Origin: Favolaschia claudopus
Taxonomy: Eukaryota > Basidiomycota > Agaricomycetes > Agaricales > Mycenaceae
NCBI GenBank assembly: GCA_037176885.1
Contig: JAWWNJ010000206.1
Location: forward strand, 124,001 to 188,000
Reading direction: 5' to 3'
DNA length: 64,000 bases
Shown here: positions 1 to 64,000 of the stretch, piece by piece
Position numbering within the stretch: position 1 is the first letter of the stretch
How the letters are laid out: each line of letters opens with the position of its first letter
The notes under the pieces: generated by a model
Database searches by the model: none
The model's input: the letters and a program-made list of their open reading frames with translations, nothing else
Told to the model about the DNA's origin: nothing
Position numbers and translations under genes: made by a program

Positions 1-3000
1 GGCGGAGGGTGAGGTAGGCGAGAAAAGGAAGCGTTACGACAGTTCTGTACGTTCTGCAACGTTGAAGGCGAAGAGAGACTGACACATGCCGTTTTGTAGG
101 ATGAGCCGATGAAAGTGTGGCGGGGGATGAGTAGCTTTTTTCTGGATGAGCTGCTGAGGAGGGAGGGGCTTGGGGGTAGATCGTCCAGTCATTGCGCGTG
201 CTGTTCAGCGGCTCTGGGGGAGGCGGAGGCTGCCGTGCGATGCGAAGATTGCGGGGATTTCGTCCAATGCCCGACGTGCGTGGTGTCAAGGCATGAGTTG
301 ATGCCTTTGCATTCGGTGGAGGTAAGTTCTTCAATACTTTGTGATAATGGGACACTATGTCTGACGAGAGGCGCGTTCCAGAGGTGGACCGGGAGGTATT
401 GGTCGAAGACATCGCTTGCTGCGCTGGGATGCGTCTACCAGTTGGGCCACGGTGGATGGCGCTGCCCCCGTCCAGCTGCGAAAGTGCGGGATATGGTGAT
501 TATGCACTTCCCTCACATTTACAATGTCAAACTGCGGTACTGTGGGTGCGACGTCTCCGACCACGCGAGTAATCTACAGCAGCTATTGAGGAATGGCTGG
601 TATCCCGCGAGCACAGTCGATCCTGCGACCTGCGCGACACTGGCAACATTGAAGATTTTTCGGTCCCTCAGCGTTATTGGGAATTTGACGGTGCTGGATT
701 TTATCAAGACCATGGAGCGGAGTACAGACGCGGCGGGTCTGCATTCTGTGCCGGTGAGTTCTGGTGAAGGCGGCTGATTGCGTTGAGACTGACGAGTGCG
801 TCCAGGACCGTTACAAATCGTTCGGGTTAATGTCTCGGCAATTCGCTTTTCTACAGCGGCTGATGCGAGCGGGCCGCGGGCACGACGAGCGTGGGGTGAA
901 TGGCACAAGGGAAGGCGAGTGTGCCGTCCTGTGCTGGGCATGCCCGCACGATGGCATGAATCTCCCCGACGGCTGGCGGGATGTGGCCGCCGAATTTCAG
1001 TAAGCGAGACTGCGACAAGGACCTGCCTTTTTGTTTGACGCATTGCAAGGTTCCTCTTCATTTTGATCGTGGCCATGGACGCCAATTATCGATTGCGCAA
1101 CCGTCTACGCCATAACGAGAGAGATGACCCTCCTCTCGGCTCCGGCTGGGGATATCTGGTTGAAGAGAAGGAATATCATGAGCATTTACGGGGCTATGTG
1201 GGGGAGGAAGACGTGAGTGCGAACTGCCTTCGTTCGGTATGCATTTCAGGCGCACAATACTAACAACGCCGAGGCAGATCAGTACCTGCGTGGCTTTTCA
1301 GGCCCTGCTGCAGAAGGACACCCGAGTAACGACCGGCTTGCGGTGCTCCGGCGTCGGGGGCGTGGTGTGCGCTCGCCATGAGGTGGTGCGGCCCCAGGGG
1401 CTCGGTGACCTGCAAAAAGGAGAAAGGTAAGTGAGGGTTCTCGTCTGTGTGTAGCCAGGACTGAGGCAGCGGCCAGATACGCCAATATGGATTACATTTT
1501 GCTGTGCTCCTTGTTGGGGATCACAGCGATGTACCTGGCAATATCATACGATATTGCATGCCAGTGGCGCGTGAAGTTTCCCGAGCGGTTGAAGGAGATG
1601 CCGGAGAGGTTGCGGTTGGATCTGGCGAAGATCACGGTCCTCTTCGCGCTGCCCGTTTGGCATGCGGCCGCGCATGAGCGCTCCTGTCAGGTACAGAATT
1701 CCTTGTCGTACACAGCCGGAGTGGGGCGGACGGACGGAGAGGGTGTGGAGCGAGTGTGGTCGAGGCTTAACGGGCTGGCTTGGTCGACAAGGGAGAAAGG
1801 GCGGGGCTCGCGGGCCGACACGATCGAGGATGAGGTGGATTTCTTGAATTTCGAGAAGAATGTGAATCTAGGTATGGATGGGTTAACAAACATCATTTCA
1901 TGTCACTATTTGCTGACTGCGGCTGTAGGGACATCGTTGCCGCGGAAACTCGTCGTGGCTATGGACGAACGGGACCGCCAGATAGCGGGGTTTCGGCAAG
2001 TAGACGAATCATTGGATGAAGGAACGCGGAAGGAGTGGCAGGATCTTATTGATTCTTGGCAGCGAGATCGAACGTCAAAAAATCCGTACGCTTCAGCTGT
2101 TGCTACGCAAGGCGAGTGCGTTCCGCGGCAGCTTGTGACTGAGCTAACAGTCTGCGAGTAGCATATTCGTCCGCAGCTATTCGCGCTCAGCTGGCCCAGG
2201 AGGAGTTGGAGGAGGCAGCAGCCGGCGAAACGAGAATGCATGCTACGAGCATGAGCGCCTTTCTTGTGGCGGGCTTGCAGCTTGAGAAACATCAGTGAGT
2301 AGTTTGTCCAAAGCCAGTTATAAGAGATTAACTAGACATACAGGTTGCGTATACGACGCGAGCTGAAGGGCCGGCCGCTGCTGGTGGGAGACCAGAGCGA
2401 GCGAGTGGCGCAGCTGCGTCGAGCTTTTTTTGTGAGGTTGGGGCGATTCCGCAAGATCCAGAACATATACATGCCCGGGGCGGGCGAGCAGCTGCTGGAG
2501 GACGAGGACGAAAGAGATTCCGAGTTGCCGCCGCCGCTTGCCGAGGATGTGAAGATTTACCTTCCGTCCGAATTACCTGCGGCGAGGAGGGAGGAGTGCT
2601 CTGAGAGGTTACGGGAGAGAGAAGTGCGTTTGCGGCACGGTGTGCTAGCTGACTGCGTCGCCAATCTGCGCCGCTCGTTGTTGGCCAAACGTCATCTAGT
2701 CGATTGGAGGGAAGGGGCGGTGGGGCAGCGAGGAACGACTCGGGCGGCTACCTTGGTTCAGCGCGTTGAGGAGAGGATAGACTGGCTTGGGAAGGCATAT
2801 AAGCGTTCGCGCGACGCGGTCGTGGGGCTAGTCGGGCTAAGAGATTGCGAGTGGAGAGAATTGCGTGCCGAAGACCTGCGGGTGGAAGACGAGGTGGAGG
2901 ATGATACAGGGGCACGCCGCAGATTGGGGCTGGTGGGTTCGCAAACGCGTGAGCGTAGAATTTCGAAGGCAATGGGGAAGAGGGTGAAGCAGAGGGGCGG

Positions 3001-3449
3001 CAAAAGACAAAAGATGTCCTGGATATGGACAAGTGGGGGAGGGCCAGGAGAGGACGAGGAGGAGTTACGAGACGGTAAGCAGGTGAAAGTATGATTACTG
3101 CGAAAAGCGGAACTGACCGTGGCTGCTAGCGGTGCGAGTAGAATGGTCTAAAGCAAAGGCCCGGCGGGATCGGTGGGTGGAAGAGGTACAGCTATTGCGC
3201 GAGGAGATGCGCCGCGTGCTGCGGTTTTTGGCATGGCGGGCTGGGTGGTGGGAAGAAAGGGCAGTGTGTAGTCGCGAGGTCAGAGAGGATGTGAAGGCCG
3301 GCGTGGAGGCATATGCTGTGCGGCAAGCGGCGATGACTCGCCAGATTGCACGTCGATTTAAGAGCGCATGGGATGCGTCTGCCTCGGATGCAGTGCGGGC
3401 GGCGGTGGAGGATGATAGGGCCACACAAGTATTGGCCGAGGTTAATTAG
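1..3449 (+). CDS. CxC2/KDZ-type transposase, 5' end outside window
   Basis: Transposase-like protein of the KDZ class (Kyakuja-Dileera-Zisupton). Spliced by eye, the N-terminal part carries the cysteine cluster of CxC2 proteins (CACC, RCEDCGDF, CPTCVVSRH at about 200-300). It is followed by the RWTGRYW...LGCVYQLGH region and RYCGCDVSDH (about 390-560), then DRYKSFGLMSRQF and GRGHDERGV (810-900). The RNase-H-like core is visible as AMDANYRLRNRL (about 1074), CARHEV...DLQKGERYANMDY (1370-1490), SYDIACQW (about 1545), WHAAAHERSCQ and GEGVERVWSRLN (about 1660-1780). The 3' part is charged and probably coiled coil. The frame is open from base 1 (KRKRYDSS before an intron ending near 100), so the gene starts upstream. 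Several short introns; no clear lesion seen. The stop is at 3447-3449. Element ends were not found because the left side lies outside the window. Confidence 0.85.
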
Positions 3450-3794
3450 ATATAATGTATATGCCTAATTTCTATTCAGTGGCTGTTTTGAGTAGCATGG
3501 GCGTAGTTTGACCAAAAGAGGAAGACTGTCAATGTCAAACTTGACATGGGTTCTTTGGCAGCTGATCACCGTGGTTGGCGGTGCCGCTGTTACAGATGAT
3601 CGATGTGTGATGCGGAGTGTTGGCCGCAAGTGGGACGTTGGGTCATGTAAGGTTCACCAGAGGACTGGCTGGAGGCTGGAGATAAGTTAAAATACCCCGC
3701 CTTTTGGGCTTGCTTGGTGACTGGCTGGCTCCACGCGGAAAAACAACCTACATTTAGGCTAGGGCCTGCGGTGAAGTCTTTAATCTACTTCTAG
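3450..3794. other. Gap between KDZ gene and RecQ fragment
   Basis: No convincing gene. At 3731-3748 the plus strand reads PRGKTT just before a stop codon. This may be a decayed Walker A of the RecQ gene that follows, but it could be chance. Confidence 0.35.
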
Positions 3795-5777
3795 TGTTGC
3801 CCCGTCTTGATGCTGCCTAAAGACTCTGTTGTGATCACCGTTGCTCCTCTTCGATTGATTCAAGACAACCATGTCCGTTTCTCGTTTATCTTAATTTATG
3901 ACCGTGAACAACATATCACAGGTATCGGAATTCACCAAGTACGGGATCACTTCAATCGCTATAAACTCGTATACCCCCACTACTCCGGAATTTTGGCAGG
4001 TATGCATCAATTTTTTGGATCCCTTCTCGCGCGTTTTGATACATAGAAGTCTATTAAAAAACACTCCAAATATCAACACTATACCGTCTCTCCCGAGCAA
4101 TGTGGTCCATACAAAGGTCATATTCCGAAATTTGCGACCCTCGTTCACGATCCAGCATGGGCAAAGAAAATTCACCTACTGCAAATCGACGAGGCGCACT
4201 TCATCTCCTCAACAGGCCAAGGCCAGGGCGAAGAATCTGCATTCCGGCCCGCGTTCTCAGATCTAGGAGAGCGCCTCCGAGTCCACCTCCCATCAACCAC
4301 TCCCTGCGCAGCCTTTTCAGCGACCATGCCATCGAAAACTATGGCGGTGGTGATGAAGACCCTTCGCATGGACCCCGAAAACACGGTCAAAGTACTGCTG
4401 TCGACTAATCGACCGAATCTTGTTTATTCGACAATTTGTATGAACGGTACCACCAAAAATCTTTCGAATTTGGACTTTCTCGCACCGCAGCCTCTCCCGA
4501 CTGACTATCTCCCTCCACGCTGCGTTGTTTTCATAGACGACAAGAAGAGGGCAGCCGAAGTCGAGGAGTATCTCAACTCTCGACTCCCTCCCCATCTCGC
4601 GAGTAAACGACCTTTTCGCAAGTATCATTCGGGAATGTCAAAGCAATATCTCGAGCAGATTGCGGCTCAATTCAAAAGCGGCGATATAATTGGCCTGATT
4701 GCGACGGAATGTGTTTCAAACGTTCTTTCCTTACTTTGCACAGTCGATGAGTCTGCTGATTTTGGATTTCTAGGGTTTTGATGTTGCAGATATTCGACTG
4801 ATAGTTCTTCTCGGTGTCGCCAAGAGTGTTGACGAAAGCGACCAGCGTGGAGGACGCGGCGGACGTGACGGTTTGGAGTGTTTGGTTCTGACAATAGCCG
4901 AACGCTGGGCATTCGAACATCTGGCGGCAAACAATCCTGATCATAAACCTGGCAGCAAAGAGGAGCGTACGGCTGAATCTTCGATCGAATATGCCTCGAC
5001 AAAGCTCTGCAAGCGCAAATTTCTTGCCGACTATAACGAGGACACAACCGCAGAAGGTGAGTGGCTGTAAAATATGAATCGTGGACGCTAAAACCTAACC
5101 GAACAGCCTTGCTCTGCGACGGGACTTGCTGCGACAACGACGACCCCTCCTTTGACCTCTCTGACTTCCTCCCGGGTTTTTGTGTGGATGAAGATTCAGA
5201 TTCGGACGCGCCGCCCAAGAAGCCTCGACGGAAATACCGCCCACTTGTCGCTCGCGAGCCACTGGATGATGTGATTCGAAGCTGGAGGGATGCGACACAT
5301 GTGGCAGACTCGGTGTTGAAGAGCTATCCCAAGAGCTATATCGTCTCCGACAAATCGATTGGGCTCCTCGCGCGGGAACGACGGCAAACGTTTCGTATTC
5401 CAGGCGACATCACCACATTTCTAAACGAAAGTTCCGAATGGCACTCCCGACATGCCCTCGATATTCTAACACTCATTCAAACCTACGATTATAAACCCGC
5501 GTTGGATGCTCTGGACTCGTCAGACGACCCGAGCTCGAGTTCCGACTCAGAAACGGACTCTATATCATCGCAATCTGGTCAACATCAACTCGATAGCAGT
5601 CCCGATTGCTCACCTTCGCCCTCTGTTACAAGTAGTAGGTCAAACTCTCCCGAACCCGCACCTTCTCCTCCTCCATTGGTCACTACCGTGGGACGTCCGG
5701 TTAGAAAGGCTGCAAGGGAACACGCCATCGCTGGAATCGCGGATCAGGTGTCGAAAAGACAAAGGATAGCAGAATAA
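3795..5777 (+). pseudogene. RecQ-like DEAH helicase lacking its N-terminus
   Basis: ATP-dependent DNA helicase of the RecQ family as amplified in Agaricomycetes. Exons read 3795-3872, 3922-3999, 4047-4712, 4774-5056 and 5107-5777, all in matching phase. Visible motifs are Ia (SVVITVAPLRLIQDNH), SPEQCGPYKGH, motif II (LLQIDEAHF, about 4170), motif III (AAFSATMPS, about 4310), the helicase C domain (CVVFIDDKKRAAEVEEYL, KYHSGMS), GFDVADIR (4774) and motif VI (QRGGRGGRDG, about 4840). A cysteine-containing acidic C-terminus follows, with a low-complexity Ser/Asp tail. The ATP-binding Walker A exon is missing: the open frame starts right after a stop at 3792-3794 and the preceding bases are the KDZ flank. 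It is therefore a 5'-truncated copy and probably not a working helicase. It converges with the DUF6589 gene, 18 bp away. Confidence 0.8.
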
Positions 5778-5795
5778 AACGTACCTTATATCAAT

Positions 5796-8240
5796 TTACA
5801 CACCCTTGAGCCATGTCTTGTACGCTTTACCCCAAGAACTCATTTCAGTATCCCGCAACATTGAGGCGCCCGTCCCTAACACATCGACACTCTCCCGTTC
5901 AGTTACCCGCCTACCGCGTACAAAGGGGAGATGTAGTTGGTGCTCTTGCACCTTGGACTTGACCTTCGCAATGAGCTCCGAAGTGTCGACTTTGGTGTGA
6001 TGGGTGCCTTGCCGCGGTGCTCCCAAAAATTCTCCGAACTGGGTTTTCAATCGTCGAAGGAGTGGGATGTTTGGTGAAAGATCAGCAAGCATGTCCCAAG
6101 ACGCATGGACACCTTTCGCAGCGAAGTAATTCTATGTAATGTCAGGCCAGGTAATGTAAAAATGAGACGCACTACTTTTTGAAAGTTGATGTTGAATTCG
6201 GCATTCTTATCCACTCCGACATATCCCTGACCAGACGTTGAAATTAATGCATTATCACGCATGACATTCCTTCAAGAAGATCAGTAATTGAGTGATTGAT
6301 ATGTTGTCGCACGTACGCGAACGGTTCTGGCCAAACCTTGTTGAGGTTCTGGAGAAAATAAAGAAGTTCAGTTTTATAGTGTGGGCAGCCGCCGCCCGTG
6401 AACATCATCGTGAGTGTGCCCAAAAGAAGTTCGACGCGTCCGAAATCGCCTGAAGAGATTGCGCCTCGTAGTGTATAGAATACGAGCGTATCGCGCATGA
6501 GGAGGTGGAAGTTCTGAAAGGTATAGTCAGAGCTAGAGTCGTCGAGAACGCCAGACGCATATTTGTCGTATATTCGAGCAGCAATATCCAATAGCCGAGA
6601 CGCAGACGGTTTAGATCGAGCCAGTGCATCAAGCGACATCCCCGCTTCGACTTCCCAGTAGTGGTGCATCGCACCGGTGAGCACTTGCATGAGGAGTGAG
6701 ACCAGGGTTTCAAAGTCTGGTTTTGGCGATCCAAGTCGAGTCTTCGCCAAGAGCCCGATAAAATACTGCAGACTCCCGATCTCGGCGCCTTCCCCTCGAT
6801 GCGTTCGGAGAATCATCCACGAGAAATTGAGCTCCATATGAAACGCTCCGGGAGCGATTTGTAGATGTTCGAGACGGAGAATGGCTGAAACATCGTTTCT
6901 TCGCTGGAGTTGGCCAGAACGAATGAGAGCGTTGGTTTTCTGGTCGTTGTAGGTCGGAACAGCCGTGTCGTCCAGGTCGTGTATATCGTACTGCAGTTGA
7001 TCCAAATAAATATTTTCGCAGACCTGGATCGTGCCTTCTGTCGTAGCTTCATCGATTGTTGTGGTACGAAGAACGAATTCTTGGGTCTTATAACCTGGAG
7101 GAGGAGGGCGATAGGAAGTGTGCTGCAATTCTGGCGAGGTGCGAACGTAGTCGTAGTTCTTGTTGCCGTGAATCAGAAGTTCGACAATTGATTTCCGGAA
7201 GTCGTCTCGAAGACTCTGCATTTGCGAGTATGTCGGTCGTACATCGGAATTGAATGTGATCAGCTCGGCTTTCCTTTGCTGTTCAAGAATAGGAAGTAGA
7301 CGAAGCGTCGCCATATCGAAGAGACTGCGCAGAAGATAGATGATGGAAGTAGTTCCAGATTGGACCTTTGGAGGTGCGAATGGACGTTGTTCAACATGCT
7401 CGGAAAGCGTCACATTTTCGTTATCAAAACCCAGCGCGTGACCAGATCGAGCTGCCGTTTGGGCGCGACGAAGATTGCCGACAGCGAGCGCAGAGTGCAG
7501 GCCTTTCGAGGTTTTGTATGCGAGGCAAATGCCGGCGTGATTTAGTGCGTCGATAGCCTTCCGAGGCAGGGGGCAAGCAAGAAAATATAAGCTGCAGGGT
7601 ATAGCGCAGAGGTTATTGTTTTGAGAGCGTGCCTTCGCCAACTGGCATTGAATCATGGAAATAAGCTGCTCGTAATATCATTCAGAAGGGACGAGCAAGA
7701 GGCTGGAAACATTACTGGTTCAATATCCTTCGTTGTATTCTCCTTTTCTGCGCGCTTCGTCTGGGCGGCGGTCCGAAGGATAAACCGGAGTTTCGGAGTG
7801 AGGTCGCGGCAAGTTTCCGTGATATCTTCCTCGAAGTTGAACTCTATCATTGCCTCTGGTGTTACGTCCTTGGTTTTCTGGAGGAAGACCTCGCTAAGAC
7901 TGTCCATTTCACCGTGGATGTCGTGAATCAATCGAGCGTTGGAATGTGGTTGGAACCAAGAAAACAGTCTCCGAGAGCCTCGCTTATCATACATAACAAC
8001 ATTCAACAGCTGCTCCAGACCTGTTCCTCGATAGAATCCGTCGATGTTGGGAGCTAGAGGGTTGTCCTTTCCGCGGTGAACCAGAACACTGGTGATGAAA
8101 TCCATTGGAGACAGGTTGATAGATCTCAAGATATCGATCACAGCCTGTAGTTTGGCAATTTCGGGAAGGTAGGTAGGATTGACAGTCCAACAGAGTGCAG
8201 GATAGGAATGCGGCCCGGGTATGACGGGAGTAGTTGCCAT
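5796..8240 (-). CDS. DUF6589 domain protein, intact
   Basis: Large basidiomycete protein of the DUF6589 family, function unknown. Four exons on the minus strand (8240-7716, 7665-6317, 6269-6176, 6131-5796) join in phase to 767 residues. Family marks are the N-terminal helical region with KLQAVIDILRSINLSPMDF, the RSQNNN...CPLPRKAIDALNHAGI stretch, the core GAFHMELNFSWMILRTHRG followed by GSLQYFIGLL, and the C-terminal WPEPFANVMRDNALISTSG...VDKNAEFNINFQK. The start at 8240 (MATTPVIPG) was chosen because upstream codons do not look like the family; an open frame does extend upstream. No stop or frameshift was found, unlike the helicase fragments on both sides. DUF6589 genes are common beside transposon genes in mushrooms, but whether the family is itself a transposon protein is not established. 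Confidence 0.8.
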
Positions 8241-8572
8241 TTCGAGTGATACAAGAAGAAATCCGGGAGGAAAGAGTGCCCAGACGCGACGAATAGCAAG
8301 TGGATTGTGTTTGAGTTGACTCCGAGGGTACACGGCGGTTGTAGGAGCAAGAAAGACGCGTCGAGCGTCGAGGTAGCGGAAATGCCAGTGTGTGACAGTC
8401 ACAACAGTAACATGGGAAAGCTGATGCCGGCGGCAAATTTCAAAGTCCGCGACAGCCCTTTGACAGCCCCCGAGAGTTACCAGTCTGCTACGCCCGACGT
8501 GCTCGCCACAATTGTCGGCGCCGCGTAGCGGACTGGTTACGAGTCTAAAAGGGAATACAAGTTTGGCATCAG

Positions 8573-9631
8573 GTGCAGCATGTTGTGGTACTCGACGAAG
8601 TGATGAGACAAAAAGACGACCCGGCACTTCTCGACATCTTGAAGCGATTGCGGAAAGGACTGTGCACCGCCGATGATAAAACCATTTTAGATCGTTATGT
8701 GCTGTCAAATCCGGAGTGCAGCGATGCTACGAAAGCTCTCACCGATGTCCGTCGTTGGGTAGATGCACCCGAAAAAGCATGCCCGCTCATTGTGTATACA
8801 AACGTGGCTCGAGACAATCATAACTTGAATATGGCGAAAGCATTCTCCACTGTCACCAGTCAAGAATGTCATCTATATCATTCAAGAGACACGCGAGGCC
8901 GAGGCTCGAAAAAATACCAACTTACAGGAGTCGTCGCCGAGATTGCGTGGTCAATCCCGGTGAAGGAAGCAAACGATTTGGGTGGAAAGGTACCATACGT
9001 TGTCGGAATGCCAGTTTTCTGCACAGAGAATTTAGCAACTGAGTTAGGTATATCCAACGGTAGTCCAGGCACCATTGTATCCATTGTATATGAAGTCCAA
9101 GACGAACGCCGCTACGCTATTTCGGCTGATGTAGACTTCAAAGCGTACCGGAACAAAGACCTGAATGCCGAATTCCCTCACCGAGTCACCCTAAAACCAG
9201 TCACTGATGACATTAGCTTCAGACTCCCGAATTCAGAGAAAGTTTACACGGCTTCCCGAACCCAACTTCCTCTGATTCCTTCCTTCGCGTTTACTTCCCA
9301 TAACGCCCAAGGAAGATCGCTCGATGTTTGCTGTATTGATTTTGCGGGGTGTCTGAGCATTCAGAGTGCGTATGTTATGTTGTCAAGAGTTCGGAAACTT
9401 GAAGGACTGTGTATCCTTCGCCCATTCAAGCTAAACAAGATTCAGAATCACATATCAGAAGAGCTGAGAGCTGAGTTGCGAAGAAACGAGACAAAAGCAC
9501 AGAAAACCAAGGCCTATGCTCGTGAACGATTAGCATGGTTCTATGATTTAATACCGGAAGGAAAAGTTAAGCTCCTTCACGACGGAGTGTTTGATCAACA
9601 ATTGGAACCTTTAGATCTGAGAATTCTCTGA
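8573..9631 (+). pseudogene. PIF1-like helicase, C-terminal half only
   Basis: C-terminal half of a superfamily 1B (PIF1/Helitron-type) DNA helicase. The sequence resembles the family from LWHQVQHVVVLDEVMRQ (about 8560) onward, then LIVYTNVARD, and ends with the 2B/UvrD_C_2 region: PSFAFTSHNAQGRSLDVCC and SIQSAYVMLSRVRKLEGL (about 9280-9410). The N-terminal half with Walker A and B is not upstream. The plus strand between 8241 and 8560 keeps at most a scrambled trace, and stops interrupt every frame. About 350 residues remain as one uninterrupted exon, so the truncation is likely recent or the fragment is still selected. It is divergent from the DUF6589 gene. It could be a Helitron helicase remnant, but no Rep domain is present. 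Confidence 0.75.
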
Positions 9632-10076
9632 CCGTTTCTTGTGAACCGGAAACGAGCTCTAGCCTTGGGCGGAGGAGTCGGGACACAATTCGGAAACTCC
9701 GGGAGGGTACAAGGCTGATTGAAAGACTCTATCGACATTACGGAAAGTGGGGTTAGAAACGATACTTCTGCTTGCAGTAGTTGCACGATTGAAATCCGGA
9801 GTCGCGTGGAGAGCCGACAATAACCCGCCGGAGAACATGGTGGACATCAGGAAAACCATAGCCGACGCTTAGGTTTTTCAAACATTTCCTAGTTCTTCCT
9901 AATATCTCATCATTTTCCTAGCCCTCCTACCGCTCCCCAGCTCTCTCCTAGCTTGCACCTAGCTCGCAGCCCACCGAATAGACACTAGGAGATTTCTAGG
10001 AAAAGCTCAGACTCAGTATAAGATCTATGGAGCGCTCAAAGACGCGTCGCGTCGCGTCTTAACTTGCTTTTACACC
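9632..10076. other. Gene-free, CTAG-rich spacer
   Basis: No gene seen. The stretch 9885-10015 is pyrimidine-rich and unusually dense in CCTAG/CTAGG words; a similar stretch occurs at 23350-23510. It directly precedes the start codon of the next gene and may include its promoter. Confidence 0.4.
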
Positions 10077-10866
10077 ATGTCTGACGATTCCTACGTCCCC
10101 ACCTCTTCCGACGACTCCTACGTCCCCGCCTCTTCCGACGAGTACCTTCATGAGTTATACACCACCGTCCAGAATCAGGCGCAGTGGCAATTCTTCCTTG
10201 ACGAGCGCCAACGCCTCCAAACTGCGGAACTGGCCACATCCAACGCATCGGACGACGCGATGAGTTTGGGGGAGGAGTCGGTGGGCAGCGACGATGTGAC
10301 CCCAACGTGCGTAACTACGAGCTTAATGTCTGATTTTACCTGATAGTTGCGTGATTCAGTGACTTTGATGTTGCGCTCGGCGTCGACGAAATGGTACACG
10401 ACATCATCCACGGCCAAGGTGCGCTTTGTTTTCTTGACTGCTTGTGAACTGTTTCCTGACCGCCCGGGGCATATCGGTAGGACCTTGCGGCCATTGTCTG
10501 GTGAAAGACATCGAAGTCCAGCTCGTGCGGCTCGAGCTTGGTCAAGTCAAAGCGGAGCTCGACGTCTTCAAAACCCTCGTCAAAACTGCGAATACCGCAG
10601 TCCACAAGGCCAACGCCAAGGCGCAAAACGTGCAGGACGGGCTCAAACTTGCCCTCGAGGTCGGGGCCCTCGTCGCTGAGTGCAAGATCCCGCCGAGGCC
10701 GAAGATGTTCCTCGACACCACGGCAAGGCTCGTCAGCGACCTGCATCGCGAAACCCAGGACATTGTGACGGGGCTGACCAATGGGATGGATGGGCTGGGC
10801 GAGGCATTGGGTGAGGACGGCGATGATAAGGACGGCGATGATGACGAGGACGACGAGGAGGATTAG
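10077..10866 (+). CDS. Small acidic protein of unknown function
   Basis: I do not recognise the family. Three exons (10077-10306, 10360-10418, 10481-10866) join in phase to 224 residues. The N-terminus repeats SDDSYVP twice, and the middle has a GPCGHC motif that could bind metal. The section QLVRLELGQVKAELDVFKTL is likely coiled coil. The last 25 residues are almost all Asp, Glu and Gly. Histone-chaperone-like acidic tails look like this, but that is only a resemblance. The junctions use normal GT-AG borders and the frame has no lesion, so it is probably a real gene. Confidence 0.6.
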
Positions 10867-11052
10867 AATGCGCGGGTGAAAATATATTACCATTATTTAG
10901 ACTTTGCAACGGCGGTTTTTTTGTGCTCGCGACAGGGTTGAAGCGGTTGGGTTAAGTGAGAAAAGCTTGAAACTGAATGATAGCTGAAAGTGAAGGCGAG
11001 TTGAGTGAGAAGGTAGCATAGATGAAATTCAGTGATAGCAGATTAACAAAGC

Positions 11053-13580
11053 TTAGGATCTCGACGACATCTCATTGCCAAGACCTTGCGCAAACCGCGC
11101 ACCGCGTCCACGAGCTCCGCCTTAAAAATGGGATAGGCGTCAGTAGCGAATTGTGGGATAAGTCAAAAGATGCACTCACCTCGTATCCCCCGAGTTCTGT
11201 CTCCACGTCCGCGTCGTTCTTGAGTTTGTTCCCCGCGTTTCTCGCCCTTGTTCCCGTCAGTCGCCTCCAGAAGCTCGGTGTTGATATGCATGCGGAAAGG
11301 AAGCTGGCGCTGTTTCTCTGCCTTCTCCTGCTCGGGCGTCAGGATCTGGAATCGTTGTTGATGTACGCCGTGCACAAGAAGTTCCTTCACTCGTTGTGTG
11401 GTGAAAATATCCTATAGTGTAGCCTGGGCTTCTTTGATCAAGCCACAGCGGAATGCGCAAAGGCCGAGCTGGACCACTGTACAATTGTACAAGATTTGAG
11501 TGGTAACATCAGCAGAGTGAATCGACTCTTGGAGATGCGACATCAAGAGCGTGTCGCGGGCAGTGTGGAAGTCGTTGTGGAGGCTGAGCGTAGGTAAAAC
11601 CAAAAGGTAACGTGAAGGGTAGAACGTCAAGCGTGAAGGGGTAGCAAGAGGTGTTTGTGAACGTGAAGTGAAGTGCAGGGTGGGCAGTTATGAGATGATA
11701 ACTGCGTTTTGATATGGAAGTTGGATGCTAAGGGGAGCTCAGAGAGCAAGGGCGACGGCGCCGATGGCGGCAAGGCCGAAGAACGCGGTGTTGGCGGTGG
11801 ATGAGAGGGCGCCGTTGGGTGTGTTGGAGTTGGAAGGCGCCGGGGCGGATGCGCTGGAGGAGAGTGTGGTAAGTATTGTGATGAAAGACTGTATAGAGGC
11901 AAGACATACGAAGGAGAGCTAGGGGTGGAGGCAGAAGAAGGGTTGGGGGAGTTGAGAGAAGCGGTCGCAGAGAATTCAGCGCCTGCAGCCGAGGCGAGGG
12001 TGACACCCTGCACGTCAACATCAGTAAGATATATTTTTCTCAAAAGAAGGGAGCACGTACCACAGAACTGGCAGGTGGCGGGAGCGAGCGCGATGGCCGA
12101 GGCGAGGTCGGCGCCGGTGCAAGCGGCTTTGATGCAGTCAAAGGTGCCCTGCACAAAGCCGTTGTTATTGCAGAGGCAGGTCAGGTCGCTGGCTTTGCAG
12201 TTGCCGAGATTGGGATGGGCAAGGCAGTCTTGTTCGCAAGCTGAATAGGGATATGAGGACAAAGAAAAATGAATCAAGAACGAAAGAGAGACGTACCAGG
12301 ACCCTGACGGCGAACGAGACCAAGCTGGGGAGCAACAGTGCCCGAGGTGGCGGCAAAGAGGGAGAAGACAGCAAGAGCGGTAGCGAAACGCATTGTGATG
12401 GTCTTTAGATGGCAAAGAGGGTGGTCGAAGACGAAGAGCGGTTGGTTGCGGAGGACAACGACAGGAAGGTAGTAACTCGGAGTAGAGCTGCTAGCGTGGT
12501 GGGTGGTAGATATGGCTAAGCATAGCCCGCGTGCGGAGAAGAGAATTCCCTGATTTATAGAGGTAGACGCAAAGGGAGTGGATGAGACTCGACGTCGTGC
12601 CTTGAACGGCAAGTCGCATATTGGGCTTGATTTCAGAGCCCTCGACTGTGGCCTCAAGCACCTGAACAACGGCATCCGGCTAGAAGAAAGCCTTCGAATC
12701 AGCACACACAATTACCCTAGCAATCGACGCAAACCTTGGAATAAATATGCTCCAACCGCCGCATGATAACCCGACTCGAAGGTTCGTCTTGTTTGGCTGT
12801 CTCGTAGAATGCCTGTGCACGACATATGGTGCTGTAAAGACTCGTCCTTCAATCGGTCCACATATTCTGTTCCGTGCGGGTCAATATTTTGCAAACTTTT
12901 CGTGAATTCATCGTCCAGGCGGTCAACAAAACTTATGATACTGCCTCGGATCCGAACGATGCCGTCCTTTTCTTCGGGGTCTTCAGGGCTAAGCTCCTTC
13001 AGTTCATCGTAGTCTTCCGTAAGCTCCTGGATAGAGTACGCAGGGTTCGAGGCGATAATAGCAACGAGTTGGTCGACTTCGCGCTGAGCAGAGAGCCAGA
13101 GTTCCACCGGCATATGGGTTGCGACGGAGGAGTTGTAATCGAAGCGAGAAGATACGAGGGCAAGCAGGACCCGGATTCGTTGATACGCAGTGGCTGCAAC
13201 TTCCAACAGCTTTTCCAAAATCCGGATTTGTTCGCTGCCGTCGGTATTCTGCGGAAAGGTGTGTCAATAAAGACGCATTCAATTCAAGCTGATTCCTCTA
13301 CGCACCTTTTTCCCCCGTGCCTCATGGACGGCCTGAAGATTTTTGAGAATCCCTTCAGCGGAGAACTGCATTGCTTTTCCACCCTTCCCGACAGTTGTGT
13401 AGGCGTCAGGAAGCTCGCCCTCCCCGTCCACGCCTGGGGCTGTAGCCCTTGATCCAGTACCAGCGGCAGGTGCTGTAGGAGCAGTTTGCGCAATCTGCGT
13501 CGCGTATTCCTGCTCGAACGCCTCGGGAACATTGAAAAGCCTCAGTTTAGGGACAATCCGTTGGCGTCTGATTTGGGGTA
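11053..13580 (-). pseudogene. Decayed eIF3c (translation initiation factor 3 subunit c) copy
   Basis: On the minus strand the pieces of eIF3c (yeast Nip1) appear in correct order. Piece 1 (13575-12500) has VGKGGKAMQFSAEGILKNLQ, QIRILEKLLEVAATAYQRIR, VRIRGSIISFVDRLDDEFTK, then after a frameshift near 12835 ICRAQAFYETAKQDEP and RRLEHIYSK, and finally LRTRAMLSHIYHH. Piece 2 (11592-11250) has [43 protein letters not shown], an in-frame TAG, then [29 protein letters not shown] and HINTELLE. The central C-terminal (PCI) part is deleted, and the native-looking end GGARGRGARFAQGLG closes at 11053. Introns persist at about 13304-13250, 12715-12680 and 11190-11127, so the copy arose at DNA level, not by retrotransposition. 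A whole CFEM gene lies between pieces 1 and 2. The functional eIF3c must lie elsewhere. Confidence 0.9.
11739..12393 (-). CDS. CFEM-domain, GPI-anchored-type surface protein
   Basis: Small secreted cysteine-rich protein. Four exons (12393-12297, 12240-12061, 11982-11910, 11853-11739) join in phase to 154 residues. It begins with a signal peptide (MRFATALAVFSLFAATSG). The CFEM domain follows, with eight cysteines in ACEQDC, GNCKASDLTCLCNN, FDCIKAAC and ATCQFC. A Ser/Thr/Pro-rich linker leads to a small-residue site and a hydrophobic tail (FFGLAAIGAVALAL), as expected for a GPI anchor. The third-exon acceptor was set at 11983 because the nearer AG breaks the frame. CFEM proteins serve in the cell wall, in haem/iron uptake or as effectors; which applies here cannot be told. 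The gene sits inside the eIF3c pseudogene on the same strand, with about 100 bp upstream and 150 bp downstream of its own. Confidence 0.88.
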
Positions 13581-13982
13581 GAGCGAAGAGGACGGCAAGA
13601 TGAGAGTGTTCGCTGTTTGTCGCGGCGATGAAAGAAAGAGAAAGTTGTCACGTCACAGCGCGACACGCGCTTCCTCCTCTGCTTTCTTTTTCTTCTTGCA
13701 CTTCCTGCTCAATCGACGGCCATGCCGATAACGATCCAAGACATCTAGCACGTTGACTACATGCTCTGGGCTGGGTTAACATCGACTCAATCCTTTTCAG
13801 TAACATTCTGAACAACCTTGCCAACGCCGCGATGTGCGAGAACCGACGGAAACCACGAAACGTCTCGTTGACTATTTTGTAGGCACGGAGTTGTCTTCGC
13901 TCCCCAGCATCCCGTGCTGCTGCCCCTGAACAGATACATTAGACGGGAAATTCTCAGTATTCTGTCGGGCTTACCTTTTCAG

Positions 13983-14472
13983 CTGTACTCCATGGTTTTA
14001 ATCGGATCCACAGACGACGTATTCCGTTGAGTCTGAAACTCGATTTTCTTCTACTCTACAATCCGTATGTGGAGTGTGTCGGTGGGATCTATGCGCTCGA
14101 GCAAGATGTTTTCGATCCAATTACTGGACTTTTCTGGGGAACCAAGGTCAAGTACGGCTTGACAAAAAATTTAGCGAGACGTCAGCGCGAGTATAAATTC
14201 TGCGGTCACATACGATGGCGCTACTTTTGGGTCTTGGACTCCATTCATAATACAGGTAAGTGTTCTTCGCCTGATTATTCGGGGTCTGAGAGAATTAAAT
14301 AGAGGCAATAATTCATACTTGGCTTCGAATGGACGGGCTCCACGCAGAGCCGTTCCTGTGTACTTGTGGCCATAGACATCGGGAATTTTTCCTCGGAATT
14401 AGAGGGTTGGCAAATATAAGGTGGGTGGTGGAACAGGTCTTGTTGGACACTGCGCAACCGGTCATTCGGTGA
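13983..14472 (+). CDS. GIY-YIG-like (T5orf172-type) protein, 5' end unresolved
   Basis: Two exons are clear (13983-14255 and 14303-14472). The GIY-YIG-like core is ECVGGIYALEQ followed by KVKYGLTKNLARRQREYKF. The second exon gives EAIIHTWLRMDGLHAEP, then CTCGHRHREFF and the end at 14472. The CxCG...HRE signature is shared by a large, uncharacterised group of mushroom proteins related to the T5orf172/MUG113 nuclease fold. The first exon begins after an AG acceptor; no ATG is in frame. An upstream exon may start at ATG 13722, but I could not link it. About 150 residues are visible. It could be a truncated gene. No nuclease activity should be assumed. Confidence 0.55.
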
Positions 14473-15078
14473 ATTTTTTTTTGCGATTAATTCATACCTT
14501 ATGCTCATGTCGATAAGTTTCCGTCTTTTTTGATTGAGTGTAGAAGCGGAATTTCTTTTCAGTTGAATAAAATGTTTTTATTAATTTTCACTGGGGGAGC
14601 AGTTCCGATTTATCCCTCAGCGATGGCGAGACACACACAAGGCCGTCCACCTAGGTGTAGTTTCCGGCTGATTATTGATTTATCAGGAATCTGGTATGAG
14701 TTTCGCACAATCAAAATACTCACTCTGCAGGAGCAAGATAAGGCTTCGGTTTCAACGTTGCTCTTGAGTTCAAGGAAGGAGGACAGTCTTGCTACTTGGC
14801 GCCAAAACGGGTTCATGCAATTATAAGCGCAAGAATATTAGCATTTTCAGACATACAAGGTGGTACAAACGTTCCCATCGTACTTATCCAAGGCGACCTC
14901 ATTGATGTTCATCCTCCCAACCATAGTTCCAGTGTCAGCGACTCCTGGCTTCCGAAATACAAAGCGACCTCATCAAGCTTCATCCTCTCCACTCATTGCC
15001 GTGACATCGACTCCTGGCTTCCGAAATCAAAGCGACCTCATCAAACGTCATCCTCTCCGGTTCCACCCATAGTTGCTG
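14473..15078. other. Gene-poor spacer holding short direct repeats
   Basis: No gene supported. The stretch 14473-14890 is AT-rich with short open frames only. The direct repeats at 14893-15060 are listed separately. The bases TTGCCTGCTCCGTGGTTACACGG near 15085 repeat in part just downstream (CTGCTCCGTG). Confidence 0.4.
14893..15060 (+). repeat. Tandem direct repeat, about 2.4 copies of 68-71 bp
   Basis: Units start at 14893, 14964 and 15032, each with GCGACCTCAT. The unit also carries TCATCCTC and ACTCCTGGCTTCCGAAAT. The first two copies are full length; the third ends after about 30 bp. Copy 1 is the most divergent. Confidence 0.8.
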
Positions 15079-15560
15079 TTACACGGTTGCCTGCTCCGTG
15101 GTTACACGGATCCCTGCTCCGTGAGCGGCCGTTCTGAATTTTCCAACGTCGTCGTCCGCCAAGTAAACTTTGCGACGCGCGGTGTTGGCCTCATTCTGCA
15201 GAATTCGAAGGTACAGCAAAGCATGGCGGATTTTCTTCTGAGCCAATTGCTCTTCGTCTACGCAAATATCGCGGTGCGATCGCACCAAGTGCAAAATGTC
15301 ATTGGCGTCTTCTGTTGTACGGGGAAACTGAAGGTTGAAGGAAGAGGATAATATCTTTGAAAGAAGCGATCAGGGAGATGTTCGTAAGTTCTGAGAGTAG
15401 CACTGACCAGTTCTGGGTTGGGCAGAGGTGAAGTGGGCCTTTCAGACATCGGCGTAGCAGCCCTTTCAGATAGGATGTCTTCTTCACCGCGAGCCACCCC
15501 GGATTGACTTTCTTCAGTTGCAATGGGAGTCACTGGCATGGGGTTTTTCTCGTGCAACAT
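15079..15560 (-). CDS. Small protein of unknown function
   Basis: No family recognised. Two exons (15560-15408 and 15327-15079) join in phase to 133 residues. The N-terminal third is Pro/Ser/Glu-rich and likely disordered (PMSERPTSPLPNPEL). The second exon looks helical: ANDILHLVRSHRDICVDEEQ, then KKIRHALLYLRILQNEAN. It might be coiled coil. It is divergent from the Plavaka transposase, whose start is 126 bp away. The orphan status and position beside a transposon lower confidence. Confidence 0.45.
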
Positions 15561-15686
15561 GGTGGTTAAGAAATGGTTTGTGTGGTAAATGAAATGAGTC
15601 ACAGTGTGTCTTTGAAAAAAACTCCGAGTCCAAACTCCCACGCAGACAAACAAACCACGATCAGCTGACTTTCCTGCTCCCCCTCC

Positions 15687-18600
15687 ATGCCTCCCCTCTC
15701 CCCTGGTGAATTGAGGAGGAGAAAGAACAGGCAATTTCGTCGTAAAAACAACCCATGCTGCCCCAACTGCTCCAAAGTATTTGAATCCTCAGCCTCGGTC
15801 CTTAAGCACTTGAATCACCCCCGCTCATCTTGCTTTTCATGGATTACTCTATACGACAAATACACCCAGTCGGGCAATCCAAAGGCCAAAGCTTACCAGA
15901 AAAAGTTTCGTACTGCATTGGGCTTACCTGACGAGGATGATCCAATGGACGTGGATCTTCCACCAACACCAAGTTTCGAGGATCCGGATAGTTGGGAAGA
16001 TGCAGACAATGATTATGAGCCACCTTCTGACTCGGAGCCCCAGCTGCCGGAAGTAGCTCAACAATCTGTTCATGAGTGGTCAACACCATTTCCAGGTGCT
16101 GCCCAGATGCTATCTGGGAACGGGGGAAGCTTCACACAGTGGTTCGACGGGGACCAGTTCGCTTCCGAACGTGAAGAGAATCTTTACTACCCCTTTGCCT
16201 CGAAAGACGACTGGCAAGTTGGAAGCTTCTTCTTACGCTCTAGGATGACGATGAAGGACATCGACGAGTTCCTAAAAATCCCTATCGTATGTCAAGTTGT
16301 CGACATTTGATTTTGGTTTTGGCTTGCTAAAATCCCTAATTTAAAGGTTCAAAAATGTCTACCGCTTTCTTTCAAAACCGCCAAAGAGCTGAGGGCTCGC
16401 GTCGAAATCTTACCTCCTGGTCCGCAATGGAAGGCTAAAGTTATCAAGTATGACGCATATCCCACCAAGAAACCTATTGTTTTATACTATCGAGACGCTT
16501 TGGAATGCGTCGAGTTTCTCTTGAAAAATCCAATCATTGCAAAACATCTCCAACTCGTCCCTCAGAAGCAATATCGGAACGGGAAACGCATTTGGAAAGA
16601 ATGGATCTCAGGCGATGCTGCGTGGGCAATGCAGGTCAGATTTAATTCTATCGACAAAGAGTGTGACTAACGCTATTCCAGGAAGCACTACCAGCTGGTG
16701 CTACGCTGCTGGGGGTCATTGGTACTGCCGACAAAACCAACATATCTGTTATGAACGGCGATCGTGTCGCTCATCCGTTCCTGATTTCCCTCGCAAATCT
16801 CGACATGGAATTTCAGATGAAGGCATCAAACCATACGTTCATGATGACTGCACTACTCCCGATCCCCAAATTCCTTTGCCCTCAAGAAATCCGCGGTTTG
16901 ATGGAGCGCCGCTTATACCATCACTGTCTCGATATCGTCTGTGCCCCTTTGAAGACGGCAGCCGCAGACGGACATGTTATGTCAACATCGACTGGAGCTC
17001 GCCTACAGTGTCACACGCCCTTGGCTGCGTTTATAGCTGACGCTCCGGAAGCGGCGGATATTGCGTGTGTCATGGGAAAGACGTCTCATTTGACCATGGC
17101 TTCTCATGCGACATTTGATGACCCATTTCGACATCCATCGCGTACAGGCGAAGTCACTTGGGGAGATATCTGTCGGGTCAACACTCAGGTGGATCCTTGG
17201 GACGTCGCGCGGTACCAGAAAGTGTCAAAAGAATTCCGCCTCAGCGGCGTTCACCTACCTTTTTGGCGTGATTGGTCTCTTTCGACTGATCCGTCGAGGT
17301 TTCTGACGATGGAGCCACTGCACACCCTACACAAGGGATTTTTTGATCACGACTTTCAGTGGGGCCAGAGAATTCTTGGAGATGAAGAAATTGACTTCCG
17401 GTTGTCGGTCATTCAGCCACGGATTGGCTTCCGGCATTTCAAAGAAGGCGTCACCGCTCTTAAACAGCTCGGTGGGCGCGAGCATCGCGAACTGGAGCGC
17501 TGCTTCATCGCCGTCATCGCTGATGCAGCACCCCCACTCGTTGTTCAAGCGCTTCGCGCGCTCATCGACTTTCGATTCTTACTCCAGGCCCCTGAAATGG
17601 ATGAGGAGACGCTTGCTCGGCTGCACGCGAGCCTGGCTGAGTTTCATGCCAACAAACAGCATATCATTGCTGCTGGCGGTCGCGAACAAGCCCATTTTCG
17701 GATTCCTAAATTGGAATTCATGCAGAGTGCTGTACCCGGTATTCAGTGGGCCGGGGGTACCTATGCAATTCACTGCGGATGTCACGGAGAAGGCCCACAG
17801 TACAGAGATCAAAACACCAGCACGAACGCAAACGAATCATCGCGACTACGACCCGCAGATTGTCAGATACTTGGACCGCTCGGAGAAGATGCGCATATTC
17901 GATCTTGCGACCGGATTGAGGGAAGAGGAAAGCGAAGACAACGAGGCAGACGACGAGGAGGGCTTGTACGATGAAGTTGCGGCTGCGGCTGGGGAATCTG
18001 GACGACCGGTTCGCAACCTTTTTCATCTCGCTCTCTCTCATCGTATCAGGTACCCCAACCTGGAGTGCAGAATCTTCACAACATCATCTACGGCGTTTTC
18101 CTTGAATCGGCATCCAAACCTTGCATCAATCTCCGTCGACGATGCCGCGGCGCTATTCCACCTTCCCGACCTACGGCCCGCCCTGGGTGACTATCTCGCC
18201 CGAACCAATTCGGGACCGTACGCAGCTGCAATTGGGGGAGCACGACGGTCTCCACCGGGCTGCCATCTGCCCTTCACGCACTTGAAGGTCTGGTTCAGTA
18301 TTCGAGTTCAAGTCAAAACTCCGCACAAAACGAATCCTCGTCCTCTCCCCGCGCAAAACCTACAAGCACAACCACCAAACGAGGAATGGCGACACGGACG
18401 GTTCGACACGGTGTTATTGTGCAATGATCAAGCATCTGCGTGGCCTGGACAGGGTTTTAGAAATGGACTTCAAGGTATGTGGTCGTCATATTCCCACTTT
18501 TTCGTCGCTCATTGGTGTTAAGGCCATACAATAGCACAGGTGCGGTTGATCATGCGCCCTCTATGGGATACGGAGGCGGCGCCGTCAATTGCGCCGTACT

Positions 18601-18890
18601 TGATGTACGCACAGCGCTTCGACATCATTCCGCAAAAGGGCCTTGGCGGACGTGATCCATCGACGGGAATGTACCTTTTGAAACGTGCCACGAGGAGTAA
18701 CGGCTCGAGGATAGGGGATGTTGTCGACGTTCGCAATATCAGAATCCCCGCAGAACTCATAGCACGCTTTGGGAAACAGGCCGATCCCAGGTTTGCACCT
18801 TTCAACAGTCTTGAATGCTGTACCGAGGTTCGTTTGAACAAGTATTCGACAAAGGAGCTCTTTTGGATCCTTGAGTCCGTTTCATTGTAG
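15687..18890 (+). CDS. Plavaka (CACTA-type) transposase with one frameshift
   Basis: DDE transposase of the Plavaka family, widespread in Agaricomycetes. Exons are 15687-16286, 16347-16634, 16682 to about 18474, and 18523-18890. The N-terminus has a zinc-finger-like CCPNCSKVFESSASVLKHLN. Family marks follow: PGAAQMLSG, ENLYYPFASKDDWQVGSFFL, GTADKTNISVMNGDRVAHPF, ISLANLD, and later VPMQFTADVTEKAHSTEIK and YDPQIVRYLDRSEK. The C-terminal exon has AQVRLIMRPLWD, QRFDIIPQKG and LLKRATRSNGSRIGDVVDV. The frame shifts by one base at a run of five G (17753-17757): before it the frame reads QWAG, after it VPMQFTADVTE. No other lesion was found. Either this copy died recently or the G run holds a sequencing error. 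The element's terminal repeats were not identified. Confidence 0.87.
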
Positions 18891-19805
18891 TTCCCGCTTG
18901 CTTATTTTCTCATCCTTTCATATTTGCTCACACCGAGTGTTCATACCATCGCGAAACAGATTATATTGTGTCGTAGTAGGCATACATTGAACATAGCAGT
19001 TTCCTCTGTTACGCACAACGATCTAATTAAATGTTTGAAAACACCGAAGAGACGAGATGTCTGACCATTAGACAGTGAAAGAAACCCAGCGCCATTCTCA
19101 GAACATCCGAACTCCACGCCGACCCAGCGTCGTTGATCGTACACCAGCAAATCATCAGCGGCGAAACCGTGTTATCCCGCCCCCCACCGCCGATCCTTCC
19201 TCCAGGGAACACCAACGACGGCGGAGTACGGGCTTCGCCACCATCAGATATCACGACCACGTCCACCACCCACACCCGCACCTGCACCGTCGTCTGCCTT
19301 CGATCAGGGCAAGCTTGAACGCGTCATGGATCGAGCGTAGGGTTGGGACTTCGAGAGATGGTGACGGAGAAGTTGAGGTTTGACCACATCATCGAAAAAA
19401 AAGCTAATTCAGCAAGGAAAAGGGTATTGGAATGCTGGTGGTGCCCAGAAAGCAGAAAATTTGTCGTCCTTGTCGAACACAGAGAACCTCAAGTTGGAGG
19501 GTCCCCCAGCACTAGCAGTGAGTAGTTCGGCGTGACGGTCCGAACAAAGGCCAATTTAACTTTGATGCAATATTCGAGATCAAATGTTGGAAAAAAACAA
19601 TTTTCTCTTTGTTCTTCCACCACCTTCGTTTCTCTTCTTCCACCACATTCGTTTCTTTGGGCTCAGGCAGTTACGCAAACAAAATCTAGCAGGTATGAGC
19701 ACCACTAACATTTTTTTGAAAGTCTGAACCACTTACTTCCGAGTTAATAGATTATTTGGCTGGGGTGGACTTGGCTCAACGAGCGTCCCAGCCGTCGAAA
19801 GCGCT
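18891..19805. other. Gene-free spacer
   Basis: Only short overlapping open frames with no family resemblance. It likely holds the right flank of the Plavaka element and the promoter of the next gene. A CTTCCACCACCTTCGTTTCT-like motif is repeated at about 19612 and 19636. Confidence 0.4.
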
Positions 19806-22800
19806 ATGACCGGCTCCCGTCTTGCTGGCACCCGCCCTAATCGCAAGGCAAAGGGTGCCAATGGACCCATCAATAGTCTCCGTGTAGCCGGTGAGACAGC
19901 TGCTATAACTAGCTACCAGAAAGCCAAGAACACGTTTGAAGACACTGGCGATCAAGACCCTTCGACGGCCAGCGACATGGCGCCGCCTGCAAAGAAAAAA
20001 GTGAGTTGTTTTCTGACAATGACAAGCTCAAAATCAATCACATACCTGTGTAGAGGCGCAGGAACGACAGCACAGCGTCCGCAAAGAAGCCCTCACGGAA
20101 GTCGTCCTCAAAGCAGTCGTCCTCAAAAAATCGTCCCCCGAGTCCATCCCAGCCCACGGAAAATACACAATATCCGCCATTTTCGCTGGCGCCGACGAGC
20201 GAGCTCTCGCGCTCAACGTTGACCTCGACCCCGACCATACCTAGCCACAGATCTATGCACCACCACGCGCCGAATGGGCTACAGTATACCCCGAGTGGGC
20301 ACGCGCCCCACGCACATCCTCCGGCGCCGCCTCACGCGCCCCACGCACATCCTCCGGCGCCGCCTCACGCGCCCCACGCATATCGTCCGGCGCCGCACTT
20401 CAATGAAGGCCAGGTGATCTACCCACCTCAAAGTACTCACTCGTTCAACCAAGTTCTGCATCCACCTCGTTATGCGTCGAGCGCATCTCCTCGCTCTTGG
20501 AATGGACCTCAGGCGCCGAACTCAGCCCCCAACGCGTCCAATGCCCCTCCTCACGCACATAACGGAGGCCCCGACGCGTCCAACGTCCCCGACGCGTCAA
20601 ATGCCCCCACTCACCCGCCTAATGGAGCCCCCAACGCGTCCAACGTCCCCGACGCGTCATATGCCCCCACTAACCCGCCTAACGGAGCCCCCGAAGCGTC
20701 AAACGTCCTTGTTCAGGCGCCCAACGTAGTCGACGCGTCCAACGGAGCACCTGCTGCGCCTCCTCACGCGCTTCCTCGCGTGCCGAACGTGCCTCCGCAC
20801 GATTCGCACGCTGTGCCAGGTTCCTTTGCTACTAACCCCGACCAATTAGCGCTCGGCGTAGCCGCAACCTCCACTCACTGGCAGGGCTCCAGCTCATCGT
20901 CCGGTTTGCGTTTGGCCTCACCCGGTCTCGACGACGAATACTGGTCACAAGATTCCGATCCGCTATATCAACAAGATGCGCTTAACGAAGAGCAAGAGGC
21001 GATGAAGCGGGTGAATATGGCGGCGTCGATGACGGAGGAGCAATACTACAAGAATCTCGACGGGTTTTTTTCGAGTGGGGGACCTCCGCCAGTTCCAATT
21101 GAATTTCCTGGTAAGTTGGCTTTTGTTGATTTCACGGGACCATGACACATGAGGCGTTCAGTTGCAGGTTCGCAGCTGTATACGTTCAACGACCAAACGT
21201 TCAACGACCAAGAGGTGCAGGCTTTGCTGAACGAAGCGCTAGGGGACCCGAGTAACCCGGCGGCGTATTTGGCGTCACAGAATCGGAGTAGGTGGTTCCG
21301 TTCAAGTTCCGTTCATAAAGGCGGCTGACGCTCGGGTATAGACTCCAACCAGACGTGGCAGGAGGCGGAACCCGTCACGGTAAAGCAATTTATCCTTTTA
21401 CGGCGTTTCACGCTTTTGACTTCAACGACCCACATAGAGCTCCGGACCGTCGGATGTTCTCGGTGTACACAGAACGAAGAACAAAGCCGCTGCACCACCA
21501 AATGCGACGAGACTCGCCGCCACCGCACACGCTCAACTCTCTTCCAGATCCCTGAGCGGTTTTTCTCACGGCGTATCCTCTCGTGGTTCCTCCACTCATG
21601 GTTCCTCCTCCGTTGATCCCTCCTCTCGTGGTCCCTCTGTTCCATCCACAACTTTAGGCGACAACAACAGCGACCGCGACAACGACAGCAGCAGCAGCAG
21701 CTCGTCATCCGAAGATGCCGACGATCTTGGAGGCGACAACGACAATGCCGACGATGATTTTGGCAACGAAGACGTAAAACACAGCCGCGCCAACAATAAT
21801 CCAGATGACCCAAGGAATCTCTGCTACTATGTGGGATTCCCCTTACTGCACGGGGCACTCGACAATGGTAAAATGATCTGGCGCTCGGATCTGCTGACGA
21901 TCAACCCGTTTTTCCCCAACACCCCCGACAAGAAAAAAACCAAAGAGGCCCTCTTGATGGGCATGCGGTGGATATTGAATGAGGTTAAGGGAACCCCGGC
22001 GGCGCCTACGAAGAAGGGCAGGAAAAATAAAATGAAGGGCGGCAGAGACCTGAGCGGTTTGTTTCATGTGTTCTCTTTGTCTCTATACTAACGTGCCGCA
22101 GGAGACATGGAGAAAAACGACAAGTTAATCAACGGAAAAATGCTCTTCGTGGTAAGCCAATTTTCAGAGACAAACCTGGGGTTGATAACCCTTTTTAGAT
22201 TTGGAAGGAGGGTTCGTCCCTCCGCAGCGATCTGAAACGCTGGGCGGCCCCCAATGTTTGCAAACACTGGGCATATGCTTTCGTTCTCGCAGTTGATCGC
22301 AACGGATACATTGTTGGAGCCAACCCTCCGCGCCAAAAGGAGGCAGGGGACGAAGAGAAACACATCCGCGAGAAGGTTGGGGAATTGATCGAAGGAGGGA
22401 GATTTCTGAAGGAAGATGTAAGTGCCATTTTTACTCTCGTAACCCATAATCTCCATGCGACTCTCAGGACGACGCCGAACCCTTCACTAACAGACTGATA
22501 CATCATGGTCTCTTCCGCTGGATATACTCAAGAAAAATGCAAGAGAAATTTCCCGAAAAATTCGAGCAGTATGTTCCACTTGAATCCATGGCGTTCGTTG
22601 CCACTGCAGTGCGTATCCACTAATTGGACTATCATGAGACTAATGCCTTCAGCAGATATATCATATTCTTGACAGTTGGAACACTGGCGTGCAAAACACG
22701 TCCCTCAAATTCGGTGATAAGTATAAGGATTATTACCTCTATTGCCTGAGCGTTGCCAAAGACCGATACAACGACCCGGATGCGCGCCAAGACTTTCTTC

Positions 22801-22947
22801 GACAACTTCACGAGTGGACGAAGAAGCCCCCAGAGTAAGACTTACTTGTAATCCTTGGCTTACACTCACCTTCGCGATGACAGGCCACAACAGAGCCGCA
22901 ACCCCACCGTCTTGATCCCCAAGATTACCCGCCCAGGCAAACGCTAA
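19806..22947 (+). CDS. DUF6532-like protein with long repetitive N-terminus
   Basis: Multi-exon gene; the first junctions are 19806-20000, 20054-21110, 21168-21287, 21342-21379, 21438-22056 and 22102 onward, all in phase, with the stop at 22945-22947. The N-terminal half is disordered: Lys/Ser-rich, then Pro/His/Ala repeats (HAPHAHPPAPP three times) and Asn/Ala/Pro repeats. A run of Ser and Asp precedes the folded part, which begins about DDPRNLCYYVGFPLLHGAL. The end matches DUF6532 proteins of mushrooms: DSWNTGVQNTSLKFGDKYKD after an MAFVATAIYHIL stretch. Function of the family is unknown. About 850 residues are predicted. No lesion was seen. DUF6532 genes often sit in repeat-rich regions, as here. 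Confidence 0.68.
20300..20398 (+). repeat. Coding minisatellite, three 33-bp units
   Basis: Three head-to-tail units of 33 bp begin at 20300, 20333 and 20366. Each encodes an 11-residue HAPHAHPPAPP-type repeat in the DUF6532-like gene. The third unit differs slightly (TATCGT). A second coding repeat of about 60 bp lies at 20575-20705 (GACGCGTC words). Confidence 0.85.
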
Positions 22948-25259
22948 GCTTTCAAAAACAGCATTCGTACGTGTCTCACACCACAACCATTTTTCTTCAC
23001 CTTATACGCTGTCAACTTGTTAGTTGCGAGCAAATTGTGATCCCCGTTGGTACGGGCTGGGGACAAGGGCTGAATTGAGTGGCGGGCTCGTTGTTGAGCG
23101 TACACGGTCCGGGTTGCGCGGGCGAGTGCGAGTGCGAGTGCGTTGCGACGAACGGTATCATTCTTTTTTTCATTTTTCTGTGATAATGTACACCGCGGCT
23201 CGTAGCCCCAATAATAATAATATTGCGTTTCCGAATAACTGCGTGAGCGGGAGGAAAGCCGGGAGAGCGGGGGGGGGGGGGGCGGGAAGAGCGGGAAAGC
23301 GGCGGAAAGCGGGGAGCGGGGGAGCGGTAGCGACGGGAAAACATCAGCGGCTTGGTAGTGCTTTCCTAGTTCTCTCCTAGTGCCTGACTAGAATAGACTT
23401 ATTTCCCTAGCATGTCCCTACGACCTTCCTAGACTTCGCCTATTTGGCATGTATATAGGAACCACTAGGGACAATAGTAAGCTAGTAAACACTAGCCCAG
23501 CTATAGGGTAGTCGTAGGTGGGGCACCCATGTTTCCTGATGGAAGGAGGACCGAGGTGGAAGGAAGAAAAATGCACCTGATCGGAACTTGATCGCAACTG
23601 CCACCTGCCACTGATGTCATCGGCGCGAGACGAGGCACGACAACTTTAGTATCATAGGCGCTCGCCAACGCCTATTGATCTGGCTGAACGCCTATTCCGA
23701 GGCCGTTGCCAAGTCGTTGCCACATAGTAACAGACACAGCATCTGATCAACCATCAGTTATCTATCACGATGCAATGACTGCCGGAGGCCAAAAGAATAC
23801 TGAGCCGAGGAGCTAGGGCAGCTCCGGCAATTCAGCAAATGAACCCCGCCCCGACGGGTTAGGAGGTTAGGGTGAAAGACAGAGTGATCCGCGCGAACGT
23901 GGCTTTAGTGTGCCGATCTGAGCGGCACGGTTCGGGGGACCCCCCGAGCGCAGCGAGGGAGGGAGGGCCGCGAATGATCGGTCCCCTTCGCGCAAACCCA
24001 GGAAGAAGTGGACCGGCATAGACGGCAGCATCACTCAAAATCATTCACATCACACATCGGAATATCATCGGAATAGGCGCTCAACGCATCAATAGCTATT
24101 GGCCGAACGACTATTCGGCGAGTGCTACTATTCTTGTATGCACTCGCGCGAGACACAAATATTATCAGTCAAACAACTCGAACTGTGTTAATCGAGTACT
24201 TATAAACATGTTCCGCTTGCTTGGATCTATTCCCCGGGTACTCACACACCCTAGTGAATCTAAAGGTTAAGCTCCCGCCTCGAAGAGGCCATATACCCCA
24301 ATCATGAAGTCGTAGCATCAGACATAAGTATCGCGAGGACTGCCCCGCGAAGGAGACACGTTGAGCGTATAGCATTGCGGAAGATATCGAGAGAGAATCT
24401 GTACCTAGCATTTGTCCGCACTCGCCGACCGCTCGCTTTTGGCTAGTCTCCCCGCATCCCAGAATGCACATGCTGAATGATGCCGCCGCTGAGTCGGCGC
24501 TGACTCTTTATTGACTTCGTTCGAAGAAAGAAAAGATGTTTTGCCACGTTAGAAGCTTCTACAGCCTTCAAGTGCCAGTGATTGGTACTGTATTGCCACA
24601 GCATGGACGTTGTTTAAGACCTGGTATGGACCGTGCTGGTGGCACAAGGCGAGGAAGAAGTGCGCTTCGGAGATAATCGGACGAATCTACAAATCAATCA
24701 ATCAATCAATCATGATCTAATCATGATGTCACAGATCAACAACGCCTAACAATCCCTCTTCCAAACTCCCATGTCTTGCCCATGTCCGTATCTTCAGAAA
24801 GACACTCTACACCATTTGTCGCTGCTTTGGCTTCAAAACGTCAATTCAACATCCATATAACCAGTCAGCAAAGTACGGTACACCACAAAATCAGACGTTA
24901 TGCGCGGTGCATCGGAGTCCTGCATCCTTCCCAACTATTGGGACGCTCTTTGCAATCTTACGATTACGAACACAGCTCGGGGAAGTTAACGAGGTTCAGT
25001 ACCTCCCGTCTGAATCATCGTCAGGAATAGCTGTTTTGCAGTTCTGGCTCTCTCTCTCTGTGTATCGATTAGGAGAGAAATACGAGGTGAGCTGTGTATC
25101 ATCTCATTTAGCATCTACTTCACAGGAAACGGTAGAACTACCTTGACGCCTCGTTCTAGTGTTTCTTCTCTAGCGTGAGTCGGTTTCTGACTCGTCGACT
25201 GCATTTCTACTTATTCCAAATGAACTTCGATAGATGGATGTATTGCACTGGAAATTCTA
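22948..25259. other. Long gene-poor stretch
   Basis: No gene supported. It holds a G-run and GGGAAAGCGG repeats at 23255-23340, a CTAG-rich stretch at 23350-23510, a G/C-rich patch at 23930-24000, and four AATC repeats near 24695. Open frames are short and mutually overlapping. The right part may include old duplicated flank of the sedolisin genes. Confidence 0.45.
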
Positions 25260-25877
25260 GAAATCGATGCCGCGGCCGGAACCGCCCAATGTGAGACAAA
25301 ATTCACTACCATTCGATTCTTTTGCGAGGAAAATGACTTGATTGTAGCTTCTGAGGGATCCAAAATTAGTCGACGGCCCCTCAACACCGCGTCGTCGACG
25401 TTCTCGAAGTCGGTATCGGACCTCGGTGCCCGCGTGTTATCTGATGTTGCGACTGCCCGTATGGCCGGTCGTCCTCCCTGGAATGCACTGTCGCCGCTCC
25501 ATCTTGTTCTTTTCGGGATTTCAAGCTTTCCAAAGTACCGTTCCTTCAATACAAAGATTCAAGTTACTCCTGTTGACTCGATTCTTCTGTAAAGTGGCTG
25601 GTACAACTACTGGGAACCACACAGTGCAGGGCGCGATTCGACCTTTCTTGCTACAGTACAGGTTCCTTCGGTGTCAGAACCCACCCAACACGTCACTCTC
25701 GCCTTCTGGTATCTGTGGCAGATTGGCGATTCCATGTTGCTGATGCCCGCGTGCCCGGTGTTGTTTTCACGGACGAACGATACAACGATTCCATGCTGTC
25801 AAACCGTCTCCAACGCTTCATAAACTCGAGATCTCCTCTCCAAATCATTTACTTGGTGCCCAGTATCCAGCACAACG

Positions 25878-28130
25878 ATGTTGTCCTTTCGTTTCCTGGC
25901 TCTCGCCTTCTCGACCGTCGTGGCAGCATCACCGAGCTCTCTCGTTCTTCATGAGCATCGTGCTCGAGCCCCACCTGGCTTCGCCAGCAAAGGCCGAGTC
26001 TCTGACGGCCACATGTTGACGCTTCGGTTTGGCCTGGCGTCTAATAACATCGCTGGGCTTCAGGACAAACTGCTATCGATTTCCACCCCTGGAAGCCGTG
26101 ATTTCCGACAGTGGCTTTCACAAGACGAGGTCAACGTTTGTTATCTTGTCTCAACGCGCTTCACTAATCCAGGTTTAGGTCAAAGAGTTCATGGCGCCGT
26201 CTACCGAGACAATAAACGCATTCAACACCTTCGCTTCCGTGAATGGCTTGAAACCGTCGATTATCTCTCCCAACGGCGATTGGGTCTCCGTCACTCTGCC
26301 TGTCTCCAAAGCGAACAACCTTTTCGGCGCAGCATACACGAACTACACCCACCCCGATCTGCCAGCACCCATAACCCGCACCCTCTCCATCTCTCTTCCC
26401 GCTGAACTCGCTGGCCATGTCGAGGTGATACACCCCAGCACGGCGTTCACCGCGCCCGTCGCTCGTCGTGTGCCGTCCCGCAGCGTTTCCAAGCACAAGC
26501 GCAACGCGGCTGCGCCGGCGGATTGCGACACCAGCAATCCCAAGAACAATATAACCCCCGCGTGTCTGCAAAGCCTCTATAATATCCCGACTACACCGGC
26601 TACGCACATGAATAATACACTGCTTGTTACGGGATATGTGGAAGAATGGGCGGAGGTTGATGATCTTCAGGTAACTATAATTATAATATCCTACTCGACG
26701 TGTTCGAGATTTCATTTCATCGCAGGCCTTCCTCGCGCAATTCCGCCCCGATTTACCTTCAAACCAAACATTCGTCACCACGTTGTTGGACGGCGGAAGT
26801 AATCCACAGGGGCCAGGTATCGCCGGTCCCGAAGCTGATTTGGATGTCCAGTATGCAGCGGGTACGTGCTAATCCGAGTCGTTGATTCGCCTCATCTTCA
26901 TCTGTGCTCATCTGCAAAAGGTATCGCCAGCGGCGTCCCGCTCCAATTTCTCAGCGTCGGGACTTTTGAATCCGATTTCCCGACGTCAGTGCTGGATACG
27001 ACGACCTTCCTTGCGAGTGCGGCACAGCTGCCGACGGTGGTTACGACTTCGTATGGATTAAATGAGGAGTTTTGGGGGGCATCGTTGGCTACGTCAGCAT
27101 CATCTATCTCCCTCGAGTTATTCTATCATGTCTGAGCTGCCCGTTCTTCTTGACAGGAAAGTCTGCGATGCCTTCGCGGGTATTTCGGCGAGAGGGTAAG
27201 ACAAAATTAAACCTTGATTTCGATCGCTGAACCGATTGGCTTTCCTGTTCAGAGTCTCTTTTCTTTTTTCCTCCGGTGATGTTCGTGGTTTATGTTCTCT
27301 TCCAGCATTCATTCACTGTATTTATTCATTGATTGATATTTCAGGGTGGCGTAAGCGGAAATCACGACGATGGAGTTGACTGCGGTCTTTTCATCACTGT
27401 ATTCCCTGCATCTTGCCCTTGGGTGACGACAGTAGGGTCAACGATCGGATTCAACCCAGAAGTCGCCGTCAATTTCACCGGTAATGTTATAATTCAATTT
27501 CAGTTCCCTCCCCATCCCAATTTCATTGCTTAAACGCTTCCCAGGCGGCGGATTCTCCAGCATCTTCCCAACCCCACCCTACCAAACCACCGCCATCTCG
27601 AACTTCCTCAAAACCCTCCCACCCTCCTTCCCCGGGAACGGCAAATTCAACAGCACGAACCGCGCGTACCCAGACCTCTCGCTCCAAGGAATGAACTTCC
27701 TCATCAGTGCTCGGGGAGAGGTCGGGCAGACTGCAGGAACTTCCGCATCGACGCCGAGTGTTGCGGGGATGGTTGCGTTGATGAACGATAGGCTGATTGC
27801 GGAGGGGAAACCTGTGTTGGGCTTTTTGAATCCGTTTTTGTATGGCAATGAGGGGGCGTTCAATGATGTGGTTGAGGGGCATAATAGTGGGTTTAGGTGT
27901 CCTGCTTCTTCGGTATGTTTTTTGTTTCTCCAATGGAGGTATTCTTCGTGGGTTGGCTCAGGGCTGAGGGTTTTTGTGCAGGTTGCGTTTGACGCGGCGC
28001 CTGGGTGGGATCCTGTGTGTTCGTTGACCATTTGATGATTGGTGATTTTGCGATGACTGACTTGTATTTCTTTTTAGCTGGTCTGGGAACGCCAAATTTC
28101 CCGGATCTCCTCGCAGCTGCGTTGGCATGA
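25878..28130 (+). CDS. Secreted sedolisin (S53 serine-carboxyl peptidase), copy A
   Basis: Acid tripeptidyl-peptidase-like enzyme acting outside the cell. It has a signal peptide (MLSFRFLALAFSTVVAASP), a pro-kumamolisin activation domain (PPGFASKGRVSDGHMLTLRF to about VIHPSTAF), a basic processing site (KHKRN), then the S53 domain. Catalytic Glu and Asp are in GPEADLDVQYAAG (about 26830-26860). The oxyanion Asp is in SSGD, which is encoded with VSFLF in a micro-exon of about 28 bp near 27252. The nucleophile Ser is in GTSASTPSVAGM (about 27735). The end is GWDPVSGLGTPNFPDLLAAALA. About nine exons join in phase. All catalytic residues are present. Its neighbour at 29413 is a tandem paralogue. 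Confidence 0.9.
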
Positions 28131-28411
28131 GTTGCGCAGCAGAACATATAGTTGGAAGGATTCAGGTTTCAATTCTGAACTCTTTAGAATCATACCTGGT
28201 TGTCAAATCGCACCGTTTACAGCTCTGAGTCGTTATCAACTCCAATTTGCATAACATGTCAAATCGGATGAGCTTAGTATCGAACACCGTCGAAGAAAAT
28301 TGGCGGCTGACGTGAGTGTCTCATGATCACGTTGCGTTGCGTGGTCCGTGCGCAGCTCACGAGTCGTCACAGCACGGGATCGTTCCTGTCACATTCTTGC
28401 CCCTCGCCTCC

Positions 28412-28546
28412 ATGGTGACATGATTGTCCTCACTCAACGCACAGCGAGGGTCGTTAGATCGTCGATCACCTTGCGATCACCCGCCTTCCCGTTGAACCTT
28501 TGGACATGATAACATCTTACTTGAGCTTTCAACAGAGTCTCAGACC
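28412..28546 (+). pseudogene. F-box gene start, truncated remnant
   Basis: This matches the first 45 codons of the F-box gene at 31931 (TRLPVE, LDMITSYLSFQQ). Compared with that copy it carries an 11-bp insertion after ATGGT, which creates a stop, and a 10-bp direct repeat (GATCACCTTGCGATCACC). After GCTTTCAACAGAGTCTCAG the homology ends. It marks the right edge of duplication copy A. Confidence 0.75.
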
Positions 28547-28560
28547 GCTTATGGCGAATA

Positions 28561-29099
28561 ATGAATTACTTATTCTCGAATCAATTTGGAATCAATTGCC
28601 ATCCAGAGCAAATCCAGAGAGCACCACCGTGGGCGGCTTGGACAGCGGAGGCTAGTGGAGTCACGGGAGGCGAGAGGAAGGCGGCAGTGAGTGACTGAGC
28701 CTAGTGTCTGGCTGGTGTCCATAAGTCAGGGAAGAGCGCAAAGAGGCCGTTTGTTTGTTTGGCTGTTTGATGATCCGAAGTACCCGAATATTCCCGCGCC
28801 TTTCAAGTGCCTTTCTTCCTCTTCCACCACCACTGTTGGCGAAGTTCAAGTTGCAGCTCGCAAGTGGGCTCTGTACTGCAGATATTCTTCTCTCTTGCGG
28901 CTCTGATACCCTATTCACATACCCTCCGAGTCCACTTGACCCTTTTTGCGACTTTTCTTACAGTAAACAAATTCAGATTAATTTTCTACCTTCGCTGGCA
29001 CTGGCAGGTTGCCTGTCAGTCTCAGACCTCAAAGATTCCAAATGCCGGCGTGCAATTTCGGCGCTCAGTCTGACAGTACTTGAATTTGACGCCCGATAA
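28561..29099. other. Spacer between duplication copies
   Basis: No gene supported. Short open frames only; this is unique sequence lying between copies A and B. Confidence 0.4.
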
Positions 29100-29365
29100 C
29101 ACTGCGGCCACAACATCCCATTGTGAGACGAACGTCCTTGCGAACCCTAGTTACCTACCTTAATCCTGGCTTCTAGAGATCTAAAACGACTCGACGGCTG
29201 CTCAACGCCGCGTATTTGGTCTTTTCAAAGTCGCTATCTTTGCAGGGTGAACAAGTTTGGACTGCTACTGCCCGTGTCGCCGATGTCGCCGATGCCCCCT
29301 GGCGAAGCTGACGAAAGTAAACTGAATACATTCAGTTCCACGGTCTCACGGCTGAAGTGAGTGGT

Positions 29366-29372
29366 TTATAAA
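29366..29372 (+). promoter_or_regulatory. TATA box of sedolisin copy B
   Basis: TTATAAA lies 41 bp before the start codon at 29413, a usual distance for a short fungal 5' leader. An equivalent box was not seen before copy A. Confidence 0.5.
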
Positions 29373-29412
29373 CTCGCGTCTTCCTCCCCAAGACTCACCA
29401 TCTGACGCAGCA

Positions 29413-31683
29413 ATGGCTTTTCTCTGTCTCCTGACTCTCGTCGTCTCGTCCGTTGTCGCGGCAATATCAAGCACTCTCGTTTTTCACGAGCATCGTGCTC
29501 ACGCCCCACCTGGCTTCACGAGTCACGGCCGGGTCTCTGACAGCCACATGTTAACCCTACGGTTTGGTCTGGCGTCTAATAACGTCGCTGCACTTCAAGA
29601 CAAACTGCTATCGATTTCCACCCCCGGAAGTCGTGATTTCCGACAGTGGCTTTCCGAGGACGAGGTCTGTCTTTGGCTGCATCGTTTCACCGCTACCATC
29701 AGTAACCCAAACCCAGGTCAAAACATTCATGGTGCCGTCTTCCGACACAATAAACGCATTCAACACGTTCGCTTCAGCAAACGGCTTGCAAACCTCGGTT
29801 ATCTCACCCAACGGCGACTGGGTCTCTGTCACTCTGCCCGTGTCCAAAGCGAACAAACTCTTCGGCGCGGTGTATACGAACTTCTCCCACCCCGACCTCC
29901 CCGCACCCATAACCCGCACTCTCTCCATCTCTCTCCCCGCTGAGCTCGCCGGCCACGTCGACGTGATACACCCCAGCACGGCGTTTACCGCTCCCATCGC
30001 TCGGCGTGCGCCTTCGATATCCCGCAGTGCTCCCAAGCACAAGCGCGATGCGACTGCACCGGTTGATTGCGATACCATCGATCCAGAGAACAACATCACC
30101 CCCGCGTGTCTGCAGAACCTATATAATATCCCGACTACGCCCGCTACGCAAGGGAATAATACGCTACTGGTTACGGGATATGTGGAGGAATGGGCGGAGG
30201 TTGACGATCTTCAGGTATTTATAAACATAATATCCTACTCGGCGTGTTCGAGATTCATTTCATCGCAGGCCTTCCTCGCACAATTCCGCCCCGATTTACC
30301 TCCAAACCAGACATTCCTCACCGCATTGTTGGACGGCGGAACTAACCCACAGGGGCCAGGGATCGCGGGCTTCGAAGCTACTTTGGATGTTCAGTATGCA
30401 GCGGGTACGTGCTAATCGTTTATTCACCTCATCTTCATGTGTGCTCATCCGAGTCTGTAAAAGGTATCGCAACCGGCGTCCCGCTCCAATTTCTCAGCGT
30501 CGGAACCTTTTTATCGGATTTCCCGACCTCAGTCCTGGATACCACGACATTCCTTGCGAGTGCGGCACAGCTGCCGACGGTGGTTACGTCTTCGTATGGG
30601 CTGAATGAGGACTTTTTCGGGGCGTCGTTGGCTACGTTGGTGTCTTTCTTTTTGAAAGTGACTCTGAATGTCTAGTTCTTCCTCACAGGAAAATCTGCGA
30701 CGCCTTTGCGGGTCTCTCGGCGAGAGGGTAAGATTTCTTTCCGCTCCGAGATTTTGTTGACTCAATGGATGTACGCTCCTGTTCAGGGTCTCTTTTCTTT
30801 TCTCCTCCGGTGATGTTCGTGGTTGATTACCTCTGTTGAGCTTTCATTCACTCACTCATTCATTATTTATTGATTATTTCAGGGTGGAGTGAACGGAGGC
30901 CACGACAATGGAGATAAATGTGGTCTCTTCATCGCCTCATTCCCCTCATCTTGCCCCTGGGTAACAACAGTTGGGTCGACAATTGGGTTCAACCCAGAAC
31001 TCGCCGCAAATTTCACTGGTACATAATTCCGCTATCATATTCATCTCGCATCCGAATTTCCCTGCTCATTATAAGTTACTGGCACTTTGCAGGTGGCGGA
31101 TTCTCCAGCATCTTCCCCGCCCCATCCTACCAAACAACCGCCATCTCCAACTTCCTCAAAACCCTCCCACCGTCCTTCCCCGGGAACGCCAAATTCAACA
31201 CCACGAACCGCGCCTTCCCAGACCTCTCGCTCCAAGGAGTGAACTTCCTCATCAATTTTCGAGGGGAGATAGAGCAGGCTTTGGGGACTTCCGCGTCGAC
31301 GCCGAGTGTAGCGGGAATGGTTGCGTTGATCAATGATAGGTTGATTAAGGAGGGGAAACCTGTGTTGGGCTTTTTGAATCCGTTTTTGTATGCGAATGAG
31401 GGGGCGTTTAATGATGTTGTTAAGGGGCATAATAGTGGGTTTGAGTGTCCTGCTTCTTCGGTATGTTTGACTTTATTTATTTTCTAAGTGGAAGTATTCT
31501 TCCTGGGTTGGCTGAAATTTTGTTTCTTTTTGTAGGTTGCGTTTGACGCGGTGCCCGGGTGGGATCCTCTGTGTTCGTTGCTCGTTTGGTGATTTGTGGT
31601 ATTTGCGAGGACTGACTTAGATTTCTTTAGCTGGTCTCGGAACACCAAATTTCCCGGATCTCCTCGCAGCTGCGTTGGCATGA
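29413..31683 (+). CDS. Secreted sedolisin (S53 serine-carboxyl peptidase), copy B
   Basis: Close paralogue of the gene at 25878 with the same intron positions. The signal peptide is MAFLCLLTLVVSSVVAAIS. The activation domain runs from PPGFTSHGRVSDSHMLTLRF, with a basic site KHKRD before the mature enzyme. Catalytic Glu and Asp are in GFEATLDVQYAAG (about 30370-30400). The micro-exon encoding VSFLFSSGD is near 30787, and the nucleophile Ser is in GTSASTPSVAGM (about 31280). It ends DPLSGLGTPNFPDLLAAALA at 31683. No lesion was found. Differences from copy A cluster after the micro-exon (GGVNGGHDNGDKCGLF against GGVSGNHDDGVDCGLF) and near the nucleophile (EQAL against GQTA), so the two may differ in specificity or pH range. 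Confidence 0.9.
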
Positions 31684-31930
31684 GTTGTCTAGAACACGTA
31701 CTTAGAAGTTAGCAGACGCTAGCCTGTCCATTCTGTAAACTTTGACGTCTCTGTGTGGCATTGCAAACTTGAACATGCGTAAAATGATAAACCCGGATGA
31801 ACTCAGTTATCGAACACCGTCGAGGAAAATTGGCGGTTGACGTCAAAAGTGGTCCCTGCGCTGACCACACCCTGTCACATCATGTGATCGCGACTGTCAC
31901 GGTCACACTCTTCACTTGCTCCTCACCTCC

Positions 31931-33125
31931 ATGGTCCTCACTCGGCGTGCAGCGAGGGCCGCCAGATCGTCGATCACCCGCCTTCCCGTCGAACTTCTGG
32001 ACATTATAATCCGTTACTTGAGCTTTGAACAAATCGCTGCAGTGTGCCAAATATCTCGTCTCTTCAACGCCCTTGCCACTCCGATCCTCTATCAGTCCGT
32101 CACTTTCAACACAGATGAAGGACTTCTTGCCTTTTTCAACACAATGAACGGACCATCGGGAGCATTTTTAGCTCCTCACATCCAACATTTTGCCCTGCCG
32201 AGAGCTGAGACGTGTGTCCCTGGCTTTGAGGACGGTCTTTCGCTTGCTGACCCCTGGCATGAATTCAGATTATACATGCCAAAGCTCGTAGCAGACATCA
32301 CTGCCTCTCTGCTACCGCTAAACAACCTCCGAACTCTGCACCTCGCCACGGCCGATGAGGTCTCCTTCATAACATTGCTCCGAACAGCACAGTTCCCTCA
32401 CCTGACCCGTTTTGCCACTGCTGTTCAGTCAGATAACAGCGAAGCAGCTTATGATTTCCTCCAGCGGCATCATCGAAATTTACAACATCTCGACATCCTT
32501 CACGCGAGACCAGTAGAAATTCGGTCCCCGATTCACCTTCCCCAGTCTGTACACTACGGACTTGATGCTTTCTCATCTCAATCTCGAAGAGGCGCCACTT
32601 GTGGAGTTGCGTATATATAATATAGACGCGGAACCTGCCAGGCTTCATCCGAACTCGATTGACCCTTCCACTGCACGTCGTGTGCGGAATGTCACCCTTC
32701 TGTGCAGATACATCTCTGTTGACACTTTCGACGATGTAGCCGAAGCTTTTCCACTTATCGACGCATTAGAGATTCAAGCCATAGATCTTCCACGTTTAAT
32801 AACTGCCGTTTGTCGTTTCAATCGTGTTTTCCGTTCTCTCTGAATTTGTCCTTGAATCTAGGATGAAATTATTCGAATCGGGACCCACCTTGAGAGATTT
32901 ACGGAGCTTTCTACCTTGAATCTGGATATTTCAGCAGCGAACAGGCGGTCGAATGAGGACGATGCCATCATCCTTGGCTGGCACTGTGCATGCAAGACAT
33001 TGTCTTCAGTCACATTTGGTATGTGCCACAATTTACTCGCGAAGATTTTGTCTTACCACTGTGCAGGCGGAAAGACCTGGCTTCGAGAAAACGATAAATG
33101 GAGTGCACTGTGTGATCCTGTTTAA
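31931..33125 (+). pseudogene. F-box/LRR-type protein with a frame break
   Basis: The N-terminal F-box is clear: ITRLPVELLDIIIRYLSFEQ followed by VCQISRLFNALATPILYQ. A leucine-rich region follows, with LPLNNLRTLHLATADE and HHRNLQHLDILHARP. Near 32545-32560 the frame shifts: after PIHLPQSVHYGLD one frame runs to a stop, while the next frame continues the family pattern (MLSHLNLEEAPLVELRIYN, ALEIQAIDLPRLITA). Later exons give DEIIRIGTHLERFTELSTLN and ILGWHCACKTLSSVTF up to the stop at 33125. No GT-AG intron repairs the break, so the gene looks damaged, though a single-base error is possible. Such proteins normally bring substrates to SCF ubiquitin ligases. Confidence 0.65.
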
Positions 33126-34072
33126 GATAACTTCTCTTCGTTTCGGAGTCTTGAACGTAGTCTGTTCGTATCTTCATTAGCGGCAGATCCTGAGCTTTGC
33201 CCCCACCAAATTCTTCGAACCCAATATCTTCGCTCGATACATCAACTTCGATGTCACCACATATGCGGGACGAAATGAGCTCGAAATACACGAGAAGGCC
33301 TCGTGAGTTCGATGTATGTGTAACATGTTGTCTTTCTCCCTTCATTTCTTGAGCCCTTGACATGAACAATGGAGTTGACCTTGCTTCTCAGGTTCCTCAA
33401 AGGATGTGGCCGCGATTGAATGAAGGCGGTTATCGAAAACGAATTCAGTTTACTTGATACCTGATACTCTAAGCCTGAACTAATTCCTACAAGATCCTGT
33501 ATATACATACCTCGAACATCCTTCTATGCATCGCGTTATACTTCATTCGTTTTTGTTGAGGTTGTCGCAAGGCCCCCTCATGCTCGAAGTCCGAATCTCT
33601 TACGGTCGCGTGAAGTTCGAACGCGTTGACCATGCTCAATCTCCGAGCAAGAAGACTGGTTGGAAGAACGTTGAGTTTGTGGCGTAGATTTTTGAGAACC
33701 CAGAAGATTTCAACCCCCGCCGCAGTAGAGAAGGATGGGATAAGTATGGCCGTGGTTCGAGTTCAGGAGTGTCACGGATGAGTCACTGATCGTTACTCGG
33801 TTATTCGGTTGCCGTTTTACCGGTCTTCATCCTTTGTTTCTCACCACCACCCTCGAGTAGGTCTCATTTTGAGTCTCACTTCACTGCAGCTACGCGCGGT
33901 ATTTCTGTAGTCTCAGCCCTACAAACCCCGGTCAACTAAGAGCTAGGTCAGCCTTCGAGACGCGACTTGAGATAAAACTGCCGAGATTTTTTGTGACTCA
34001 GTCTCTGTCGCAACGGCGCCTCGTCCGGTTCCGAGAATTCGAATCCGAAGAACTCTGCCAACGGGTGCCGAC
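33126..34072. other. Spacer with one coding-like fragment
   Basis: At 33179-33303 the plus strand reads RQILSFAPTKFFEPNIFARY and onward to a stop, and looks protein-coding, but I do not recognise it and it has no start. The rest holds no gene that I can support. Confidence 0.35.
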
Positions 34073-34079
34073 TATAAAG
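34073..34079 (+). promoter_or_regulatory. TATA box of the Ran GTPase gene
   Basis: TATAAAG stands 51 bp before the start codon, followed by the pyrimidine/CAACC-rich leader typical of basidiomycete genes (TCAACCATCAACCAAA just before ATG). Confidence 0.5.
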
Positions 34080-34129
34080 AGCAAAACCTCACCAGGATCC
34101 ATTCTTTCCCCCTTCAACCATCAACCAAA

Positions 34130-35150
34130 ATGTCTACCACCGATGCTACCCCTGTATTCAAGCTTGTTCTTGGTACGTTGTTCCACCATTTCGCAGCGTA
34201 AGGACTACTAGCTAACGAACCGGATACCTCTCTTCCATTCTTTCCTTTTTTTCAGTTGGTGACGGAGGAACTGGAAAAACTACGTTTGTCAAGGTAAGCT
34301 CTTCCTATCCTCACCCTCGAGCATACCCTAACTCTGCTCCAGCGCCACTTGACAGGCGAGTTCGAAAAAAAATACGAGGGTACACCGCCTATCCGCCATT
34401 TATCACCACCGCCATAAATCTCATTCGCCCACCCTCGACGTTGCTTCGCTTCTCCAGCCACTCTCGGCGTCGAGGTTCACCCCATCAGCTTCGCCACCAA
34501 CTACGGGCAAGTCCGCTTCGATGTCTGGGACACCGCCGGGCAAGAGAAATTCGGCGGGCTGCGCGATGGGTATTACATCCAGAGCCACTGCGCGGTCATC
34601 ATGTTCGATGTGACGTCGAGGATCACGTACCAGAATGTGCCGAATTGGTATCGCGATGTCGAGCGCGTATGCGAGAAGATTCCCGTTGTGCTTTGTGGGA
34701 ATAAGGTGGATATTAAGGTGTGTGCTTTCGTTCTGGTTTTTGTTCACTTTGAAATTATACCATGGGATTTTTGAATAGGAACGTAAGGTCAAGCCCAGCG
34801 GGGTCACCTTCCACCGCAAGAAAAATATCCAGTACTACGAAATCTCTGCGAAGTCGAACTTCAATTTCGAGAAACCGTTCCTCTATCTCGCGCGCAAGCT
34901 TGCTGCGTAAGTGTGCCAACTGTGTACCATCCAAGCTTTGACCGAACGATGACCCAGAAAATTCGAGCTCACGTTCGTCGCCGAATGCGGCCTTGTTCCC
35001 GCTGAAGTCCACCTCGACGCCGAGACGCTGGAGCGTTATGAACGCGAGTTAGCGGAGGTTTGTTCATCTTTATTCGCATCTCCTTATATACTCATCTGCA
35101 TCCAGGCTGCGATGCTTCCCATGCCCGATGACGAAGATGAGGATCTTTGA
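34130..35150 (+). CDS. gsp1: Ran/Gsp1 nuclear transport GTPase
   Basis: Small GTPase that gives direction to nuclear import and export. Seven exons (34130-34172, 34256-34293, 34343-34379, 34458-34717, 34779-34906, 34958-35057, 35106-35150) join in phase to 216 residues, the usual length. G1 is GDGGTGKT, G3 is [17 protein letters not shown]4 is NKVD and G5 is SAKS. The Ran-specific [16 protein letters not shown] and [16 protein letters not shown] are present, and it ends in the acidic DEDEDL tail. The C-terminal linker ([18 protein letters not shown]) departs from the usual Ran sequence, and the Tyr-Ile after EKKY is replaced by Glu. It may therefore be a second Ran gene rather than the main one. 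All nucleotide-binding residues are kept. Confidence 0.92.
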
Positions 35151-36382
35151 ATAATCCCATACCTCTCGTCGTCGATATCCAGCCGATTCAACTCGGATGA
35201 GCGCGAGTTTTTCTTTTCATTGCTTCTCGATTTAACTCGAGCGCTTTTGTCTCCTCCCTCTCCAATCCCTCCCGCGAGTCCCCATGAACCTGCAAATGGA
35301 ACAACATTTCGTGTGTTTATTGCATTCGCAGGTTCGGGGGTTCTTCCTTCACTCCCAGCGCTGCAGCGCTAGTACTTTGCTTTTGAATACATGTATTTTG
35401 GAATAGAATCTATGCGCTTTGATTGATTCAATGGCTAACGAAATCATTCAAACGCAGGGCTTGCGAGGAAAAATTCTCAGAAAGAGAGGAAGGGTGATCG
35501 GGCGAGTTTCGCCGAATCAAGTTCATCGGCCGACGAAACTGCTCTTTCACCCTAACCACCACCTCACACTCGTCTGCCGTTTCTTAATTGAAGGAGTGAC
35601 GAGGGAAATGCTATCGGTCACTGGAGATACGGTCAAGCGTTCACCCTCGGACTCAAACCCGGCTCCGAATCCAACCAATTCCACCTCTTGCGCTGACACG
35701 TCTCGACACGTACAATTGTCAATAACTATCCTGTCCGGGTCGTCTGACGGTGCGGCACCTGCAGCTCGATATTCAGAGCACTTGCCTGTGGTTTGAAGCA
35801 TATCATCTTCGTTGATAGCCTTCGCGAGGTATCTGAAGATGTGAACCCAGTGGTACGCGGACTTTGAAGAAAAGCGTCGTTTGGAAATTGGAATGAGATA
35901 TCTCTTGTCTAGTAGGACCTAGGTTACGGAGAGATGATAGTCCAGGTGAGTGAATTAATGACGCTTCGAGTATAATGGAAAGAAAATTAAAATCCGGGAT
36001 ATGTATTAGGAATCCGGGCAAAACTCGCTTGGAACATGCGATGGCGAATTGGCGTTGAAAAAGCTTCTGCTTTGTCTGTAATCTGGTGGGTTAGGTTGGT
36101 GAAATGAGTTTCCGGAGCTCCCCAGCGCTGATTTCATTCTCAGAATTGAATATTGAGTAATGACCCCGTTGTCTCCAGCCTCTTGCCGCTTGCGACAATG
36201 CTGCCAAGCAATATCGCTCACACGATTGACATTTTCTGTCGTCCATTGTCCTCTTCTCAGAGCTCGGACATAGCCGAACGCTCTGACCACCACCCTGTCG
36301 GCTAGCCGTCTTCCAAAGCGTTCATTATTGAGTATTTCCATTTCGGGTCTTTGAGCGGTTGCCGATGGACGTCGTCCTACCG
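35151..36382. other. Spacer without supported gene
   Basis: The 3' leader of the Ran gene comes first. Open frames of 70-125 codons on both strands at 35419-35801 have no family resemblance and were not called. Confidence 0.4.
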
Positions 36383-36390
36383 TATATAAA
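36383..36390 (+). promoter_or_regulatory. TATA box deciding the next start codon
   Basis: TATATAAA at 36383-36390. An in-frame ATG at 36405 lies only 15 bp downstream, before the expected transcript start, so the ATG at 36483 is the likelier initiator. Confidence 0.5.
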
Positions 36391-36482
36391 GGACGCTCGT
36401 AGCGATGAACTGCCCACTTCCCGACTCTGGTGCGTTCTCTCGTTCTCCGCTTCTCGAGTCCCGAATCCAACCAACATCCGTC

Positions 36483-38008
36483 ATGTCCAACACCACCCAC
36501 TCTGCCAGCCCACTTGTGCCACCCAAACCCAATGTATCTCTGCGATACGCCCATGTCACTCGATACGATCCCTCATTGCCTATGACTCCCGAAGCAGCCG
36601 TGCTGCTTCGTATTCTCTGCCCTCGGATGCTTTCTCCTCCTGCCCCCGCTATGGCGCAGTCTTGGGGAGCAATTCCCAATACGAACTTGGCTTGGTTCTT
36701 CTACGATGATGAAGAGGAGACAGAGGCTTTGTTGCGCTCTGCCTGTCAACCGACGCCCGAGACTGCTTTTGATCCGGTGATTGTGGAGGACGCGGATGAG
36801 GAGGAGACGATGGACGCTGCTGGGTCTAATCGGTTTGGTGTCTTCCCAATTGTGGAGGACGACGACGACGACGAGGCGAATCGGGTGTCGGTCCCGTCAG
36901 CCATTATGCAGCCCCCGTCCTTCGTGTCGTGTCCTGTCACTGAGGAATTAAAGCCACGCGATGCGTCGCAGAGGTCGAAGTCGGTGGCATCTCCCGCTCC
37001 GATGCTCGACGCGTTTTGCTTCAACCCGTTCGCTGACGAAGACGATCAAGTCAACGGTCAGGGCGTGCCAGCACGGTTCACGAACCCGGCCTCTCGTGCT
37101 TCCTCCGAGCTCTCTTCGCATTCGCATGGTACCTCCTTGACGTCCGAGTCTGCCGAATCGCCGCAGACCTCGCTCACATCCATCTCCGCATCCGACTTTC
37201 CCACCTTCTTCTCTCCCCTTTGCGAGGCTCCTTTGGATCCCTTCGAAGACGGCTACCTCATTTGGGCGCAGCGCATTCAAAACACCCCGAACATTCTCTC
37301 CCTCGTTCCCCGCATGATCGCCATGGGCATCAGCTCCCCGTCCAATGCGTACATTATGGCCCGCATCGCCGCACGTCTCGCCCTTGACGACTATTACTCT
37401 TTCGCTGTACAGATTGGTTGGGAGACTGTTCGGCGGTTCATGGCGTATTGGCAGGTGCGTTATCTCACTATCTATTCCCTGCCACTCACTCAATACTGAA
37501 TCAACGTATGCAGCCCGACGGTAAATGGCTACTCGAGTGCGTTCCATGCCTCCAATCTTCCTCATCCTCCTCTCCCGGCGCCGCCCTCGCCACCTTCCTC
37601 GCATACCTTCTCCAATTCAACATCATCACGCCTATGGATGCACACAATTGCCTCTCGCACATCCTTTCTCTTCCCCACCATTCTCACTCGCCATGTGCCT
37701 CCGTCATTCTCACGACCGTGCACGCTCTGGTCAAACATTCGGCCCAAGCGCTCGTCGATTGGCTTGACGGTGAAGAACTCACGCTGCTGTTGTTCAGTAA
37801 GGTTGGGGAGTGGGCGAGCGAAACCTTTGACGCGCATCTATGGGCTGCCGACGAAAGGTGTGCTGGGTTGATCAAGGTAAATTGGGCTTGTTCTACACAG
37901 ATGTTTGAGTTGATTCGCTGATTGATCTTTCAGGATATTCAAATCAATTTGTATGATAAGCTGTTGATTCTCTGGAACGATCAGCCTGGGAATGGGATAA
38001 TCGCGTGA
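36483..38008 (+). CDS. Basidiomycete protein of unknown function
   Basis: No family recognised. Three exons (36483-37454, 37514-37876, 37934-38008) join in phase to 469 residues. The N-terminal 260 residues are mostly disordered, with acidic runs (EDDDDDEAN) and Ser-rich parts (ASSELSSHSHGTSLTS). The C-terminal part is helical and well formed: LVPRMIAMGISSPSNAYIMA, ALDDYYSFAVQIGWETVRRF, ATFLAYLLQFNIITPMDAHN, then HALVKHSAQALVDWL. It looks like an all-alpha domain of the kind found in cyclin-like or MIF4G-like proteins, but that is only an impression. Codon usage and splicing are clean, so it is a real gene. Confidence 0.65.
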
Positions 38009-38879
38009 GTCATCCTGCGTTGTTCCTCTGGATAGCGTGTTAGGGCAGGCAGGGATGCGAATCTTGCGGTTTTTCCGCTTTTCGCGCGTGCAGTACAGTA
38101 TAGTATAGTGTACATATTCTAAAGTAGAACAGACAGTAAAATTTCTTTTCATCTCCTTCAACCTCTCGATGGCCGAATGAATTTGCGATAATTTTCTCCC
38201 TTTTCTGAAGTTGAGTTTTCGGCTGTGTCTGCCGACATCAATCATTTGGATCCTGCCGCGCTCGTCACGCGTGACGAATCTCTTTTGCCTCTTAACCACC
38301 ATCTGCACGTTCTGAACGGCGCATTGAGGACAATAAACTGAAGAATACCATCCTCGTACGTCTCTCAAATGAGCACAAGATACTAATTGTCGAGATGGCC
38401 AGCTCCGGGGACGGCAATAACCGAAACCACCTCAAATTGTCTTTTGTCGTACAATCTCGAGCGGTGCTCTATTTCATGCATAAAAGGTCTGCCGTGTCAA
38501 CGATTGGGTTAAATTCTGGTCCGCTTCCACATCGACGAGATAAAAACCAAAATGGAGTTGGCGCATCCTTGACCCGCCATAGCCAGCTGGCAATTACTAG
38601 TTTATGGCCGGCGAGCTCGGAACTCCTCTTGTTTGCCACTACCTGGTGCGACGCGGAAAACAATCCTCCGAGTCATATTTTGACGACCCACATAGCACCC
38701 GACTCCGCCGACTTTGCCCTTCCACCTTCGAAAGTCACTGTATTGCCGACCACTTACGCGTTATCCGGCTCGGATTCAGGTGGATCTTTTCTTCCATTTC
38801 TTGACTCTGTTGGAGTGGCTCCCGGTGTTTTGAACTAACGCTGAGACAGCGCAGAATAAATTAAAAATTTGGAGAAGCG
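38009..38879. other. Spacer without supported gene
   Basis: An open frame at 38395-38838 (147 codons, plus strand) lacks any family resemblance, and I leave it uncalled. The rest holds the 3' end of the previous gene and the promoter of the next. Confidence 0.4.
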
Positions 38880-38887
38880 TATAAATA
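38880..38887 (+). promoter_or_regulatory. TATA box of the epimerase-like gene
   Basis: TATAAATA lies 77 bp before the start codon at 38965 and is followed by a C/T-rich leader ending CACGCAAA just before ATG. Confidence 0.55.
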
Positions 38888-38964
38888 CGCCGGGTTCCTG
38901 CTCTGACATGTAATTACTTCTCTCCTTTACCTCCTCGTCCTCGTTCCCACTTACACCACGCAAA

Positions 38965-40039
38965 ATGAAAGTCCTTGTATTAGGGTGAGTCAATCTCTCG
39001 CAAGTGCTACAACATTGGCCCAGCTTATCGTCCTCTCGTCATACAGTGGAACTGGATTCATCGGATTGCCCGCTGCACAAGCATTAGTGCGGAAGGGACA
39101 TACTGTTTATTCCCTCGCCCGCTCCGAAGCCAAAGAAACAACTCTGGCAGCTGAAGAAAGTATGTCCACTGTTCAACTTTCTGCTCTCATCGTGGATAGT
39201 GTTGATTTCAATCGAATACACAGTCATACCAATCTCTGGCGACGTATCCTCCGACGCTTGGATCCCCCTCGTCGCGACTCTCGACGTCATAATCGAAACT
39301 GTCACCGCCTCCCCAGAAAGCTCCCGCTCCGTCTTCGAACGTGTTGAAGCAGCCGCAAGAGCCCTCCGCCCACCCGGCTCCCCTCCTCTCTCCTACATCT
39401 ACACATCGGGCACATGGGTTCACGGCGACAGCCGCACCACCACCGTCACCGACACCACCCCCATCCTCACCCCCGCGAAACTCGTCGCCTGGCGCCCCGC
39501 CATGGAGCAGCTCGTCGTCAGCAGCACCGTCCTCAACGGCATTGTCATCCGCCCGTCGCTGCTCTACGGCCGCTCTGCCTCAATTTTCGGGATGTTGTTT
39601 AAAGCAGCGGCGGAGGGGAAGGTGAGTTGGCCGGGGACGCCCGGGGGCAGGTATGCGGTGGTGCATGCGGATGATTTGGCGGAGCTGTATGTGTTGTGTG
39701 CGGAGAAGGCGAGTGTGGTTGGGGGGAAGATTTTCGATGGGGCGAATTCGGTGACGGAGTCGGTGGATGATTTGTTGGAGAAGCTGGTGAGGGTTTCAGG
39801 CGCGAAGGGGCCGTATGAGTATAGGGAGCCGGCGGATGGTATGTCTTTCGTTGGAGATTTTGTTTTGGTTCTTCAATTCATTGACGATACTCCTTCTTTT
39901 AGCGTTCGAGGAGGCGATTACGACGACCACGCTTCTTCGTCCGTATCTTGCTAATGCGTTATTGGGATGGACACCGAAAAAGCAGGGCTTTGTTGATGGG
40001 CTGGAGATGTATTACGTTGCTTGGCAGGCGTCTCTTTGA
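38965..40039 (+). CDS. NAD-dependent epimerase/dehydratase-like enzyme (extended SDR)
   Basis: Rossmann-fold oxidoreductase, probably cytosolic. Four exons (38965-38984, 39047-39159, 39224-39838, 39903-40039) join in phase to 294 residues. The first two exons together make the dinucleotide motif MKVLVLGGTGFIG followed by LPAAQALVRKGHTVYSLARS. The middle has LSYIYTSGTWVHGDS, where the catalytic-type Ser precedes the position normally held by YxxxK; that motif is replaced by WRPAMEQL here, so the active site is atypical. The substrate loop is VIRPSLLYGRSAS, then GTPGGRYAVVHADDLAELYV. The nearest kin are NmrA-like or atypical extended SDR proteins. The substrate is unknown. The very short first exon (20 bp) is typical for such genes in mushrooms. 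Confidence 0.82.
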
Positions 40040-40338
40040 GACAGTTTGTTTCCTTGATCCGCCGCCTCGCGTCGTGTGATTGTACGTGTTTTAGCCGTCT
40101 ATTTCTTTCATAGTTCATCGAACAATCATGCTGTCAACCCGTATTAATACTGAATTGGCCGCCTTCACTTTCTAGTAAATAATTCTTTCAAATCCCTTCT
40201 TCAGTGACGCTATCGCTGCTGCAGCTAATTCAAAATCATCATAGGTAATATTATGAGGGTTCTTCTCGTCATTCTCTGGGTACGCCGAACAAGTTACCTC
40301 ACTGCGCCCACAACATCTCAGAATTCTTGATCAACAAC
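40040..40338. other. Left flank of the transposon
   Basis: 3' flank of the epimerase-like gene; nothing else seen. Confidence 0.4.
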
Positions 40339-40346
40339 ACTGGCGG
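40339..40346. repeat. Target-site duplication, left copy
   Basis: ACTGGCGG immediately before the left terminal repeat. The identical 8 bp follow the right terminal repeat at 47073-47080. Confidence 0.95.
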
Positions 40347-40379
40347 AGGCCCCCGGCCACTACCGCCTAGGTCGGTCCG
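40347..40379 (+). repeat. Left terminal inverted repeat
   Basis: 33 bp beginning AGGCCCCCGGCCACTACCGC and ending GGTCGGTCCG. Its reverse complement is at 47040-47072 with one mismatch. Confidence 0.93.
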
Positions 40380-40389
40380 CCGATTTGGG

Positions 40390-40435
40390 CAGATTTACTC
40401 TACGAAATTTGGGCGTCGGAACCCAGATTTACTCT
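40390..40435 (+). repeat. Left subterminal repeats (two copies)
   Basis: CAGATTTACTCT at 40390-40401 and 40424-40435, 34 bp apart. Likely transposase-binding sites by analogy with other elements. Confidence 0.8.
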
Positions 40436-40470
40436 ACAGCGGACCGAATAAATAAAATAATATTTTTGTG

Positions 40471-43400
40471 CTATTTTTTCGCTTTTTTCGCCCCGCCAGC
40501 GCCTTTTTTACCCTTTGGAGCTCCTCCCCTCGCCTTTGCCAACGTTTTGGGCCGTGAATTTGAAGCATTCGGCTTTTTTGGAGCCTTCGCGTTGCTCGCC
40601 GTCGACTTGGACCGCTTCGATGCACCTCGAGGCGGCTTCGGCTTCCTTTTCTTGCTCCCTTCTTCCGGCTCGTCGTAGTCATCTTCCTCGTCTGAGAAAG
40701 TGTCGTCCGCGTCGTCTGCAACATGTAATGTGCGCCGCAATGCATCGGAGGTGAGTTTCTGCCAGCATTCCCAACCATTGTCACCGGCGGATAGTTTGAA
40801 CATGATTTCGTCCGCATTATCGCTAACCGGTCGCAAGGTGGCCCCGCTGAGTAAATAGACAAGTTCGGAAATGGGGGCATGTGTGAACAGGGCGAGTTCG
40901 CGATTGGTACCCGTGGAAGGGGCAATATGTTGGAAGAAATTCCGTCCCAGATGTAGCTGGGCAGATCCACAGTTGTTAGCGGCGGTTGTGACGCAAATGA
41001 AAAGTTCCATACCTGTTCATAGACCTCGAGGCTCAGATAGCTCAGTCCATCGACGGTTTCTGCGTCAGTGAAGCTTTCGTGCTTTCCTGATACTGACCCG
41101 TAGCGGTAGATGCCTTTGACTTTGCCTAGGTAGACCCGCAAACGCGATCGCATCACAACGAGGGAGTCCAGGGACATGACAGTGAGGCTGTTGATTCCCC
41201 GCGTCTGAATATGAGGCACTGGTGTCAAGAAAAATCCAATAAGCAAGTGCGAAGAAATTCAGTAGCTAACAAACATACCCGTTAACTCTCCGAGACTAAT
41301 ATGCAGATTGCAGCCCAGCTTCCACTCGACTGGTGGTCCCACAGCGATCCATCGACGCAGACGAGCCTTCTGAAATGCCGTGTCGTTACGCAATCCCTCG
41401 CTCTGCTGAACTGCCTCTTTCAAATGATGAGCAGCATGATTCAAAGAAAATTTTCCCCCAAGGTATCGGACGTCAGTTTCGGGGCGGCGGTCGGTTTCGG
41501 AATGAACATTGGTTCCGGCGCAATGCTGCGTCCGTTGAAGAGCAAGAGTCTGTCGCAAAATGGGATGTGTGCCGTTAAGGAAGGAAGGAATAGGACGGAG
41601 CTGCGGGCCAATGAATGGAGGGTCGACCGGGTTGAGTAACGCCGCAATAAGTATACGACCCGAGACATTCTTCAGGCTGTCTGGATTAGCCTCCAACTGC
41701 TGCTCGATTGCGACCAACTCTTCTTCACACTCGTCCGCCTGATCCGCCAGATATTGTTCGGTCAGCACATGATGCGACGCGTGGGCAAGAGCTTGAGCCG
41801 GGGAGAGAGATGAGCCAGGTAAAGTGTCAGAATCATTGACAATGGCAGCAATTGGCAGTGCCTGGGGGCGGGGAATGCGAATAGTATCCATCTTGATTGA
41901 GCTTGCGTCGATATTGTTGGCAAGGCTGATCTGTGCTTGAGACTCTTCGACGTCGGCATCTTCGACTTCCGGAGAGGATCCGGGTGATGAGCCACCATTG
42001 GCGGTTCGAAAATTGGGATGAAGATCACTTGGGCTGAGAGGAAGAGTCGGAATCTGCATTTTAGCGAATTGTGAAGCAAGGGCGGCAGCCTCATTCCATG
42101 CTATCTCGCAAGCACGATCAATATCGGCACGAGAAGGGACGTCTTTGAACTTGGCGACCTCCTCTGGCTTCATGTTTGAGTCGATAAAATCAAAACAATA
42201 GCCGTTGTTTGAATCCTTCTCCTTCTTCGTTTTATACTGGCCCGTGGAAAGAATTCGTTGGCGGATGAGAATGTGCTTGTACATCTCAATGAACTGTCCA
42301 AATGAAAAATCAGCGATGAAAGATCTTGCGATACCAAAGAAGTGTTCGAGAAAATGGGTTCCATGATGCCAGGGCATGAACGGAACGGTCGGGTAGAATT
42401 CCAGATGCGCCAGGGTGAGGAGAATGAACTGGTCACAAAGGCGCATCATGATGTTGAATGAGGAATCCGCCAAAAAGCTGCTCTGTGTTTGGAATAAATC
42501 CGGGTAGCGCTTTCCCGCGTCGACAATGTTGTAACGCCAGATCGTGAAGAAGTGGCGCGCGCGAAAAACGCAGACAACACGTTCAATGTGGGACATGCTG
42601 CGGGACATCCATGCATCAAATAGTTCGCCTGGTGGTGTTTCGATCGTGAATATCTAATCAATCGAATCAATTCGAGAAACTCACCGAAGATAAATGTCAG
42701 GATGAATAAACCCTCCAGTGACGGATGTCGAAGATCGCCATCTGGGCCGACAAGAAAGCTAAAGAGGACATTTGTGAACATCCGGCGCGCAGCTCCGTCA
42801 TCTTGTTTGTCAGGATTGAAAATGTCTTTGACATAAAGTGGGCATTTGACGAGATTGAGAAGAAACATGAGAACCGCGTGGCAGAGAAATAGGAAACCGA
42901 GAATGAGGAGGTGAGTGCCGTAGAGGAAGTTATTCCGAGCGGTTTTACGTCCGTGGTCCGGGTCAGTTGTGGGTACATGGGGGCCGGTGTCGGCGTATAC
43001 GGGACAGCTTAAGAAAACGCCGTACTTCTCGTATGTGTATGAGAGGCGCTCGGGAGTTTTGGCGTTGATCATGAGAGACTGTGCGTTGACCTCCGATTTT
43101 GCGCCGTCAGCGCCGCTTGCCAAAAGCTTCAAACCCGCAGCACCGCAGAGCTCGCGAAGCTTCAGATGATGGTCACGATATTCGGTACCTTTCATTTTCC
43201 CCTTGTTGGGAATGAAGGCGACGGGGAAAACAGGCATTCCGGGCAGTGGAATCTAGCGATCAATGAGTACGATTGAAATCGTGACTCGGGGGACTCCACA
43301 TACCTTTATTGCAATCACCCAAACCTGTGTTGCAATCTGTTTCTCTTTGTCAACTCGCGATATGATTCTTGACTGCTCTTCTGAGGTTTTGAAGAGAGTT

Positions 43401-46400
43401 TCACTCAACGGGAGGGTTGATCCGACAACGTGAGCAGAATCTTTCTCGCTGAACTCCGAAGAAACGGTGAGAAGGGGTCGCAGCTTCAATACAACAAGCA
43501 ATCAGACACGGCCGAAGTTTGAGATCGTGAAAAGCTTACCTTTGTGCCATCACCCGCTGCAATCCATGGGCCATCGTACCCCACAATTTTGGCGAAGTCA
43601 AGAGCAGCGGCTAAATTCTCGGCACAAAGTTCTGCGCTGACCATTTTTGTTGCAGATTTGGCTGCTCGACGTCTGAGAAATCGATCAATTGGGTTCAGTG
43701 TGAAGTAGAAGACGAAAAGTTACCGCATCTGACGCTGCGAGATAGCACCAGTCATCCCACTCATCAAATCATACTGTGCCCCCGAACGCGGCCCATACGA
43801 CCTCATCAAAGTACAAAACTTGACGAATGTCGGGTCATACCGCATGCCGTGCATCGCGCGCCCAGTTGGATCTTGGCTGCGTGTAACCCGCTCGGATAGC
43901 TGGTTAGATATGGCGAGAAATGTTTCCTCATCTTTCAATTCGCCGCGAGCGCCTTGCTGGTACAGGCTCAAGAACACGCCGATTGGGCCGTAGGTAGCCT
44001 TCGATGTCAGAATTTTGACCACTCGCGGGTTCAATAGACTCGCTTGCGCGGCTGAGGCGGCATTTTCGGTGCGAATCAACGGCGTATAGGCAATCCGCTT
44101 TGCCATCCATTTTGCGAATTTTTCGGGGGGTAGTCTGGCTCGTTCTCGGGCTCGACGAATCCCACGCCTGAGTCCAGGAAGCCGGCTGACCGCAATGCAG
44201 GCCGAACATGTACCATCTCGGCTTGTGGTTGTTCCGAGACAGCCTTTTGCGAATACGGTGCCCGTGTTGGCGTGAATTGTCCACCTAGCCGCAATCAAGA
44301 GACTCTGATTGAGCCGGCGTTTTTCGTAGTCTGTCCATCGAGGACGTTGCGGATGTCGGTTTGTGCTGATGGGTATCCCCTCGAGCGCGAGCTTGGCGGC
44401 CTGACTGCAAGCATCCTGGACAACTGCAGCGGGAGGAATGTTGTCAGCAACATCGGAATCACTGGAGTCTGAGTCGGTGTTTTCTGGCCATAGCTTGTAG
44501 GGAAATAATTTGTGTCCAAACGGCATCCAGGCCGTCGCAGAGACACCACCAAGCGACGAATCACCCATTTGGTATGCATATTCGCGATACCCGTCGCCGT
44601 GTAGTCCACGACATTCAACCGGCGTAGCCCATTGACTTCGCGGCCCAAGAGGCGGCTGCATACTCGTGGAGGTTTTCAGCCAACCACCATCGAGCCGCTT
44701 ATCCTGAAACTCAACGGTAAATATCATCGTTAATAAACTTGAAGAACGGTATCACGAACTGCAGTTATGATAGTCTTAGCGACTTGGGGAACGAGCGGCA
44801 GTTTCACGTTGGATTGTGTATTCTTCGCTGCTTGTTGAACAGAGAAAAATGCCGCAATTCCGACCTGTTTAACGTCGATTGGTAAGTTTCTCCCAGGACG
44901 TGATTCGCACATACTTTTGCTACTGTCTGTGCTTGCCCTAACTGTTTCGGCTTCGCTCCCGGTCTAATATTTGTAACGAGCTCGCAAACCTTCTGATGGG
45001 AGGCCCAGTTTTTGAGGTTGTATCTCTTCTCGCGTTCAAGTTTGATCGGTTTATTTGGCAAGCAACGACAGAAGATTTCGTGCGGAGTGCCCTTGAGTGA
45101 ACCATCAGGCCGCTTGACGGTGTGCGAGTCGGCAAGGAGAGCATTAAGACGCTCGGTTTCGTTTGTCCTGGCTGCGCGAGGAGCTGTCTCTTTAGCACGT
45201 TTCTTGCGCCGCAGTTTTTTCCTATTTAACGAATCAAAATTCGGCAAATTAATTGCGTATCAGGAATTTGCTTACTTCTCTTCGTCCGACGCATCATAGT
45301 CATCATCCGAGACGGATTCGACTACCATCTGCTTCATTATCTTTTTATTAACCGGTGATGTTGCTCCTTCATCGGGAGCGGAGCTATTCGACGGAGCAGC
45401 AGAAGCTGGTGTGGGATGAAGAACAGGTGCGGGAGAACTCGGGGCTATCTCGGGATTGAGAAGATCGCTGAGCGCGATGGCTGGCGTATAATTCAGATAT
45501 GTGTCGCCGAAAGTATCGACAATGTCCTCGATCTGTTCAACGGGGATAAAAAGGGGATCGAGAGGCTATATATACCATGAGCGTCGAATTTAATTAACAA
45601 TTGCAGAAATTTGTGCTTACCTCTGAGAATCCAGAGAGCGCAAGAAATTTCCTCAACCATGCAATCCTCGCACTCTGACATTGGCTCTCCGACATCACTG
45701 GCACTCCAAAGACTGCATGTTCGATGGTATTGGCCGTGTATACACCACAGTGTACATAGTCTGTCTGTGTGGCATGGACAAGACAATCTCCCTCGAAAGT
45801 GAACTCTCCGGGAAACTCGAGCGCCAGCCAATTTCGGAGATACCTAATAAATCGTCTCGGCGGAGAGCCGTAGATATATGAATCCCCTGATGGCATTGAT
45901 GAGAGAAAAATCGAACGGCTACTGGCGAACATACCATATCCGAATGTTCTATTGGAGAAATTGATGGTGAAGGCCATCCAATGGTTTCCATTATGGTGGA
46001 TCGGGAAAAATACTCGACTCTTGCCTCCCTTGATCTCTGCTATGATGCTGTCGAGGTATTTCTTTGGCTTTGTACCATGTTCCGCCAGCTGGGTGAGATA
46101 GAACTGGAAAGCGAGAGGGAGAATGAGGGTGGAAGAAAGCGCGGGATCGGCTTCCACGCATAATTTTATATGGCGCATAATCTCGTCTATAATTCCGCCA
46201 GAGAGCCATTCGTCGCCAAGAAGGCGGGTCCAATCCAAATGTCCATCAGGCGCGCCGACATGTTTGATGTTCCAGGGAACAAGATCAAGAAGATGTTTCT
46301 CGGCATCTGGCAGCCAATTCGAGCTTTCCATCCACTTTTGCTGGGCCGCTCGAAGCTCGACTATTTGACGGAAGTATGAGGGGCTCCAGAGAGGGAGACG

Positions 46401-46790
46401 TTGAGTACCAGTAAGTGGGTCGATAATAGACAGACATCCATCGAGCCAAGCTTGGGAGATATCCTGCTCCAGTGCGCGGATAACATTGAGGGAGGGGATA
46501 CTTTTGAGAGATTGAATATCTTCGCCCCAGTTGGGTGGCTCGCGACTGAACCAGGAAGCTAGGTGAGGCGCCGGCATGATGGCAGCATCGTGCAGAACCT
46601 CCGGGAGTTGCACGGCAAGGAATTCGGTGACAAGAAGATCGTTTTTCGGGAGCCGCTGTATCACCGATGTGGGAATAGTGCGTGCAGCCAAACAAGCCGC
46701 GGAAACGTGCAACGGCACGTTTTGATAGAGCTTCTGCTGTCCAATCCACTCAGCAGGATCAAAGACCGGCAGGTCGTCGTCGATGTCCAT
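40471..46790 (-). CDS. Giant transposase: Ulp1/C48 protease fused to P/THAP9-like transposase
   Basis: Twelve exons join in phase to about 1,915 residues: 46790-45935, 45886-45621, 45565-45276, 45221-44915, 44864-44739, 44703-43724, 43672-43540, 43483-43304, 43252-42685, 42628-41279, 41218-41013 and 40956-40471. Residues about 220-390 are an Ulp1/SENP-like C48 protease with His (GNHWMAF), Asp (YGDS, formed only after removal of a 48-bp intron), Gln (TQTDYVHCG) and Cys (HCGVYT). An acidic linker follows, then a Cys/His segment (EIFCRCLPNKPIKL, NWASHQKVCELV). The transposase part has DPTFVKFCTLMRSYGPRSGA, a first Asp in AAGDGTK, a second in LLASGADGAKSEVNAQ, DPDHGRKTARNN and an acidic FLEHFFGIARS, in the order seen in P-element/THAP9 enzymes. 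The tail is Lys-rich, suited to DNA or nuclear binding. Assignment to P rather than KDZ is inferred from motifs alone. Confidence 0.8.
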
Positions 46791-46937
46791 TGCGGAAGCG
46801 CTTCAATTGGGTCGGTGGACGCGTCGCAGAGGCTTGAAAAATTTCGGCATGATGCTGTAATTGTTGTGAGCTGATTGGCTGCTTCATCCGCCTCGACCCG
46901 ACGGAAAATCTTGGCGCAACCGGTCGTTTTGGGAAGC

Positions 46938-47035
46938 CAGATTTACTCTAAGTCGGTCGGACATCGTTGGTTTTGGGGCAGATTTACTCTAATTTGGAGA
47001 CCGAAAATTGCGATTTTCGAGCTCAGATTTACTCT
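46938..47035 (+). repeat. Right subterminal repeats (three copies)
   Basis: CAGATTTACTCT at 46938-46949, 46979-46990 and 47024-47035. They lie in the same orientation as the left copies, so they are direct, not inverted, relative to the ends. Confidence 0.8.
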
Positions 47036-47039
47036 AATT

Positions 47040-47072
47040 CGGACCGACCTAGGCGGTAGTGACCGGGGGCCT
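47040..47072 (-). repeat. Right terminal inverted repeat
   Basis: 33 bp ending GTGACCGGGGGCCT; reverse complement of the left repeat with one mismatch. Confidence 0.93.
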
Positions 47073-47080
47073 ACTGGCGG
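47073..47080. repeat. Target-site duplication, right copy
   Basis: ACTGGCGG, identical to 40339-40346. Confidence 0.95.
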
Positions 47081-47886
47081 CATGTATAGTCTCCACGGTG
47101 TTTCTAGATCCTTTGTGTCCCGATGATCCGGGTGGACGCGGCCGTCACCGGATCTTTTGTCAAATTTTGTTCTGCTGCTGTCGTTTCTTAAGCCAGCGCA
47201 TTGAGCACAGAGGTCGGACAAAACGCAAACCGAGTTCTTGTAATGAGGCACCGATCCCCGGGTGATCCGGAGGATCTTCGGGTGTTCCGCGTTACAAGGC
47301 TTCAGTCACGGTCACTCTTTTTGCTCTTTCCCTCTTGCACAAAATCTGAATCGACTCAGATGAAGTCCTTTTCAACAGCTACAGCTGGGTAAATCACTCT
47401 CTGGCTATCACAAGAGGCTGCTCCCAGCATTCGACTGCTGGTGCGATGGATGGATCTGGAATCACAGTCACTTGCGGCACTCGAGGGCCCTAATTAAAGT
47501 ATATGTTTGAATTTGGAGGAGCAGACTGAACCTCTCAGACATAACTTGACCAGGATATCAATATCCGACACTTTCGTGCGTTTTGTTGTTCATTTTCAAT
47601 TTTCCACCGACGCACTCGAAGTCGAAATAGATGGATTAAGTATTTGTGAATTATTCATCTTCAACGACTGGTTATCTGCAGGGCAATTCTACTGCCTCAA
47701 AACTGTTGGGATTGGCAGTTGTGTGCAGCTCCCGGCTCTCGCGTACCTGAGTCAAATGGGTGAGAAAGCGGCCGCCGCAGACTGACAGCGGCGCAGTGAT
47801 GCTCAGCTGACTGAGACTGACTCTCACCACCCCTTCCTCCGAGTCTTGCTCTCATTCTCACTGTCGCCCCACTCACTCTGCTCACA
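47081..47886. other. Right flank of the transposon and P450 promoter
   Basis: Short open frames only; no gene supported. The last 100 bp are C/T-rich and probably the leader of the P450 gene. Confidence 0.4.
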
Positions 47887-50640
47887 ATGCCTTTCCCCCC
47901 AGGCATCCTCTACCTCGCTACCCATCTCCCGAAACTCCTTGTTCCGCCCCTTTTCGTCTATTGCGTCAAATTTACTGCAGAATCATGCCTGGACTCGATA
48001 ATTCCGGCGTGGCTAGCCACTCTGGCCTACATCCTCAGCGGCCCCGCATTCCGCACGCTTCTCGTGCAATACCGGGACTACTGTGTCCGTTCTCAAGCAG
48101 CCGCACACGGCGCTGTGCTGCCTCCCGCTCTCCCTGGATCTATCGGCGGGCTCCATATGCTTTTCGCGAAAGTGAAAGATATGTATCCTGGTACGTTCTG
48201 ATTATTTCTCCCTCTCAATCATTGATCGACTGATATATGCGCTATACTAGTGGAACCTCTGGCGTCGTTCATGTTGGAGAAAGGATATACTCTCACCATC
48301 CGCTTTCTCTTTCAAGATCGCGTACGTGCGCTTCCCACCTCTCTTTTCTCCCGGAGGGAAAATTTACAGAAATCAGATCATGACCGCAGAACCGGAGAAT
48401 ATCAAAGCCATCCTCGCCACCTCTTTCCCCGACTTCGAAAAGGGTCCAGAATTTCAACGGTTAATGGAGCCGCTATTGGGAACTGGCGTCTTTGCCGCTG
48501 ATGGTCAGTCGCATTTTCATCTCAGCGCTTGAATCTGATGCACGCTCTCAAAGGCGACATGTGGAAGTGAGTTCCTCCATTTTCGCGTCTGTTCTCATAC
48601 ACAATTGCACTCCCAGATTTCATCGCCAGATGACCCGACCATTCTTCCACCGCGAACGTATCAGCGATTTCGACAACTTTGACTCGCATGCTACGAACGC
48701 GATTGCCCAGTTCAAGGCTCGATTGAGGGAGGGGTGTGCGGCGGATTTTCAAGTGAGCTCTTTCATTTTGAATTTGTGATTCACTTCAAATTCTGGCAAA
48801 TCTCACGCTTTCTCTCAATTTCGTCTAACATCAATCAACTGACCAAATCCTCGACATACAGGACATGGTCGCGCGTTTCACGATGGACACCGCGTCCTCC
48901 TTCCTCTTCGGCAAAGACGTCCGCAGCCTCGACGCGGGACTTCCATACCCGCACAACTTCTCTCCTCCCTTCTCCTCTGAGTCCACTTTCTCCTCATCCA
49001 ATACGATTCAGACGACCCACGCCTCCACCGAATTCGCCAACGCCTTCCAATCCGCGCAAACCATCACCGCGCTTCGAACACGGCTCAACACTCATTGGCC
49101 GTTGGCGGAATTTTGGAAGGATGATCTGATTGAGCCGATGCGTGTTGTGAGGGGATTTTTGGATCCGATTTTGAGGGAGGCGGTGGAGAAGAATAGGGGG
49201 AAGGTGGGAAGCGGAGAAGGGGGAGTGAAGGGGAAGGAGAAGGATGTGAATGCCGTGGAGGATCGACAGGTGTTGGAGGGAGAGACGCTTTTGGATCATT
49301 TGGTTGATTATACGGAGGGTGAGTTTCGACTTCATTTGTCCTTGTATTCTTCTTTCCGCCTTTTATATATATCCGCTATTCTTCCGCTGTTCGTTGAGGC
49401 GCTTTTTGAACTCAATTTCATTGTAGACCCGATTATCCTTCGAGACGAGATCCTCAATATCACTGCTGCGGGGCGGGATACGGTGCGTTCTGATTTGTAC
49501 CTCCCTCTCCCTTTGTTCCTTCAGAGTTCACTCACGAATCTCTTACCCACAATTAATCGCTAAATCTATAATAGACCGCTGCCCTCCTCACATTCACAGT
49601 GTACATGCTGGCTGAACACCCCCAAGTCCTATCCAAGTTGCGTGAAGAGATTTTGCGTGAAATCGGACAGATTGCACGTCCGACGTACGATAATTTGCGG
49701 GATATGAAGTATTTGAGGGTGAGTTCGGATCACTGCGTTTCCCTTCTAGGACCTATGTGACCAGCATGCGCATCTTTCTTACAGGCTGTATTGAATGGTT
49801 TGTTCTCGAGATATTTTGTCCGTTAGAGACTCACCAGGTCGTTCATGAAGAAACACTTCGGCTATATCCGCCTGTGTGAGCCTTCTTCGTCTGATCTAGC
49901 TAATTCAACTCGACTCAATTCTCGATTGAACAGTCCATTCAACGTCAGAACTGCGCTCAAACCAACTCTATTCCACTCGAACATCAAAGGGAGCCCTCCG
50001 TTCTTCGTCCCTGCTGGTACTCGTTGCGGGTTCAGCACGATCCTCATGCACAGGCGCACAGATTTGTGGGGACCCGATGCGCTGCAATTCGATCCGGAGA
50101 GGTTTCTAGATGAGAGGCTGCACAAGTATCGTACGTTTTCTCGCTTCGCCTTGTTTTGTCCCGTTAGCGCTCGATTCACCTGATAAAATTCAAGTGACAC
50201 CGAACCCATTCATATTCCTTCCGTTCAATGGTGGTCCGCCCTTAATGCTCTTCTCTCGTCATGCATTCCCATCTCAGCTGTATCTTTAGGACCAAGGATA
50301 TGCCTCGGACAACAATTCGCTTACCACGAGGCATCCTTCTTCCTCGTTCGCCTCCTCCAGACATTCTCCGCGATCTCGCTCGATCCGGACGCCCAACCCC
50401 CCGACGCACGCCCTCCAGCGAAATGGAAGACTGATGAAAAGATGGTGAAGACCGGGTGGACGCCGCATGAGAAGATTCGGCCGAGGAGTCATTTGACTAT
50501 GTTCGTCTATGTGCGTTTTCTTTTTCTGAGTTTCCAGTCTAAACTTCAAACTACTTTCGTTGACGGTGGTTATTTAGGGTGGATTGTGGGTGCGGATGGA
50601 GGAAGCTGGACATGAAGATGAAGGCAAACAAGCCCGTTGA
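47887..50640 (+). CDS. Cytochrome P450, CYP63-like
   Basis: Haem monooxygenase of the endoplasmic reticulum, in a clan used by wood- and litter-decay fungi to oxidise alkanes, fatty acids and aromatics. The N-terminus has hydrophobic segments ([28 protein letters not shown]). The oxygen-binding helix I motif AAGRDT spans an intron near 49480-49575. The ExxR motif is in EETLRLYPP (about 49850). The haem loop is [20 protein letters not shown], with the Cys ligand, at about 50228-50330. It ends [20 protein letters not shown] at 50640. More than ten short introns, as is usual for CYP63. The insert rich in Gly and Lys ([15 protein letters not shown]) lies in the variable middle. No lesion was seen. 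The substrate is unknown. Confidence 0.9.
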
Positions 50641-50779
50641 TTGGAACCCGGCTTTGTGTAATGTGTCCATCAGCGAAACAAAGAATGTTATCTTTCAAAG
50701 GGAAAGCCACATCCCACATGACCATCGCCTCTGTGTTTCTTGCCACCACCATTGCCTCCTCATTCCTCCAATCTCTTCC

Positions 50780-52033
50780 ATGGCCGTTCTCACTCGCTCT
50801 CGAGCTGCTGCTGAGGGAGCGAGAAAATCGATCCTCCGGTTTCCTAACGAGATCCTTTCCATGGTGTTGGAATACTTGTCGACCTCAGAGCTTCGGGGTC
50901 TTTGTCGGACCTCCAAGCGTCTGCGTTCTATTGCCACTCCGTTTTTGTATCGGAACATACACTTCCGTAGCGCGGGACAGACTGTGCTCTTCATTCGTAC
51001 AACGCAATCTCAGCCTTCAGAATCCTCCGAGTCGTTGTTGCTACATGTACAGGAGTTTGTGGTAGCAAACGACAAGGCGCTTGTGTGCGTTTCACTCTTT
51101 CCTTCTCCAGTCGGCTTTCACTGATGAGCTTGAATTCGAAGGGGTGTGACGTCGCAAATCATCGACGACTTGAATTCTGTCGTGATAAAAATGACCAAAC
51201 TCAAACACCTCCTCCTGTCGTCCAAGGCTTTTATCGAGTTCACGGATCTGTTGCATGACTCAAACTTTGAGCAGCTGCAGACGTTTCGATACGTCCTAGG
51301 ACCGGCGGAAAGCTCCACGGACCCTGAGGAATTTCTGAAATTCCTTGCGCGCCACCGTACAACGCTCACAACTTTGTGCATTGACTGCGAAGAACCTATC
51401 ACTTTTGCGCAGTCGATAGACTTGCCTCTGTTGCATACCTACGACGGACCGAGCTGGGCGCTGAAATCTCTCAAGAAAAGTGTCGGCTCGCTTCGATCTG
51501 TGGTCTTGAGGTGGCAGGAACCCGATATCGACTACCGATCACCGTTGAAACAACTATCCAAGGCACACTCACTTCAAACTCTCGAGATTGCCATCGTCGA
51601 CGTCTCGCCGGGGAGGCTGAGAGAGCCTACGCTCCTCGCTGCCGTGGCTCAATATGTACCACATATCAAGACTCTCAGATTTAGCAGACCAGCACTTTAT
51701 GGGTTTGCTTTTGTTGGTTACTTTTCACCTCGGCATGCTGGATTTCTGATACGTTTAATTGGGAGTTCTAGGACGATTTGATGCCGATGCGACAGCACCT
51801 AGGCAGATTCACGGCGCTTTCGGGGTTGCGGTTTGCGATATTCAGGAGGGAGTCGGTGTCTGCGTTGAATGATGATCTCCCCGTTCTCGATGCGTGGTTG
51901 CGTGTGTGTGGAACCCTCTGTATGGTTCATCTCGGTACGCCTGATTCGTTGCCTATTATTGATTTCTGGTGACTCTTTTACAGACGGAATGGACTGGAGA
52001 CTTGTTGATGGCGCATGGATTCCTTCCGGTTAG
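50780..52033 (+). CDS. F-box protein with LRR-like C-terminus
   Basis: Probable substrate adaptor of an SCF ubiquitin ligase. The start at 50780 gives MAVLTRSRAAAEGARKSI, then the F-box FPNEILSMVLEYLSTSELRG with LCRTSKRLRSIATPFLYRNI. After an intron at 51085 come leucine-rich strands (MTKLKHLLLSSKAF, TLCIDCEEP, HSLQTLEIAIVDV, VPHIKTLRFSR, LSGLRFAIF). The last exon ends DGMDWRLVDGAWIPSG at 52033. About four exons; phases match at the junctions checked. The N-terminus resembles that of the F-box gene at 31931 (VLTR.RAA), so the two belong to one expanded family. It starts 139 bp after the P450 stop on the same strand. Confidence 0.75.
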
Positions 52034-55000
52034 GCGCTGGATGATTGACCGAAAGGTTCGCTGTGGTTGCATTTCTCTATGATTTCTGTATGTATAGTTG
52101 TACCTTCGATTAATTCTCTACTGTTCTTATTCGAGGGGGCGTCGGAAACAAGCTCAGAGAACTAGTTGAAGTCATTGAGTTCAACGTTATCAACGAGCTC
52201 TTCATTTCAATTCTTTTATGACTCAATTTACAATGAAAATATGCACCGAACAATAGCACCTTGAACGGCAAATAAATGAGCTCGAGTAAATACGGGCCTG
52301 CAGAATAATACCCGTACCCTGGGTCGATATCAGCCTAGATGAGTGAATCAACCCGTAAGTGATCGAAAATTCTACGATGAGATTGCGCGGAAAATCGAGA
52401 CCAAAACGCTGTAATTTTCCCGTCATCGGGTTCAATGCCGCCTTCACCGCCCTATGAGGATAAATGAGATCGAATATCGAATTTGAAGAAGAGATGGACG
52501 TGGGTATATAGCCTTAAGCGAACGAACCTCCTGGACTGTCACAGATCGAACAAAGAAAATACCTGAGATGTGGAGGACTCAATACGATTGCGCCACGTGG
52601 CAGGTTCAAAATGAGACTCACTTACGCGAAACAAGAACAAGAAAACAAAGCGCGAGGTCGCGTTCGCTGCTTATCATTAGACTATTATATCGCACATCCG
52701 GGATACCAGCTCCGGTTAACTGATTTTACGAGGTAAGTATTTCAGCGCTGGAGGCCGCGGCTCCGATTTCTACCGGAAATACCTGCAGTGGTACTCCGAC
52801 AGACCGCTTCGACCTTTGAAATATTGCGACCTTCCTTCGAAGAAATGAGCGCGGTGATTCTGAACTTCTGCGAAATTTTCTGAATTGAATTCCGAGTCCT
52901 GAGCGTAGGTAAACGTACGGATTACTTGCGACGACAATATCAGAATCGAATAATCGAAACAATTCTTCCGAGTCGGAAGAATTTGGTAGTAGTAGGTAAA
53001 TGTCAAATGAGCGCGGGGATTTTGAGGGTAATTTGTTGACCGTAATTTGGTTTGACGCACCTTCGCGTTGAAGGTTGAGATTCGAGAATCATCCTTCTGC
53101 TCAAGCGTGCCGACTGAGATCCTGAATCATACAAATTGCAGATGGTGAAAAATCTCAGATCAGACTGCGGATGGCGGGATATGGGGTACAAGGTGAATTA
53201 CTGCAATTTCATACATAACGGTGAAGAATTCTTGTCAACTGGATTTACTCGTACGCAATTCGTGATGCGTAGGTTTGAAATTCGAACATTGAGTTATCTC
53301 GATCTTTAACTCATTGAGTAAGGCACAAGGAAGGTGGGACAGACGAAGATACGGTTGCAAAAGAATGTTGTTCGTTACCTGCTTAGTTTTTTTTTGGTTA
53401 GACCGTACGAGGAGATGGACAACTTTCTGCTCATGGGACGGTGCTTTGATTATCGGGACGGCGTTTAGCTTCCGTGTAAATTGGATCTGAATATCAAGGT
53501 GTCCATCGAACGCACGGTGATCCCGATTCCTGTTAAACGATTCGCACCAGAAAAAACGAGAGAGAAGGATCTACAAAATTTGGGTGCCAATTTGAATCCG
53601 CATAAGTAAGGTACTAGGCAAAGGCAACTGCGGTAAGTACCGGATTTCGAAGACCGCACGGAGATCTTCTCGCTGATTTTGTTGTGTTTCAGTTACGGGC
53701 TCGCGTATCCGAGCTTCGAAGAGACGACATGCATATGGGCGTGCCGAATTCGATCTACTCGGAATGTTTTCGCCGCTTGAGCAGCAGTGCTGACGCCGAG
53801 GCCCGACGGAGTCGACCTTGGTCCTTGGAGTCTGGACAGGCTCGGACGGACCGGCTGTTGTGAGGTTGTGTTTGGCAGCTCAGAGCTACTAGTCAGAGTG
53901 AGAGCGCAGACAGGGATGCAAAGCCGGAGAGACGAGTCGACGAACGGAAACGGAGGAAGGTCGGTGGAAGGAAAGGGAAGGAGGAGGATATTTGCATGTG
54001 TTGACCTCGGAGGTCGTTGGCTTCGGACAGGTTGCTTTCTCCCGTCACCTACGATTTTCATCCTCCGCTTTCTACCTGGATTCGAGGGCCATACCATCAA
54101 GCTACTGTGCTAGCTTTATAACCACCTACTTTGCGTTCTGCTGGCACCGATTACGACGGTTTTGGACCGTTAACCCAAAGCGGCCTGCGGGATTTAACTA
54201 TACCTAGTACCAGACCGTCGCGCCGCCGTCACTCGCTCGGTATGGTATGTTGCCCTACCCAGCCTCTTGGCTTCGGGCTCTGCGTATCAGAAGCACGTAT
54301 CATCAGACGCAGAGGAGGATTAGAATGATGGACGATAATTCTCCATTAGATCTACGGTGCGTGTCTACGGCTCGATCGACCACCTTCGATTTCTGACTCC
54401 AGCGACTCGGACGTAGACGACGCTTCCCTTCCACCCTCCTTGCCCGCTAGCCTCTGCCCCGCCAGCGTAACCCTAGTCTTCGCTGTCGTCGTTTAGGGTT
54501 AGGGTTAGACGATTTGCACGGCGCACCATCCTCGCCATTTTCTCCAAGTCTAGAGTGCCTGTGGCTTCACGACATGCAGCACGCTATGGGAGAGTGTCGT
54601 ATGCAACTCCTCCTCCGACCGCTTGGGCCGAGCCTTCCTTGTCGTGTGTCGTTCTCGTCGTCAATGCCATCTTCAATCACGACGTGAGGAAAGGGGATCT
54701 GGGAACGGAGAGGTGAAGATGGAGTGGGAGGTGGAGATGGAGGGGAATGGGGAAGAGGAGATGGAGTGGGAGGGGGAGGGGGAGCGGTGAAGGTGAAGGT
54801 GAAGGCGCAGGTGGAGTGCGGGTCGGCGCTTGGGGAGAAAGAGGAGGAGGGTGAATGTATTGGCGCAAGAAGAAGGACATCTGCGAGACCGGCGTCGGAG
54901 AAATCAATCCCGAATATGTACGTCCTCTCGGCCTGCAGTGTACAGTCAGTCGTCAAAGTCTTTCGCTCACCGTTCTTTTCAGTATTGAGTATTATGTGGT

Positions 55001-55551
55001 CGGTATTCATTCAAGCTCCGTCGAGTCAGCCTGAGAGGATGCAGAGCAATTGTAGACGTGCGAGTGTCCAGACTGCATCCTGTTCTTGCATCGTTGTCCT
55101 CCAGTTTCGTCGCTCCACAGGCGATGCCTGCTCCTTCCACCTGCCTTTTCCAGAGCTGCCCGCTTGCTGTTGTCGTTCGTGGCATTGGGGGACTCGAGAT
55201 GCAGGGTATGCTAGATGGAGATAACGACTGTTCGGGTTTATCGGCCGTTACGACTTTGCTTGAACTTTGCGCGCCTCTGCACGATTCGCGGCGCGAGCTA
55301 TCTTGACGGATTGCTTGCTTCGATAGACGAAGTAGGTGACTTGCCTGGGGGCCCCGGAGCTTGCTTTGGGGAGTGTCATCCCGTCGAAAGGTTACTTTCC
55401 GCTGATCTAAACATGCATCCTGATTCCTGGCAGACTATCAATTAAATTTAATTCGAAGCTGTGGTTCGTGCCTGCAAAGCTGTTGAGGTGACAAAGAATA
55501 AAAACCTTCCCACATCCACAGTACCGACATATCACATTCCCGTTTTCGACT
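52034..55551. other. Long gene-poor, repeat-bearing stretch
   Basis: No gene supported. The part 52100-53700 is AT-rich with scattered short frames. The part 54700-54830 is a purine-rich GGAGATGGAG/GGGAGGGG low-complexity run. A short telomere-like repeat is at 54493-54508. The open frames at 54567-55224 are by-products of base bias. Confidence 0.45.
54493..54508 (+). repeat. Interstitial telomere-like repeat
   Basis: TTAGGGTTAGGGTTAG, two and two-thirds units of the standard fungal telomere repeat, standing alone in unique sequence. Confidence 0.7.
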
Positions 55552-57034
55552 ATGCTCTCCCTCCGATTTCAACCGTCCACTCCAAGTTTGTTGAGCTACT
55601 GGTCTGATAACATGTCCGTCGGGCCGAATCTACCCCTCCATGCCCTCAGCAAGCCTGCCATACGGTTCCTGTACCAATCCCAGGTCAAAAAATATATCAA
55701 GGGAAATGAGAATCACCCACTTTCCGAGGAGAAGATAGCGATATTCGGAAGTTATCTCGAGTATGTGTGTCACTCCTCGACCAATTCCTTCGCTTATTTG
55801 GGAACTCTAGATACAAATACATATCTTCCGCGACGAAGAGTATGATTATAGACCATCTGCAGTCGAGGCTAGAGTTGCTTGAACTGGAGGCATGTTTCAG
55901 CACAATGGAGATGGTTTGTCAGTATTCACCCAGTCTCATGGAAGCTCTGGAGTCTCCCGTCAATAGTCCACTCCGTCTCTGGATATTGGCATTCCAAGAT
56001 GTTGCCGCCAGCAAGCTGCACAATTGGGTTATCGAAAACGAGACACCGGACGTCTTGAAAGCTCTCAAATATTTCTCGTAATTCCTGGAATTGTTGTGCC
56101 GCACACTTTCTGACTCTCCCTAGTTTTGCATACCGACACTGCATTCCAACGTATTACCGGGTTGTGATCGTGCATGAAATTGCGGAGAGGCTTCGTCTCC
56201 CTGCGGATGACAACCTACCTTCGTTTATAAGCCATGGCCTGTCACTGATAGTGAACATCCACAACTTTTCCGCACGCACATCGGCCGAAAATTCGCCTCC
56301 TGAGGTACAACATCTCACTTGTGATATTTTTACTTCATACATACGGTAAGTTGGGATCTGACTTTTGAGCCGTGGGCTCACATTGGTGGCAGACACGGGC
56401 CGCACTCTTCCGCGCAACTGCTTTACGTGATTTCGAGACTTGAGTCTAGTGACCAGACGAGAACCTCAATCATGAAATCACTCGCGGTTGAAGAGAATCT
56501 TGTACCAAATCTTTTACAAGATGCTGCTTGTACATTCGAAATGTGTGCGGCCTTAGCAAATCTCGCTCAAACGCAGGCCGCTTCAGTCATCATGCTGAAT
56601 TTGAAGCTGCATCTCATTCTCGTCCAACTGCTGTCGTAGGTACCGCGCAATAAATCTGACTGTCCGTGGAATTTGAATTCTGTTTCAGAGATGCAACACC
56701 CGCTATTTCACAATGTGCAGCCCTCCGGGTTCTTCACCGGATTTGCGTCTGGTCTGAAGGTGCCGAAGCGGTGGTATTCGAGACTGACATACTCCGAAAA
56801 GTAAAGAAGTTTCTCAGGTCGGGGGATACCTCTGTCGCGATGGGCCATTGCATACATGCCATCGCGCAGCACAAATCAACATACGATTCAATTCGGTCAG
56901 CTAAACTCGTCAAACCGCTTTATCGGCTCTCGAGGTGCGGTTGTGTTACTAACCTGGTGGATATCGCTCCAGGGAGCCACTATATACTGTGCATACTGTG
57001 TCCGGCGCATGCGTCAATGCAGCACACTATCTAG
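55552..57034 (+). CDS. Armadillo-type protein, basidiomycete-specific family
   Basis: Five exons (55552-55760, 55811-56077, 56124-56345, 56393-56635, 56689-57034) join in phase to 428 residues. The N-terminus has the signature of a mushroom family with armadillo-like repeats: LLSYWSDNM, then HALSKPAIRFLYQSQVKKYI and EYKYISSATKSMIIDHLQSR. Helical repeat pieces follow (PPEVQHLTCDIFTSYIR, QTRTSIMKSLAVEENLVPNL, FEMCAALANLAQTQAASVIM, ISQCAALRVLHRICVWSEGA). The family usually has more repeats, so this may be a short or truncated member, and its last 40 residues look unlike the family. Its biochemical role is unknown; such folds bind proteins. It converges with the NACHT gene. Confidence 0.68.
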
Positions 57035-57699
57035 TGTCGACGTTGTGACCAGCCATACGGAGTATTCAGTTACCACCTCGCGCCCCCTAATTGATACTTG
57101 AAAGATTCTCGCCAACGGAAATGGTTACAGCAGCCCAAACCTGTATATTATACTTCCTAAGCCCGGTGTGCATGTCGATCAGGCGGCCTATCTCGAAGCT
57201 AGACTCGGCATAATGAACCGGCCAATGTATGAGCTTCAGATTTACCACCCCGTGAATTCTTTCCAGACAATCCACATAGCATCATTTTGAACGTAGTCCG
57301 CTGGGAGTTGACTCTTCACATATTCCAACATGTCTATTGGTGAATCCGTGAATGTCTGCCAGTCCTTTGTGTTGGGATTCAGAGCACCTATGTCTGGGAA
57401 ACGACGTACCTGAAGCCACTTCAATATGTTATGCCAGTGATGATATGGATTAGACGGCTTATCCTTCCAATAAGGATCAGTAGAAACACAATTGGGAATA
57501 GAACCATCCTCACACCAAAAGGGTCGGGAGATTCGTCGTTAATCAATGAAGCAACGTGCTCCTCATTCCTGCGTAGAACATTGAGAAGATCGGGATTCGG
57601 TGGACATGATCGCAAGATATATGACCAAGAAGGTGGAATAAAGAGCCTAGTCGTGAAAATGAGACGGAAAGACAACCTGATATATTTCAGAATCGTATC

Positions 57700-60600
57700 T
57701 CACCACCTCTGGCCCCTTCCAATTCTATTCAAACACCATATTGCAGTAACCTCCAGTGAAGGATCGGGATGGAGATTACGAATCCGAGTCGGATGCGCGA
57801 CAGATAATAGGAAAGCATCCCATACGCTGTTATCGCTACCTTCCAGCACAGACCGGGTGGCGGAGATGATGGATCCGACCTCTTTATCGGAGAGCTGGTG
57901 AATTTCAGCAACAATGTATGCTCCCAAGCTGAAGTCCAGTCTGTGTTCTGATACGGGGAGAGAGCCAAGCCGATACATATGCATGATTCTGATTAGATCG
58001 GACGATGTGGTTGACCGAACGAAGTCGATGCTGGGAAGTTCGGAATCGGGAATCTGGGGGATCCGTTGTCCGGCCAGGACATGATAACATCGAGCATTAA
58101 AAAGCCCAAGAAAGAAGTTTTCTGCCCATTCTTGAATCAAATCATGGGGTGCTCGGTGTAGCTAATAGCATTCGAATCAGGATCCATGTCAATTTAGAAG
58201 AAGTGTGTGGATGCAACGACGTACTTCAAGCCATTCAATGAAACGCCCACTCAAGTGCACCGGAAAGTTGAATGACAGTATCAGGTCCAACTTTATACAA
58301 TACAGGAGCCTGATTAGCTCTGGAGTAAGCCGGACGGTTGTAATGAATGGCAGACATGAAATGAGGTGGCTTTCAAGATCAAATAGCAACCAGTCAGCCG
58401 TAGTGCAAAGCAAACGATCGAGCAGAACTCACTGTGCCGGATCCAACTCGCCTCTTTGGCTTGGATTCTGAGATAAAGCCTGAAGCGTATCTGTTGCGAG
58501 ATTCTGTCGGTCTATCTTGCTGAAGTGAAACTTTCGAGAGCGGCTGGGATCGCGGAGAAAATCGAGGAATGAAGCATGGTATACAGAGATGTGGTGGTCT
58601 ACCGCCGCTTCGATTAGGCCAAGGCGATCTTCGATTTTGATGAGGGAATGAAGCCTTCGTATCGTCAGAAATATATCTCTAGGTTTCAACCCGAGGAGCT
58701 GCCCTATTTGAGCGACAGAGAGGCGGCCGGTGAATTCAGCTGCAATGACTGACAGGACCCGGGAGAGCTGGGGTCGATATGGAACCATGCTCAGGATTTG
58801 AAGGTAAAGCTCGTCTAGCGCAGAGAAGGGCGACATGTATTCAGGATTCTGTTCCTGTGAGTGAAGTCGAGTAACGATAACTAGACGTTCGACCGGGTCG
58901 AAGTCGTTGTCCTCGACGAATCTGATGACCGTGGCGGCATAGACGAAGTGGCCAGACGATTTGTCGATTATATGACGGATGAGATCTTCCTCCGGCCAGG
59001 GACAAGATATGCTAGCCATCGCAGAGTGAGTTTCGGCAATCCGTTTGAATTCATCGATGAGATAGACCTCCACGTCTTCCAAAGAGCCTTGGACGGTTAG
59101 GTGCCCACAGGAAGAAAGCGCAGCCTCGCTGAACAATTGTTTGATGTGGAGCTCTGGCCTGCTGACGATGAGAATGCGTAGTGTGGGCTGGGAAAATTTA
59201 ACAAGGGAGCGCAAAATTTCCTTTTGCCGGGCTTCGTCTTCGCATTCATCGAGGCCGTCGATCACAATGACCAAGCTACGGTCATCCGAAGTGTTGGAGT
59301 CATGGTAAGGCTCGATTAAAAGTCGCTGGAGTTGAGCGGGGAGCGATTTGTCGACGACAGCGGGATCCGATGTCAGGCGCAGCGCGATAGCGGCTTTGAA
59401 GGAGGGGCAAATGAGAGCAAGCTGATACGCGATCGTTGGCCAGAGTTTGGCAGCATTCCCGCGAGATGGGTGGCCGCGTTTGAAAAAAAAGCTGCCGGCG
59501 AGAGAATTCTGGGCTTGGAGTTCCTCGCAGAGGGATTGGGCGATGGCGGATTTGCCGGTCCCTGCGGGGCCGCGCATCCAGAGTACCTGCGACGCGGAGT
59601 CACTGACATCTTGCGACCACGTTGCTAGATGGTCAAGGATTTCCAACCGGGTATTTGGGTGGCAGGGTGGATGGGTGAAGCTCTCGCCGGCGTCGTGAGT
59701 GGCATCGGCGGCAGATGCGTTGTATAGGATGCGAAGCGCTGCCTTACGGTGAGACAGCGAAAGAATGAGGATATGTTTGGGATGCGTACCCGCGTCGGTC
59801 TGAGAAATATCCATCCATTATCCGTAAAATACAAGAAGTAAAGGTGTACTTACGTTCGAGTTATCGATCTTGTTCTCGATTGACATAGTAATTTCGAGCT
59901 AGGATTGCATTAGAAAAAGCTCGATTATCTAGCTACATACTTACATGGAAAGATCTGAGTCTTCCGTCGATTCTCTGTATTGCGGTTTCAATGATCTCGA
60001 TATCTTCGTCGCTCTCGAGGATTTTCTTCAGCGTGCTCCGTTTCGACAAGGAGTCCAGGTCGGCCAATTCGGTGATCAGGTATCTTGAGCGAAAATTACA
60101 GTGAGCGAAACAGAATGATGAAGGAAAAGAGAAATAGCAAATCCCAGCGTACTCAGAAAACGCGCGAATCCGGGTCTTTGCTTCGGTCGACGGGGTTTTT
60201 GGAAGTACAGCGTTCACGATGTCGACTTGTTGCGAGACTTGTTCGAATAGATCGTGGAGGTGGTCGTTATTCTCGGATACAGTCTGAGAATCATGCATGA
60301 ATACATTCACCTCGAATAGAATGGAAGGTGAGAAGCAAGTTACAGTGCTTACCGTAGCAAGATCAACGATAGTATTGATGACGCTGAAGGGGATTTTGAA
60401 GGGCGACCCTTCAAGCATTGGTTCGACCTTCGTTAAGAGGAGGGTCAGTCCGGATTTGAGGGTTCGGAGGTGAGTTTGGGCGAGGGTAATGTTGGGTGGT
60501 TCTAATTATTCATTTAGTCGAAAAGCATGTCTATTGGATACGAGCCAAGGATGAAGAAAAGAGCCGTACTCTGGTGGGTGCTGTCCGCCGAGTCCCGAGA

Positions 60601-60708
60601 GAAAGCTGTACTAGTAGCTGCAGTGTTTCTCGCCGACTGACTTTGTGCTGGATTTAGTCTTGGAGATCTTGTCGACCGCCGTGCGAAAAGTCCTTTCAAG
60701 GTCTTCAT
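57700..60708 (-). CDS. NACHT-domain STAND NTPase (NLR-like)
   Basis: NLR-like signalling ATPase/GTPase of the fungal type. The start is MKTLKGLFARRSTRSPRL at 60708. An N-terminal helical domain follows: PPNITLAQTHLRTLKSGLTL, MLEGSPFKIPFSVINTIVDL, ENNDHLHDLFEQVSQQVDIV. After AALRILYNASAADATHDAGE the NACHT core has Walker A GPAGTGKSAIAQS (about 59560), Walker B VIVIDGLDECED (about 59255) and the sensor ILIVSRPELHIKQL. A winged-helix part follows (LSRVLSVIAAEFTGRLSVAQ). The C-terminal exons 58369-58225 and 58161-57700 join in phase, but no WD, TPR or ankyrin repeats are visible. Coding-like sequence on the same strand continues to about 57240, so the true end is uncertain. Fungal NACHT proteins act in non-self recognition and cell death; that role is inferred here. 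Confidence 0.78.
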
Positions 60709-62339
60709 GGTAATTCACTAGTGTAATCTTTTCCCTCGAAGTCGTGCAGTCGTCGTGGTGGTTAAAGGTCAAGAGAGTCGGACTCCCGGGAGGCGATGCC
60801 TGTCAATCAAAAAGAATTGCGGAGATTTCCAACGACTTGAGGTGTTTTGCGGAGTGTGCTGTGCACGCGTATTTAATTTTTTGACAATTAATTGACATCG
60901 CAAGTAGGCAGGGCCTTGTCGGATTTGAGTTCAATTTGAGTTCCACAGCCTGGAGGCGTTCGCCGCCAACGGGAAAAAATGATCATGAGAACCAAATGAG
61001 AACAAAAAGTACCGGGCTCGATACAATCACCAGCAGATTACTTTGAGCCAGCCAGTTTTTCACATAAATCTGACAGCGGATTCTTGAGGTTGTGGATGGT
61101 GAACGAAGGAAAGGGAGAACGCATGTGGGATCGTGCGAGCGCTGCAGGATTCTGCAACGATCTCATTCAGATTCCGCTAACTAACCCGACTCGTCGCTCG
61201 TCACCGAAGTGGGTCTTTGGATCTTCCTTGCTTCCACCTCTGCAGTCCAAATCGTCTGATGGTTCACTACTCAAGTCAAGTCTACGCTACTGCATATGTA
61301 TGCCTACCGCAACGCTGCGGTACTTTGCGAACATAAAGTTTGTCGATTCGTTCAGATTCAGAGTTTATCGCACGCTTTCCGAACCCTATGTCCACGACGT
61401 TTGAATAACTTAAACAGACTGGCTCTATGTTGCGTTACGCGTGAGCTTCGAATATTGTTGCACGCGTCGGGGTCACGGGATCGTGAAACCCTTTGATCCG
61501 GTGAGAATCGCCGCCAGATCCTCACCGCTGAGCGCTTCAAGCACGGGCAATCTAAGTGAGTATTGGGCGGGCACGCGTTCCTGCGTACCGAAGATGATGC
61601 AGCATGAGGGTCAGAGTGTTGTGGACGTGGAGGAGGATACCCGAAGGGAAGAAAGAGGCGGATGTTGAGGTGGCCGCGAAATTGAGGTGAAGCGGATGGG
61701 GCCGCTTGGGCTAGACGACTGGTTTGTATGATACTTGAAATGCCGACGAGGGCGACACTGCGACAAGAAGAAAGAACGAGAGATGCATTAAGGTGGAATA
61801 GTGTTATAAGAAGAGAATAGAATACGAGGGGAAGAAAGAGATCATACGCAGTAATACGCATGCCACTTGCAGCACGCGATCCGCAGCCATGTCGACTTCC
61901 CATCCACCGGCATATCTGCCCTCACCCACCTCACCCACCCCCTGACCTGCAGCTTGGGATAAGCAACCACCGAGGCCACCGCGCCCGCCCCACCAACCGC
62001 CCCCTACCGCCTCCCACCGACGGCGATGAGGATCTTGACGAGGGAGGGATTATTGACGGTCAACGCCCATCCACCCGTTGGGCTCGGCGTCCTCCGCCCT
62101 GACTCCTCCACCGTACCATGGACGGCAAGGACAGCTTAACCACCGACGCACGCTAACGCCGACCCGACCGTCATTCCGGAATACGCTTCACACCACGCGC
62201 GCGCGCCCCGCCCCTATACGACGGAGACTTGTCCCCACCCCGCCGCACTGGTCACACGCGCACCAGAGTCCCACAGACCGTATGCCCGCGCGGAGTCAGA
62301 GCAATAGCAATAGCCCCCCGCGTGAGTAAAAGGGAGCGA
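60709..62339. other. Gene-poor region
   Basis: The first part is the promoter side of the NACHT gene. An open frame of 181 codons on the minus strand (61358-61903) has one hydrophobic stretch but no family resemblance, and I do not call it. The remainder is C-rich with short frames. Confidence 0.4.
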
Positions 62340-62560
62340 GAATGGAGGATGGAGGTGCGAGAACGAGAACGAGAACGAGATAGAGGTGGAGGTGGAGGCG
62401 TATGCGAGGTGTAAGTGCGAGCTGGAGGTACGAGCTGATAGTGAGAGGTACGAGATGGAGGTGGAGGTGGAGGTACGAGGTACGAGTGAGAGGGTGAGGT
62501 GGAGACGGAGATGGAGGTACGAGCGGGAGTTGGAGGTGCGAGGTGCGAGATAGAGGTCGG
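62340..62560 (+). repeat. Purine-rich low-complexity run
   Basis: Imperfect repetition of GGAGGT, GAGAACGA and GGTACGAG words over about 220 bp, for example GTGGAGGTGGAGGTACGAGG near 62461. Long open frames on both strands here follow from this bias. Confidence 0.7.
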
Positions 62561-62790
62561 GGTAACTGTATCCAGGCGCTCGACGCACCCCCGCCCCACC
62601 CATATCGAATCGATCGAGGTTTACACACTCCCGTCCACTGACTGACACACTCTCACCTCCATCAACCTCTCGTCCTCGGCCACCTGCATCTGCAGCTTCG
62701 GATGAGAAAGAAATCCCCAGCGCGCTACGCATCCATCGCCGCCTCCCGACGACGGCGACGAGGGAGGCATCACAGCCGTATACGGTGTTT

Positions 62791-62870
62791 TGATATATCA
62801 GAGTCCTCTTGTTAGCGGAGGGCTCTGATATATCATTGCCTCTAAGTCAGCGGAGAGTCTGATACATCAT
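62791..62870. repeat. Strong hairpin plus a third half-copy
   Basis: TGATATATCAGAG (62791-62803) and CTCTGATATATCA (62823-62835) are perfect 13-bp inverted repeats. With the adjoining TCCTC and GGAGGG the stem extends around a loop of about 8 bases. A degenerate third copy (GTCAGCGGAGAG, TCTGATACATCAT) follows at 62846-62870. Confidence 0.8.
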
Positions 62871-64000
62871 CTCACCTGTTTCCCGCGGGTGCCTCCCGCG
62901 TCCGCGCTCACCACGCGCCCGCGCTACCCGCCGTTGATGGTCCGTGCACTCGGCGCACGTCGCTCATCCCAAATGGGTGGTTTGTTTGCGCATGTTACAA
63001 ACTCACCTTCCCATCACTCTTTCCATCACCCCACCTCTCCCTTATTGCCCGGGCTGCCCCTCGCCTTCCACGCACTCTGGCCCCCTGCAACGATGAATAC
63101 GTATTTATCTCTGTTGTATCCCCTGCCTCTTCGCTTTCTGGGGTGTATCACGCCGTACAACGTCCGTACCGGGCCCGCCATCCAGCTTGCTCGGCTCGAA
63201 ACCCCGCTTCCACTGCCGCCACCACCTTGGGATTTTCGCAGCATATTACTAGACACTTCAAGGAACTCCCTGCGTCAAGAATAGGCTTTCCGCCTCCTCC
63301 TAATGCCGTGCCGCTATCAGTATCGGGTTCCGCCGTTCCACCGTTTTTTGCGCCCATATCGCATTATTTGGCTTGGTGCGTGGTAGCAGACTCTCTTTAG
63401 ATCTTGACTAATACCTTCCTACTTTCAGAAAGCTGCTCTTGCCGTCCCGCACGCGGTTTGGAGCCGGCCCCAATTTGCCCGTATTTTCTTCCGAATACCG
63501 CCGCTTCCTCCGCGCCGTGAGGCTTCTCGGTGTTCTCACCCTTTCTTTGTGACCATAGCCCTCACCTCCGGGTCTTTATCTCTCATCTGGAAGCGCGAGA
63601 GACCCATCTACCACCCCCCACATCGCCGTTTCGTCTCCTTGCCGTTGGCGCACGCTCGGGGGCAGACTTCTGCGTCTTTCCCACCCTGTCCCAACACAAC
63701 TCTACCTTCTCAAGCTATAGCTGCCCCAGCTCACCCCCTCCCCGAACACATCACGTGAATTTCCTTTTTGAGAACGTATTTGCGCCGGCCACTCATGGGG
63801 GGCAGAAAAATGCATAAGCACCTCGGTGGAGAGTCGGAAGGGTGTGAAAAATGCTTTGAGAGCACCAGATCGACGAATTTTACAGTGTAAATGCGTAAAT
63901 ATGACGGAAATTGGGACCCCGGTGTGGTGTACCCCCTGGATATACCTCTTTTACTTTGACAGCCATTGTGGAAGCTTTAGTCTAGTGGTTATGCCTCATC
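62871..64000. other. C-rich window end without supported gene
   Basis: Open frames of 70-130 codons on both strands show no family resemblance. The last 30 bases contain TAGTCTAGTGGTTA, which resembles a tRNA A box, but the window ends there. Confidence 0.35.

Follow-up and report, generated by a model that had tools for sequence, protein, structure and literature searches.

The analysed stretch of DNA (hereafter, the window) is 64 kb of the Favolaschia claudopus genome. It carries a 6,726-bp transposon, which together with both of its target-site duplications (TSDs) occupies positions 40339-47080. A single spliced gene is enclosed by terminal inverted repeats (TIRs) and by short subterminal repeats, arranged as follows:

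40339..40346, unstranded: left TSD ACTGGCGG, present as a single copy at the empty sites described below
40347..40379, plus strand: left TIR, 33 bp, with 1 mismatch against the right TIR
40391..40402, plus strand: subterminal repeat no. 1, AGATTTACTCTA, 45 from the left end
40425..40436, plus strand: subterminal repeat no. 2, 79 from the left end
40471..46790, minus strand: the single spliced gene, 12 exons, 1,908 aa, with a Ulp1 peptidase, a presumed zinc finger, a P-like core and a basic tail
42258..43848, minus strand: transposase core, aa 894-1352, with a fold match to Drosophila P transposase via the homolog P0004
44984..45070, minus strand: presumed zinc finger CxC-x(n)-W-x2-H-x3-C, aa 522-550, not THAP by Pfam
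45633..46016, minus strand: Ulp1/C48 peptidase domain, aa 259-370, from Pfam and an alignment with yeast Ulp1
46939..46950, plus strand: subterminal repeat no. 3, -134 from the right end
46980..46991, plus strand: subterminal repeat no. 4, -93 from the right end
47025..47036, plus strand: subterminal repeat no. 5, -48 from the right end
47040..47072, minus strand: right TIR, 33 bp, matching the left TIR at 32/33 positions
47073..47080, unstranded: right TSD ACTGGCGG, 8/8 identical to the left TSD

An initial annotation of this DNA had described 33-bp TIRs with one mismatch, a perfect 8-bp TSD and one gene that splices without lesion, and all of these descriptions hold. The subterminal repeats and the Ulp1 peptidase are features beyond that annotation. 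With at most one mismatch allowed, the 12-mer AGATTTACYCTA was found at five places in the 64-kb window, where 0.21 would be expected; all five lie inside the element on the same strand, two on the left and three on the right. Elements of the P superfamily have TIRs of about 31 bp and internal repeats near their ends, and we found the corresponding features here (33 bp; five repeats). The five repeats share one orientation, whereas those of P are inverted.

The gene model contains 11 GT...AG introns of 48-60 nt, picked by hand, and its frame runs without a stop over all 1,908 residues. For the intron at 44704-44759, a shorter in-frame alternative exists. The NCBI model P0001 (1,255 aa) equals residues 654-1908 at 100% identity and thus lacks the N-terminal third. 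The longer N-terminus is supported by an independent Mycena amicta model (P0003), which aligned to residues 1-1549 at 58%. The Ulp1 domain scored E 1.1e-6 in Pfam and E 3.1e-4 against yeast Ulp1 (1euv), and the catalytic H, D, Q and C of the Ulp1/C48 peptidases are all present, as H270, D287, Q326 and C332 align with yeast Ulp1. Among 47 relatives, the Pfam domain was detected in eight at E <=0.1, many of the other relatives being partial models. A motif similar to the zinc-finger-like residues 522-550 was seen in 11 of the 16 relatives inspected, and lysine and arginine make up 27% of the C-terminal tail. The three protein motifs singled out by the initial annotation are likewise all present, in the order ADGAKSE, DPDHGRKTARNN, FLEHFFGIARS, with D1088, D1136 and E1323.

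Genomic places that resemble the target before insertion reveal the history of the element. The 30-mer that joins the two flanks through one octamer occurs exactly at C205:211628-211657 and C89:234886-234915, with 1 mismatch at C89:514958-514987 and with 3 mismatches at C178:339525-339554; either flank searched separately returned the same four places plus the window. At the first place on C89, both 3.8-3.9-kb flanks lie back to back without the element (85% and 83% identity). At C205, about 1 kb over the junction aligned as one piece at 91%, and farther out the right flank is not collinear. These loci are duplicated segments, not proven alleles. Because the empty sites carry one copy of the octamer, the element was inserted; and because they are duplicated segments that lack it, the insertion is younger than their duplication or split. 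The earlier claim that the element had "recently moved" is therefore sound as regards the insertion, whereas "recently" is no more than plausible, given near-identical TIRs and an open gene.

We then turn to other copies in the genome. The window's own copy was the only full-length one found at high identity among 40 scored of 140 candidates. Matches to the TIR numbered 30, two of them the window's own, and the remaining 28 were examined. A partner end was found for 23 of these; for L024, L027, L038, L040 and L048, none was found within the stretch inspected. Of the paired copies, 19 measure 395-432 bp, two 363-364 bp, one 188 bp and one 2,985 bp, and they represent 18 distinct sites by their TSD letters, because some contigs repeat each other. 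The 8-bp TSD is perfect in 22 of the 23 (in one after a 1-base correction of the end) and matches at 7/8 in the last. The check proposed by the initial annotation, a genome search with the element's ends, thus recovered copies with the same kind of ends and with 8-bp duplications. All five repeats are kept at the same places, within about 1 base, in 17/23 paired copies, and the two nearest the right end in 23/23. Most two-ended short copies of the first batch resemble each end of the window element over approximately 118-151 bp, with 76-87% identity. This common terminal DNA makes the short copies look like derivatives, which the transposase of the window element or a relative of it could move. 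When the end pattern was relaxed to 18 bases with three free positions, the genome contained 635 occurrences, 329 on one strand and 306 on the other, and none of the reversed control.

A second element, at C15:174668-181524, is 6,857 bp long, is apparently autonomous, and has identical 33-bp TIRs and the TSD ATGAATGT. Over the three longest pieces, the identity between its protein and P0001 is 47-57%, and this protein appears to be the annotated P0008 (1,474 aa). At the same threshold its repeats number three, one at 89 from the left end and two at -94 and -48 from the right, and so the five-repeat layout is kept there in part only. With at least 42 exon-level matches in the genome (37 scored of 103 candidates), the data show that the family is diverse in F. 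claudopus. The 8-bp duplication of the P superfamily recurs at the window element, the C15 element, the short copies and the empty sites.

Relatives of the protein are found well beyond this genome. The first protein search returned at least 38, of which one came from Rhizophagus and 37 came from Agaricomycetes by their source names: Mycena, Favolaschia, Rhizoctonia, Ceratobasidium, Botryobasidium, Gelatoporia, Fomitopsis, Suillus, Hericium and Melanogaster, genera that we take to belong to this class. A profile-based search returned at least 89 relatives, one in common with the first search, including proteins from Puccinia, Melampsora and many Glomeromycotina. Both searches scored the approximately 8,000 candidates with the most words in common. 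No Pfam transposase model matched any of the 47 relatives scanned at E <=0.05, which makes it easy for genes of this kind to remain annotated as "hypothetical protein".

To what superfamily, then, does the protein belong? In a fold search with the homolog P0004, Drosophila P transposase led the next family by about 10 Z units, with 12% identity over the structural match. The RNase-H core of the homolog is folded like that of P transposase and has a helical domain inserted between strand 5 and helix 4; an RNase-H core with an inserted domain is what the initial annotation had proposed to look for. At the profile level, hhalign scored the family against a set of P proteins (A5, 27 proteins out of the best 120 of 164) at 93%, with the catalytic and signature columns in register, and the score weakened for smaller sets, to 79.6% with A3 and 64% with A1. 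The family sets A1 (22/38 proteins), A3 (13/38) and A4 (47/126) were all hand-picked from the relatives.

The signature of P transposases, a DDE triad with D-x2-H after the second D, is present in the family. In the profile alignment, fly D230, D303 and E531 correspond to D259, D371 and E606 of P0004 (D in 42/46, D in 47/47 and E in 41/41 relatives), and fly D339-x2-H342, given as the P signature string in an excerpt of PMC8230255, corresponds to D419-x2-H422 (D in 43/45, H in 42/45). Fly K345, N349, F534 and R538 were matched in 43/44, 40/45, 39/41 and 39/41 relatives. The key residues of the window protein are D976, D1088, D1136-x2-H1139 and E1323. These counts come from an alignment extended with relaxed settings; with default settings, the catalytic and D(2)H pairings do not change. 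Some P-invariant residues differ in the fungal family: P341 is replaced mostly by K and P547 by F (37/39), and WKQ (266-268) of the P proteins is without a counterpart in the profile alignment with the fungal family. Pfam models of the P superfamily gave no match to the full protein at a limit of E 10, where filters drop most matches above about 0.1. Among the 47 relatives, only PF12017 matched, in two proteins, with a best E of 0.088. The positive control P0127 matched all the Pfam TNP-like RNase H and GBD models, which are typical of canonical animal P/THAP9 proteins and which the mushroom protein lacks; it also lacks an N-terminal THAP domain, having a different C-C-H-C motif instead. PF21787 matched neither this genome nor the control genomes, and the family profiles, searched against PDB by sequence, did not reach P transposase.

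The canonical P element requires GTP and makes a 17-nt staggered cleavage. Among transposases and integrases, P transposase is said to be the only one that has GTP as a cofactor, and the contacts given for the fly enzyme are K385, K400, V401, S409, F443, D444, N447 and D528 (both from excerpts of PMC7776569). Most of these are replaced in the fungal family. K400 and V401 are each D in 45/46 relatives, both inside a motif QDDxAA in which Q is conserved in 44/45 and the two A in 40/46 and 45/46. S409 is mostly C or H, D528 is E in 28/43, F443 is L in 30/41, and K385 and N447 are without a counterpart in the fungal relatives in the profile alignment. D444 may correspond to the invariant D516 (41/41), if the local alignment is shifted. 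Within the P set itself, the K400 column is K or R in 21/27 and the other contacts are kept in 22-27/27; zebrafish THAP9 keeps the GTP residues, according to part of a preprint (PMC10983969). Since most contacts are replaced, with the near-invariant QDDxAA in place of two, GTP is probably not used as in the fly enzyme; GTP independence of the fungal enzymes is a prediction from their sequences. The P-element identity given in the initial annotation therefore applies to the superfamily (fold, profiles with controls, signature) and does not extend to canonical P/THAP9, as there is no THAP, no Pfam P domain and GTP contacts are mostly lost. As far as superfamily and fold are concerned, the P assignment is correct.

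An opposing reading would place these elements in a separate fungal superfamily, sister to P, which would have the split RNase-H fold and the D(2)H string by deep descent, leaving the name P unwarranted. The silence of the Pfam P models, the failure to reach the fly enzyme in PDB at the sequence level, the replacement of most GTP contacts and of some P-invariant residues, the low identity (12%) of the structural match, and the N-terminal Ulp1 and C-C-H-C motif where P has THAP all speak for it. We nevertheless regard it as improbable, given the lead of some 10 Z units in the fold match, the 93% profile comparison with catalytic and signature columns in register, and the 8-bp TSD and TIRs close to the 31 bp of P. 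In the fold list, hAT, Transib and RAG1 appear at much lower Z than P; the list covers the listed families only.

KDZ (Kyakuja-Dileera-Zisupton) elements also make 8-bp duplications, and they abound in this genome, with at least 202 matches, one of them within the window (1409-2161). However, the Pfam KDZ model, which scores the window's KDZ gene at E 9.8e-36, has no match to the element protein, and hhalign gave 0.1% for ten genome KDZ domains, hand-picked from those at least 202 matches, against the family, versus 100% for one half of the KDZ domains against the other. None of the KDZ matches listed (150 scored of 699 candidates) lies at the element. The predicted KDZ structure has a pLDDT of 38, so specificity against KDZ rests on the profiles; by these, Pfam and hhalign with their positive controls, KDZ/Zisupton is rejected, with a very slim chance left to it. 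Placement of the core in KDZ, the outcome that the initial annotation had named as fatal to its reading, did not occur with either method. Still less credible is a domesticated host gene between old TIRs: the single full-length copy (40 scored of 140 candidates) and the open reading frame would suit it, whereas the near-perfect TIRs and perfect TSD, the single-octamer empty sites in duplicated segments, the second element of the same structure on C15 and the 635 matching TIR ends contradict it.

Very probably, then, the element represents a fungal lineage within the P superfamily and is an autonomous DNA transposon of the cut-and-paste kind. If it is active at present, as we infer, a single protein would bind the ends, probably via the five one-orientation repeats, pair them, and then cut and rejoin the DNA by means of an RNase-H active site (D976, D1088, E1323) that the helical insertion domain interrupts; integration would leave the 8-bp duplications. 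The targets of the fused Ulp1-type cysteine peptidase would probably be the transposase itself or host proteins of repair or silencing, from which it would strip SUMO or a modifier like it. A further scenario, possible and offered tentatively, is an old fungal P branch working without GTP, whose pocket became an acidic QDDxAA site, perhaps for a metal or another cofactor, and in which the Ulp1 SUMO protease is a working part of the transposase against SUMO-dependent silencing or repair by the host. Three features merit further attention: the GTP pocket with its replaced residues, the fusion to Ulp1, and the asymmetric ends with their fixed layout of five repeats. The last is a concrete binding-site prediction, and the same fold and catalytic string without most GTP contacts make the origin of the GTP requirement directly testable.

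A fungal P element is not new. The initial annotation had considered one notable in itself, a view superseded in 2011, when elements of the P superfamily were reported from Puccinia and Melampsora, with 8-bp TSDs in Melampsora, as having no earlier record in Dikarya (PMC3164196). Like ours, these rust elements (Repbase P-1_PSt, P-1_MLP) are assigned to P and belong to Basidiomycota, and the Puccinia and Melampsora proteins of our profile-based search fall within the family of the mushroom protein. "P-Fungi" is a class of its own in a Pleurotus repeat table (PMC12387193, in part) and stands beside "P" in a Daphnia repeat table (PMC8594854, in part). Set beside them by description, the mushroom lineage would be the same as, or close to, the rust P elements or the "P-Fungi" class. 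In the full-text literature searched, with subscription journals mostly outside, we found no description of Ulp1 fused to a P-type transposase and no P lineage without the GTP contacts; for the Ulp1-P fusion, this silence is a weak sign of absence.

The Drosophila P element (PDB 6P5A/6PE2), as far as described in excerpts of PMC7776569, resembles the mushroom element in its RNase-H core, which a helical insertion splits, and in its DDE and D(2)H residues, as well as in its approximately 31-bp TIRs, 8-bp TSD and internal repeats near asymmetric ends. The mushroom element differs in lacking THAP, in the replacement of most GTP contacts, in the fused Ulp1, and in its five same-orientation 12-bp repeats, where Drosophila P has 11-bp inverted repeats. 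The P elements and P-MITEs of Anopheles (PMC1562414, in part) similarly combine an autonomous element with short derivatives that keep about 100 bp per end and have 8-bp TSDs, but their hosts are animals and their transposases are described as similar to known P transposases. Ginger1 and Mutator, according to excerpts of PMC2836005, also have a transposase accompanied by a Ulp1-type cysteine peptidase; their transposase cores are different, that of Ginger1 being integrase-like, and the Ginger1 peptidase is C-terminal, whereas that of the mushroom element is N-terminal. With the fusion described here, the repeatedly seen association of transposases with ubiquitin-like proteases gains an example of the P type.

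Both flanks of the P-like element (window 36500-40338 and 47073-51000) were found to be part of one repeated segment. Copies of this segment reside on three other F. claudopus contigs, at several places on C89 and also on C178 and C205; where the matches are longer, they are approximately 79-89% identical. The empty sites, at which the flanks are joined around a single copy of the octamer, are located within these copies.

Elsewhere in the genome, we detected a divergent relative of the element's protein (L023:7313-8623; 25-30% identity), with matches to the N-terminal region as well as to the core, and lying ~7 kb away from a short copy of 188 bp. A further element of 2,985 bp (L032:6755-9739) has matching TIRs and a target-site duplication agreeing at 7/8 positions; it kept the right-end repeats and lacks those of the left end. 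Among the short copies, four groups (L028/L030/L047, L033/L034, L035/L037, and L039/L043) each have one target duplication, in forward or reverse-complement orientation, that recurred at separate places. This suggests that the assembly contains duplicated or haplotypic stretches.

The window also encodes the following (Pfam matches, except for the open frame):
1409-2161, +, KDZ (Kyakuja-Dileera-Zisupton) transposase fragment (E 9.8e-36)
6244-7677, -, DUF6589 protein (E 1.5e-66)
8549-9631, +, open frame resembling a helicase C-terminal part
11627-12490, -, CFEM-domain protein
16667-17974, +, Plavaka transposase fragment (E 9.5e-59)
29555-30415, +, Pro-kumamolisin activation domain (sedolisin-type protease)
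58429-59817, -, NACHT/NPHP3_N protein, NLR-like architecture

The KDZ fragment, a member of the rival transposase family, served as a positive control inside the window. Mobile-element genes are abundant here, and the DUF6589 protein sits among them. The open frame, which had no Pfam match at the 0.001 threshold, looks like the C-terminal portion of a helicase of the Pif1/Helitron type. The NLR-like architecture of the NACHT/NPHP3_N protein is frequent among mushrooms.
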